From Clostridia bacterium (GTDB lineage: Bacteria > Bacillota > Clostridia > Oscillospirales > Acutalibacteraceae), in contig JAQXZA010000110.1 in NCBI GenBank assembly GCA_029226955.1, positions 1 through 42,606 on the forward strand: DNA of 42,606 nucleotides, read 5' to 3'. The position numbers and the translations under genes were made by a program. Shown here one piece after another: positions 1 to 42,606 of this stretch. The notes under the pieces are model-generated. The model had not been told where the DNA came from, ran no database searches, and saw only the letters and a list, made by a program, of their open reading frames with translations. The stretch's first letter is position 1. Each line of letters starts with the position of its first letter.

Positions 1-191
1 AGTATTTAATGATTTTTCTGCTTGCTTTATGTAAATAATCATCTACCTTTAAGAGATTACCACTTTATATAATCATTATATCATAATTTTTATAAAGTGT
101 AAATGCCTATTTTAATATTTTTTATATTATTGCTTACCATATTGATGAAGGAACAAAGGCAAAGAAAGATTGCACATCTGAAAGCACAGGA
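1..191. other. AT-rich non-coding stretch
   Basis: I see no complete gene here. Positions 61-69 and 91-99 form a 9-bp inverted repeat (CACTTTATA / TATAAAGTG) without a U-tract. From about position 132 the reading frame of the following fragment is already meaningful, so the right part of this stretch is probably decayed coding sequence. Confidence 0.4.
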
Positions 192-578
192 ATGCCAAAT
201 CCGTTTATTGAATGTAAATCTCTTGAAGAGGCTGCAAAAATTGCACAGGTAAACATCAGGCTTCCCGAATATTCACAGTGCATAATTTATGCAGTAAAGA
301 ACAGCTTTGTTGAGGTTCAGTATCCGCTTAACGAAACAAGCAACATTACAATCCGCAAGAGTGCCGGAAAAGAAGACATCAGCGGTGTGTATGACGGCAA
401 AGAAATGCAGCTCCATTCAACTGTCGGAGTTGATGTAAATGTCAGATTAAAGGACGGTAAATTCATTTCTGCATACTTTACGGGCGACGACGGAACATAC
501 TCAATCACTTGTGACGAACCCCTTGAAGCAGATGAGATTATTGCGATTGTAGATAATATTGTAAGCGTTAATTCATAA
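192..578 (+). CDS. C-terminal fragment of a DUF4367-like protein
   Basis: The only credible plus-strand coding region. The 128 residues include NPFIECKSLEEAAKIA and IRKSAGKEDISGVYDG, the pattern I associate with the C-terminal domain of DUF4367-type proteins of ruminococci, which usually sits behind a long N-terminal part with a membrane segment. That N-terminal part is absent. The same frame is open back to position 96 and reads YHIDEGTKAKKDC just before the ATG, then becomes meaningless AT-rich sequence with a stop at 93-95. There is no convincing ribosome site before the ATG. I read it as the surviving 3' end of a truncated gene. The DUF name is from memory and moderately certain; no molecular function is known. 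Confidence 0.5.
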   Translation: MPNPFIECKSLEEAAKIAQVNIRLPEYSQCIIYAVKNSFVEVQYPLNETSNITIRKSAGKEDISGVYDGKEMQLHSTVGVDVNVRLKDGKFISAYFTGDDGTYSITCDEPLEADEIIAIVDNIVSVNS

Positions 579-601
579 GCCATAACAGAATATTATGCAA
601 A

Positions 602-647
602 AAATGACATACTCCCCCACTTCTATAAGTGAGGGAGTATGTCATTT
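602..647 (-). terminator. Intrinsic terminator after the 666-1445 gene
   Basis: A 21-bp inverted repeat with one mismatch and a CTAT loop (arms from 602 and to 647). On the minus strand it is followed by six T's. It sits between two convergent genes and may also stop the plus-strand fragment, although the plus-side T run is only three bases. Confidence 0.8.
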
Positions 648-665
648 GTGGTATCGTGCGTAGGA

Positions 666-1445
666 TTACAGCATATATATATCTTTACTACCGGCTACTT
701 GCAAAAACATATTTCTTATACTGTCGTCTGACAAACCAATCTTTTTAAGCAAGATATCGAATTTTTTTCCATCATCAATAGAATTTTTCTCCATAAGCAA
801 TTTTTTAACTACTTTGTTCCATATTTCCGAACGTGTATCAGGTGCACCCGGCATATCAATTTGAATAATCGGAGAGCCGTCAAGATATAGTGCATCAGGG
901 TTCATAGACAAGCGTATGTAGGTTTGTTTACAAACATAATCACAATATGTTTCTGTTATCATTACATATCCGTTAGTTCCAAAATAACCCAATATATCAC
1001 TGGAATAATACCAACCGATACTAACCTGCAATGCACTATAACCGTGACGCCTTATACTCGTATCAGGGAGTTTACTCGGGGTACTGTATGATATACCCTT
1101 ATTTTTTAATACTGTAATATAATTACAATATTTATCTTCATTTGTTACAATCGGCTCTATTTCATAATGTTTATCTGCATACAGCCACACTATATAACTA
1201 TCCTCAGGAATATCAAGTTTTCGTCTTCTGCCAAAATCAATCGTGCATTTTTGCTTACTTTTTCCAAGCAACAGATAAACACTACTTACTCCCTCGATAG
1301 AAAGAATGCCGTCGAGTTCCAGAATACGTCCTGAATAAAATCCATCATTTTGCTTTACATCATTATCTGAAAGCGGTTTTTCTGTAACAGAAACATTTTT
1401 ATCAGTTGTCGGCAAATTTGATTCAGGTAAGTTTTTGTTTTCCAT
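666..1445 (-). CDS. Unrecognised protein of accessory cluster
   Basis: A 259-residue soluble protein with no signal peptide or membrane segment. I do not recognise the family. Residues 1-35 are polar and look disordered. The middle is beta-like with many aromatic residues (SYIVWLYADKHYEIEP, SIGWYYSSDILGYFG), and the C-terminus is helical. An upstream in-frame ATG exists at 1460, but the sequence there is ATGGAGGAT, so it overlaps the ribosome site. The start at 1445 has GGAGG 7-8 bases upstream and is preferred. The gene at 3639-4460 has exactly the same start layout and a near-identical upstream region, so the two are probably co-regulated, perhaps by the WYL protein encoded between them. 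A strong terminator follows. Confidence 0.7.
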   Translation of the reverse strand: MENKNLPESNLPTTDKNVSVTEKPLSDNDVKQNDGFYSGRILELDGILSIEGVSSVYLLLGKSKQKCTIDFGRRRKLDIPEDSYIVWLYADKHYEIEPIVTNEDKYCNYITVLKNKGISYSTPSKLPDTSIRRHGYSALQVSIGWYYSSDILGYFGTNGYVMITETYCDYVCKQTYIRLSMNPDALYLDGSPIIQIDMPGAPDTRSEIWNKVVKKLLMEKNSIDDGKKFDILLKKIGLSDDSIRNMFLQVAGSKDIYML

Positions 1446-1494
1446 AGCCAAATCCTCCATAATAATATATATTTGTTTGATTGCTTACAATGTT

Positions 1495-1528
1495 ATTATG
1501 CATTTTTGTATCTCTGAGATGTTGGAGA
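1495..1528 (-). promoter_or_regulatory. Promoter element A, twin of 4508-4541
   Basis: On the minus strand a -10 box CATAAT (1495-1500) is preceded by AAAAATG and a block TCTC-N5-TCTC-N2-AGAT. There is no TTGACA-like -35 box 16-18 bases upstream; that place is taken by the TCTC block. The same 34-base layout occurs before the gene at 3639-4460, and the homology continues downstream through TTGTAAGCAAT to the start codon. It could be an activator-dependent promoter. Confidence 0.5.
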
Positions 1529-1561
1529 CAGATGGCTTTTTTAGCTTGATTTATGAATTTT

Positions 1562-2851
1562 TTAATTTTTTTTGTATTTTTCCTGCATTATCGTAATTTC
1601 TTTTCTGAGCATATTTCTGATTTTCTCGTCCATAATTTCCACTTTTCCCGCATACTGCATAGCCCAATGAACCATCATAGTAGCTGATGTATTGATTTCT
1701 ACTATGTCATATCCGTCTTTACATTCCTGACTTATTTTTCGATAATGATTTCCGAACCAGTCGTGGATAAAAGTATAATCATCACTTTTAATCTTAATCT
1801 TTATTCTTCTCGGCTCATCATACGCCATATACAGATGTTCACTCATATATTTTTCAGGATTCCACAACTGATTTTTAAATTCCATATATTGTTTTTTGGG
1901 AATTATAGTTAAATCCTGTTCTTTGCTGTTCTTTAAAAAAGAAATATCCGACATAAGATCAATCCTGTAATGACTGACATGTTGTTTATCTTTATGACCG
2001 CCAATCAAATAATACATATCGTGATATACAACTACATAATATGGCGACAGTGCAGGATAATCATAATCTATCTTTACAAGGTTTCCTTTTTCATCATATC
2101 TGTTAAAGCAAAATTTAATTTGCACCTGACGGTTTATTGCGTCCTGAATAAGTTGTAAATTATTGCTTAATTCTCCACACTTATTCAAAACCATGTTATT
2201 TTCATACATTCTGCTTTCGGTTCTTCCGTAAATGCCCATAGGATTGAATAATAATTTGTTCCTGTATTTGTCATAATACGGCGTTTTATAATATTTGCTG
2301 GCAGTCGCAACAAGTTTCCGTATGATTTTTGTTTTATCATTGACAGGTATAAAATCCGAAAAGCATACTGCCTGAATAATAATATCAAGTTCAGAATTGT
2401 TAAAATCATGGACATACGACAGGTTGGTAATTGTAGGAAGTTTTTTTGTGCCGTTTAATTCTTTCAGAACTTCTTTTCTTGCTTCAGATTTTTTAAGAAC
2501 AATGTCACACTTTTTTGCATCAAGGATTTTTAATGAGATATTTTCCTTTATGTCCTGTTTCTCGATAATTCTGTTTTGCTTATAGCCATCATATTTGATT
2601 TTATAGTCATCATCATTTTCCTCACTATATTCAAAAGGATTTATCTGAAACAATATTTCATCTATCGACCTTGATAAAGTTTCAGGGTTGTTGGTTGTAC
2701 TTTCCATAGTGTCCTGCATAGCCTTTAAAAGTTCTGCCTGTGTTACCGAATGTTCTTCATCAGATATTTCTTTTAATATTTTTAATATCTGAATGGTTCT
2801 GCGTTCCGGTATATATTGAGCGTTTTTGTTTCTTGCAGATTCCTTTTCCAC
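1562..2851 (-). CDS. WYL-domain transcriptional regulator
   Basis: A 429-residue regulator. Residues 15-70 (RRTIQILKILKEISDEEHSVTQAELL) look like the N-terminal winged helix of the DeoR/YafY-like WYL class. The region around residues 235-310 has the WYL-type beta layout, with LSPYYVVVYHDMYYLIGG and HYRIDLMSDI. The C-terminal part resembles the usual WYL extension. Proteins of this class bind DNA and are thought to sense a nucleotide or other small ligand through the WYL fold; several control defence loci. The start is GTG at 2851 with GGAGG eight bases upstream; ATG alternatives lie inside the helix-turn-helix. It follows the phosphatase gene after 92 bases and precedes the 666-1445 gene. A short AAAACTT/AAGTTTT hairpin lies in its leader at 2867-2882. 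Confidence 0.85.
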   Translation of the reverse strand: MEKESARNKNAQYIPERRTIQILKILKEISDEEHSVTQAELLKAMQDTMESTTNNPETLSRSIDEILFQINPFEYSEENDDDYKIKYDGYKQNRIIEKQDIKENISLKILDAKKCDIVLKKSEARKEVLKELNGTKKLPTITNLSYVHDFNNSELDIIIQAVCFSDFIPVNDKTKIIRKLVATASKYYKTPYYDKYRNKLLFNPMGIYGRTESRMYENNMVLNKCGELSNNLQLIQDAINRQVQIKFCFNRYDEKGNLVKIDYDYPALSPYYVVVYHDMYYLIGGHKDKQHVSHYRIDLMSDISFLKNSKEQDLTIIPKKQYMEFKNQLWNPEKYMSEHLYMAYDEPRRIKIKIKSDDYTFIHDWFGNHYRKISQECKDGYDIVEINTSATMMVHWAMQYAGKVEIMDEKIRNMLRKEITIMQEKYKKN

Positions 2852-2943
2852 AATTCAGTCCTCCATAAAACTTGAAAGTTTTTTCCTAGCGTTAATTAAA
2901 CTTTTTCGTACTGTTATTTGATAAAAGATAGCTGACAAATATT

Positions 2944-3642
2944 TTACTCATATTCATCATAAGGCAATATTAAATGGTTTCCTGTTTCTGTCACTCTGTA
3001 ATATGTATCTGTATCAGTATCTACCATAAGCACGGGGATAACTCCACTGTCAATAACAGTACCGTCTATATAATAATGAGATTCTCCGTCATAGTAAATA
3101 TCATGGTATCTGGGATCCCCTGAAATTTCCGCAGTGCCGACATGTCCGGCGACGACTTTCATATCAAGACCTTCGATTTTTCCGGTTTCAGCAGGAAATT
3201 TACTTACAAATATTTCTTCACCTGTTGCCCATTCCCACAAATCACCGGACTCTTCATCTATACCCGCATGAACAAATATTGTATTGCCTTCTGTGTAGTA
3301 GTATGGAAGATTTTCCATCCACTGAATATATCTGTCTTCATCTTCGTTGTCCGAACAATGCTCATCATCAAAAGACTCAACCATACTGTTTATTGTAGAG
3401 TGACCACGAAGAACAAACTCCTCGTGGTTACCCATCAGTGCCACAACTTTATCAGAACCGTATTTATATTGAAGACTTATTATCCTGTTCAGTACGCCTA
3501 TACTATCGGAACCTCTGTGTATGTAGTCACCAAGCAACAAAAGCATAGTTCCGTCTTCTTCCAGATTATCAATAACCAAAGACAGTGCATCTTCAAATTC
3601 CGCCAGACAGCCGTGAATATCGCTCATACAGTAAATTTTCAT
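2944..3642 (-). CDS. PPP-family metallophosphatase (Ser/Thr phosphatase-like)
   Basis: A 232-residue member of the calcineurin-like PPP superfamily. The metal-binding motifs appear in order: SDIHG (residue 8 on), GDYIHRG (about 41), GNHE (about 74), a histidine in FVHAGID and another in VVAGHVGT. GDYIHRG in place of GDxVDRG is close to bacterial PrpA/ApaH-like enzymes, so the substrate may be a phosphoprotein or a dinucleoside polyphosphate. The in-frame ATG at 3651 lies directly on the GGAGG; the ATG at 3642 has good spacing and overlaps the stop of the upstream gene as ATGA. Translation is therefore coupled to the unknown protein at 3639-4460, which suggests a shared task. Confidence 0.85.
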   Translation of the reverse strand: MKIYCMSDIHGCLAEFEDALSLVIDNLEEDGTMLLLLGDYIHRGSDSIGVLNRIISLQYKYGSDKVVALMGNHEEFVLRGHSTINSMVESFDDEHCSDNEDEDRYIQWMENLPYYYTEGNTIFVHAGIDEESGDLWEWATGEEIFVSKFPAETGKIEGLDMKVVAGHVGTAEISGDPRYHDIYYDGESHYYIDGTVIDSGVIPVLMVDTDTDTYYRVTETGNHLILPYDEYE

Positions 3643-4460
3643 TTTACCCATCCTCCATTTTGTTTTCTTTCATACTCTTCAATCTTTGCTTTTAAATGTT
3701 CATAATACTGCTCACTCCATGCCCAATTATACTGTTTGCAATATTCGTGAATTGTTGAACCGTCATCTTTCTCCAAATCAAAGACCTCATAATTTTCATT
3801 AACGAATATTCCATATATGCCTAACCATTCTACTATTTGGGAGAAATCATAGTCAAAACTTTGAAGCCACTGTGATGTTTTTGGCAAACTATACGCTGAT
3901 TTTAGTTTGCAATCATTTTTACCGTCACATAATCTCTTTAAATCATATAACGTATGATCAATCCTATCTCCAAAAACAGAGGATCTGGACATGTTAATAC
4001 CGCCACTTTCCCGAGGAAAATGTATTATTGGCGTTTTTCGGTATTTTCTGTATTCTTCAACAAGTGCTAAGGATACTCCGAATTTGTTATACATCCTTGT
4101 TAATGATAACAGACCATCAGCAGTGCATTCTATACCACCGTGACTAACTATTGAAGAATTATCAGGATCAAGATAAATACTATAAAGCATTAACCATTTT
4201 ATATGGTCATCAACACACTTGGCTTTTTCAGCATAGCCATTAATAAAGTCACTCATTACTTCAACATTCTTATTGTAAACGAAGTCATAATTTTTTGTAT
4301 AGAAACGATGCTTTGTTAATTCTACTCCAAATACTTCCTTCAAAATAGAATCCGAAAAGTACTGATTTTGATATTTCTTATAAAAGTCACTTGACTTATA
4401 CTCTTTCAAAATAGTTGCAAAATCAATTTCCTGTCCGTCAAATAAATTTTTCTTTGCCAT
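3639..4460 (-). CDS. Unrecognised protein coupled to phosphatase
   Basis: A 273-residue soluble protein. The C-terminal half contains IIHFPRESGGINMSRSSVFG, then DRIDHTLYDLKRLCDG and AYSLPKTSQWLQSF. This N-x-x-R followed by DRxDxTL pattern is one I loosely associate with small uncharacterised Firmicutes proteins (possibly DUF6994-like), but I cannot confirm it. The N-terminal half (helices, DGQEIDFATILKEYKSSDFY) is unfamiliar. The start at 4460 is chosen because GGAGG lies seven to eight bases upstream, whereas the ATG at 4475 overlaps it. The gene overlaps the phosphatase start by four bases. Its promoter region matches that of the 666-1445 gene. Confidence 0.7.
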   Translation of the reverse strand: MAKKNLFDGQEIDFATILKEYKSSDFYKKYQNQYFSDSILKEVFGVELTKHRFYTKNYDFVYNKNVEVMSDFINGYAEKAKCVDDHIKWLMLYSIYLDPDNSSIVSHGGIECTADGLLSLTRMYNKFGVSLALVEEYRKYRKTPIIHFPRESGGINMSRSSVFGDRIDHTLYDLKRLCDGKNDCKLKSAYSLPKTSQWLQSFDYDFSQIVEWLGIYGIFVNENYEVFDLEKDDGSTIHEYCKQYNWAWSEQYYEHLKAKIEEYERKQNGGWVK

Positions 4461-4507
4461 AGCCGTATCCTCCAAAATGAATAATTAGTTTAATTGCTTA
4501 CAATATT

Positions 4508-4541
4508 ATTATACATTTTTCAATCTTCGAGAGAGTAGAGA
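4508..4541 (-). promoter_or_regulatory. Promoter element B, twin of 1495-1528
   Basis: On the minus strand a perfect -10 box TATAAT (4508-4513), preceded by GAAAAATG and by TCTC-N5-TCTC-N2-AGAT. No -35 consensus is present at the expected distance. Spacing and order are the same as in element A, without gaps over 34 bases. A small hairpin (CCCC 4573-4576 with GGGG 4589-4592) lies further upstream. Confidence 0.55.
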
Positions 4542-4605
4542 TTACTGGCCTTTTGACTTTGTGTGATATATTTCCCCGCTTATATAAATGGGGGTTTCTC
4601 GCTCA

Positions 4606-4871
4606 ATGTACGATATTCACGATAATAACAAAGCATGATTATCAATTTATACAAAACACTCAATTTTGGCGGTTTTCACCTTTTTCATGGTCTTTTTGAT
4701 GCTGTTCATTCAATATTTCCAGCATTTTTTCAAATATTGCTTTTTTAACACCAAAAAGTTCCTGATATTCTTTTTCTTTGAGTTGTTTGATTCTTTCTGT
4801 ATTATTCATTTTATCACCAACTCAAATATAATACTTTTAATTATTTTTGACAAGGTTATCGAACAGGTCTA
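4606..4871 (-). mobile_element. IS5-family remnant (5' transposase end plus right inverted repeat)
   Basis: This 266-base stretch aligns end to end with 42341-42606, the right end of the complete IS at the window edge. It keeps the transposase start region and the full 17-bp inverted repeat (GTTATCGAACAGGTCTA, 4855-4871). It carries scattered substitutions and a lost C in the CCACC stretch, so the frame is broken. The left two thirds of the element and the other inverted repeat are missing. The intact end lies 11 bases from the stop codon of the esterase gene. Confidence 0.85.
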
Positions 4872-4881
4872 ATATTTTATT

Positions 4882-5880
4882 TCAGTTACTGAACAAAAGA
4901 GGAAGTCCTTTGTACATATATTTGCAAGAATTATACATAGAGTGAAAATCTCCTTCTGAACGATATAAAATCAAATTGCCCGACGAAAAGTCTGTATCGG
5001 ATAACTTAAACAAATCCGTATATTTTTTGAGTGAATCAACCATTGAAATCATAGGTATGCCGTATTCGTCATTTGTGCCTGTTGCGGCAAAAATATAATA
5101 ATCTGATGATGTATAGCCTGAATCTTTTATATTTTGTGCAATAAATTCAGCGGTATCGTCAGCAGACATATCTCTCGATTTTATGTTTATATATGAATGA
5201 CACAGCGGCATATAATATTTGAAATAATCTGTATCTGACAAAAATACATTCCACGCAACCTGACCGCCCATAGAAAATCCGCCAAATGCTCTGTGACTGC
5301 GTGAGGCTTTGAGTCCCTCATCAGAAAAATCATCAGTATATGTGTTATATTTTTGTTCTACTGCCGGAATAATATCTTCAATAAGTTCCTCGTCAAAATA
5401 ATCGGTTTTTGCGACATAATCTTCTTCATCACCACAGCGTAATGTCGGCATTACTATTATAAGTGGCTCTAATTCTTTGTCAGCAATCATTTCATCAATT
5501 TTTATTTTGAAATCCGACGGTGAGGACGGTGTTCCGAGGTATGAGCTTTCTGTTCCTTCCGTGCCGTGCATAAAGTACAAAACATTATATTTTACGGATT
5601 TATCTGACGAATCATATCCACGTGGAAGATACACTTCTGCCTGTTTGGTTATTTCTTTATCATTATTTTCAATATCTCTCGTTTTGTAGGAAACAACTTC
5701 AACAGTGCTACTGTTTATATGCTGAATATCCGAAGTATTACTTATGTCTGTATTTTGAATATCGGAAATATTACTGCTTTCCGTATTTATATCAGTATTT
5801 GAATTACAACCTGAGAGTAACAATGCAGTCATAAGCAAAAAAACAACTGTAAATTTGTTTAATGTATTTCTTTTGAACAT
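4882..5880 (-). CDS. Lipoprotein esterase (esterase D / feruloyl esterase-like fold)
   Basis: A 332-residue alpha/beta hydrolase exported as a lipoprotein. The N-terminus has a basic stretch, a hydrophobic helix and the lipobox LLSGC (Cys25 from this start), followed by a Ser/Asn/Asp-rich linker to about residue 58. The catalytic part resembles the Esterase (PF00756) family seen in acetyl-xylan and feruloyl esterases: AEVYLPRGYD, the oxyanion region FMHGTEG, nucleophile elbow GFSMGG, an acid in TGTNDEYG and a histidine in SEGDFHSM. The likely substrate is an esterified plant polysaccharide outside the cell; this is inference. The ATG at 5886 abuts the purine-rich ribosome site, so the ATG at 5880 is preferred. 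A putative terminator (5911-5943) separates it from the next operon, so it is probably monocistronic. Confidence 0.85.
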   Translation of the reverse strand: MFKRNTLNKFTVVFLLMTALLLSGCNSNTDINTESSNISDIQNTDISNTSDIQHINSSTVEVVSYKTRDIENNDKEITKQAEVYLPRGYDSSDKSVKYNVLYFMHGTEGTESSYLGTPSSPSDFKIKIDEMIADKELEPLIIVMPTLRCGDEEDYVAKTDYFDEELIEDIIPAVEQKYNTYTDDFSDEGLKASRSHRAFGGFSMGGQVAWNVFLSDTDYFKYYMPLCHSYINIKSRDMSADDTAEFIAQNIKDSGYTSSDYYIFAATGTNDEYGIPMISMVDSLKKYTDLFKLSDTDFSSGNLILYRSEGDFHSMYNSCKYMYKGLPLLFSN

Positions 5881-5910
5881 AGACATCTCTTTTCTTAAAT
5901 ATTTAAAATA

Positions 5911-5943
5911 CGGTGATTGTCAAAGTAAATTTTGCAATCACCG
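5911..5943 (-). terminator. Hairpin, probable terminator after the DUF5711 gene
   Basis: Inverted repeat CGGTGATTG (5911-5919) / CAATCACCG (5935-5943). On the minus strand it is followed by TATTTTAAATATTT, a weak T-rich tail. Confidence 0.55.
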
Positions 5944-5956
5944 CACAATAATTCGG

Positions 5957-7210
5957 TTATTTATATTTTATATCTGCCTTTGAAACTTCACTTTTACCAA
6001 GAATATACATACTGTCTGAATTGATAAAGCATATTTTTCTTGTATCGGACGGCACTTCACTTGTGGAAATTATTTTTCCGCTATTGTCATAAATTTTTAT
6101 GCCTGACGGTGTAAGAACAGCAATTTTATCATCACAATAATCAAGCGAAAGAACCTTTGTACCGGTATTTAAATTAAAATCAATATTTCCGTCAGGATTT
6201 ATTCTTGAAACGTTACACTCTCTGCCGTCAGGATTTGTTGACAGCGAAAGAAGAAGTCCGGAACTTCTGTCAAGAGTGTATGAAGTAAGCGTTTGTTTGT
6301 TATAGCTTATATCGGATTTTTTACTGTCATTGATATTTATATAATAAGCGGCATTTTCACCGACAGCAATAGCATTGCCGTTGTCAAGATAACATATTTC
6401 ATAAATATAGGTATTGTCTATCTCGTATTTCTGCAAGTAACTGTTCTGGCTGAAATCAAGAACATAGATAACAGAAATAAATCCTCCGTTCTTGGCTGAA
6501 ACACCTGAAACAACAGCACGACTTCCGTCTTTATTAAGTGAAATATTGTTTACATAATAATCGGCAAAAGAATATGTGTATTTTTCAAGATTGTCACTGC
6601 GGTAAACGGTCAGCTTTGCAAGGTAATCATCACCCTGTGTGAGAATTGCATAAACACCCTTTGAACATATATCGGCTGAAAATATATTTTTGTCGGCTGA
6701 GGCGGAATAAATCGTATTTTTTTTATCAATTATTTTGTAGCCTGTTGCACCTATATTATAAATAATTGAATAACCTGATGTGGTTTTCAGAGTAGGATTT
6801 GCAAAAGCGTGCTGATTGTTCTGATATTCTCCCCCGTTTGAATTAAGAACAACAACCGATGTATCACTGCAATATACAGGCACTCCGTCCATTAAATCAA
6901 AATTATTTGTGTTTATGTTTGTGCCGGATAAATTAACGGGATAACCGTTGCCCTCGGATTTTCCGAGAAGGTCATACTGAAACCAGTGTGATATGTTTTC
7001 GGGAGTGAGATATTCAATGTTCATAACCGCAAGCAGTGCAACAACTGCAAGAAAAAGTATAAGAAAAACCTTTAAAAATTTTTTTGTGAGATTTTTCGGT
7101 ACAGGCTCGGTGTCTTCATAGTCTTGTATCGGAACATCTTCATAACTCATATATTTACGATTAACAGCCTTTTTATCATTATGCTGATAACGACCCTTTT
7201 TTCTTTTCAT
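5957..7210 (-). CDS. DUF5711 membrane-anchored beta-propeller-like protein
   Basis: A 417-residue protein. Residues 1-43 are basic and cytoplasmic-looking (MKRKKGRYQHNDKKAVN). One membrane helix lies at about 45-62 (FLKVFLILFLAVVALLAV), followed by a long extracellular part made of short beta repeats such as GVPVYCSDTSVVVLNSNGG and YEICYLDNGNAIAVGENAAY. This matches the DUF5711 family of Clostridia, whose function is unknown; the repeats suggest a WD40/quinoprotein-like propeller. It lies 36 bases downstream of truA and is the last gene of the truA-ecf operon. Confidence 0.75.
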   Translation of the reverse strand: MKRKKGRYQHNDKKAVNRKYMSYEDVPIQDYEDTEPVPKNLTKKFLKVFLILFLAVVALLAVMNIEYLTPENISHWFQYDLLGKSEGNGYPVNLSGTNINTNNFDLMDGVPVYCSDTSVVVLNSNGGEYQNNQHAFANPTLKTTSGYSIIYNIGATGYKIIDKKNTIYSASADKNIFSADICSKGVYAILTQGDDYLAKLTVYRSDNLEKYTYSFADYYVNNISLNKDGSRAVVSGVSAKNGGFISVIYVLDFSQNSYLQKYEIDNTYIYEICYLDNGNAIAVGENAAYYININDSKKSDISYNKQTLTSYTLDRSSGLLLSLSTNPDGRECNVSRINPDGNIDFNLNTGTKVLSLDYCDDKIAVLTPSGIKIYDNSGKIISTSEVPSDTRKICFINSDSMYILGKSEVSKADIKYK

Positions 7211-7246
7211 TCGTAATTTAAGTCCTTTCCGAAAATTTCAGATTTT

Positions 7247-7984
7247 TCAATATCTGACCTTATTCAGATAAAGTCCCTGCGGCGATGCCGTAGGTCCCGC
7301 TTTTGAACGGTCAAGTGCGTTTATAATTGACGGTATCTGTTCAGGCTTTATTTTTCCCTGTGCAACACGAAGAAGTGTACCGACAATTATCCTGACCATA
7401 TTATATAAAAATCCGTCAGCCTCTATCGTAAAAATAACCATATCTCCGTCACGCTTTAATGATATATTGCTGACAGTGCGTGTGAAATCGCCTTTTTCAC
7501 GGTTATCAAGCGTACAGAATGATGTAAAATCGTGACTTCCGAGAAAATGCTTTGCCGCCTCATTGAGTAAATCAACATCAAGTTTATACCAGTAATGAAG
7601 TGCATAGCCGTCAAGAAAAGGGTTTCTTATTTCGCTGTTCCAGATTTTATAAATATATTCTTTACCTTTGCAATTATATCGTGCGTGAAAATTTTCATCA
7701 ACTTCCTGTGCGTCAGTTACCGCAACACTCAGCGGCAAATATCGGTTAAGTGCCGCAACAAGTCTTTTGCAAGGAATGGTATGATTTGTATGAAAATTAA
7801 CGCAATACATATTTGCGTGTACACCCGAATCAGTACGGCTACAACCTTTTATATCGGTATTTTCGCCGATAACCTTAAACAGTGCGTTCTGAAATACTTC
7901 CTGAACGGTCAGTGCGTTATCCTGTATCTGCCAGCCGTGAAAATGACTTCCGTCATACATCATTGTTACAAGTATGTTTCTCAT
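7247..7984 (-). CDS. truA: tRNA pseudouridine synthase A
   Basis: Isomerises uridines 38-40 in the anticodon arm of tRNAs. The 245-residue length is normal. The catalytic aspartate is in GCSRTDSGVHA (about residue 52). Other family features are YDGSHFHGWQIQ near the N-terminus, the late motif GFLYNMVRIIVGTL, and the ending PQGLYLNKVRY. It lies 14 bases behind ecfT; the ecfA-ecfA-ecfT-truA order is a common Firmicutes arrangement, normally found next to ribosomal protein genes, which are not present here. Confidence 0.97.
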   Translation of the reverse strand: MRNILVTMMYDGSHFHGWQIQDNALTVQEVFQNALFKVIGENTDIKGCSRTDSGVHANMYCVNFHTNHTIPCKRLVAALNRYLPLSVAVTDAQEVDENFHARYNCKGKEYIYKIWNSEIRNPFLDGYALHYWYKLDVDLLNEAAKHFLGSHDFTSFCTLDNREKGDFTRTVSNISLKRDGDMVIFTIEADGFLYNMVRIIVGTLLRVAQGKIKPEQIPSIINALDRSKAGPTASPQGLYLNKVRY

Positions 7985-7998
7985 TTAATAAAATTCCT

Positions 7999-8814
7999 TT
8001 ACTTTACCGTTGCCGGAAAATATATGTTACAAAGTATTACTCCCGCAAAAATTACAACAGAAAAAATAAGTGCAAACAAATCCAGCTTTGTATAGTGAAG
8101 TACTCTCATTCTTGTTCGTCCGTTTCCTCCGTTGTAACAGCGGCACTCCATAGCCATTGCAAGATCGTTTGCACGTCTGAATGACGACACGAAAAGCGGA
8201 ATAAGAATAGGAATAAGTGCTTTTATACGCTGAAAAATATTTCCGCTTTCCATATCCGCTCCCCTTGCTTTCTGAGCGTTCATTATCTTGTCGGTTTCTT
8301 CAAGAAGTGTGGGAATAAAACGCATTGCAATAGTCATCATCATTGCTATTTCGTGTGTTTTTATGTGAAGATATGAAAGCGGTTTCATCAATCTTTCAAG
8401 AGCGTCCGTAAGGTCAGTCGGTGATGTTGTAAATGTAAGAACTGAACTTATCATTACAAGAGTTGCAATTCTTATTGTGATAAAAATTGCATTGTTAATT
8501 CCACCCTCGGTTATTTTCAGAAATCCCCATTCAAACAAAACCTGTCCCGAACCGTAAAACAAATTGAGTATTCCCGTAAACACTACAACAAAAAGTATAA
8601 CTTTCATACTTTTGAGATAGAGTTTAAAGCTGATTTTTGTCGATAGAATAATAAAAAGTGACGAAAGTGCGATAAGCAAAAGGGAAATATAATTCTGACA
8701 TACAAAAATGAAAATTATATATGCAAGCAAAAGAACAATTTTTGAACGGGCATCAAGTCGGTGAATGAATGATTTTCCCGGCATAAACTGTCCGAGTGTT
8801 ATATCTCTTACCAT
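7999..8814 (-). CDS. ecfT: ECF transporter transmembrane component EcfT
   Basis: The membrane scaffold of a group II energy-coupling factor transporter, linking the two ATPases to exchangeable vitamin-specific S components. It has 271 residues with about five to six hydrophobic helices. The coupling helix carries the Ala-Arg-Gly motif in AQKARGADMESG, and the second motif region is AMAMECRCYNGG. The opening MPGKSFIHRLDARSK is typical. The ribosome site AAAGGAGG is strong. It lies directly behind the two ATPase genes. No S component is encoded next to it, as expected for a shared group II module. Confidence 0.95.
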   Translation of the reverse strand: MVRDITLGQFMPGKSFIHRLDARSKIVLLLAYIIFIFVCQNYISLLLIALSSLFIILSTKISFKLYLKSMKVILFVVVFTGILNLFYGSGQVLFEWGFLKITEGGINNAIFITIRIATLVMISSVLTFTTSPTDLTDALERLMKPLSYLHIKTHEIAMMMTIAMRFIPTLLEETDKIMNAQKARGADMESGNIFQRIKALIPILIPLFVSSFRRANDLAMAMECRCYNGGNGRTRMRVLHYTKLDLFALIFSVVIFAGVILCNIYFPATVK

Positions 8815-8827
8815 TTTTCCCCTCCTT

Positions 8828-9682
8828 TTAATTTGAACCGAGATATTTTACTATCTCATTAAAACCCTGTTCAACGGTAAGAACCGTTGAATCTACATTT
8901 ATTCCATTCTGACGCAAAAGCATCATTATTTTTGTTATCTGCGGAACACGAAGTCCCATTTTTTCAAGTTCACTGCCCTTTGAAAAAACGTTTTCGGTAG
9001 TGTCAAGCATAACTTTGTGTCCGTGGTTCATAACGAGTATTCTGTCGGCTATTCTTGCAATATCCTCCATACTGTGAGATACAAGAAGAATTGTGTTTTT
9101 TCTTATGTTGTGGTATTCCTGTATCTGTGAAAGAAGAACATCACGTCCGAGCGGGTCAAGACCAGCCGTTGGTTCATCAAGAATAAGAACATCAGGGTCC
9201 ATTGCGATAACTCCGGCAATGGCGGCACGGCGTTTTTCGCCGCCTGAAAGTTCAAACGGTGATTTCTGTAAAAGTTCCTCTTTCAAACCAACAAATTCGG
9301 CTGATGTATGAACACGCTCGTCTATTTCTTCATCTGAAAGTCCCATATTTTTTGGACCAAAAGAAATATCCTTATATACGGTTTCTTCAAAAAGCTGATA
9401 TTCGGGATATTGAAAGACCATACCGACTTTAAAACGTACATTACGGATTTTTTTTGGATTTTCCCATATATCCTTACCGTCAAGGTAAATTTTTCCCTCG
9501 GTTGGCTTTAAAAGTCCGTTTAACAGCTGTACAAGTGTGGATTTTCCCGAACCTGTATGACCGATAATTCCGACAAATTCACCGTGTTCAATCTCAATAT
9601 TGACATCTGACAGGGCGACTTTTTCAAAAGATGTTTCTGCACCATATACAAATTTCAGATTTTCGGTTTTTATTACCGACAA
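8828..9682 (-). CDS. ecfA2: ECF transporter ATPase EcfA2
   Basis: ABC ATPase of the shared ECF module, which pairs with EcfA1. Walker A is GHTGSGKST, the Q-loop region is VGMVFQYPEYQLFEETV, the signature is LSGGEKRRAAIAG, and Walker B is DVLILDEPTAGLD; the switch histidine is in LLVSHSMEDIA. The open frame extends upstream to 9739, inside the previous gene. The TTG at 9682 has GGGGAG eight bases upstream and starts the protein at SVIKTENLKFVYG, the usual EcfA2 N-terminus. This gives 284 residues and a 5-base gap after the ecfA1 stop. Confidence 0.93.
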   Translation of the reverse strand: MSVIKTENLKFVYGAETSFEKVALSDVNIEIEHGEFVGIIGHTGSGKSTLVQLLNGLLKPTEGKIYLDGKDIWENPKKIRNVRFKVGMVFQYPEYQLFEETVYKDISFGPKNMGLSDEEIDERVHTSAEFVGLKEELLQKSPFELSGGEKRRAAIAGVIAMDPDVLILDEPTAGLDPLGRDVLLSQIQEYHNIRKNTILLVSHSMEDIARIADRILVMNHGHKVMLDTTENVFSKGSELEKMGLRVPQITKIMMLLRQNGINVDSTVLTVEQGFNEIVKYLGSN

Positions 9683-9687
9683 AACAA

Positions 9688-10548
9688 TCACTCCCCGACA
9701 GAATTTGTTTTCATTATTTTTAAGAGTGCCTGTACACATTCTTCTTCGTTAAGGACGCAATCAGGCACTTCAAATCCGCAACCTTTCAGCTTATATATAA
9801 GTTCGGTTGCCTGTGGAACGTCAAGACGGTGCTTTTTTAAAAGTTCAACCTGAGAAAAAACTTCTCTCGGTGTTCCCTCAGTCAGCACTTTGCCCGAATC
9901 CATCATAATAACTCTGTCAGCCATAACCGCCTCTTCCATATAATGAGTGATAAGAATAATTGTTATGCCGTATTCTTTGTTCAGCTTTGTAATGGTAGAA
10001 ATAACTTCTTCTCGACCCTGTGGGTCAAGCATAGCGGTAGGTTCATCAAGCACGATACATTCAGGTTCCATAGCGATAATTCCGGCAATGGCAACACGCT
10101 GTTTTTGTCCGCCGGATAATTTATCGGGCGAATGTCTGCGGTAATCATACATATCAACGGCTTTAAGTGAATTGTCAACACGCTGTCTTATTTCAGCAGG
10201 CGGTATTCCTAAATTTTCACAGCCGAAAGCGACATCTTCTTCGACAATTCCGGCAACAATCTGATTATCGGGATTTTGAAGTACAAGACCGACTTTTTTT
10301 CTTATATCAAAAATATGCTCATCATCTTTTGTATTCATACCGTCAACTATTACATTTCCAGTTGTGGGAAGATAGATTGAATTAAAATGCTTTGCAAGTG
10401 TGGATTTGCCTGAACCGTTATGACCTACAATAGCGACAAATTCACCCTTGCTTATATTCATACTGATACCGTTGAGTGCGAATTTGCTGTTTTCTTCGTC
10501 TGTATCATATTGAAAATATACATCGTTTACCTGTATAAAATTATTCAT
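9688..10548 (-). CDS. ecfA1: ECF transporter ATPase EcfA1
   Basis: First ATPase of the shared ECF module. Walker A is GHNGSGKST, the Q-loop [15 protein letters not shown], the signature [13 protein letters not shown], Walker [15 protein letters not shown], and the switch histidine [10 protein letters not shown]. The ATG at 10548 has GGAGC six bases upstream; the TTG three bases earlier is less likely. It opens the ecfA1-ecfA2-ecfT-truA-DUF5711 group, 29 bases behind the methyltransferase gene. Confidence 0.94.
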
Positions 10549-10577
10549 CAAAAAGCTCCGATTTCATAAAAAATTCT

Positions 10578-11438
10578 TTATGACTGCCATATTGCCGTAC
10601 TTCCACAAGGCAGTGTAAGACCGCTCTCGGTTACGTGCAGACCTATTTCCGAACTTGAAACATTACCGCCGAAACGGTTTTTCAGCATTACTCCTAAAAG
10701 ATACTCCATTACCGACGGAGAAAGACCTGTTGTGTATGAATTGAGAATAAAGAACAACGGATTGTCCGACAAAATAGGCACACAAAGCTGAACAAGCGAG
10801 AAAAGCTGTTCTTCAAGTTTCCAGACTTCTCCTCCTGGCCCTCTGCCGTAGGACGGAGGATCCATTATAATTCCGTCGTATTTGTTTCCACGTCGTTGTT
10901 CTCTCTGCACAAATTTAACACAATCATCAACAAGCCAACGTACCGGCTTGTCTGAAAGTCCACTGAGTGCGGCATTTTCCTTTGCACACTGCACCATTCC
11001 TTTTGACGCATCAACGTGACATACTGTCGCACCGGCATTAAGACAGGCAAGAGTAGCCGCACCTGTATAGGCAAACATATTCAGAATTTTTATTGGGCGG
11101 TTTGCGTTTCTGATTTTTTCTGCCGCAAAATCCCAGTTTACTGCCTGTTCAGGAAAAACACCTGTATGCTTGAATCCCATAGGTTTTATGTTGAAAGTAA
11201 GGTCACGGTAGCTTATCTGCCACTGTGACGGAACTTTTTTGTAATTATGCCACGCACCGCCGCCTGTTGATGAACGACTGTAACGTGCGTGTGCCTGTTT
11301 CCACAGAGGATTTTTGCGTTCGGTTTTCCAGATTATCTGAGGGTCGGGACGAATAAGAATAATATCCCCCCAACGTTCAAGACGTTCACCGTCTGAACAA
11401 TCAATAAGTTCATAATCTTTCCATTGTGCTTCACGCAT
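10578..11438 (-). CDS. Class I SAM-dependent methyltransferase, RlmI/RlmK-like
   Basis: A 286-residue methyltransferase with the SAM-binding motif ILNMFAYTGAATLACLNAGA, the acidic loop VDASKGMVQCAKENA and the catalytic-region motif IIMDPPSYGRG. This is the arrangement of RlmI-type 23S rRNA (cytosine-C5) methyltransferases (COG1092). The N-terminal part is short and lacks a clear PUA domain, so target specificity is uncertain. The catalytic Cys of m5C enzymes is not obvious beside DPPSY. The open frame begins at 11465, but GGAGGAATATT directly precedes the ATG at 11438 (MREAQWKDYELID). Confidence 0.8.
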   Translation of the reverse strand: MREAQWKDYELIDCSDGERLERWGDIILIRPDPQIIWKTERKNPLWKQAHARYSRSSTGGGAWHNYKKVPSQWQISYRDLTFNIKPMGFKHTGVFPEQAVNWDFAAEKIRNANRPIKILNMFAYTGAATLACLNAGATVCHVDASKGMVQCAKENAALSGLSDKPVRWLVDDCVKFVQREQRRGNKYDGIIMDPPSYGRGPGGEVWKLEEQLFSLVQLCVPILSDNPLFFILNSYTTGLSPSVMEYLLGVMLKNRFGGNVSSSEIGLHVTESGLTLPCGSTAIWQS

Positions 11439-11465
11439 AATATTCCTCCGTTTCATCTGAAACAA

Positions 11466-12278
11466 TCAAAATTTCAGATTAAATAATTTAATTGCATTCC
11501 TGTACATTATGTTATTGTAGTTTTTTTCGCCGATTATACCTTTAAGGTCATTGAAATATGCCGGATATATTGATATATCACCCTTAGGGTTATTGTGATA
11601 GGTATCAAGACCATCTATTGGATTATCACTGCCGAACAATATCTTTTCACTGCCAAATTTATTTACTGCATCAATTATATGTTCCATAGGAACCCACGTT
11701 GTATCGCCGTAAAGATTGTCGGCTTTTCCGAGAAGTTCAATGCTTTCCTTGTTATCCGTTCCCAAACCTAAATGAACCATAACAAAGTTTATGTTCGGGT
11801 GCTTGATTGCGGCATTATATACATGAATTGAATTTGCCTCCTCGCAACCGCCTGTATGTGCGGCAACAGGAAGATTATATTTTTCGGCAAGCTGTAAATA
11901 CGGTTCAAGTTTCGGATCGTCAAGTGCGGTTTTTGAATGATACGGGTGAACCTTAATTCCGTGAATAACATCAAGGTTATCTTTTATCATATTTTCCAGT
12001 TTGTCGTCAACTTTTTCAAAAGCCGGCTTTATCCAGTGAAAAACACCTATTTTATCGGGATTTTCCCTTGCAAATTTCAGGCTTCTTTCGAGTGATTCTG
12101 TCTGACTTATCTGTTGTTCAGTTGGTATAATATTCAAATCACTATCATACTCTGCGGCTTGAATATTTGAAACCAATGAATAATCAATATTGTATTTTTT
12201 CATTGAGTCAAGAACCATTTGTTCAGGCATATCAAATCCAAGCATTTCTCCGATATGTACATGAGTATCAATTATCAT
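11466..12278 (-). CDS. Amidohydrolase-family metal-dependent hydrolase
   Basis: A 270-residue TIM-barrel protein of the Amidohydro_2 group (COG2159). The N-terminal metal motif is IIDTHVHIGEM; further metal or acid-base positions appear as GIKVHPYHSK, VAAHTGG, FVMVHLGLG and ILFGSDNPIDG. Enzymes of this group include decarboxylases and hydrolases, and the substrate cannot be read from sequence. The ATG at 12278 has AGAGGTGA at good distance; the GTG at 12287 lies within that ribosome site. It ends about 27 bases before the methyltransferase gene and follows an unknown protein gene by 18 bases. Confidence 0.85.
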   Translation of the reverse strand: MIIDTHVHIGEMLGFDMPEQMVLDSMKKYNIDYSLVSNIQAAEYDSDLNIIPTEQQISQTESLERSLKFARENPDKIGVFHWIKPAFEKVDDKLENMIKDNLDVIHGIKVHPYHSKTALDDPKLEPYLQLAEKYNLPVAAHTGGCEEANSIHVYNAAIKHPNINFVMVHLGLGTDNKESIELLGKADNLYGDTTWVPMEHIIDAVNKFGSEKILFGSDNPIDGLDTYHNNPKGDISIYPAYFNDLKGIIGEKNYNNIMYRNAIKLFNLKF

Positions 12279-12296
12279 AAAATTCACCTCTTAACT

Positions 12297-13049
12297 TCAA
12301 GATATAATTCCATACGACTTTAATGTTTCAATATTCACTTGTTTTCTTCTTTCGAGTTCTTCCATAGTCTTTGTATATAATTCCGGATTATCATAAACCC
12401 TGTCACGAGCTTGTGCTATTTCTTCAACTATTGACTTGTAATATTCTTTTCTGATTTGCTGATAATCTTTATCATTCGGATGATTGCCAAAACGTTTAAG
12501 CATTACTGATGATTGTTTTTCAAAAACATCTAAAAAATCATCATGATTATTGGTTTTAACTAACAAAAGGGAATCTTGATAAAATTGATCTGCATTTCTA
12601 AGTAAAGCAATATGCATATACTTACAATACCAAATATAGTCTTCTAAACTCAGAATTTTGTCCATATATGGAAAAGCTATGCTTTTTGTTTCTTCAAAAG
12701 TTTTTGCTAATGTATCACTAATACTTTGATCATCATAATAAAAAGCATATATATCATCAAATCTCTCATTCAGAGATTCATCTATATTTCTGAAATTCAT
12801 AAGAGGATTTACCCAAATTGCAAGGCTATGTTTATCTAAACTTTTACTATATATAGTAAGAATACCTACATCAATCGTAAAAGCTTTTTTGCCTTTAATT
12901 AAAGAGTTCATATTATGAAATGTAATAAACTGAAAAATCTCATTGTTAATTAATTTTCCAAAGTATGGTAATCCTTTCAACTTTATAAACCCATAAGATT
13001 TTAACTGTTGCTTGTAATATTTATTAAATTCTGTTGATAATGCTGCCAT
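12297..13049 (-). CDS. Unrecognised protein, possibly DUF4304-like
   Basis: A 250-residue soluble protein rich in Lys, Asn and Tyr. The opening (FNKYYKQQLKSYGFIKLKG, then NEIFQFITFHN) resembles the start of DUF4304-type proteins (full-length phage or host proteins of unknown role), but the match is weak. The C-terminal 60 residues are charged helices (YYKSIVEEIAQARDRVYDN). AAGAGGTG precedes the ATG. It is followed closely by the amidohydrolase gene. Its composition is more AT-rich than that of its neighbours, which may mean later acquisition. Confidence 0.5.
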   Translation of the reverse strand: MAALSTEFNKYYKQQLKSYGFIKLKGLPYFGKLINNEIFQFITFHNMNSLIKGKKAFTIDVGILTIYSKSLDKHSLAIWVNPLMNFRNIDESLNERFDDIYAFYYDDQSISDTLAKTFEETKSIAFPYMDKILSLEDYIWYCKYMHIALLRNADQFYQDSLLLVKTNNHDDFLDVFEKQSSVMLKRFGNHPNDKDYQQIRKEYYKSIVEEIAQARDRVYDNPELYTKTMEELERRKQVNIETLKSYGIIS

Positions 13050-13092
13050 ACAAGCACCTCTTATTTATGCAAAAATCAAAGCAGTAATACTA

Positions 13093-13122
13093 TGCAGAGC
13101 AAAATTACAATTCTGCTCTGCA
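13093..13122 (-). terminator. Hairpin downstream of ilvD
   Basis: A perfect 9-bp inverted repeat (TGCAGAGCA 13093-13101, TGCTCTGCA 13114-13122), 24 bases after the ilvD stop. No T-run follows on either strand, so it may be a weak terminator or a 3' stabiliser. Confidence 0.45.
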
Positions 13123-13145
13123 CAATAAACATATATTATTTTATA

Positions 13146-14813
13146 TTATTTTTTTACTTCAAGGATTGCACCTCTGTTAGCAGATGTAACAAGAGAAGCA
13201 TATCTTGCAAGATAACCTGTTGTAATCTTTGGCTCTCTCGGTTTCCATTCGGCACGACGTTTTGCCATTTCATCGTCGCTGATTTTTACATTGACTGAGT
13301 TGGCGTTGATGTCGATAGAAATAATGTCGCCGTCCTTAACGAAAGCAATAGGTCCGCCGACTGCCGCCTCAGGTGAAACATGACCGATAGCCGCACCTCT
13401 TGTTGCACCCGAAAAACGTCCATCAGTAATAAGTGCAACGGAATTTCCAAGACCTCTGCCCACGATTGCGGAAGTAGGATTGAGCATTTCACGCATACCT
13501 GGTCCGCCCTTTGGTCCTTCATAGCGGATAACAACAACATCACCGGCAACGATTTTACCACCATTGATTGCGGCAATAGCGTCCTCTTCACAGTCAAATA
13601 CTTTTGCCGGTCCTTCGTGTTTCATCATTTCGGGAGCAACTGCCGAACGCTTTACAACACAGGTATCAGGGGCAAGGTTACCACGAAGAACTGCTATGCC
13701 GCCTGTCTGGCTGTACGGATTATCGATAGGACGGATAACGTCCGGATTTTTATTTACACAGTTTGCGATATTTTCGCCTACTGTTTTTCCTGTTACTGTA
13801 ATGCAGTCAGTGTTGAGAAGATGTTTCTTGTTAAGTTCATTCATTACGGCATAAACACCGCCCGCCTCGTTAAGCTGCTCGATATAAGTATGACCCGCCG
13901 GAGCAAGATGACAAAGGTTAGGTGTTTTTGATGAAATTTCATTTGCAATATCAAGATTGATTTCAATTCCACATTCGTGAGCGATTGCCGGAAGATGTAA
14001 CATACTGTTTGTACTGCAACCAAGTGCCATATCAACAGTAAGAGCGTTATAAAATGCTTTTTCTGTCATAATATCTCTCGGGCGGATATTTTTTCTGAGC
14101 ATTTCCATAACTTGCATACCAGCGTGTTTTGCAAGTCTTATACGCTCGGAATATACTGCCGGAATTGTGCCGTTGCCCTGAAGTCCCATACCGAGAACCT
14201 CAGTAAGACAGTTCATTGAGTTAGCCGTGTACATACCCGAACACGAACCACAGGTAGGACAGGCTTTTTCCTGAAATTCATTAAATTCTTCTTCTGACAT
14301 TTTGCCGGCGGTATAAGAGCCTACTGCCTCAAACATACTTGAAAGTGATGTTTTACAACCCTGTACCTTACCGGCAAGCATAGGGCCACCGCTGACAAAT
14401 ACGGTAGGAATGTTTAATCTTGCGGCAGCCATAAGGAGTCCCGGAACGTTCTTGTCACAGTTAGGAACCATTACAAGTGCGTCAAATGCGTGTGCGGTTG
14501 CCATACATTCGGTTGAATCACAAATCAAATCTCTTGTTACAAGAGAATATTTCATACCTTTGTGTCCCATAGCTATACCATCGCATACGGCTATTGCCGG
14601 GAAAACAACAGGTGTACCGCCAGCCATAGCTACACCTAATTTTACGGCCTCAACGATTTTATCAATATTCATATGACCCGGAACAATCTCGTTATATGAA
14701 CTTACAATACCTACAAGAGGTTTTTCCATTTCTTCTTTTGTCATACCAAGAGCGTTGAACAATGACCTCTGAGGAGCTGTCTGAACACCCTTTTTTACAG
14801 AATCGCTATTCAT
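13146..14813 (-). CDS. ilvD: Dihydroxy-acid dehydratase
   Basis: Dehydrates 2,3-dihydroxy-isovalerate and 2,3-dihydroxy-3-methylvalerate in valine, isoleucine and leucine synthesis. The 555-residue length is normal for IlvD. Iron-sulfur ligands are visible as [11 protein letters not shown] and [16 protein letters not shown]; family blocks [25 protein letters not shown] and [12 protein letters not shown] are intact. No other ilv/leu gene is adjacent. It has its own consensus promoter about 70 bases upstream; the leader is too short for a T-box. Confidence 0.97.
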
Positions 14814-14890
14814 AATTCAATAACCTGCCTTTTAAAAAATCACAATATATCTTTAATATTGTATTGTTTGTTTTAATTTTGACAAGTAAT

Positions 14891-14919
14891 ATTATAAGTT
14901 TTTATGCTTATAATGTCAA
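14891..14919 (-). promoter_or_regulatory. Consensus sigma-A promoter of ilvD
   Basis: Minus strand: TTGACA (14914-14919), a 17-base spacer, TATAAT (14891-14896). Both boxes are perfect. Transcription would start near 14884, about 70 bases before the ilvD ATG. Confidence 0.88.
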
Positions 14920-14979
14920 TGTACTTTTTCAAAAAAGTAAAACCTGTATGTCTTTTATATTGCATAGTCATAAACGAAA

Positions 14980-15021
14980 AAAGACAGTGCAAAAAGCATT
15001 TCTGCCGTTCACACTGTCTTT
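14980..15021 (-). terminator. Intrinsic terminator of the purine operon
   Basis: A 10-bp inverted repeat AAAGACAGTG (14980-14989) / CACTGTCTTT (15012-15021), 11 bases behind the purD stop. On the minus strand the stem runs into TTTTTTCG. Confidence 0.88.
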
Positions 15022-15031
15022 GAATTATAAA

Positions 15032-16297
15032 TTATTTTGTTCTGCCTATATCTTTACGGTAATGTACACCATCAAATGAGATTTTTTCAACGGCTGAATA
15101 TGCCTTTTCAAGTGCCTCGTCAAGTGTTTTTCCGCTTGCCGTTACACCGAGTACACGACCGCCGTTTGTATAGAATTTTCCGTCGGTATATTTTGTACCA
15201 GCGTGATATACGGTTGCACCGCTTACCTGTCCGTTTTCGTCAAGTCCTGTAATTTCAAGACCTTTTTTGTATGCCTGAGGATAACCACCTGATGCCATAA
15301 CAACACAGGCTGTTGCCTCGTCACTCCACTCTATATCAAGTTTATTAAGAGTTCCGTCAATAACGGCATTTATTATGTCAACAAAGTCCGTTTTAAGTCT
15401 TGGAAGTACAACCTGTGTTTCAGGGTCGCCAAATCTTGCATTGTATTCGATAACCTTAGGACCGTCAGGTGTAATCATAAGTCCGAAATACAAACAGCCT
15501 TTGAATGTACGATTTTCGCTGTTCATTGCGGCTACTGTTGGTTCAAAGATTGTTTTGCGACAGATTTCGGCAATTTCAGGTGTATAGTACGGATTAGGAC
15601 TTATTGTACCCATTCCGCCTGTGTTAAGTCCCTCGTCATTGTCATAGGCACGTTTATGGTCTTTTGATGAAACCATTGGTTTGAGTGTCTTACCGTCTGT
15701 GAACGCAAGAACAGAAACCTCAGGACCTGTAAGAAATTCCTCAACAACAACATTGTTGCCCGAATCGCCGAATTTCTTGTCTTCCATAATTTCCTTTACT
15801 GCGTCCTGTGCCTCATCGTGATTTTGTGCTATAATTACGCCTTTGCCGAGTGCAAGTCCGTCAGCCTTGATAACAACGGGATATTTTCCCTGTGCCTCTA
15901 TATAATCCATTACTTTGTGTGGGTCGTTGAACACCTCATAAGAGGCTGTCGGAATATTATACTTTTTCATAAGATTTTTTGAAAAAACCTTACTGCTTTC
16001 GATTATTGCCGCATTTGCACAAGGTCCGAATGCTCTTATTCCGTTTTCTGTAAGTGTGTCAACCATTCCCGCTGCAAGAGGGTCATCAGGTGCTACAAAA
16101 ACAAGGTCAATTTTGTTATTTTTTGAAAACTCAACCATTTTTTCCTTGTCCATTGCGTTTATGTCAACACATTCAGCGTCACGGGAAATTCCGCCGTTGC
16201 CCGGTGCTGCATATATTTTGTCAACCTTAGGACTTTCTTTGAGTTTTCTTATTATAGCGTGTTCACGTCCGCCGCTTCCGACTACAAGTATTTTCAT
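15032..16297 (-). CDS. purD: Phosphoribosylamine-glycine ligase
   Basis: Second step of de novo purine synthesis: joins phosphoribosylamine and glycine with ATP to give GAR. The 421 residues start with the N-domain motif MKILVVGSGGREHAI. The ATP-grasp part shows VVIKADGLALGKGV, TGPEVSVLAFTDG, LNTGGMGTISPNPYYTP and YNARFGDPETQ. It is the last gene of the pur operon, 18 bases behind the AICAR transformylase gene. Confidence 0.97.
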   Translation of the reverse strand: MKILVVGSGGREHAIIRKLKESPKVDKIYAAPGNGGISRDAECVDINAMDKEKMVEFSKNNKIDLVFVAPDDPLAAGMVDTLTENGIRAFGPCANAAIIESSKVFSKNLMKKYNIPTASYEVFNDPHKVMDYIEAQGKYPVVIKADGLALGKGVIIAQNHDEAQDAVKEIMEDKKFGDSGNNVVVEEFLTGPEVSVLAFTDGKTLKPMVSSKDHKRAYDNDEGLNTGGMGTISPNPYYTPEIAEICRKTIFEPTVAAMNSENRTFKGCLYFGLMITPDGPKVIEYNARFGDPETQVVLPRLKTDFVDIINAVIDGTLNKLDIEWSDEATACVVMASGGYPQAYKKGLEITGLDENGQVSGATVYHAGTKYTDGKFYTNGGRVLGVTASGKTLDEALEKAYSAVEKISFDGVHYRKDIGRTK

Positions 16298-16315
16298 ATC
16301 CTATATGCCTCCGTA

Positions 16316-17494
16316 TCAGTGATGGAAAAGGCGAATGCCTGTAAATGCCATAGTCATATTGTATTTATTGCAAGTGTCAATTACGTTGTCGTCACGGATT
16401 GAACCGCCCGGCTGTGCTATATATTGAACACCACTTCTCTTTGCACGCTCAATGTTATCGCCAAACGGGAAGAATGCGTCTGAACCGAGTGAAACACCGC
16501 TGAATGTTGAAAGCCATTGTTTCTTTTCTTCTCTTGTGAGCGGTTCAGGCTTTCTTGTGAAGAACTGTTCCCATACACCGTCAGCAAGAACGTCCTCATA
16601 ATCATCTGAAATATATACATCAATGGTGTTATCTCTGTCAGGACGGCGAATGTCATCTTTGAACGGAAGTGAAAGAACTTTCGGACACTGGCGGAGATAC
16701 CATATATCAGCCTTGTTTCCGGCAAGACGTGTGCAGTGGATTCTTGACTGCTGACCGGCACCTACACCGATTGCCTGTCCATCTTTTGCATAGCATACTG
16801 AGTTTGACTGTGTGTATTTAAGTGTGATAAGTGAAATAATAAGGTCACGCTTTGCGGATTCGGGAAGGTCTTTGTTTTCGGTTACAATGTTTTTGAGCAT
16901 TTCAGCGTCAATTTTAAGGTTGTTTCTGCCCTGTTCAAATGTTATGCCGTAAACCTGTTTATGCTCGATTTCAGCCGGAACATAAGACGGGTCTATCTGA
17001 ACGATATTGTATGTTCCTCTGCGTTTTGATTTAAGAATTTCAAGAGCCTCGTCCGTATAACCCGGGGCAATTATGCCGTCAGATACTTCTCTTTTGAGAA
17101 GAAGTGCGGTCTGCTTGTCACATATATCTGAAAGTGCTGCCCAGTCGCCGTATGATGACATTCTGTCTGCACCTCTTGCTTTTGCATAAGCACTTGCTAT
17201 CGGTGAAAGTTCAAGGTCGTCAACAAAATAAATCTTTTTGAGTGTATCGGAAAGTTCTGTTGCAACTGCTGCACCAGCAGGACTTACGTGCTTGAATGAC
17301 GCTGCTGCCGGAAGTCCTGTTGCCGCTTTCAGCTCGCTTACAAGCTGCCAGCTGTTGAAAGCGTCAAGGAAATTTATATATCCGGGTTTGCCGTTAAGCA
17401 CTTTTATAGGAAGTTCTGAACCGTCCTGCATATAAATTTTTGACGGTTTCTGGTTAGGGTTACAGCCATATTTAAGTTCAAGTTCGTTTGACAT
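16316..17494 (-). CDS. purH: Stand-alone AICAR transformylase (C-terminal PurH domain only)
   Basis: Formylates AICAR with 10-formyl-THF, the penultimate step of IMP synthesis. The 392 residues start directly with the transformylase part (LKYGCNPNQKPSKIY). The active-site block AASFKHVSPAGAA is followed by DRMSSYGDWAALSD, GVGAGQQSRIHCTRLAGNK, SDAFFPFGDNIERA and YIAQPGGSIRDD. Bifunctional PurH has about 510 residues and an N-terminal MGS-like cyclohydrolase domain; that domain is entirely absent. The cyclohydrolase step is presumably supplied by PurO, encoded 14 bases upstream in the same operon. Confidence 0.92.
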   Translation of the reverse strand: MSNELELKYGCNPNQKPSKIYMQDGSELPIKVLNGKPGYINFLDAFNSWQLVSELKAATGLPAAASFKHVSPAGAAVATELSDTLKKIYFVDDLELSPIASAYAKARGADRMSSYGDWAALSDICDKQTALLLKREVSDGIIAPGYTDEALEILKSKRRGTYNIVQIDPSYVPAEIEHKQVYGITFEQGRNNLKIDAEMLKNIVTENKDLPESAKRDLIISLITLKYTQSNSVCYAKDGQAIGVGAGQQSRIHCTRLAGNKADIWYLRQCPKVLSLPFKDDIRRPDRDNTIDVYISDDYEDVLADGVWEQFFTRKPEPLTREEKKQWLSTFSGVSLGSDAFFPFGDNIERAKRSGVQYIAQPGGSIRDDNVIDTCNKYNMTMAFTGIRLFHH

Positions 17495-17508
17495 ATTTTC
17501 TATCTCCC

Positions 17509-18216
17509 TTATTTATTCTTGTTTACTATTCTTGACTCGATTGCACCTGTTTCAAGATTGATAAATCTTGTAAAGAGTGAAACTTTGTTGTCGGCATTGA
17601 GTGACTCCCATACATCAGAAGTAAATTTATCAATATCGCCGTCAATGCTTACAAGCTCGGGTTCTCCGCTGAATGACGGAATAGGATTTCCGTCACATTT
17701 ATATGTGTGGATAAAATGTCCCTCACCGTCTATCGGCTGTGCATATTCATAGAAAAAGCGGAGTACGGAATTTTCTCTGCCACAGTTGCTTTTGAGTATT
17801 GAGAGCTTATATGAAAAATCATTGTCGTGGCACTCAACAATACCTGAAATTCTCGGTGTGAAGTTCGGTGAATCAGGTTCAAAGGTTCTTGTGCGGAGTG
17901 CGTCTTCAAAGGTTTTTCCGTCAAGAATAAAATCTCTTATTGTATCTGTCTGGTCGCCGTTTGTAACAACGGTTGTTTTGCCTATTGCACGAACAGGTGC
18001 ATAAATGATGAGTGACGGGTCAACAAGTTTTGACGGGTCAAAAGCCTGTGTTTTGAGGTCGTCGCCCTCTGCAACGAATACTCTGTTACGGCTGTTTTCA
18101 CTTCTGCCCATAATGAAATATCCGATTACAGCGTTTTTTCCATCAGCACTTTTGCCGATTATAATACCTCTGCCTGGATATGTGGTTGAAGAAATTTCTG
18201 ATTTTAAATCTTTCAT
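17509..18216 (-). CDS. purO: IMP cyclohydrolase, archaeal PurO type
   Basis: Closes the ring of FAICAR to give IMP. The 235 residues match the PurO family (PF07826), first described in methanogens and unrelated to PurH's cyclohydrolase domain. The features I recognise are YPGRGIIIGKSADGKNAVIG, YFIMGRSENSRNRVF, LIIYAPVRAIGKTTVVTNGD and PNFTPRISGIV. Its place between purN and the truncated purH completes the pathway. Stand-alone PurO occurs in some Clostridia and Bacteroidetes, probably by ancient transfer. Confidence 0.88.
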   Translation of the reverse strand: MKDLKSEISSTTYPGRGIIIGKSADGKNAVIGYFIMGRSENSRNRVFVAEGDDLKTQAFDPSKLVDPSLIIYAPVRAIGKTTVVTNGDQTDTIRDFILDGKTFEDALRTRTFEPDSPNFTPRISGIVECHDNDFSYKLSILKSNCGRENSVLRFFYEYAQPIDGEGHFIHTYKCDGNPIPSFSGEPELVSIDGDIDKFTSDVWESLNADNKVSLFTRFINLETGAIESRIVNKNK

Positions 18217-18234
18217 TTTCTTGTTCCTTTCAAA

Positions 18235-18858
18235 TTATTTTTGATACACCTTGTTATCTTTTACTTCGAGTTTGTCTTCACAGAAAAGCGATACTGCCTG
18301 TGGAAGTATCTCCCATTCTGCCTCTTGCATAACACGCTTTTGAAGTGTTTCGGGGGTATCGTCGTCGTGAACCTGTACAGCTTTTTGAAGAATAATAGGT
18401 CCTCCGTCACAAACCTCAGTTACAAAATGTACTGTTGCACCAGTGACCTTTACACCCTTTTTGAGAGCCTCCTCGTGAACGTGAAGTCCGTAGTAGCCCT
18501 TTCCGCAGAATGACGGTATAAGTGCCGGGTGTACATTTATCATTTTATAAGGCATTGCCTTTACAACCAGTTCGTCAAGAATAATCATAAAGCCAGCATA
18601 AACAACAAGGTCTGCCTTTTCTTCCTGTAATGCTTTGAGAATATCCTTGCTGTATTCAACAGAATCCGCATAATCCTTGCGTACAAGAACACGTGTTTTT
18701 ATGTTATGCTTTTTTGCTCTTTCGAGTGCATAGGCATCAGCTTTTGATGAAATTACACAGGTGATTTTTCCGTTTTTAATTTTTCCGCTTTCCTGTGCGT
18801 CAATCAAAGCCTGTAAATTTGTTCCGCCGCCGGAAACAAGCACAACTATATTTTTCAT
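18235..18858 (-). CDS. purN: Phosphoribosylglycinamide formyltransferase
   Basis: Transfers a formyl group from 10-formyl-THF to GAR. It has 207 residues. The phosphate-binding motif VVLVSGGGTNLQALID opens the protein; the substrate and catalytic region is INVHPALIPSFCGKGYYGLH, with the catalytic Asp in VTEVCDGGPIILQKAV. It lies 40 bases behind purM and 18 before purO. Confidence 0.96.
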   Translation of the reverse strand: MKNIVVLVSGGGTNLQALIDAQESGKIKNGKITCVISSKADAYALERAKKHNIKTRVLVRKDYADSVEYSKDILKALQEEKADLVVYAGFMIILDELVVKAMPYKMINVHPALIPSFCGKGYYGLHVHEEALKKGVKVTGATVHFVTEVCDGGPIILQKAVQVHDDDTPETLQKRVMQEAEWEILPQAVSLFCEDKLEVKDNKVYQK

Positions 18859-18898
18859 TTACAGAAACATTCCTTTCGGTAACTGCAATAACAGTATA

Positions 18899-19933
18899 TT
18901 ATTCAATGATTACGCCCTCATCACTGTCAACCAGTTCACCGAGAACATACGCATCTTCACCTGTTGCCTTGATTGCGGCAATAGCCTTGTCAACATCGTT
19001 TTTATCTACAACAACAGTCATACCGACACCCATATTGAATGTATTGAACATATCACGTTCAGGAATATTTCCTGTTTTTGCGATAACATCAAATATCGGA
19101 AGCACCTGTACATCTTTGCGTTGAATTTTTGCGGAAATTCCGTCAGGAAGTGAACGTGGGATATTTTCGTAAAATCCGCCGCCTGTGATATGGGAAATAG
19201 ACTTAACATTCACAGCGTCAAGAAGTGACATTATTGCCTTAACATAAATTCTTGTCGGTGTGAGAAGTGTTTCGCCGAGTGTTGCACCGAGTTCATCATA
19301 GTATTTTGAAATATTCTTTTCGTTTACATCAAATACTTTTCTTACAAGTGAAAAACCGTTTGAATGAACACCGCTTGACTTAATGCCAATCATTATATCT
19401 CCGGCTTTCTGTGTATCGGGTTGAAGAATTTTGCTTTTGTCAACAACACCTACCGAAAAACCGGCAAGGTCATATTCATTTTCGGGCATAAGTCCCGGGT
19501 GTTCGGCTGTTTCGCCGCCAATTAAGGCACATTCACTCTGCACACAGCCCTCTGCAACACCCGAAACGATTTTTGCGACTTTTTCAGGATAGTTTTTGCC
19601 GATTGCAATATAATCAAGGAAAAACTGTGGCTTTGCACCGCAACAGATAATGTCATTTACACACATCGCAACGCAGTCGATACCTACCGTGTCGTGCTTA
19701 TCCATAAGGAATGCAATTTTTATCTTTGTACCAACACCGTCTGTACCCGATACAAGAACAGGCTTTTCAATACCTGTCATATCAAGTTCAAAAAGACCGC
19801 CGAAACCTCCGATTCCCGCAAGAACACCTTTGGTCATTGTTCTTGCAACGTGGGATTTCATAAGTTCAACTGCCCTGTACCCTGCCGTTACATCAACACC
19901 CGCTGCTTTGTAGCTGTCACTGAAACTTTTCAT
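18899..19933 (-). CDS. purM: Phosphoribosylformylglycinamidine cyclo-ligase
   Basis: Makes AIR from FGAM with ATP. The 344-residue length is normal. Recognised blocks: [71 protein letters not shown] and [15 protein letters not shown]. It follows purF after a 79-base gap that I cannot assign to anything beyond AT-rich spacer. Confidence 0.97.
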
Positions 19934-20012
19934 TTTTTACCTCCGATAATTCGGTGAAACACTGTTCCGCCGATTGTTTTTATTTTTGCGGCAAAATCTG
20001 CCGGATAAAATT

Positions 20013-21428
20013 TTATTGAATTTTCTGAGAGTATTTGTCTTCTCTTGATGTGTATGAAACATCAAGCGGATATTTTCCTGTGAAGCAAGCGTCACAAAAA
20101 TCAAGATTACATTCCTTTGCAATTTCTTTCAGGCTGTCAGCTGAGAGAAAACCGAGTGAATCAGCACCTATTGCCTTGCATATTTCATCAGTTGTCATAG
20201 TTGCGGCAATGAGATTTTCCTTTGCCGTTGTGTCGCTGTTAAGATAACACGGATTTTTAAAAGGCGGTGACGCAATACGCATATGAACTTCCTTTGCTCC
20301 CGCCTGTCTTAACAGGTCAACAATATGCTTACTTGTATTGCCTTTAAGAATTGAATCGTCTATTACAATGACACGCTTGCCCTCAACGTTTGATTTGAGT
20401 GCATTAAGCTTTATACGCATAAGATATTCGGAATTTTTCTTACGGTTATTGAACGCTCTGCCGATATATTTATTTTTTATAAGTCCTGTTCCGAACTGTA
20501 TGCCCGATTCCATAGAATAGCCTATTGCGGAGTCAATTCCGCAGTCGGGAACTCCGCATACCAAATCAGCGTCAACAGGACATTGCTGTGCAAGAAGTCT
20601 GCCGGCACGCTGACGGGATTCAATTACGGAAACTCCGTCAATAACGCTGTCGGGACGTGAAAAATAGATATACTCAAAAATACATAGTGCGGTTTTTTGT
20701 CCGCAGTTTTCGGTATAGCTGTGCATACCGTCCTCGTCAATTACTATCATTTCTCCCGGCATTACATCACGGATAAATTCTCCGCCAAGACTGTCAAAAA
20801 CACAGGATTCGGAAGTAATAATATAGCTGTTGCCGAGTTTTCCCACACAAAGCGGACGGATACCCATAGGGTCACGAACACCTATAAGTTTGCTCGGTGA
20901 CATCATAACTATTGCATAAGCACCTTTCAGACGCTTTACGGCATTTTGTACGGATTCCTCAATACTTACCGCCTGTATTCTTTCACTTGCAATCATATAT
21001 GCTACAATTTCGGTATCGCCGTTTGACTGAAAAATTGCCGCTCCCTGATTGAGATATTCACGCAATTCGGGATAATTAGACAATGCTCCGTTCATACAGA
21101 GTGCAAGCTGTCCTTTGATATAACGCATAACAAGCGGTGCAAGGTTCTCACGCTCAACCGTCACACTGGACGAATACTTTACATGTCCGAGTGCAATATT
21201 TCCGTTTCCGAGTCTTGCAAGCTCGGATTCAGGAAGTGCCTCGGGTATCATTCCGAAATCCTTGTAATGTATCATTGTGCCGTCATTATTTACGGCTATT
21301 CCCGCACCAACCTGTCCTCTGTGTTGGAGTGCATAAAGTGCAAGATAGGTTTCGTCAACAATGTTTATATCATTATCGTTTTTGTATATTCCAAAAACTC
21401 CACATTCATCGTGTAACTTGTCAGACAT
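20013..21428 (-). CDS. purF: Amidophosphoribosyltransferase
   Basis: First committed step of purine synthesis, glutamine-dependent amination of PRPP. The 471 residues carry a short leader (MSDKLHDE) before the catalytic Cys of CGVFGIY, so this is the processed, iron-sulfur type known from Bacillus subtilis. Candidate cluster ligands are in LCIFEYIYF, KNPCYLN and the CDAC of FCDACFTGKYP. The PRPP loop is RVIVIDDSILKGNT. It follows purE by 15 bases. Confidence 0.97.
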   Translation of the reverse strand: MSDKLHDECGVFGIYKNDNDINIVDETYLALYALQHRGQVGAGIAVNNDGTMIHYKDFGMIPEALPESELARLGNGNIALGHVKYSSSVTVERENLAPLVMRYIKGQLALCMNGALSNYPELREYLNQGAAIFQSNGDTEIVAYMIASERIQAVSIEESVQNAVKRLKGAYAIVMMSPSKLIGVRDPMGIRPLCVGKLGNSYIITSESCVFDSLGGEFIRDVMPGEMIVIDEDGMHSYTENCGQKTALCIFEYIYFSRPDSVIDGVSVIESRQRAGRLLAQQCPVDADLVCGVPDCGIDSAIGYSMESGIQFGTGLIKNKYIGRAFNNRKKNSEYLMRIKLNALKSNVEGKRVIVIDDSILKGNTSKHIVDLLRQAGAKEVHMRIASPPFKNPCYLNSDTTAKENLIAATMTTDEICKAIGADSLGFLSADSLKEIAKECNLDFCDACFTGKYPLDVSYTSREDKYSQKIQ

Positions 21429-21443
21429 TAAAATATGCTCCTC

Positions 21444-21956
21444 TTATTTAATAAGTTCCTGTACTTTTTGCTGTATCAGTTCGTCTTTCTTTGCAACACC
21501 GTTTTTCATACTGATTTTTTCTTCTTCAAGTTTATGAGCAAGAAATTCATCAGAAAGTGCAAGTATCTGTACAGCAAGAATTGCGGCATTATCTGCTCCG
21601 TCTATTGCAACAGTTGCAACAGGAATACCCTTTGGCATCTGAACGGTTGCAAGAAGTGCGTCAAGTCCGTCAAGCGTTGACGACTTAATCGGAATACCTA
21701 TTACAGGAATAGTAGTATGTGCGGCAAGAACTCCGGCAAGATGTGCTGCCTTTCCGGCTGCGGCAATAATTACACCAAAACCGTTGTTTCGTGCATTTGA
21801 CGCAAATTCCGCTGCTGCCTCAGGTGTTCTGTGTGCCGACATTACGTGAACCTCATAAGGAACGGCATAAGCTGCAAGTGTTTTTATTGCACCTGAAACA
21901 ACAGGAAAATCACTGTCACTGCCCATAATGATTGCTACTTTTTTCTGTTCAGACAT
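21444..21956 (-). CDS. purE: N5-carboxyaminoimidazole ribonucleotide mutase
   Basis: Class I PurE, converting N5-CAIR to CAIR. Signature blocks GSDSDFPVV, VMSAHRTPE, IIAAAGKAAHLAGVLA and PVIGIPIK are present. At 170 residues it is a little longer than many homologues because of a charged helical C-terminus (EEEKISMKNGVAKKDEL). It is the first gene of the pur operon. The roughly 160-base leader has small hairpins but no recognisable purine riboswitch. Confidence 0.96.
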   Translation of the reverse strand: MSEQKKVAIIMGSDSDFPVVSGAIKTLAAYAVPYEVHVMSAHRTPEAAAEFASNARNNGFGVIIAAAGKAAHLAGVLAAHTTIPVIGIPIKSSTLDGLDALLATVQMPKGIPVATVAIDGADNAAILAVQILALSDEFLAHKLEEEKISMKNGVAKKDELIQQKVQELIK

Positions 21957-22111
21957 AATATAAATACTCCCTTTCAGATATAATTATTTAAAAATCTGAT
22001 ATTGATTATTTCAGAATAAGTACTGAAATCTGAATAACCGTATTTAAGTTATGATTATCAAATTCAATATCTATTCCGAATGTTCTTTTTTAATTTTATA
22101 TTATATTCATT

Positions 22112-22149
22112 AAAAAAGCAAGGCTGAGAAGTAAAATACTCAGCCTTGC
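22112..22149 (-). terminator. Intrinsic terminator of the nfeD-stomatin operon
   Basis: A perfect 11-bp stem GCAAGGCTGAG (22118-22128) / CTCAGCCTTGC (22139-22149), followed on the minus strand by TTTTTTA. It lies 26 bases behind the stomatin gene stop. The rest of the 21957-22174 gap is the purE leader. Confidence 0.92.
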
Positions 22150-22174
22150 CTGAAATTATTTTTTGTTTTTGGAT

Positions 22175-23266
22175 TTATGAATAGTCAAACGGACTTTTTT
22201 GCTGTGGCTGCTGCATATTGTTCTGCGGACGTGGAATATTCTGAATATTCTGTTTTGCCTGTGCTCTTAATGCTTCTTTTGCATTTACCGTATCAGACAC
22301 ATTTGGAATAGTCGGTGCTGTTCCGATAGTGGCTGACGCTGACTGATTCGGCTTTGGTGATTTGTCCATTTCGCCGTCAACAACCAGTTCTTTGAGTGAT
22401 GTTGCAAGACCAGCCATTGACTGAATTTCCGACGGAATAATAATCTTTGTTGCTCTGCCGTCTGCAACCTTTGTAAAGGTTTCAAGACTTTTAAGTGCAA
22501 TTACTCTGTCGTTAGGAGAAGCCTCATTAAGCATTCTCAAACTGTCTGCATAAGCCTTCTGTACTGCAAGAATAGCCTCAGCTTCACCCTGTGCCTCACG
22601 GATTTTTGTTTCCTTGACTGCATCTGCCCTGAGGATTGCGGCTTCCTTGTGACCTTCGGCAACAAGAATCTGACTGGTCTTTTCGCCCTCTGCGTCAAGT
22701 ATTCTTGCACGGCGTTCACGCTCGGCTTTCATCTGTTTTTCCATGGCAACCTGAATTTCACGAGGCGGAAGAATGTTTTTAAGCTCAACACGCTTTACTT
22801 TTATGCCCCATGCGTCAGTTGCCTCGTCAAGAATAACACGGATTCTTTCGTTGATTTTATCTCTTGATGTAAGTGTATTATCGAGTTCAAGTTCACCGAT
22901 AATATTACGGAGTGTTGTGGCACAAAGATTTTCGATTGCCATTACAGGATTTTCAACACCGTAAGTATAGAGCTTAGGGTCTGTTATCTGGAAATATACA
23001 ACCGTATCAATCTGCATTGATACGTTATCTCTTGTAATAACCTGCTGTGGCTGGAAATCCACAACCTGCTCTTTGAGTGATACCTGTTTTGCAACACGAT
23101 CCATAAAAGGAACCTTTACATGAATACCTGTACTCCATATTTTGAAAAATGCTCCGAAACGCTCGATTACATAGGCATTTGCCTGAGGAACAACTTTAAT
23201 ATTCGCTACGATAATAAGGATTGCTATAATTCCGATAACTATTAGTGCAATTACACCCGGTTCCAT
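22175..23266 (-). CDS. SPFH/band 7 (stomatin-like, QmcA-type) membrane protein
   Basis: A 363-residue membrane organiser. The N-terminal helix (GVIALIVIGIIAILIIVAN, residues 4-22) anchors it. The SPFH/band 7 domain (about 25-190) shows YVIERFGAFFKIWSTGIHVK and the stomatin motif RDNVSMQIDTVVYFQI. A long alpha-helical coiled coil rich in Ala, Glu and Arg follows (about 175-255). The C-terminus is a Pro/Gln/Asn-rich tail (RPQNNMQQPQQKSP). Such proteins form oligomeric rings in lipid microdomains and pair with an NfeD protein, encoded here immediately upstream. Confidence 0.93.
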   Translation of the reverse strand: MEPGVIALIVIGIIAILIIVANIKVVPQANAYVIERFGAFFKIWSTGIHVKVPFMDRVAKQVSLKEQVVDFQPQQVITRDNVSMQIDTVVYFQITDPKLYTYGVENPVMAIENLCATTLRNIIGELELDNTLTSRDKINERIRVILDEATDAWGIKVKRVELKNILPPREIQVAMEKQMKAERERRARILDAEGEKTSQILVAEGHKEAAILRADAVKETKIREAQGEAEAILAVQKAYADSLRMLNEASPNDRVIALKSLETFTKVADGRATKIIIPSEIQSMAGLATSLKELVVDGEMDKSPKPNQSASATIGTAPTIPNVSDTVNAKEALRAQAKQNIQNIPRPQNNMQQPQQKSPFDYS

Positions 23267-23311
23267 AATAAAAGACCTCTTTTCAATTTTTTGATTTTTA
23301 GGACACTGAAA

Positions 23312-23758
23312 TTATTTTGCGTTTGCCGTCTGCTGAGTCGGTGAAACAATAAGCTTGACACCCTCGATACTCTCCACAGAAATTTCTGTTCCGAGCGGAA
23401 GAAGTGTTCTGTCCCCGGTTATTGCTGACCATTCGCAGTTATCAACCCTGACCTGAAAAAGTCCCTCGTCTGAGTTAATGATTTTGGTAACTTTCCCCTT
23501 TTTCCCGATATACATATCGGCATTTGTCGGAGTTTTCTTGAATTGTCTGAGCTTTTTAACCAACGGAATTGTCAGCACAAGCAAGAGGATTGTGACGACG
23601 AAGAATACCACAATCTGTACGGTTTTATCCAATCCGCACAAGTCACAAATCAATGCTGCCAATCCGCCGAATACCGCCCAGATTGAAACCAACTGAAACT
23701 GAGTAATACCTTCAACAAGGCAGGCAAGCACTATAACCGTCAACCATACCGCTAACAT
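23312..23758 (-). CDS. NfeD-family protein
   Basis: A 148-residue short NfeD (NfeD1b-like) without the N-terminal protease domain. Residues 1-65 form two to three membrane helices (MLAVWLTVIVLACLVEGIT and IVVFFVVTILLLVLTIPLV). Residues 80-143 form the OB-fold (GKKGKVTKIINSDEGLFQVR, VDNCEWSAI, GTEISVESIEGVKL). It partners with the stomatin-like protein 45 bases downstream and is thought to help its assembly. A strong ribosome site (GGAGGTGACTTT) precedes the ATG. Confidence 0.92.
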   Translation of the reverse strand: MLAVWLTVIVLACLVEGITQFQLVSIWAVFGGLAALICDLCGLDKTVQIVVFFVVTILLLVLTIPLVKKLRQFKKTPTNADMYIGKKGKVTKIINSDEGLFQVRVDNCEWSAITGDRTLLPLGTEISVESIEGVKLIVSPTQQTANAK

Positions 23759-23797
23759 AAAGTCACCTCCGATTTATGTTATTATTGTGCTCAGGCT

Positions 23798-23826
23798 TAT
23801 ATGTATATTATCATATTTTCCGTCAA
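23798..23826 (-). promoter_or_regulatory. Probable promoter of the nfeD-stomatin operon
   Basis: Minus strand: TTGACG (23821-23826), a 17-base spacer and CATATA (23798-23803). The -10 box is imperfect. The remainder of the 23759-24053 gap is AT-rich and includes an ATCAGC/GCTGAT inverted repeat, with no other feature I can name. Confidence 0.5.
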
Positions 23827-24053
23827 AAATCAATTATCTGCCGCCGATTTTACAGTTTATACATTTATGGCAGTATAATAATGCTTAAACCATCAGCCCG
23901 ACATTACATATATATATATCTGCTGATAATTTACAGATTTTTGATGTAAAAAACGCTTGATTTTCCGCAAATCTGACTTTTTGTGCATTTTCACATAATC
24001 TGGAAAATTGTAAAAATGTTTTTATATTATTTTGTTCATAATTTATTCATAAA

Positions 24054-26024
24054 TTATCTGTGCTTTCGTTTTTTAGAGCTGTTTTTATTATTTTCAGATG
24101 ATGCTTTCAGCATACTGTCATATTTTTCAAAGGATATGCCATATTTACTTTCAGCGGCTGTAAGAGGTCTTGATGATTTTTTGCGGTTTGATGATGTCTG
24201 ATTTTTTTGTGAATTTCCGTCGTGGCTATTTCGTGGTTTTATAAGGCATTTTTTATCAAAGCCTATGAGGTCTGTTCTGTGTGCAAGTTCAAGTGCCTCG
24301 TGAACAAGGTCATAGTTTTTTTGATTTTTGTATTGTATCAAGGCTCTCTGCATTGCCTTTTCGTGCGGATTGTGTGCAACATATACCTTTTCCATTGTAC
24401 GTGGGTCAACACCCGTATAATACATACAGGTTGAAATTGTTGACGGTGTCGGATAAAAATCCTGAACCTGTTCGGGCATATAGCCAAGGTCACGGAGATA
24501 TTCGGCAAGCTCTATCGCCTCTTTAAGTGTTGAACCGGGGTGTGACGACATAAGATAAGGTACAAGGTACTGCGGTTTTCCGAGTTCCTTGTTGATTTCT
24601 TTGTACTTTTTGCAAAAACTGCGGTAAACACTGTTTTCGGGCTTGCCCATTTTTGTAAGTACTGCGTCGGAAATATGTTCGGGGGCAACCTTTAACTGTC
24701 CACTGATGTGATACTGGCACATTTCCTTAAAAAATGTATCGTCTTTATCCGCCATAATATAGTCAAATCTGATACCCGAACGGATAAACACCTTTTTAAC
24801 GCCCGGTAATGCCCTGAGTTCCCTTAAAAGTTCAAGGTAGTCGCTGTGGTCAACAGTAAGGTTTTTACAGGGTTTCGGGAAAAGACACTGTCTGTTTGTA
24901 CATACGCCTTTTGTAAGCTGTTTCTGACAGGACGGGTGTCGGAAATTTGCGGTAGGCCCTCCTACATCGTGAATATAGCCTTTAAAATCAGGGTCTTTGA
25001 TGATTTCTTTTGCCTCGTTTATTATTGATTCGTGACTGCGTGTCTGAATAATTCTGCCCTGATGAAATGTCAATGCACAAAAACTGCAACCGCCAAAACA
25101 GCCACGATTGCTTATAAGACTGAATTTTATTTCTTTTATTGCGTCAACTCCGCCCTGTGATTCGTATGATGGGTGATAATTTCTCATATACGGCAAGGCA
25201 TAAACTGCGTCCATTTCGTCTTGTGTCAATGGCTTTGACATAGGGTTCTGAACAACATATATGCCGTTTGTATAAGGTTCAACAAGACACTTGCCCGAAA
25301 ATGCGTCCGTATTACAGTACTGAGTGTAAAAACTCCGTGCATAATTTAATTTATCGGCTTTCAAGTCGTCATAAGTCGGAAGTGCAATATAATCGTCATA
25401 AAGATTTTCAAGTGTTTTAGTTTTATAAACTGTGCCTTTGACAAAGGTTATTTCATTAACAGGTATTCCACTGTTTAATGCGTCGGCAATTTCAACCATT
25501 GAGTGTTCGCCCATTCCATAAGAAAGCAAATCCGCCTGTGAATCAAGTAAAACAGACCTTTTCAGTGTGTCCGACCAATAGTCATAGTGTGCCATACGGC
25601 GAAGGCTTGCCTCAATTCCGCCTATGATAATCGTTTTTGTTTTATATGTTTTTCGGATAAGATTTCCGTAAACTACCGTTGCATAATCAGGACGTTTTCC
25701 AATAACTCCTCCGGGAGTGAAAAAGTCCTTTGCTCTGCGTTTTTTTGAAACAGAATAATGGTTTACCATTGAATCCATATTGCCGGCTGACACCAGAAAA
25801 GCAAGTCTTGGTTCGCCGAAAATATTTATACTGTTGTCGTCTTTCCAGTCAGGCTGTGAGATTATTCCGACACGATAGCCGTGTGATTCAAGAAGTCGGC
25901 TTATTATTGCCGGGCCAAAAGACGGGTGGTCAACATAAGCGTCACCGATTACAAAAACAAAATCGACATAATCCCAGCCCCTTTTTTCCATATCCTCTTT
26001 ACATATTGGCAAAAAATCTTTCAT
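24054..26024 (-). CDS. YgiQ-family radical SAM protein
   Basis: A 656-residue UPF0313/YgiQ protein. The N-terminal part ([19 protein letters not shown], then [20 protein letters not shown]) is the family's B12-binding-like Rossmann region. The radical SAM cluster motif is in [14 protein letters not shown]. Later family blocks include [38 protein letters not shown] and [20 protein letters not shown]. The reaction is unknown. The C-terminal 60 residues are a basic Ser/Asn/Lys-rich tail. The frame opens at 26060, but GGAGAG six bases before the ATG at 26024 ([11 protein letters not shown]) decides the start. It appears monocistronic. Confidence 0.93.
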
Positions 26025-26060
26025 TATTAACTCTCCGATTTTATATATTTTATTACTCAA

Positions 26061-26102
26061 AAAAAATTCAGTCAGATATGAATGTATTATATCATATCTG
26101 AC
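26061..26102 (-). terminator. Intrinsic terminator of the cobalamin-uptake operon
   Basis: A 10-bp inverted repeat GTCAGATATG (26071-26080) / CATATCTGAC (26093-26102), followed on the minus strand by TGAA and a run of eight T's. It lies 31 bases behind the stop of the fused ECF gene. Confidence 0.9.
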
Positions 26103-26133
26103 CGTATATTAAAACAGGTATTTTTTATTTGAT

Positions 26134-28815
26134 TTAAACTATAAGTCCGTACTTTGTTTTTATGCGTTCAAGTTTTTGAAGTACAGGTTCTGCACCTATA
26201 TAGAGAAATACTGCCGTTGACAAGCCGTGTATAATATCCATTGGAAGTCCCGACAGATAAAATGCAGCAAGCGTTGATGAATTTATTTCGGTATGCGATA
26301 TTATGAGTGAGGCAGGATTCATTATTCCGCCGTATATAACCGTTGCGGAAATAAAGCCGAATAATGCAAAAGATATTCTGTTTTTCGGAATAAGTCCTTT
26401 ACGGTAGATAATTCCCGACAAAAAACCGATAATGCCCATTGCGAACATTTGCCACGGTGTCCACGCACCCTGTCCGAAAAACATATTTGAAACAAGCATT
26501 GTAACTGCCCCGACTAAAAATCCTGACTCGCCGCCGAGTGCCGCTCCCGAAAGTATCACAAGTGCCGTAACCGGCTTGAACTGCGGCAGCATATAAAATA
26601 CCGCTCTGCCCGAAATGCACAAGGCACAAAGTGACGCTATAAGAACAAGTTCCCGTGCCTGTATTCTGCGTTTTTCAAACACAAGAAAAAACGGCAGCAT
26701 ACATTCAAGCATTACAAGCAGTGATATAAAAAGATATTTTTGGTCATTGAAATAATATATGCCTATGAATATTGTAAGCGGAATGGCTGCAAATATCATA
26801 ACTATGGCTGAAATTGTTCTTTTGGTGAGTTTATGATTTTTGCTGTTTTCTGGATTTATGCTGTGCGTTTTGTGTTTTATTCCGAGAGAAAAAACTATCA
26901 TCATCAAAGAAAGAAAAACCATAGCATACGAAATAATTTTATTTTCGGAAAAATACGGAATTTCAAAAACATCAAGGCTTGCACCTGTCGAAAAAACAAA
27001 AAGTATAAACGAAATAAGAACACTTATTTTTCGCCACAGGGGTAATTTTTCTGAGTTTTTTTCTGAATTTTCAGTAATGTCTGTATCGGTTGTTCTGAGA
27101 TTTTCATACAGTTTTTTTATATTGTCATCAAAATTGTTTTTGTCGCTATTTTCAATATTTTTATTGAGTGCATAAAGAACATCATTTACTGTAACGGCAT
27201 TCGGAATTATACTGCGTGACATTCGGTTTGCTGATGTTGTATAAAATCTGTTGTCCGAGAAAAATGCACGGGGTGTATTTTCTGAAACAATACTGCCGTT
27301 AAAAAACATTGCACATCTGTCGGTGTATTCAGCACAAAATTCTATATCGTGACTGACCATTATTACGGATAAACCTTGTGAAACAAGCGTATGGATAATT
27401 TTTGCAAATTTTTGTTTGAATGATGTATCAAGACCTTTTGTGGCTTCGTCAAGCAAGAGTATTTTCGGATTTGTAAGCAAAACTTTTGCAAGTGCCGCCC
27501 TCTGCTGTTCACCGCCCGACAAATCAAACGGGTGTCGGTTTTTAAGATGTTCAAGTTCACATAAGGAAATAACGCTTTGTACTTTTTGATTTATGATTTC
27601 TTTGTTTATATGCGTTTCAGAAAAAATATCATACAAATCTTCTTCAACCGTATTTTTTACAAAAAGCGTTGCCGGATTTTGAGGCAATATCGCAAGAGTA
27701 TTATGCACATTCTTTTCTTTTGAAATATCCTTGCCGTTTATTAAAACCTTTCCCCTGTACGCTTTATTTACTCCGCCGATAACGGAAAACATTGTTGTTT
27801 TGCCTGTTCCGTTTCCGCCGAGTATTGCAAAAAATTCTCCGCTGTATGCTTTGAAATTTACACCTTTGAGGACATCAGGAAGATTTTTTTCATATCTGAA
27901 CCATATATTTTCAAGTTCAAGTACAGGCGGTTCGTTATGAGAAAGCGGTGTTTCAGTTTCAAGCGGCTTAATTGTCTTGTTTTGGGTGTATTCTGAAAGC
28001 CATTTTCTGCCTTCACTGACTGTAAGTGGTGCTTTGTTGTTTGTTTTATCGTCAACATAGGAATAAATACGCAAAGGTGACGGAAATGCCGAAAACATAG
28101 GATTTTTTTCTGAATAAAGTATTTTGCCTGTATTTTCGGGGGTATCGTCTGAAATGATTTTTCCGTCTGACATTACGATAACTCTGTCGCTAAGAGGAAA
28201 AACCTCGTCAAGATGATGTTCACTTATTATTATTGTTGTACCGAGTTCAAGATTTATTTTTCTTATTGCCGAAATAAATTCGTCTGATGCTATCGGGTCA
28301 AGCTGTGATGTAGGTTCATCAAGAATAAGAACCGTCGGCTGCATTACCATAACAGACGCAAGATTGAGTATCTGTTTTTGTCCGCCCGAAAGTTCGTTTA
28401 TGTTTTTATCAAACCACTGTTCTATGCCGAAAAATGCCACCATTTCAGCAACACGTTTTCTTATTGTATTGCTGTCGAGTGAAAGACTTTCAAGACCGAA
28501 TACAAGCTCGTGCCATACTTTATCTGTAACAGACTGATTGTCGGGTGACTGTGTTACAAAACCGATTTTGCGTGACTGCGTTTCAAAGTCAGTTTTTTCA
28601 AGAGGTGAGTTTTCAAAGATAATATTTCCGCTGCGTTTTCCATAAGGCTGCAAACAGGTTTTTAATTGACGCAAAAGCGTACTTTTGCCGCAACCTGAAT
28701 ATCCACATATTGTTATGAACTCTCCGTCATTAACAGAAAATGAAATATTGTCAAGGGCTTTTTCGTCTGTTTCGGGGTAGGAAAATGTCAAATTTTCGAT
28801 TTTATATATTTCCAC
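26134..28815 (-). CDS. Fused ECF transporter: two ATPase domains plus S component
   Basis: An 893-residue polypeptide uniting three ECF subunits. ATPase 1 (about 1-240): GYSGCGKST, LSGGQKQILNLAS, VLILDEPTSQLD. ATPase 2 (about 295-535): GGNGTGKTT, LSGGEQQRAALAK, ILLLDEATKGLD. The rest (about 600-893) is membrane protein: roughly four N-terminal helices, then an S-component core with GRAVFYMLPQFKPVTALV, GGESGFLVGAVTMLVSN and FFGQGAWTPWQMFAMGIIG. That last block is one I associate with predicted cobalamin S components of the CbrT type; substrate assignment is inference, supported by the upstream cobalamin riboswitch. GTG start with AAGGAGG seven to eight bases upstream; it overlaps ecfT by 28 bases. 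A dedicated group I-like system, distinct from the module at 7999-10548. Confidence 0.88.
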   Translation of the reverse strand: MEIYKIENLTFSYPETDEKALDNISFSVNDGEFITICGYSGCGKSTLLRQLKTCLQPYGKRSGNIIFENSPLEKTDFETQSRKIGFVTQSPDNQSVTDKVWHELVFGLESLSLDSNTIRKRVAEMVAFFGIEQWFDKNINELSGGQKQILNLASVMVMQPTVLILDEPTSQLDPIASDEFISAIRKINLELGTTIIISEHHLDEVFPLSDRVIVMSDGKIISDDTPENTGKILYSEKNPMFSAFPSPLRIYSYVDDKTNNKAPLTVSEGRKWLSEYTQNKTIKPLETETPLSHNEPPVLELENIWFRYEKNLPDVLKGVNFKAYSGEFFAILGGNGTGKTTMFSVIGGVNKAYRGKVLINGKDISKEKNVHNTLAILPQNPATLFVKNTVEEDLYDIFSETHINKEIINQKVQSVISLCELEHLKNRHPFDLSGGEQQRAALAKVLLTNPKILLLDEATKGLDTSFKQKFAKIIHTLVSQGLSVIMVSHDIEFCAEYTDRCAMFFNGSIVSENTPRAFFSDNRFYTTSANRMSRSIIPNAVTVNDVLYALNKNIENSDKNNFDDNIKKLYENLRTTDTDITENSEKNSEKLPLWRKISVLISFILFVFSTGASLDVFEIPYFSENKIISYAMVFLSLMMIVFSLGIKHKTHSINPENSKNHKLTKRTISAIVMIFAAIPLTIFIGIYYFNDQKYLFISLLVMLECMLPFFLVFEKRRIQARELVLIASLCALCISGRAVFYMLPQFKPVTALVILSGAALGGESGFLVGAVTMLVSNMFFGQGAWTPWQMFAMGIIGFLSGIIYRKGLIPKNRISFALFGFISATVIYGGIMNPASLIISHTEINSSTLAAFYLSGLPMDIIHGLSTAVFLYIGAEPVLQKLERIKTKYGLIV

Positions 28816-29690
28816 TTTCTGTCCTCCTTTATATCAACTGCAACAGGTGTTAAACACATAATAAAATAAACCGTATAAAGTGAAAACTCATATATTCCGA
28901 CTGAAATATTGCTTAATGACGGAAAATAATCATAATCTAAATATCCGCTGACTGCACCGACAAAAACATATATACCGCAAAAAATCAAAAACAAAATGAA
29001 TACTCCGTCACGCTTTTCAAAACGGTAAAGTGCAAATGATGTTCTGTGCGGAAGTCCATAGCCACGATTTTTCATTGAATCGGCTGTTTCAACGGAATTT
29101 TCCATTGACCACAATATCATTACGGATATAATTCTGACGGCATTTTTTATTCGTCTGAAAAGTGAACCGTCGGTTATGTCACGTCCTATACAATGCTGTG
29201 AGGCACGAACCTGTTTCAGTTGTGCTTTGAATTTCGGAATAAAACGCAATATCATTGATATTAACAGGCTTAATGTCGGTACAATTCTGCCGAAAAGAAA
29301 AATTATTTTGTCAGATGTCATTATTTTATTAACGCACGAAAACCACAATATTACCGATGACATAAGAAAAGCCGCCGCAATTCCGTAGATTACGGATTCA
29401 AGTGTAAACGGGTTGCCGTCGGATAAATACGCAAGAATTGTTACACCACCGTGACTGAAAAGCGGATTTATTACTGCTATAAGCAAAAACATAGGAATAA
29501 CTACTTTTAAAAGCATTTTAAGAGTTTTTGCTCTGCCGAGATAAAGTGCATAGGAAAAAGCGGCAAAAAATGATATTGCAAGAAATACAGGATTCATTAT
29601 AAACATTGAAAACAACAATACCAATGTAAAATATGTGAATATTACTGTCGGGTGATATTCCGAAAAAGTATCTTTTTGCAAATTTTCCAC
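28788..29690 (-). CDS. Dedicated EcfT-type transmembrane component
   Basis: A 300-residue membrane protein of the CbiQ/EcfT family, with about six hydrophobic helices (VIFTYFTLVLLFSMFIMNP, FFAAFSYALYLGRAKTL, VVIPMFLLIAVINPLFSHGG). The cytoplasmic coupling region carries QVRASQHCIGRD and the second Arg motif ADSMKNRGYG, close to the RGYG of cobalt/cobalamin-type T components. GTG start; it lies six bases behind the DUF4430 gene and overlaps the fused ATPase/S gene. It should join the two fused ATPases to the S domain. Confidence 0.88.
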   Translation of the reverse strand: MENLQKDTFSEYHPTVIFTYFTLVLLFSMFIMNPVFLAISFFAAFSYALYLGRAKTLKMLLKVVIPMFLLIAVINPLFSHGGVTILAYLSDGNPFTLESVIYGIAAAFLMSSVILWFSCVNKIMTSDKIIFLFGRIVPTLSLLISMILRFIPKFKAQLKQVRASQHCIGRDITDGSLFRRIKNAVRIISVMILWSMENSVETADSMKNRGYGLPHRTSFALYRFEKRDGVFILFLIFCGIYVFVGAVSGYLDYDYFPSLSNISVGIYEFSLYTVYFIMCLTPVAVDIKEDRKWKYIKSKI

Positions 29691-29696
29691 TCTTTT

Positions 29697-30650
29697 CTAC
29701 TCTTGAAAATATCCGTCTATGTCTTTTCCCATATTACAGGTATAAAGCCATTGTATGTTGTCGCCGTTTTTTACTTTGATTTCGGAACACGAATAGCTGT
29801 TGTATGTTCCGTTTATTCTGTACATCCAACCTGACGCACTGCCACAGTCAAATTCATAAATATTATTTATGCCCTCTATATACATACTGTTATACAATGG
29901 TGTTTTTGAAAATTCAAGATGAATTTTTCTGTCCGTACAGGTATTTTTAAGAACATCAAACACAGTGTCGCCGTTTTTAAATGTTACTGTGGTTTCCTTT
30001 AAAATCCAGCCGTCAGACGAAACAAGGGATTTTTTTGAACTTTTTAATTTATCCATATTATCTAATATTGTCGCACAGGAAATTGAAATTGTACAGGTGT
30101 TTTTTTCTGTCGGCGGTTGTGATGATGTCGGTTTACTGTTTTCTTTAATGACATTTGAGTATTCTGTTTTGCTGTTGGTTGATGATGATTGGTTATCCGA
30201 TATGTTTTCGTTTTTGACTGGCTGTGAATTTTCGTAAGATGTAACGGAAGTATTTTTACTGTTTTTTGATGGATTTTCCGAAACTGTCGGAGTTGAAACT
30301 TCATTTTCTGTTTCAGAATTATATAATGAATGTTCTTCTGAAACAGTGCTTTGATTATCAATAGTAACAGAAGATGATGTTATATTTTTGCTTGTTTCTG
30401 AACTATTATCTGAAACATAACTTTTTTCTTTTGGCTTGCTTTCGGACGAAAAATCAGAAATTTCTTTCGATATGTCGGTGTTTTCGGTTTTTGAAATATC
30501 TGAAACAGATGAAATTGCTGAGGAAGTGTTGGTTTCAACCTGTACCGGACTATCGGGATTTCCGCCCATAAAAAATGCCACTGCCAGTACAGCAACCACC
30601 GCAAGAATTATAAATATTTTTGTTTTGTGCTTTTTAAAAAATTCAAGCAT
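29697..30650 (-). CDS. Membrane-anchored DUF4430 (transcobalamin C-terminal-like) protein
   Basis: A 317-residue extracytoplasmic protein. A basic N-terminus and one hydrophobic helix (IFIILAVVAVLAVAFFMGG) anchor it; there is no lipobox cysteine. Residues about 35-185 form a Ser/Thr/Asn/Glu-rich low-complexity linker, the kind that spans the cell wall. Residues about 190-317 carry a DUF4430-like domain: VTFKNGDTVFDVLKNTC, a stretch ending FDCGSASGWMYRINGTYN, then IKVKNGDNIQWLYTCNMGKD. DUF4430 (PF14478) is related to the C-terminal beta domain of transcobalamin and intrinsic factor. The likely role is to hand cobalamin to the ECF transporter encoded next. The ATG at 30650 has AAAGG upstream; the TTG at 30659 is less likely. 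Confidence 0.82.
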   Translation of the reverse strand: MLEFFKKHKTKIFIILAVVAVLAVAFFMGGNPDSPVQVETNTSSAISSVSDISKTENTDISKEISDFSSESKPKEKSYVSDNSSETSKNITSSSVTIDNQSTVSEEHSLYNSETENEVSTPTVSENPSKNSKNTSVTSYENSQPVKNENISDNQSSSTNSKTEYSNVIKENSKPTSSQPPTEKNTCTISISCATILDNMDKLKSSKKSLVSSDGWILKETTVTFKNGDTVFDVLKNTCTDRKIHLEFSKTPLYNSMYIEGINNIYEFDCGSASGWMYRINGTYNSYSCSEIKVKNGDNIQWLYTCNMGKDIDGYFQE

Positions 30651-30673
30651 ATAAAACAACCTTTCAGCTTAAT

Positions 30674-30709
30674 AAAGGCTGTCCTGAAACTTTTTACAGA
30701 ACAGCCTTT
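30674..30709. terminator. Intercistronic hairpin with T-run on the plus strand
   Basis: Inverted repeat AAAGGCTGT (30674-30682) / ACAGCCTTT (30701-30709). The T-run (GTTTTTT, 30710-30716) is on the plus strand, away from the genes. On the minus strand it is followed only by ATTAAG. Within the operon it may act as a weak attenuator or an RNA-stabilising or processing element between the two DUF4430 genes. Confidence 0.55.
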
Positions 30710-30729
30710 GTTTTTTGGTTTATAATTTA

Positions 30730-32880
30730 TTATCTGTCAGTTGATTTTTTCTTTGTTATTATTACGGCAATTACTGCAAAAAGCATAACAATAACTATCG
30801 GAAAAACAGCAAATGTGTCACCTGTATTTACTGTTGAATTATCCTTATTTTCAGTTTGTGAATTTTGCTGAGATGTAGGTGTGCTTTCCTCTGAATTAAC
30901 AGAATTTTCGGTGCTGTTCTGTACATCTGAACTTTCATCAGAAACACTGTTTTCGCTGTTGTCTGAACTTTCTGTCGGAACAGGTGAAATTTCTACATCA
31001 CTCATATCATAAAGTGATGTTTTGCCCTGTGAATAGCGATAATATGAAACAAGTGCATAATATGCCTGATTTGTTGATACTCCGTTTTCTGTGCCGTTCT
31101 GTAAATGGCTGAATGTGCCGTCATTGTAGAAAAGTTTAAGTCCGTCAAGTGCTGTGTTGCCGTTTTTTATAAAGCGTGTATCTGACAAAATATCAATGCC
31201 AAGTGCCGTAAGTGCCGTTATTACCTGAGCGTTACTTTCGCAATCCTGTGAACCGTAAGATACAAATGAACCGTTGTCCTGTTGATTTGATGAAAGGAAA
31301 GTCAGTGCCTTATCAACGCTTGATTTGACATTATTATCGGAATTATAGTACGGTGCAAGAGCCTGTAATACCATAGCTGTCATATCTGAATCCGAAACAT
31401 CACCATAAAAAGTCCAACCACCGTCTGAAAGTTGTGATGAAATTATTGAGTCAATAAGTTTTTCACGGGTAGTCTGATTTGCACTGTCAGAAGATACAGG
31501 AATTTCATAATTTTTTGTGTCAAGCGATACGAGTGCATAAACTAAACCGTTTATTCCCTGACCGCTTAAATATTCATAGTCTGAATACGGTTCAAGAAGA
31601 TTGTATCCGCCAATATTTGTAACATCACAACCAAGTGCGGTAAGTGTAATTATAAAACGTGAATTATCGGTTGATTTTGTATTGCTGAGTTTTGAACTGC
31701 CTACGGTTTTTACATAGTCTTCCGCACTTTTTATATAGGTGTTGCGTATTTCGTCAGTAATTTGTTCACCTCTTACAAGTGACAAAATTATCCATTCATT
31801 TCCTGCGACTGCAATATCTGAAACATCAGAATCAAGAAATTTTTGTGTTGTTTTTGTGAACATCTCGTTAAAGTCAACCTGTGTTTTTTCTATGGCTGAA
31901 TATGACTTTTCCGCTGAAAGCAAGACATCATAATTTGATACAAGTGACTGTTGTAAAGCAGTAAGATTATTGTATGAATTTCTTGCTGTTTCAATGGAAT
32001 TTTTGCTTTTTACTGTAACTGTTCCGATTGAATTTATGAGTTCTTCGGTTTCGGTTGCCTTTTCCCTGTCTTTATCCGTTGGCTGTGGTGCGACCGAATT
32101 AACAGTGATTTTATATACAGTTCCCGTCACACCGTCAGCGGTATATTGCCAGGAACTGTTGCCTACACCGATATAAATTACATCTTCATCTGACAATGTA
32201 ATTTCACTGCTGCGTTTTATATCAGTGCCGTTAGTTTCGGGAGTGTAGCTGTTTTTATAGATTTTTGTGCGGTATGCTTTGTTTTCGGCTGTGGGTGTTA
32301 TTTTCACGCTTTCCGTATCTGACGGAAGTTTAAGAGTATATTCTGTGGTATCGGTGTTAAATTCTGGTTCAAGAGTTCCGCCGCTTAAAGATATGGATTT
32401 AAGCTTTGTACTTGTATCTGACCACGAATAGCCTATATCGGCACCCCAGTCACAACTGTATTGAAAACAGATTTCGTCACCGTTTTCAAGTTTTCCAGAA
32501 GAAACGGTATATGCTGAAAGTCCCTCATCTGTTATCCAGTCATCAAGCGTTGCCATCCAACCGCTCATATATCCGTTGTCATTTGCCGACAATCCGCCTA
32601 TTTCGGTTACATATCCGTCCTCAGCACCTGTCTGAGTGTAACCGCTGTCGGCAACTGCCTGTATAAATGCCGATAAAACTGACGAATCACTGTCAATATC
32701 AACCCACTCGTCAATAAGTGTTCCGTCCCACTTTGCACCGTCAGAAACGGAATATGTGTTGTTCTGTACGATAATTCTTACCTGTCCGTCATTGTCCTTT
32801 GCTGATACGCACAGCGGTATCATTGATATTATCAACGACAGCACCGTTACAACCACAAGTGTTTTTTTCGCTTTTTTCAA
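30730..32880 (-). CDS. Surface protein: DUF4430 + cadherin-like + alpha/alpha-barrel (intrinsic-factor-like parts)
   Basis: A 716-residue exported protein. Signal peptide 1-27 (LVVVTVLSLIISMIPLCVSA, cut before KDN). About 30-155: DUF4430-like domain (GYMSGWMATLDDWITDEGL, KLENGDEICFQYSCDWG). About 158-258: cadherin-like beta-sandwich (LKSISLSGGTLEPEFNTDTT, EYTLKLPSD). About 265-330: helical linker. About 340-620: repeats of the prenyltransferase/squalene-cyclase alpha/alpha-barrel type (SSQLSDGGWTFYGDVSDSDM, SSNQQDNGSFVSYG, ESNAQVITALTALGID). Then a Ser/Asn-rich stretch, VNTGDT, a membrane helix and KKK, resembling a noncanonical sortase or membrane anchor. Human B12 binders combine an alpha/alpha barrel with a DUF4430-related domain, so cobalamin capture is inferred. 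TTG at 32880 has GGAGG eight bases upstream; the frame opens at 32919 without a site. Confidence 0.85.
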   Translation of the reverse strand: MKKAKKTLVVVTVLSLIISMIPLCVSAKDNDGQVRIIVQNNTYSVSDGAKWDGTLIDEWVDIDSDSSVLSAFIQAVADSGYTQTGAEDGYVTEIGGLSANDNGYMSGWMATLDDWITDEGLSAYTVSSGKLENGDEICFQYSCDWGADIGYSWSDTSTKLKSISLSGGTLEPEFNTDTTEYTLKLPSDTESVKITPTAENKAYRTKIYKNSYTPETNGTDIKRSSEITLSDEDVIYIGVGNSSWQYTADGVTGTVYKITVNSVAPQPTDKDREKATETEELINSIGTVTVKSKNSIETARNSYNNLTALQQSLVSNYDVLLSAEKSYSAIEKTQVDFNEMFTKTTQKFLDSDVSDIAVAGNEWIILSLVRGEQITDEIRNTYIKSAEDYVKTVGSSKLSNTKSTDNSRFIITLTALGCDVTNIGGYNLLEPYSDYEYLSGQGINGLVYALVSLDTKNYEIPVSSDSANQTTREKLIDSIISSQLSDGGWTFYGDVSDSDMTAMVLQALAPYYNSDNNVKSSVDKALTFLSSNQQDNGSFVSYGSQDCESNAQVITALTALGIDILSDTRFIKNGNTALDGLKLFYNDGTFSHLQNGTENGVSTNQAYYALVSYYRYSQGKTSLYDMSDVEISPVPTESSDNSENSVSDESSDVQNSTENSVNSEESTPTSQQNSQTENKDNSTVNTGDTFAVFPIVIVMLFAVIAVIITKKKSTDR

Positions 32881-32922
32881 TATATATTCCTCCAATGATT
32901 TATTTTTACAGAAAAGCAAGCG

Positions 32923-33198
32923 TCAGTTTTCGGACTTATCGGAAACATTATTGCGTTCAGCGGCTTTAATGGCTTTTTTGCGGCGTTCACGCTTTAAGCG
33001 GCTTTTTTCTTTGCTGCTGATTTTTGTCGGCTCTTTAAGACCGGCAAGTTCAACAGCACGTGGCCACGCTCCTAATTTTTGCTTGATAAAGCATACGGTT
33101 TTGCTGTCAAAGTCACTGCGTTTAGGCAAACGGTTAAGTTCTTCTGCTTTATCTTTAAGAAGATTGATTGCGGTTTGCCTTTTTTCGTCTTTGTCCAT
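32923..33198 (-). CDS. Small basic protein with homing-endonuclease-associated (HNH) repeat
   Basis: A 91-residue protein. Residues 5-55 match the HNH-associated repeat pattern (PF18780-like): LNRLPKRSDFDSKTV, then IKQKLGAWPRAVELAGLKEP, with the typical G-x-W-x-x-A-x-x-x-A-G-L ending. The C-terminus is strongly basic (KEKSRLKRERRKKAIKAA), which suggests nucleic-acid binding. There is no nuclease domain. It is the first gene behind the cobalamin riboswitch, 42 bases upstream of the surface receptor. Its role in B12 uptake is unknown; it could be a regulator or a chance passenger. A weak ribosome site (GGACGGTGA) precedes the ATG. Confidence 0.7.
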   Translation of the reverse strand: MDKDEKRQTAINLLKDKAEELNRLPKRSDFDSKTVCFIKQKLGAWPRAVELAGLKEPTKISSKEKSRLKRERRKKAIKAAERNNVSDKSEN

Positions 33199-33221
33199 AC
33201 AAATTCACCGTCCGTAAACAT

Positions 33222-33257
33222 AAAAAATGCTTTCTCTGTAAATTAACAAAGAAAGCA
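33222..33257 (-). terminator. Terminator of the cobalamin riboswitch expression platform
   Basis: Minus strand: stem TGCTTTCT (33250-33257) with AGAAAGCA (33228-33235), followed by six T's (33222-33227), 24 bases before the ATG at 33198. It lies downstream of the aptamer and before the first gene, as expected for transcription attenuation when cobalamin is bound. I did not resolve the antiterminator pairing. Confidence 0.8.
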
Positions 33258-33376
33258 CAACTGATTTTTACAACAATAACAAACCCATACCGAAAAATCT
33301 GAAATTGAAGTACAGTTTTTCGATACAGATAAAATCTGCTGAAAATCGGCTGCACTTCTTCTTCGTCCAAGATGCG

Positions 33377-33511
33377 ATACCTCATTATGCGGAAGTATTC
33401 TGACTTATGGCGAACCTCACCAAACACAGTAATGACGGTTGTTCCGGATTCTGACCGGATTCCCTGTTACCTACTCGGAAAAACCTTTCGAGCCGCATAA
33501 TGTTTCGGTAT
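33377..33511 (-). ncRNA. Cobalamin (AdoCbl) riboswitch aptamer
   Basis: Read on the minus strand the element has a 10-bp P1 closing stem CATTATGCGG / CCGCATAATG (33493-33502 with 33383-33392), extended by ATACC/GGTAT. Inside it are the B12-box features in order: GTAACAGGGAATCCGGT, then GAATCCGGAACAACCGTC, ATTACTGTG and finally AAGTCAGAATACTTCCGC. These agree with the RF00174 consensus (AGGGAA, CCGGU, ACUGU, AGUCAGGAUAC). It lies between a consensus promoter and a terminator, in front of the 33198-26134 operon, so that operon should be shut off by cobalamin. Confidence 0.95.
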
Positions 33512-33525
33512 TGAATTTTAAGACA

Positions 33526-33554
33526 ACTATAACAGATTTTATTTTTTCTGTCAA
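33526..33554 (-). promoter_or_regulatory. Consensus promoter of the cobalamin riboswitch operon
   Basis: Minus strand: TTGACA (33549-33554), 17-base spacer, TATAGT (33526-33531). Start of transcription is expected near 33519, just before the aptamer. It lies 20 bases behind the hemL stop, so the uptake operon has its own transcription unit. Confidence 0.85.
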
Positions 33555-33574
33555 GCCGTGATTTGCTGAAAAAA

Positions 33575-34840
33575 TTATTTATCACAGAAATTTTTTATGA
33601 TGTCAGCGGTGTATTTTATGTCTTCGTCACTGTGTGCCGCTGAAACAAACATTGCCTCAAACTGCGACGGTGCAACAAAAATTCCGTTATCCTGCATATA
33701 CTGAAAATATTGTGCGTATTTTTCGGTATCTGATGTTTTCGCACTGTCATAATCTGTGACTGTAATATCAGTAAAAAACGGTGTCATAATCGAACCGACA
33801 CGGTTTACATTAAAACCTGTACTTTTCATAGCGTTTTCTATTATAGCTGATTTTGTTTCAAGCTGAGTGTACAAGTCTTTTTCGCTTTCAATAACTTTCA
33901 GCGTTGCAATACCGGCGGCAACGGCTGTGGGATTGCCTGAAAGTGTTCCAGCCTGATAAACTGAACCGAGCGGTGCTACACATTCCATAATTTCTTTTTT
34001 GCCGCCATATACTGCAAGCGGCATACCTCCGCCCACAATTTTTCCAAGTGTGGTCATATCGGGTGTTATTCCGTAATATTGCTGTGCACCGCCTATACTG
34101 AGCCTGAATCCTGTTATAACTTCGTCAAAAATAAGTACGGTATTATGCTTTGTTGTAATTTCACGCAAGAATTTCAGAAAATCTTTTTCGGGCGGAACAA
34201 CACCCATATTTGCCGCACAAGGTTCAACAATCAGACAGGCAATTTCGTCGGAGTATTCATCAAACAGATTTTGAACAGAAATTTTGTCATTATATTTTGC
34301 AAGAAGTGTATTATCAGTGTAACCCTTTGGAACACCGGCACTGTCGGGAATTGAATTTGTGAGCAAGCCTGAACCCGATTTAACAAGTAAGCCGTCTGAA
34401 TGTCCGTGATAACAACCCTCAAACTTAATGATTTTATCACGGTGAGTATAACCCCTTGCCGCACGGATTGCACTCATAACAGCCTCTGTTCCTGAATTTA
34501 CAAGTCTTAGCATTTCCATTGACGGAATATGCTTTTTTATAAGTTCGGCAAGTTCAATTTCACCCTCGTGGCACGCACCAAAGGTCAAACCCTTTTCACA
34601 ACTTTTTATAACAGCCTCTATAACTTCGGGGCGGCTGTGTCCGAGTATATTTGGCCCCCACGAACAGATATAATCAATATATTCATTGCCGTCAACGTCA
34701 TAAATTTTATCTTTTGACGCTCTGTCAATAAACAGCGGTGTTCTGCCGACAGCATTACAGGCACGGACAGGACTGTTTACTCCTCCCGGCATAAATGTTT
34801 TTGCTTTTTCGTAAAGTTCTTTTGATTTATTGGTTTTCAC
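33575..34840 (-). CDS. hemL: Glutamate-1-semialdehyde 2,1-aminomutase
   Basis: PLP enzyme that converts glutamate-1-semialdehyde to 5-aminolevulinate in the C5 pathway. It has 421 residues from a GTG start at 34840. This start overlaps the hemB stop as GTGA and has GGAGGAAGAC just upstream; the frame's earlier GTG at 34858 lies inside hemB without a ribosome site. Motifs: [55 protein letters not shown] and the PLP lysine region [17 protein letters not shown]. Last gene of the tetrapyrrole operon. Confidence 0.97.
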
Positions 34841-35805
34841 TCGTCTTCCTCCAACCACTTTGCAGCGTCAAGAGCGTGATATGTTATTATGACATCAGCA
34901 CCGGCTCTTTTTATTGCAATAAGATTTTCCATAACAATTTTCTTTTCGTCAATCCAGTTAAGCTGTGCCGCCGCTTTAACCATTGAATATTCGCCGCTGA
35001 CATTATATGCTACAATCGGCAAATCAAAACGGTCACGGGCGGCTCTGATTATGTCAAGATAAGCAAGTGCCGGCTTTACCATAACCATATCTGCTCCCTC
35101 TGAAATGTCGTCCTCAATTTCCCTGAGTGCTTCAAGTCCGTTTGCACTGTCCATCTGATATGTTTTTCTGTCGCCAAAACTTGGTGCTGACTCTGCCGCA
35201 TCACGAAAAGGCGAATAATAAGCTGACGCAAATTTTGCACTGTATGAAAGTACAGGCGTATCAATAAAGCCGTTTTCATCAAGTGAAGAACGGATTACTT
35301 TCACTCTGCCGTCCATCATATCTGACGGTGCAATAATATCCGCACCCGATTTTGCAAGGCTTACAGCCATTTTTGAAAGAAGCGGAAGTGTTTCGTCATT
35401 GAGTATTTTTTCACCGCAAACAACACCGCAGTGACCGTGAGATGTATATTCGCATAAACATACATCAGCAATTACAAGAAGTTCGGGATAGTTTTTTTTG
35501 ATGTATTTTATTGCCCTCTGAGTAATGCCGTTATCATCATAAGCTGATGTTGCAAGCTCGTCTTTGTGAGTAGGAATACCGAAAATCAAAATTCCCGGTA
35601 TATTACTTTTTTCAACTTCATCAAGTATTTCGTCAAGTTTGTCAATGGAATACTGATAAACTCCCGGCATTGAAGCAACGGGATTTTTTATGTTTTCACC
35701 CTCAATGACAAACAACGGATAAATCAAGTCGCTTTTGTTAAGATGTGTTTCACGCACAAGTCTGCGTATCTGTTTATTCGCTCTCAGTCGTCTGAATCTG
35801 TTCAT
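34837..35805 (-). CDS. hemB: Porphobilinogen synthase (delta-aminolevulinate dehydratase)
   Basis: Condenses two 5-aminolevulinates to porphobilinogen. It has 322 residues. The zinc-type cysteine motif [14 protein letters not shown] is present. The active-site lysines are in [18 protein letters not shown] and in [28 protein letters not shown] precedes the ATG. The gene overlaps the 3' end of cobA/hemD by 32 bases and hemL by four, so the operon is translationally coupled. Confidence 0.97.
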
Positions 35806-37282
35806 TTTGTACCTCCTGTAAAATTGTATCGGTTATTCCCTGAACGTTCTGTGTTTCAGAAATAAGATAATCACTTATTTCATAGCTTTTAAGTGTGTTT
35901 GCCGTAGCGTTGCCGATACATATAATTTTTGTTTTTGAAGATATTTTATAATTGTTTTCAAAAAATGCTTTTACTCCTGACGAACTTGCAAAAGTGATAA
36001 AATCCGTATTTATTTCGGTGGTTTCATTTGCTTTACTGTCGCCGACTACATCATAAATTTTTATGTCGTTGTAATTTATTTTTGCATTATCAAGAATTTG
36101 TGTCAGTTCGGGTGAACCTTGTTCCGCACGAAGAATAAGTATATTTTCATTGTCTGACGATTTTTTTACAAGTTCATTGCCGAGTGCCTGTGAAGTATAA
36201 ATATCGGGAACAATGTCGGCAATAATACCGTGTTTTTTAAGAACATCTGCTGTACCACTGCCGATTACCGCAAACTTTACATTACAAAGTTTTCTTATAT
36301 CAATATTAAGTCTTATAAGCCTGTTAAAAAATATTTCTGCACCGTTAATACTCGTAAGCACTATAACACTGTATTTCTGAATGTTCATAAGTGCATTATC
36401 AAAAATTTTATTTTCCGTATATTCAATAACATTAAGATAATTTGCCTTCTGAACTTCTGCACCGAGTTTTTCAAGCTGTAATGAGAGTTTTTCAACAAAA
36501 TTCTTTGTGCCTGTAACGGTGACAGAAGTATCTTTCAGCGGAAGTTTAACGGTATCTGAAAAATCAAATGTGGCAACATCACCGACAACTATTACGGCTG
36601 GCGGTTGTAGTTTTGATTTTTCAACTTTATCAGCTATGTTATTTAAGTTTCCTCTTATAATTTTCTGATTTTTGCTTGCACCGTCTGAAATAACGGCAAC
36701 AGGAGTATTTTCATTTTTGTCGTATTTTATAAGCATTTCGGAAATATGTTTTAAATTACGAAGTCCCATAAGAAAAACAAGAGTGCCGCTTAGTTCGGCG
36801 TAAATTTTCATATCTTTCGGAAGTAAATTTTCGGAAGTATGACCTGTTATTATATGAAAACTGCGGCTTAATTCACGGTGAGTGACAGGTATTCCGGCAA
36901 GCTCGGGAACGGCAACAGATGACGAAATTCCGGGAACAACGCTGTATTCAATGTTATTTTCCTGTAATGCCTGAATTTCTTCTCCGCCTCTGCCGAACAC
37001 AAACGGATCGCCGCCCTTTAAGCGTACAACTGTTTTGCCCTCATTGGCTTTTTGAACAAGAATTTTATTTATATTTTCCTGTTTTTCGCTGTGGTGTCCT
37101 GCACGTTTGCCAACACATATTTTTTCTGTATTCGGTAATACAAAATCAATAAGTCTGTTATCAATAAGACTGTCATAAACAACGGTATCACATTGTTTTA
37201 AGAGTTTCAGTCCTCTTAAAGTTATAAGGTCATAATCTCCGCAACCGGCACCGACAAGATAGACTTTTCCTGTATTGCTCAT
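35774..37282 (-). CDS. cobA-hemD: Fused uroporphyrinogen-III methyltransferase / uroporphyrinogen-III synthase
   Basis: A two-domain, 502-residue enzyme. Residues 1-240 are the SUMT/CobA methylase: [55 protein letters not shown] and the late [15 protein letters not shown]. Residues about 250-495 are Hem[21 protein letters not shown], then [15 protein letters not shown] and [15 protein letters not shown]. The fused protein cyclises hydroxymethylbilane and then methylates the product at C2 and C7 to precorrin-2. This fusion is common in Clostridia and directs flux toward siroheme and cobalamin rather than heme. It overlaps hemC by four bases (ATGA). Confidence 0.96.
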
Positions 37283-38142
37283 AGCTTTGAAATCAACTCC
37301 TTTGCAAGTTCAAAACGGTTTTCAACGTCCGATATTCCTGATACTTTTCTGACTGAATCTTTTGAAACTGTCAGACTGATTTTACCGTTTTCAATATATG
37401 AATATGCAGCTGTCGGCATAGTACAATCGGCATTAAGCAAACGCAAAACACTTTGTTCTGTTTCAAACGATAAAAATGTTTCCTTATCGTTTATTGCGTT
37501 GATAAACGGTGTGACAAAATCATTTTTCCGGCTTTCTATTGCGATAATTCCCTGACAGGCTGACGGCAAAAATTCGTTATAATCAAAGGCTTTTATGTTA
37601 TATTCAGGATTTTCAAAAAGTCCGAGCCTTTTAAGCCCCGCCGCCGCAAGAATAACAGCGTCATAATCTCCATTTTGAAGTTTTTTAAGTCGTGTATCAA
37701 TGTTTCCACGAATATCCCTGAATTGCACCTCAGAATAAAGGCTGTGCATATTTTGTATTCTGCGTACACTGCCTGTTCCGACAATGAAATCAGATGTGTT
37801 TGTAATTTCTCTGCCCGAAAGCATTACAAGAACATCACGATAATCTCCACGTTTAAGAACACCTGAAATTTCAAGATTTTTTTCAGGATAAACAGGTAAA
37901 TCCTTTGCACTGTGAACAGCTATGTCAATTTTTCCGCTTATCAATGCACGTTCTATTTCTGAAACAAAAACACCTTTTCCGCCTATCTTTGCAAGCGGTT
38001 TATCGAGAATTTTATCCCCTGTTGTGACAATGGGGACAATCTCTGTCTGAATTTCGGGAAAGTTGTTTTTTAATGCCTGTATAACCATATTTGTCTGTGC
38101 CATTGCCAGTTTACTTTTTCTTGTTCCGATTTTAATTTTCAT
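37279..38142 (-). CDS. hemC: Hydroxymethylbilane synthase (porphobilinogen deaminase)
   Basis: Polymerises four porphobilinogens. It has 287 residues from the ATG at 38142 (MKIKIGTRKSKLAMAQTN); the GTG three bases earlier is an alternative. Family blocks VFVSEIERALISGKIDIAVH, SAKDLP and FRDIRGNIDTRLKKL are present. The dipyrromethane-cofactor cysteine is in LLNADCTMPTAAYS. The start overlaps the sirC 3' end by 11 bases, and the stop overlaps cobA/hemD. Confidence 0.96.
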   Translation of the reverse strand: MKIKIGTRKSKLAMAQTNMVIQALKNNFPEIQTEIVPIVTTGDKILDKPLAKIGGKGVFVSEIERALISGKIDIAVHSAKDLPVYPEKNLEISGVLKRGDYRDVLVMLSGREITNTSDFIVGTGSVRRIQNMHSLYSEVQFRDIRGNIDTRLKKLQNGDYDAVILAAAGLKRLGLFENPEYNIKAFDYNEFLPSACQGIIAIESRKNDFVTPFINAINDKETFLSFETEQSVLRLLNADCTMPTAAYSYIENGKISLTVSKDSVRKVSGISDVENRFELAKELISKL

Positions 38143-38755
38143 CACTGTTGCTTATTTCCTCTATCATATTATAAATCTGTTTGTCGTCAGGCAATTTATC
38201 AGAAGTAATACACAAGTTCAAAATTTTTTTGTTTGCCTGTTTTCGCAAAAATTCCGAGTTTATTTTTGCTTTTATAATCGGTCTGTATTTACTTAAAATA
38301 TCTATTATTCCGGGATTTATACCGTCAAGTAAATCTTCAATTTGTTGTCTGAGATATTTTGCATAAAGTGGACTTTTTCCTGATGTAGTTATGCCAACTG
38401 TTACATCATCTTTTTTGATGATTGACGGAAAAATAAAACCGCATTTTTCTTTATCGTCAACAGTATTGACAAGTATATTTTCAGCTTTGCAAAGTTCAAA
38501 AATATGTGCATTGAGTTTTTCGTCATCGGTTGCCGATATTACCATAAATGCGTTTTTGATGTCTTTATCAATAAATTTTCTGCGTTCGGTTTTAACTCCG
38601 ATTTTTTCAATTTCATCACAAATGTTCGGTGCAATAACAGTTATTTCAGGATTGAATAAGATTATTTTTTTCAGCTTTTGAAGTGCTATTTTTCCGCCGC
38701 CGACTATAACGCATTTTTTGTTTTCTATATCAATATAAAACGGAAAATATCCCAT
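38132..38755 (-). CDS. sirC: Precorrin-2 dehydrogenase (siroheme synthase N-terminal type)
   Basis: NAD-dependent oxidation of precorrin-2 to sirohydrochlorin, with possible ferrochelatase activity as in CysG-N/Met8p. It has 207 residues. The Rossmann motif is KCVIVGGGKIALQKLKKI; further blocks are VISATDDEKLNAHIF, NILVNTVDDKEKCGFIFPS and VGITTSGKSPLYAKYLRQQI. The frame opens at 38776 inside hemA; the ATG at 38755 (MGYFPFYIDI) has AGGTG at suitable distance and starts two bases behind the hemA stop. Confidence 0.92.
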   Translation of the reverse strand: MGYFPFYIDIENKKCVIVGGGKIALQKLKKIILFNPEITVIAPNICDEIEKIGVKTERRKFIDKDIKNAFMVISATDDEKLNAHIFELCKAENILVNTVDDKEKCGFIFPSIIKKDDVTVGITTSGKSPLYAKYLRQQIEDLLDGINPGIIDILSKYRPIIKAKINSEFLRKQANKKILNLCITSDKLPDDKQIYNMIEEISNSDEN

Positions 38756-38757
38756 AA

Positions 38758-39900
38758 TCACACCTGCCCTGCACAATTTTTCAATACATCAATAACTGCC
38801 GAAAACTGCTCTGCACTCAATGACGATTTGAGTTTATACAGAACAGTTTCAGCAGAATTATCTGATATATATGATTTTAAATTTTCAAGACACGGCAAAA
38901 AATCGTGAAATATCAGGTCTTTTTTCAGTACATCAATTTCTTCTGTAATTATGTTTCTTGCAGATGTGACGCTTTCAGCTTTTTCGAGATTATTTTTTCT
39001 TGCAAGCTGTTCAAAATAGTCTATATCAATAAGCCTCACACCGCCAATATTTGCAATGCTTTTGTCAATATCTGATGGAACGGCAAGGTCAATAAAAAGA
39101 CGGTTTTTATTATGTTTTACATTTTTCTTTATATCATACGCAGTAACCGTATAGTGAGGACTGCTTGTTGCACTGATAATGCAGTCGGCACTGTCCATAT
39201 ATTCATAACGTCTGTCATAATCAATTATACTGATATTTGAAGTATTTTCGGTTAAATTCAGGTCAGAACCGTGATGTCTTGATGTTGCAATAACATTAAG
39301 ATTTTTGTGTGACACAAGATTTTTAAGCACAGTTGAGCCTATTTTTCCTGTTGCACCAATAACAAGTACGGTCTTGTCTTTTCCGAGTTTTGCCGCCTCA
39401 TTTGCGGCAAGTGTTGCGGTTGATACAGAAGTTTTTGAAAGCATTGTCTGTGTTTTTATTTTTTTTGCACAAGCTATTGCCGACTGAAAAATCATATTTA
39501 TTTCATAACTTGTGGTGCCGCATTGTTTTGCAAAATAATAAGCGTTTTTTGTCTGTCCGAGAATTTCGTCTTCACCTATCACCATTGAGTCTATTCCGCC
39601 CGCAACTTTGAATAAATGTGATATTGCACTGTCACCGTCAAAGTTCATTATATACGGAATAAGTTCTTCTGTATTTGTTTTTCCGTATTTTGCAAGCGTA
39701 TTTTCGGCAATTAAATATGAGTTGTTATCACCGCAAAAATACAGTTCGGTTCTGTTACAGGTGCAAAGTAATACACATTGTGAAATATTATTGTTGTCTG
39801 TAAGTACAGATAAAATTTCACGCTGTATATCAGGTTGAAAAGCAAAATTTTTTCGGAAATTCAAATCGGCTTTTTTATAGTTTATACTTATACAAAACAT
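38758..39900 (-). CDS. hemA: Glutamyl-tRNA reductase
   Basis: NADPH-dependent reduction of Glu-tRNA to glutamate-1-semialdehyde, entry to the C5 tetrapyrrole pathway. It has 380 residues, slightly shorter than the usual 410-430. The catalytic cysteine is in VLLCTCNRTELYFCG. Other blocks: HLFKVAGGIDSMVIGEDEIL, then QTKNAYYFAKQCGTT, the NADP Rossmann VLVIGATGKIGSTVLKNL and RLFIDLAVPSDID. First gene of the hemA-sirC-hemC-cobA/hemD-hemB-hemL operon. A weak GCGAGAG ribosome site precedes the ATG; the 108-base leader shows no riboswitch. Confidence 0.95.
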   Translation of the reverse strand: MFCISINYKKADLNFRKNFAFQPDIQREILSVLTDNNNISQCVLLCTCNRTELYFCGDNNSYLIAENTLAKYGKTNTEELIPYIMNFDGDSAISHLFKVAGGIDSMVIGEDEILGQTKNAYYFAKQCGTTSYEINMIFQSAIACAKKIKTQTMLSKTSVSTATLAANEAAKLGKDKTVLVIGATGKIGSTVLKNLVSHKNLNVIATSRHHGSDLNLTENTSNISIIDYDRRYEYMDSADCIISATSSPHYTVTAYDIKKNVKHNKNRLFIDLAVPSDIDKSIANIGGVRLIDIDYFEQLARKNNLEKAESVTSARNIITEEIDVLKKDLIFHDFLPCLENLKSYISDNSAETVLYKLKSSLSAEQFSAVIDVLKNCAGQV

Positions 39901-40008
39901 AAATTTACTCTCGCTTTATTTATTACAAAGTTATTCTGTCAAATTATGAAGTTCAAAAACAAGAAAATCAATATATCAGTTATGACGAAAGAAAAAATAC
40001 ATCATTAC

Positions 40009-40218
40009 TCAAACAGTAAACTGCAACCCGTCATCAGCAAAAGACGCTTTAAGATTATATCCGGCTAAAAAATCGTTAATACATTTTCTTATCTCATCAT
40101 TTGATTTTTCAAGTGTGAAATACTGACCGCCGCACCCGTCGTGAAAATGAAGATATACCGATTGTTTATTCATAAGTTCATTTTTGAATTTTATAACAAA
40201 ATCATAATCCAATACCAT
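40009..40218 (-). CDS. Small RDAC-like protein
   Basis: A 69-residue protein with SVYLHFHDGCGGQYFTLE in the middle, close to the LHLRDACGGQ-type motif for which clostridial RDAC family proteins are named. The family has no known function; the conserved Asp, Cys and Gly-Gly-Gln could form a metal or active site. The ribosome site is weak (GAGGAAATAATGTT upstream). It lies 24 bases behind the HD-domain gene, so the two may be co-transcribed. The family call is from memory and moderate. Confidence 0.6.
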   Translation of the reverse strand: MVLDYDFVIKFKNELMNKQSVYLHFHDGCGGQYFTLEKSNDEIRKCINDFLAGYNLKASFADDGLQFTV

Positions 40219-40242
40219 AACATTATTTCCTCACTAAAATAT

Positions 40243-40815
40243 TCAGATTGATTCATATTCCTTTTCACAACTACGCATTGCCAATATCGTTTTTTCTATT
40301 AAATCATCAAGACTCCAACCAAGCATTTCCGCACCACGTTCAATAACTTCCCGTGAACAGCCTGCGGCAAACTTTAAGTTTTTGTATTTTTTCTTTACGG
40401 ATTTAAGTTCAAGGTCAGACACACTTTTTGACGGACGCATAATTGCAACTGCACCGATAAGTCCACTTAGTTCATCAACCGCATACAAAACCTTTTCCAT
40501 TTGATGTTCAGGCTTAATATCAACCGTAAGTGCATAACCGTGACTTGCAACAGCGTGTATAATACGGTCATCAATTCCACGCTCTTTCAGAATTTTCTGT
40601 TCCTTAATGCAGTGCTGCTCCGGAAACTGTTCAAAATCCAGGTCGTGCAAAAGTCCTACAATCCCCCAAAATTCCTCCTCATCACCATAACCAAGTTCCT
40701 TTGCAAAGTATTTCATAATACCCTCAACCGTTACGGCGTGTTTTAAGTGAAAATGATCCTTATTATATTCATTAAGCAGTTCCCACGCATCTTGTCTTGA
40801 AAAATTTTTTATCAT
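40243..40815 (-). CDS. HD-domain hydrolase
   Basis: A 190-residue HD-superfamily phosphohydrolase. Metal ligands: His in FHLKHAVTVEG, the HD pair in VGLLHDLDFEQFP, a His in HAVASHGYAL and an Asp in VLYAVDELSGLIGA. This matches a common clostridial 'HD domain-containing protein' group; the substrate (probably a nucleotide) is unknown. The frame opens at 40851, but AAGGAGAATAGAT directly precedes the ATG at 40815. Confidence 0.88.
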   Translation of the reverse strand: MIKNFSRQDAWELLNEYNKDHFHLKHAVTVEGIMKYFAKELGYGDEEEFWGIVGLLHDLDFEQFPEQHCIKEQKILKERGIDDRIIHAVASHGYALTVDIKPEHQMEKVLYAVDELSGLIGAVAIMRPSKSVSDLELKSVKKKYKNLKFAAGCSREVIERGAEMLGWSLDDLIEKTILAMRSCEKEYESI

Positions 40816-41001
40816 ATCTATTCTCCTTTTATATGTGCGTATCATTTGCATTGTTCAGTATTTACTTTTTATAATTGATCGAAATATTATCATCACTTAA
40901 CTGTCTATTGCAAATTTCAATTCACACATCAGTTTCAATATTAACAACAAAATTATAACAATAATAAAGAATAAAATCAATATTCAATTTATGCCCTTAC
41001 G

Positions 41002-41466
41002 TTATAGGGTATACAAATCAAACGCTTTCGCTTTTAAACGAAAAATAAAATTTGCGTCTTTTTCGGTGGCATATTCCATACCTGTTATCGTACCATAGGA
41101 TTGATCTGCTATGACAATATCTTCGGCTTTTATTTTTCATAACGGCTGATTTTTCCCCTTCACTCTTTTCGTTAAAAGGAAATTCTACAATATTGAGAGT
41201 AAACAATTCTATCATATGATGAAATCTGACATCTGCATTTTTACTTTCCTGTTTGCTGTAATCACTTGCGTCTGTCAGGCATTCTTGAGGTTCTGTTAAA
41301 TATTTTTCAGCCATTTTGCATTATTTGTAATCCGTTTTTGTATCGCTGTTTTATTAAGACCGACCTGATTTTCTGATATTTTTGTTAATGCTAATGTCAG
41401 ACCATACGAATCTCTACTTATTTGATATAGAAAATTCAGTCTTAATAATTCTTCCAATGTACCGAT
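41002..41466 (-). pseudogene. Decayed IS4-like transposase fragment
   Basis: Reading the minus strand through several frames reconstructs transposase pieces: IGTLEELLRLNFLYQ and LNKTAIQKRITNNAKWLKN, a stop, then DVRFHHMIELFTLNIVEFPF, and in another frame KAEDIVIADQSYGTITGMEY followed, after a further shift, by FRLKAKAFDLYTL and a stop. This order and wording fit DDE transposases of the IS4 group (IADRxYGT motif). At least two frameshifts and one stop break it, and no terminal repeats are visible. The 98-residue open frame at 41018-41314 is part of this wreck, not a gene. It ends only eight bases from the first CRISPR repeat. The 40816-41001 stretch before it is AT-rich and empty. Confidence 0.75.
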
Positions 41467-41473
41467 ATTTCAA

Positions 41474-41701
41474 CTTCTTACCAATGCCTCTACGTGAGGG
41501 GCAACTAAAAAGGGGGGCGACAGAACCCCCCGATTAAAGTTTCAATTCATGCCCCTACGTGAGGGGCAACATATACTTTTTGTACAATACGTATATAATA
41601 TTAGGTTTCAATTCATGCCCCTACGTGAGGGGCAACACGTAGTTTTTATCAATTATCATCATAATAGAAGTTTCAATTCATGCCCCTACGTGAGGGGCAA
41701 C
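41474..41701 (-). CRISPR. CRISPR array, trailer end, type I-C-like repeat (4 repeats visible)
   Basis: Repeats of 32 nt at 41539-41570, 41605-41636 and 41670-41701 are identical; one at 41474-41505 is degenerate over its first 10 bases. Spacers are 33, 34 and 33 nt. In minus orientation the repeat begins GTTGCCCCTCACGTAGGGGC, with a GCCCCT/AGGGGC stem, and ends ATGAATTGAAAC; the ATTGAAAC end and 32-nt length fit type I-C. The degenerate repeat marks the trailer, so the leader lies to the right, outside the window, beyond the IS inserted in the fourth spacer. No cas genes are present here. Confidence 0.95.
41506..41538 (-). other. Terminator-like last CRISPR spacer
   Basis: On the minus strand, the direction of crRNA transcription, this 33-nt spacer reads ATC, GGGGGG, TTCTGTCG, CCCCCC, TTTTT: a textbook intrinsic terminator with a 6-bp G:C stem and a U-tract. 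It probably copies a phage or plasmid terminator and may stop pre-crRNA synthesis in the last unit. Confidence 0.75.
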
Positions 41702-41723
41702 TTCAATAGACCTGTTCGATAAC

Positions 41724-42120
41724 TTAAAGTTGAAAATTATAAATACCACAAATTAAAGAAACACGCAACCCAAAATTTTTGCGTTTATTTCTATACCGAG
41801 AAGATAAAATACGAAATCTTTTTAAATAGCGATTAACATGTTCAACATAAATTCTCTTTTTTGAAATCGTATGATTATACTGTTTTTCTTTCGTTGAAAG
41901 TTTATGCTTTTTTGAAGCTTTGATAGGAGTTTCACTATTTTTATGGCATTTGTTAATACCCTGATAACCACTGTCAGCCAGTATTTTAGCGTGTTTTAGT
42001 ATAGGAAGTCTGCTGTTTTTGAACAGATTAAAATCATGTGTTTTGCCTTTGGAAACAGAAAAACAAATCACTTTTAAGTCAGCAGCATTGACAACAGTCT
42101 GAACTTTTAATGTGTGCTTT
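41724..42120 (-). CDS. IS5-family transposase, C-terminal part (ORF B)
   Basis: DDE_Tnp_4-like catalytic part. After the frame change it reads KKHTLKVQTVVNAADLKVI and then SVSKGKTHDFNLFKNS. The second catalytic Asp is in ILADSGYQG; the Glu is in RIYVEHVNRYLKRF. The stretch open from its own ATG is 42071-41724, but homology starts at about 42120, so it is probably translated only as a fusion with ORF A after a -1 shift. It ends against the left inverted repeat. Confidence 0.85.
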
Positions 42121-42544
42121 TTCTTCTTTCCGGAGTAATATTGTTTTTGTTTTTTTTGGGGCGTTCTATTTCTACTTCTGTTGCATCAATCAAAATAACT
42201 TCTATGGAAGCATTAGAATGAAGTTCTTTTTTTGATGGCAAACGAAACACACCACTTTTTACAAGTGTTTGTTCTACCCACTGAATACTCTCGCATATCG
42301 TACTTTTTGAAACGCTATAATCAAATGCGATATGCTGCATTGTACGATATTCACGATAATAACAAAGCATGATTATCAATTTATCCAAAACGCTCAATTT
42401 TGGCGGTTTTCCACCTTTTTCATGGTCTTTTTTATACTGTTCATTCAGTATTTCCAGCATTTTTTCAAATGTTGCTTTTTTCACACCAAAAAGTTCCTGA
42501 TATTCTTTTTCTTTGAGTTGTTTGATTCTTTCTGTATTATTCAT
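42107..42544 (-). CDS. IS5-family transposase, N-terminal part (ORF A)
   Basis: A 145-residue N-terminal part. It has a helix-turn-helix region of the HTH_Tnp_4 type (LSVLDKLIIMLCYYREYRTM, QHIAFDYSVSKSTICESIQW) and the first catalytic Asp in EVILIDATEVEIERP. It ends prematurely at ERRKSTH. A -1 shift in the AGAAGAAAAAGC run (near 42120-42130) continues into KKHTLKVQ of ORF B. Either this is programmed frameshifting, as in several IS5 groups, or a single-base mutation has broken the gene. Confidence 0.88.
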   Translation of the reverse strand: MNNTERIKQLKEKEYQELFGVKKATFEKMLEILNEQYKKDHEKGGKPPKLSVLDKLIIMLCYYREYRTMQHIAFDYSVSKSTICESIQWVEQTLVKSGVFRLPSKKELHSNASIEVILIDATEVEIERPKKNKNNITPERRKSTH

Positions 42545-42606
42545 TTTATCACCAACTCAAGTATAACACTTTTAATTGTTTTCGGCAATGTTATCGAACA
42601 GGTCTA

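Follow-up and report, generated by a model that had tools for sequence, protein, structure and literature searches.

A Riboswitch-Linked Operon of a Clostridia Bacterium as a Likely B12 Capture and Uptake System with Intrinsic-Factor-Like Parts

Introduction

For numerous human gut genomes, the recognition of B12 transport systems is, according to PMC6593275, an open problem. A close precedent for the locus considered below is the study of Burroughs et al. 2007 (PMC1796856), whose accessible text predicts B12 scavenging for operons that combine a barrel, a transcobalamin-like domain and CbiO/CbiQ, already covers both domain orders, the second SLBB paralogue and the CbiO/CbiQ neighbours, and proposes that the animal B12 carriers were derived from Gram-positive bacteria. 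In view of this 2007 prediction the core idea pursued here is not new. Searches of the literature, outside which most subscription papers and preprints lay, turned up no experiments on a bacterial receptor of this kind.

We have analyzed an operon in a window of 42,606 nucleotides (the whole stretch of DNA studied) from a Clostridia bacterium of gut type. A preliminary description had read the operon as a B12-regulated surface capture and ECF uptake system built from intrinsic-factor-like parts, and the riboswitch, a transcobalamin profile match, a CbrT match and the predicted structure of a relative all support that reading. Cobalamin-repressed uptake of B12 is in our judgment the likely function of the operon. 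All coordinates are those of the window, and every feature listed lies on the minus strand.

Results and Discussion

The operon is preceded by a sigma-70-type promoter (33526-33554; TTGACA-17-TATAGT, 11/12 matches, with an extended -10, TG ahead of the second hexamer), a cobalamin riboswitch aptamer (33374-33512, model positions 1-189) and the intrinsic terminator of the riboswitch leader (33227-33258; 13-pair stem and T-run, fold z -4.24). Downstream of the leader terminator lie five open reading frames, closed by a 3' hairpin with a T-run behind it (26069-26104; 13 pairs, loop of 10) that is absent from the pattern-scan list although it folds well (z -3.84). Scans and folding thus bear out the promoter, riboswitch, terminator, five genes and single 3' terminator named beforehand. 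The aptamer belongs to RF00174, its covariance-model score of 38.7 bits exceeding the curated gathering score of 31.5 bits and upholding the earlier assignment, and it is the sole cobalamin riboswitch found in a genome-wide scan. Promoter-like sites number 35 in the region versus 29.6 expected from shuffles, so that the class is not enriched, and the promoter is one of two among the 35 with 11/12 matches; terminator-like sites number 4 versus 7.0 expected. At low cellular B12 the leader would read through its terminator and the operon would be expressed.

The first gene (32923-33198) encodes a small basic protein of 91 residues with a net charge of +11 and no TM-like stretch that belongs to the HNH_repeat family (PF18780), an identity missed by the preliminary description. 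Proteins of this family recur in many of these operons among relatives, the gene overlapping or adjoining that of the receptor and being rare elsewhere in the genomes covered. In a Pfam count over 30 genomes, 19 of them previously recognized to carry the gene at the operon, the family was detected in 18 of the 19 and was absent from the 11 remaining; the sole informative part of the count is the search for matches away from the operon, 1 in 20.

The second gene (30730-32880, probably starting at the TTG at 32880, with GGAGG ahead of the start codon) encodes a predicted receptor, exported by a signal peptide and anchored by a C-terminal TM segment at residues 683-714. Between these lie a DUF4430 domain (32455-32658, 1.2e-6; PF14478 29.3 bits, cut-off 23.8), a Cadherin-like domain (PF12733, 32098-32400; 31.2 bits, cut-off 24.2, 3e-7), a long helix, an alpha/alpha toroid or barrel (31000-31806) and a polar linker, so that both the anchored, DUF4430-bearing surface protein and the inserted cadherin-like module described previously hold up. 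The HMM searches gave a divided answer, PF14478 scoring above its cut-off in two proteins of the operon and the barrel matching Pfam at sub-threshold level only (Prenyltrans PF00432 23.0 versus 26.5 bits, PF13249 14.9 versus 26.2 bits). The fold of the barrel, predicted with a pLDDT of about 94-99, is nonetheless nearest to that of prenyltransferase/squalene-cyclase enzymes, and by itself it is more like terpene cyclases, its best match, than like B12 carriers. Single-sequence searches of the PDB returned 3 unrelated matches for the receptor (E 0.16 or worse) and zero for the product of the next gene; profiles were needed. A search of a plasmid collection gave zero matches.

The product of that next gene (29697-30650) has an N-terminal TM segment (residues 7-33), a polar linker of about 155 residues and a DUF4430 domain (29739-29972) that matches PF14478 at 5.3e-18 (65.7 bits, cut-off 23.8) and, in a second search, at 7.4e-19. 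When a profile of 72 DUF4430 stretches was compared with solved structures the best match was transcobalamin-2 (1.4e-4), and together with the structural match of a relative this establishes homology to the transcobalamin beta domain. With moderate support, the DUF4430 of 29697-30650 clusters with the separate downstream genes of relatives and with the C-terminal beta domains of natural barrel-DUF4430 fusions, 18 of 24 of which, in related species, carry two TM helices between the domains. Over 99 operons a separate DUF4430 gene only was found in 72, a fusion only in 18, both in 1 and neither in 8, so that fusion and separate gene are almost mutually exclusive. The predicted structure of one fused relative (L049) overlays human intrinsic factor across both domains (347 residues, 3.7 Å), with the barrel and beta domain placed, in this prediction, relative to one another as in that protein; the barrel alone is nearer to terpene cyclases.

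In the window barrel and beta domain stand on two chains rather than one, and the domain grouping and gene pattern suggest that the intrinsic-factor grip is probably formed by the receptor barrel and the DUF4430 of 29697-30650, the proposed beta half of the clamp. The preliminary description had placed the grip within the receptor, with 29697-30650 as a relay to the transporter. Such an arrangement would keep both domains in one chain, and DUF4430-barrel is the only order in 11 of 38 two-domain proteins (the receptor itself counted in). However, proteins with the barrel ahead of DUF4430 are more numerous (24 of 38), a separate DUF4430 is kept after the barrel in most operons unless fused, and the N-terminal copy falls outside the fork of downstream genes and fusion beta domains (again with moderate support) and is predicted with lower confidence (pLDDT only about 59-78); we consider an internal grip unlikely. 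The parts of the earlier proposal thus stand and the location of the grip moves. Passage of cobalamin to the transporter by way of 29697-30650, as suggested there, would be compatible with this arrangement. With the barrel probably gripping together with the next gene's DUF4430, the reversal of domain order noted earlier concerns the extra N-terminal copy.

The operon is conserved among relatives, and the co-occurrence of barrel genes with cobalamin riboswitches, of which a survey had been suggested beforehand, is seen there, RF00174 lying within 8 kb upstream of 40 of 71 barrel matches versus 0.13 expected. The other 31 have none in reach, some loci stopping at contig ends, and a rescan of 8 of the 31 gave 0/8. 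A further scan yielded at least 594 stretches from at least 535 relatives, of which the best 80 were kept, giving 77 loci that are hence the closest ones only. In each of two ten-locus sets from these (20 of the 77) RF00174 lies upstream on the same strand in 6 of 10, a match on the opposite strand at L111 being left out. The samples overlap at least at L107/L034. By the appearance of their domain maps L148 and L149 are near copies. Other riboswitch loci are minimal, with a DUF4430 and an S component and no barrel; 11 of 18 riboswitch regions of barrel-free genomes were examined, the 7 omitted sitting in four genomes that carry CbiD. CbiD is present in 4 of 62 genomes of the group that includes the window's own and in 30 of 135 of the other. 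These minimal loci, the terpene cyclase match and the Cadherin-like module would all suit a scheme in which DUF4430 and S component handle B12 alone, with the barrel protein serving as an adhesin of the surface or binding another partner such as a glycan, host B12 carrier or lipid. The existence of natural barrel-DUF4430 fusions and the fit of one of them to intrinsic factor across both domains argue against this scheme, to which we give as little credence as to the internal grip.

The two remaining genes encode an EcfT transmembrane component (EcfT/CbiQ-like, 28788-29690; PF02361 30.3 bits, cut-off 25) and a fused EcfA-EcfA'-S protein (26134-28815). TIGR04520 (366 bits, cut-off 315) matches two stretches of the latter, corresponding to two ECF ATPases, and PF07155 (40.8, cut-off 26.7) matches its S component, so that the EcfT gene and fused ATPase/S gene recognized earlier are confirmed and a complete ECF transporter of two ATPases, EcfT and S is encoded. 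The S component (26134-26745) gave a single PDB match, 6fnp_A (2.9e-13), and its profile matches CbrT at 1.7e-21 versus 5.5e-5 for RibU; the nearest solved S component is thus CbrT (6FNP), a characterized B12 S component. B12 as probable ligand is indicated by three independent lines, the only cobalamin riboswitch of the genome, the transcobalamin-like DUF4430 profile and the CbrT-matching S component. A cargo of incomplete corrinoids (cobinamide) or another tetrapyrrole is somewhat less probable than either alternative above: CbrT also transports cobinamide, according to the part of PMC5997447 cited, and the immediately upstream genes resemble by eye a heme/siroheme route; on the other side stand the cobalamin riboswitch ahead of the operon and CbrT as the top match of the S component. 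That this is an ordinary cobalt ECF transporter of the CbiMNQO type with surface proteins added, as the Pfam name CbiQ of the T component might suggest, is very improbable given a CbiQ equivalog score far below cut-off (TIGR02454, 12.1 versus 111.8), no CbiM family among the matches listed for the five genes, and a CbrT-like S component.

For the B12 uptake system that we favor, the surface barrel and tethered DUF4430 would hand cobalamin to the CbrT-like S component within the EcfA-EcfA'-S chain, which together with EcfT would import it. More tentatively, many gut Clostridia may possess a two-chain, membrane-tethered intrinsic factor in which cobalamin glues barrel to beta domain and the beta domain then loads a CbrT-type S component. 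The smallest form of the system would be DUF4430 together with S, and the HNH_repeat protein may often add control of B12 uptake at the nucleic acid level. The operon provides a concrete and widespread candidate B12 uptake system with named parts, points to a definite role for DUF4430, which Pfam continues to list under 'unknown function', and brings an unstudied protein, HNH_repeat, to attention. The natural split and fused versions make the 2007 proposal on the Gram-positive origin of animal B12 carriers directly testable.

Comparison with Known Systems

Like intrinsic factor, transcobalamin and haptocorrin, the system pairs an alpha/alpha barrel with a beta-grasp domain, and the predicted fused relative overlays intrinsic factor across both domains, though at about 9-15% identity; unlike these proteins, the system in the window has two membrane-anchored chains and carries an additional DUF4430 and a Cadherin-like domain. 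The ECF-CbrT transporter of Lactobacillus delbrueckii (6FNP), as described in the accessible part of PMC5997447, shares a homologous S component, EcfT and two ATPases, whereas in the window S is fused to both ATPases and the operon is a dedicated one that also encodes the proteins proposed for capture at the surface. In Bacteroides, BtuG is likewise a surface capture protein of B12-riboswitch-regulated uptake loci that acts in a comparable way, and is by the excerpted account (PMC6143338) an unrelated seven-bladed beta-propeller lipoprotein and partner of the outer-membrane transporter BtuB. The SLBB transcobalamin-like clade of PMC1796856, with its alpha/alpha toroid and CbiO/CbiQ operons, shares the domains, a second SLBB paralogue, export to the surface, neighbors of ECF type and the prediction of B12 scavenging; the word riboswitch is absent from that paper, and its accessible portions contain no S component, fusion/fission argument or HNH_repeat protein. 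Relative to that text the connections to a riboswitch and to CbrT, the interpretation as a split clamp, the minimal DUF4430 plus S unit and the small HNH_repeat protein are new, and the present evidence makes the B12-scavenging idea of 2007 much firmer and testable.

Operon Layout and Predicted Ligand

The minus-strand operon, for which a role in B12 uptake is well supported, begins with a promoter at 33554-33526, an RF00174 cobalamin aptamer at 33512-33374 (38.7 bits, gathering threshold 31.5) and a hairpin with a T-run at 33258-33227. Five genes follow this leader, encoding in turn a small basic HNH_repeat protein (PF18780, 32923-33198), an exported receptor that carries a DUF4430, a Cadherin-like domain and a barrel (30730-32880), a second, TM-anchored DUF4430 protein (29697-30650), EcfT (28788-29690) and a single chain of two ECF ATPases and an S component (26134-28815), with a second hairpin at the 3' end of the set (26104-26069). 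A whole-genome search returned one RF00174 copy, that of this operon, and both DUF4430 matches of the genome lie inside the window. The window also holds a separate set of EcfT and two EcfA genes (7999-10551), probably the cell's shared ECF module, and a cluster on the same strand upstream of the riboswitch (33575-39900) that, judged by eye, resembles heme/siroheme (precorrin-2) synthesis genes.

Three lines of sequence evidence, from the riboswitch, the S component and DUF4430, agree in pointing to B12 as the ligand. A PDB search with the S domain alone (E up to 1) matched a single chain, 6fnp_A (2.9e-13), and a profile of 39 S domains gave 1.7e-21 for this chain vs 5.5e-5 for RibU; 6FNP is ECF-CbrT, for which the excerpted text of PMC5997447 reports transport of cobalamin and cobinamide. 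The best match to a profile of 72 DUF4430 stretches was transcobalamin-2 (1.4e-4), and its ten top matches (to E 0.05) comprised transcobalamin-1/-2, gastric intrinsic factor and a single-domain structure from a bacterium. CbiD was not found in the window's genome, which does encode a MetH-like protein carrying a domain for B12 binding (TIGR02082, 361 bits over a 610-residue stretch, under the model cut-off of 1010.85), a combination that would fit dependence on outside B12. Among the 197 genomes of the order, 62 match the barrel strongly (the window's genome is one of them), and CbiD occurs in 4 of these vs 30 of the 135 others (p 0.0075, kinship ignored).

Conservation and Linkage to the Riboswitch

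Receptor matches at E ≤ 0.001 occur in 87 of the 197 genomes. Of 71 matches (∼1e-10 or better across the barrel) from 61 genomes besides the window's own, 40 (37 genomes) are preceded by a same-strand RF00174 no more than 8 kb away, with 0.13 expected by chance; 38 of 63 riboswitches detected occupy this position. The co-occurrence for which the preliminary description had proposed a survey is thus supported, although a large minority of loci are without a recognizable aptamer, and a rescan of such loci recovered 0 of 8. A scan of named genomes yielded, among the matches listed, 77 closest loci ranging from Clostridia to Paenibacillus, drawn from the best 80 of at least 535 relatives. Local profiles found DUF4430 in 75, EcfT in 60 and the S component in 54 of the 77, some of these loci being truncated at contig ends; each of two ten-locus sets drawn from them had a same-strand upstream RF00174 in 6 cases. 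At one locus (L100, 4095-4572) two cobalamin riboswitches lie back to back, one preceding a DUF4430-barrel gene and the other divergent DUF4430/EcfT/ATPase genes.

A Probable Clamp Formed by Two Chains

The preliminary description had placed an intrinsic-factor-like grip inside the receptor. Domain order, TM layout, the pattern over 99 operons and a DUF4430 tree lead us instead to a probable two-chain clamp, in which the receptor barrel would pair with the DUF4430 of the next gene's product. The barrel-then-beta order of intrinsic factor matches 24 of 38 proteins with both domains, whereas the window's receptor has the reverse, DUF4430-barrel order found in 11 (3 are mixed). Two TM-like stretches separate the domains in 18 of the 24 barrel-DUF4430 proteins, and a plain linker of 34-37 residues joins them in L042 and L068; in the window a C-terminal TM on the barrel protein is followed by an N-terminal TM on the next gene's product, so that the window holds the parts of the fusion cut in two. 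Among 99 operons in which a barrel gene has a same-strand EcfT after it (drawn from 138 loci including the window, with related genomes and hence non-independent counts), DUF4430 follows the barrel only as a separate gene in 72, only as a C-terminal fusion in 18, as both in 1 and as neither in 8, the DUF4430 gene preceding the barrel gene in these 8. In a tree of 78 of the 197 DUF4430 stretches collected, the window's second protein falls in a 52-row fork (support 89/81, short of decisive) of 30 separate genes, 21 fusion beta-domains and 1 other; the fork holds no N-terminal copies, and the receptor's own N-terminal DUF4430 lies outside it.

The HNH_repeat Protein

Small HNH_repeat proteins are present in 17 of the 77 closest loci, and in all 17 the next recognized gene encodes DUF4430 or the barrel, the two genes being -31 to +82 bases apart in 16; the HNH_repeat gene frequently overlaps the receptor gene start. 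Of 39 riboswitch/next-gene pairs, 16 have it as the first recognized gene behind the riboswitch, and in a few loci it is internal to the operon. Among 20 matches in 30 genomes, 19 of them picked for having HNH_repeat, one lay off the operon, and of 20 barrel-free genomes three carry the gene, adjoining RF00174 in two. Among the genomes searched the protein is mostly confined to B12 riboswitch/DUF4430 operons, with L034, L037, L062, L097 and L161 as examples besides the window. A literature search on the family returned a single paper, naming it as a table entry. In L036 and L039 the gene lies between tandem riboswitches, the second preceding the barrel gene. RF00174 matches ahead of it (L034-L070) are mostly short, ≤170 nt in 12 of 16 vs 3 of 23 others, which may be a kinship effect.

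Units without the Barrel and Comparison with Known Systems

RF00174 occurs, with 18 matches in total, in 15 of 20 genomes of the order that have no receptor match. A same-strand DUF4430 gene lies downstream in all 11 riboswitch regions examined (local profile, E 5.3e-5 or better), with a solitary S component directly after it in 6 (E 7.1e-4 or better); the remaining 7 riboswitches, in four CbiD-carrying genomes, had no adjoining DUF4430 by Pfam. Ten of the 15 DUF4430 matches in barrel-free genomes are ≤3.5 kb downstream of a same-strand RF00174, and one solitary S component, queried alone against the PDB, matched CbrT only (2.9e-8). Riboswitch, DUF4430 and solitary S would constitute a minimal B12 uptake unit in these genomes. 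The arrangement of riboswitch, small DUF4430 protein and solitary CbrT-like S component is seen in L178, L179, L183, L184, L185 and L186, with an HNH_repeat gene ahead of the pair in L178. In L181 (6190-11857) the riboswitch is followed by an exported PQQ-type beta-propeller protein, standing in the barrel protein's position, and then DUF4430-EcfT-EcfA-S; the strategy resembles that of BtuG of Bacteroides, itself a beta-propeller according to the excerpted PMC6143338.

Burroughs et al. (2007; PMC1796856) had already proposed a role in scavenging B12 or B12 precursors for bacterial proteins that combine an SLBB (transcobalamin-like) domain with an alpha/alpha toroid, whichever of the two comes first, and that often have CbiO/CbiQ genes and another SLBB protein alongside; they further proposed the gain of the animal versions from such bacteria. 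The window's operon is an instance of this proposal, to which the present analysis adds the riboswitch, the identification of the S component with CbrT, a probable clamp of two chains, the minimal DUF4430 plus S unit and the HNH_repeat protein.
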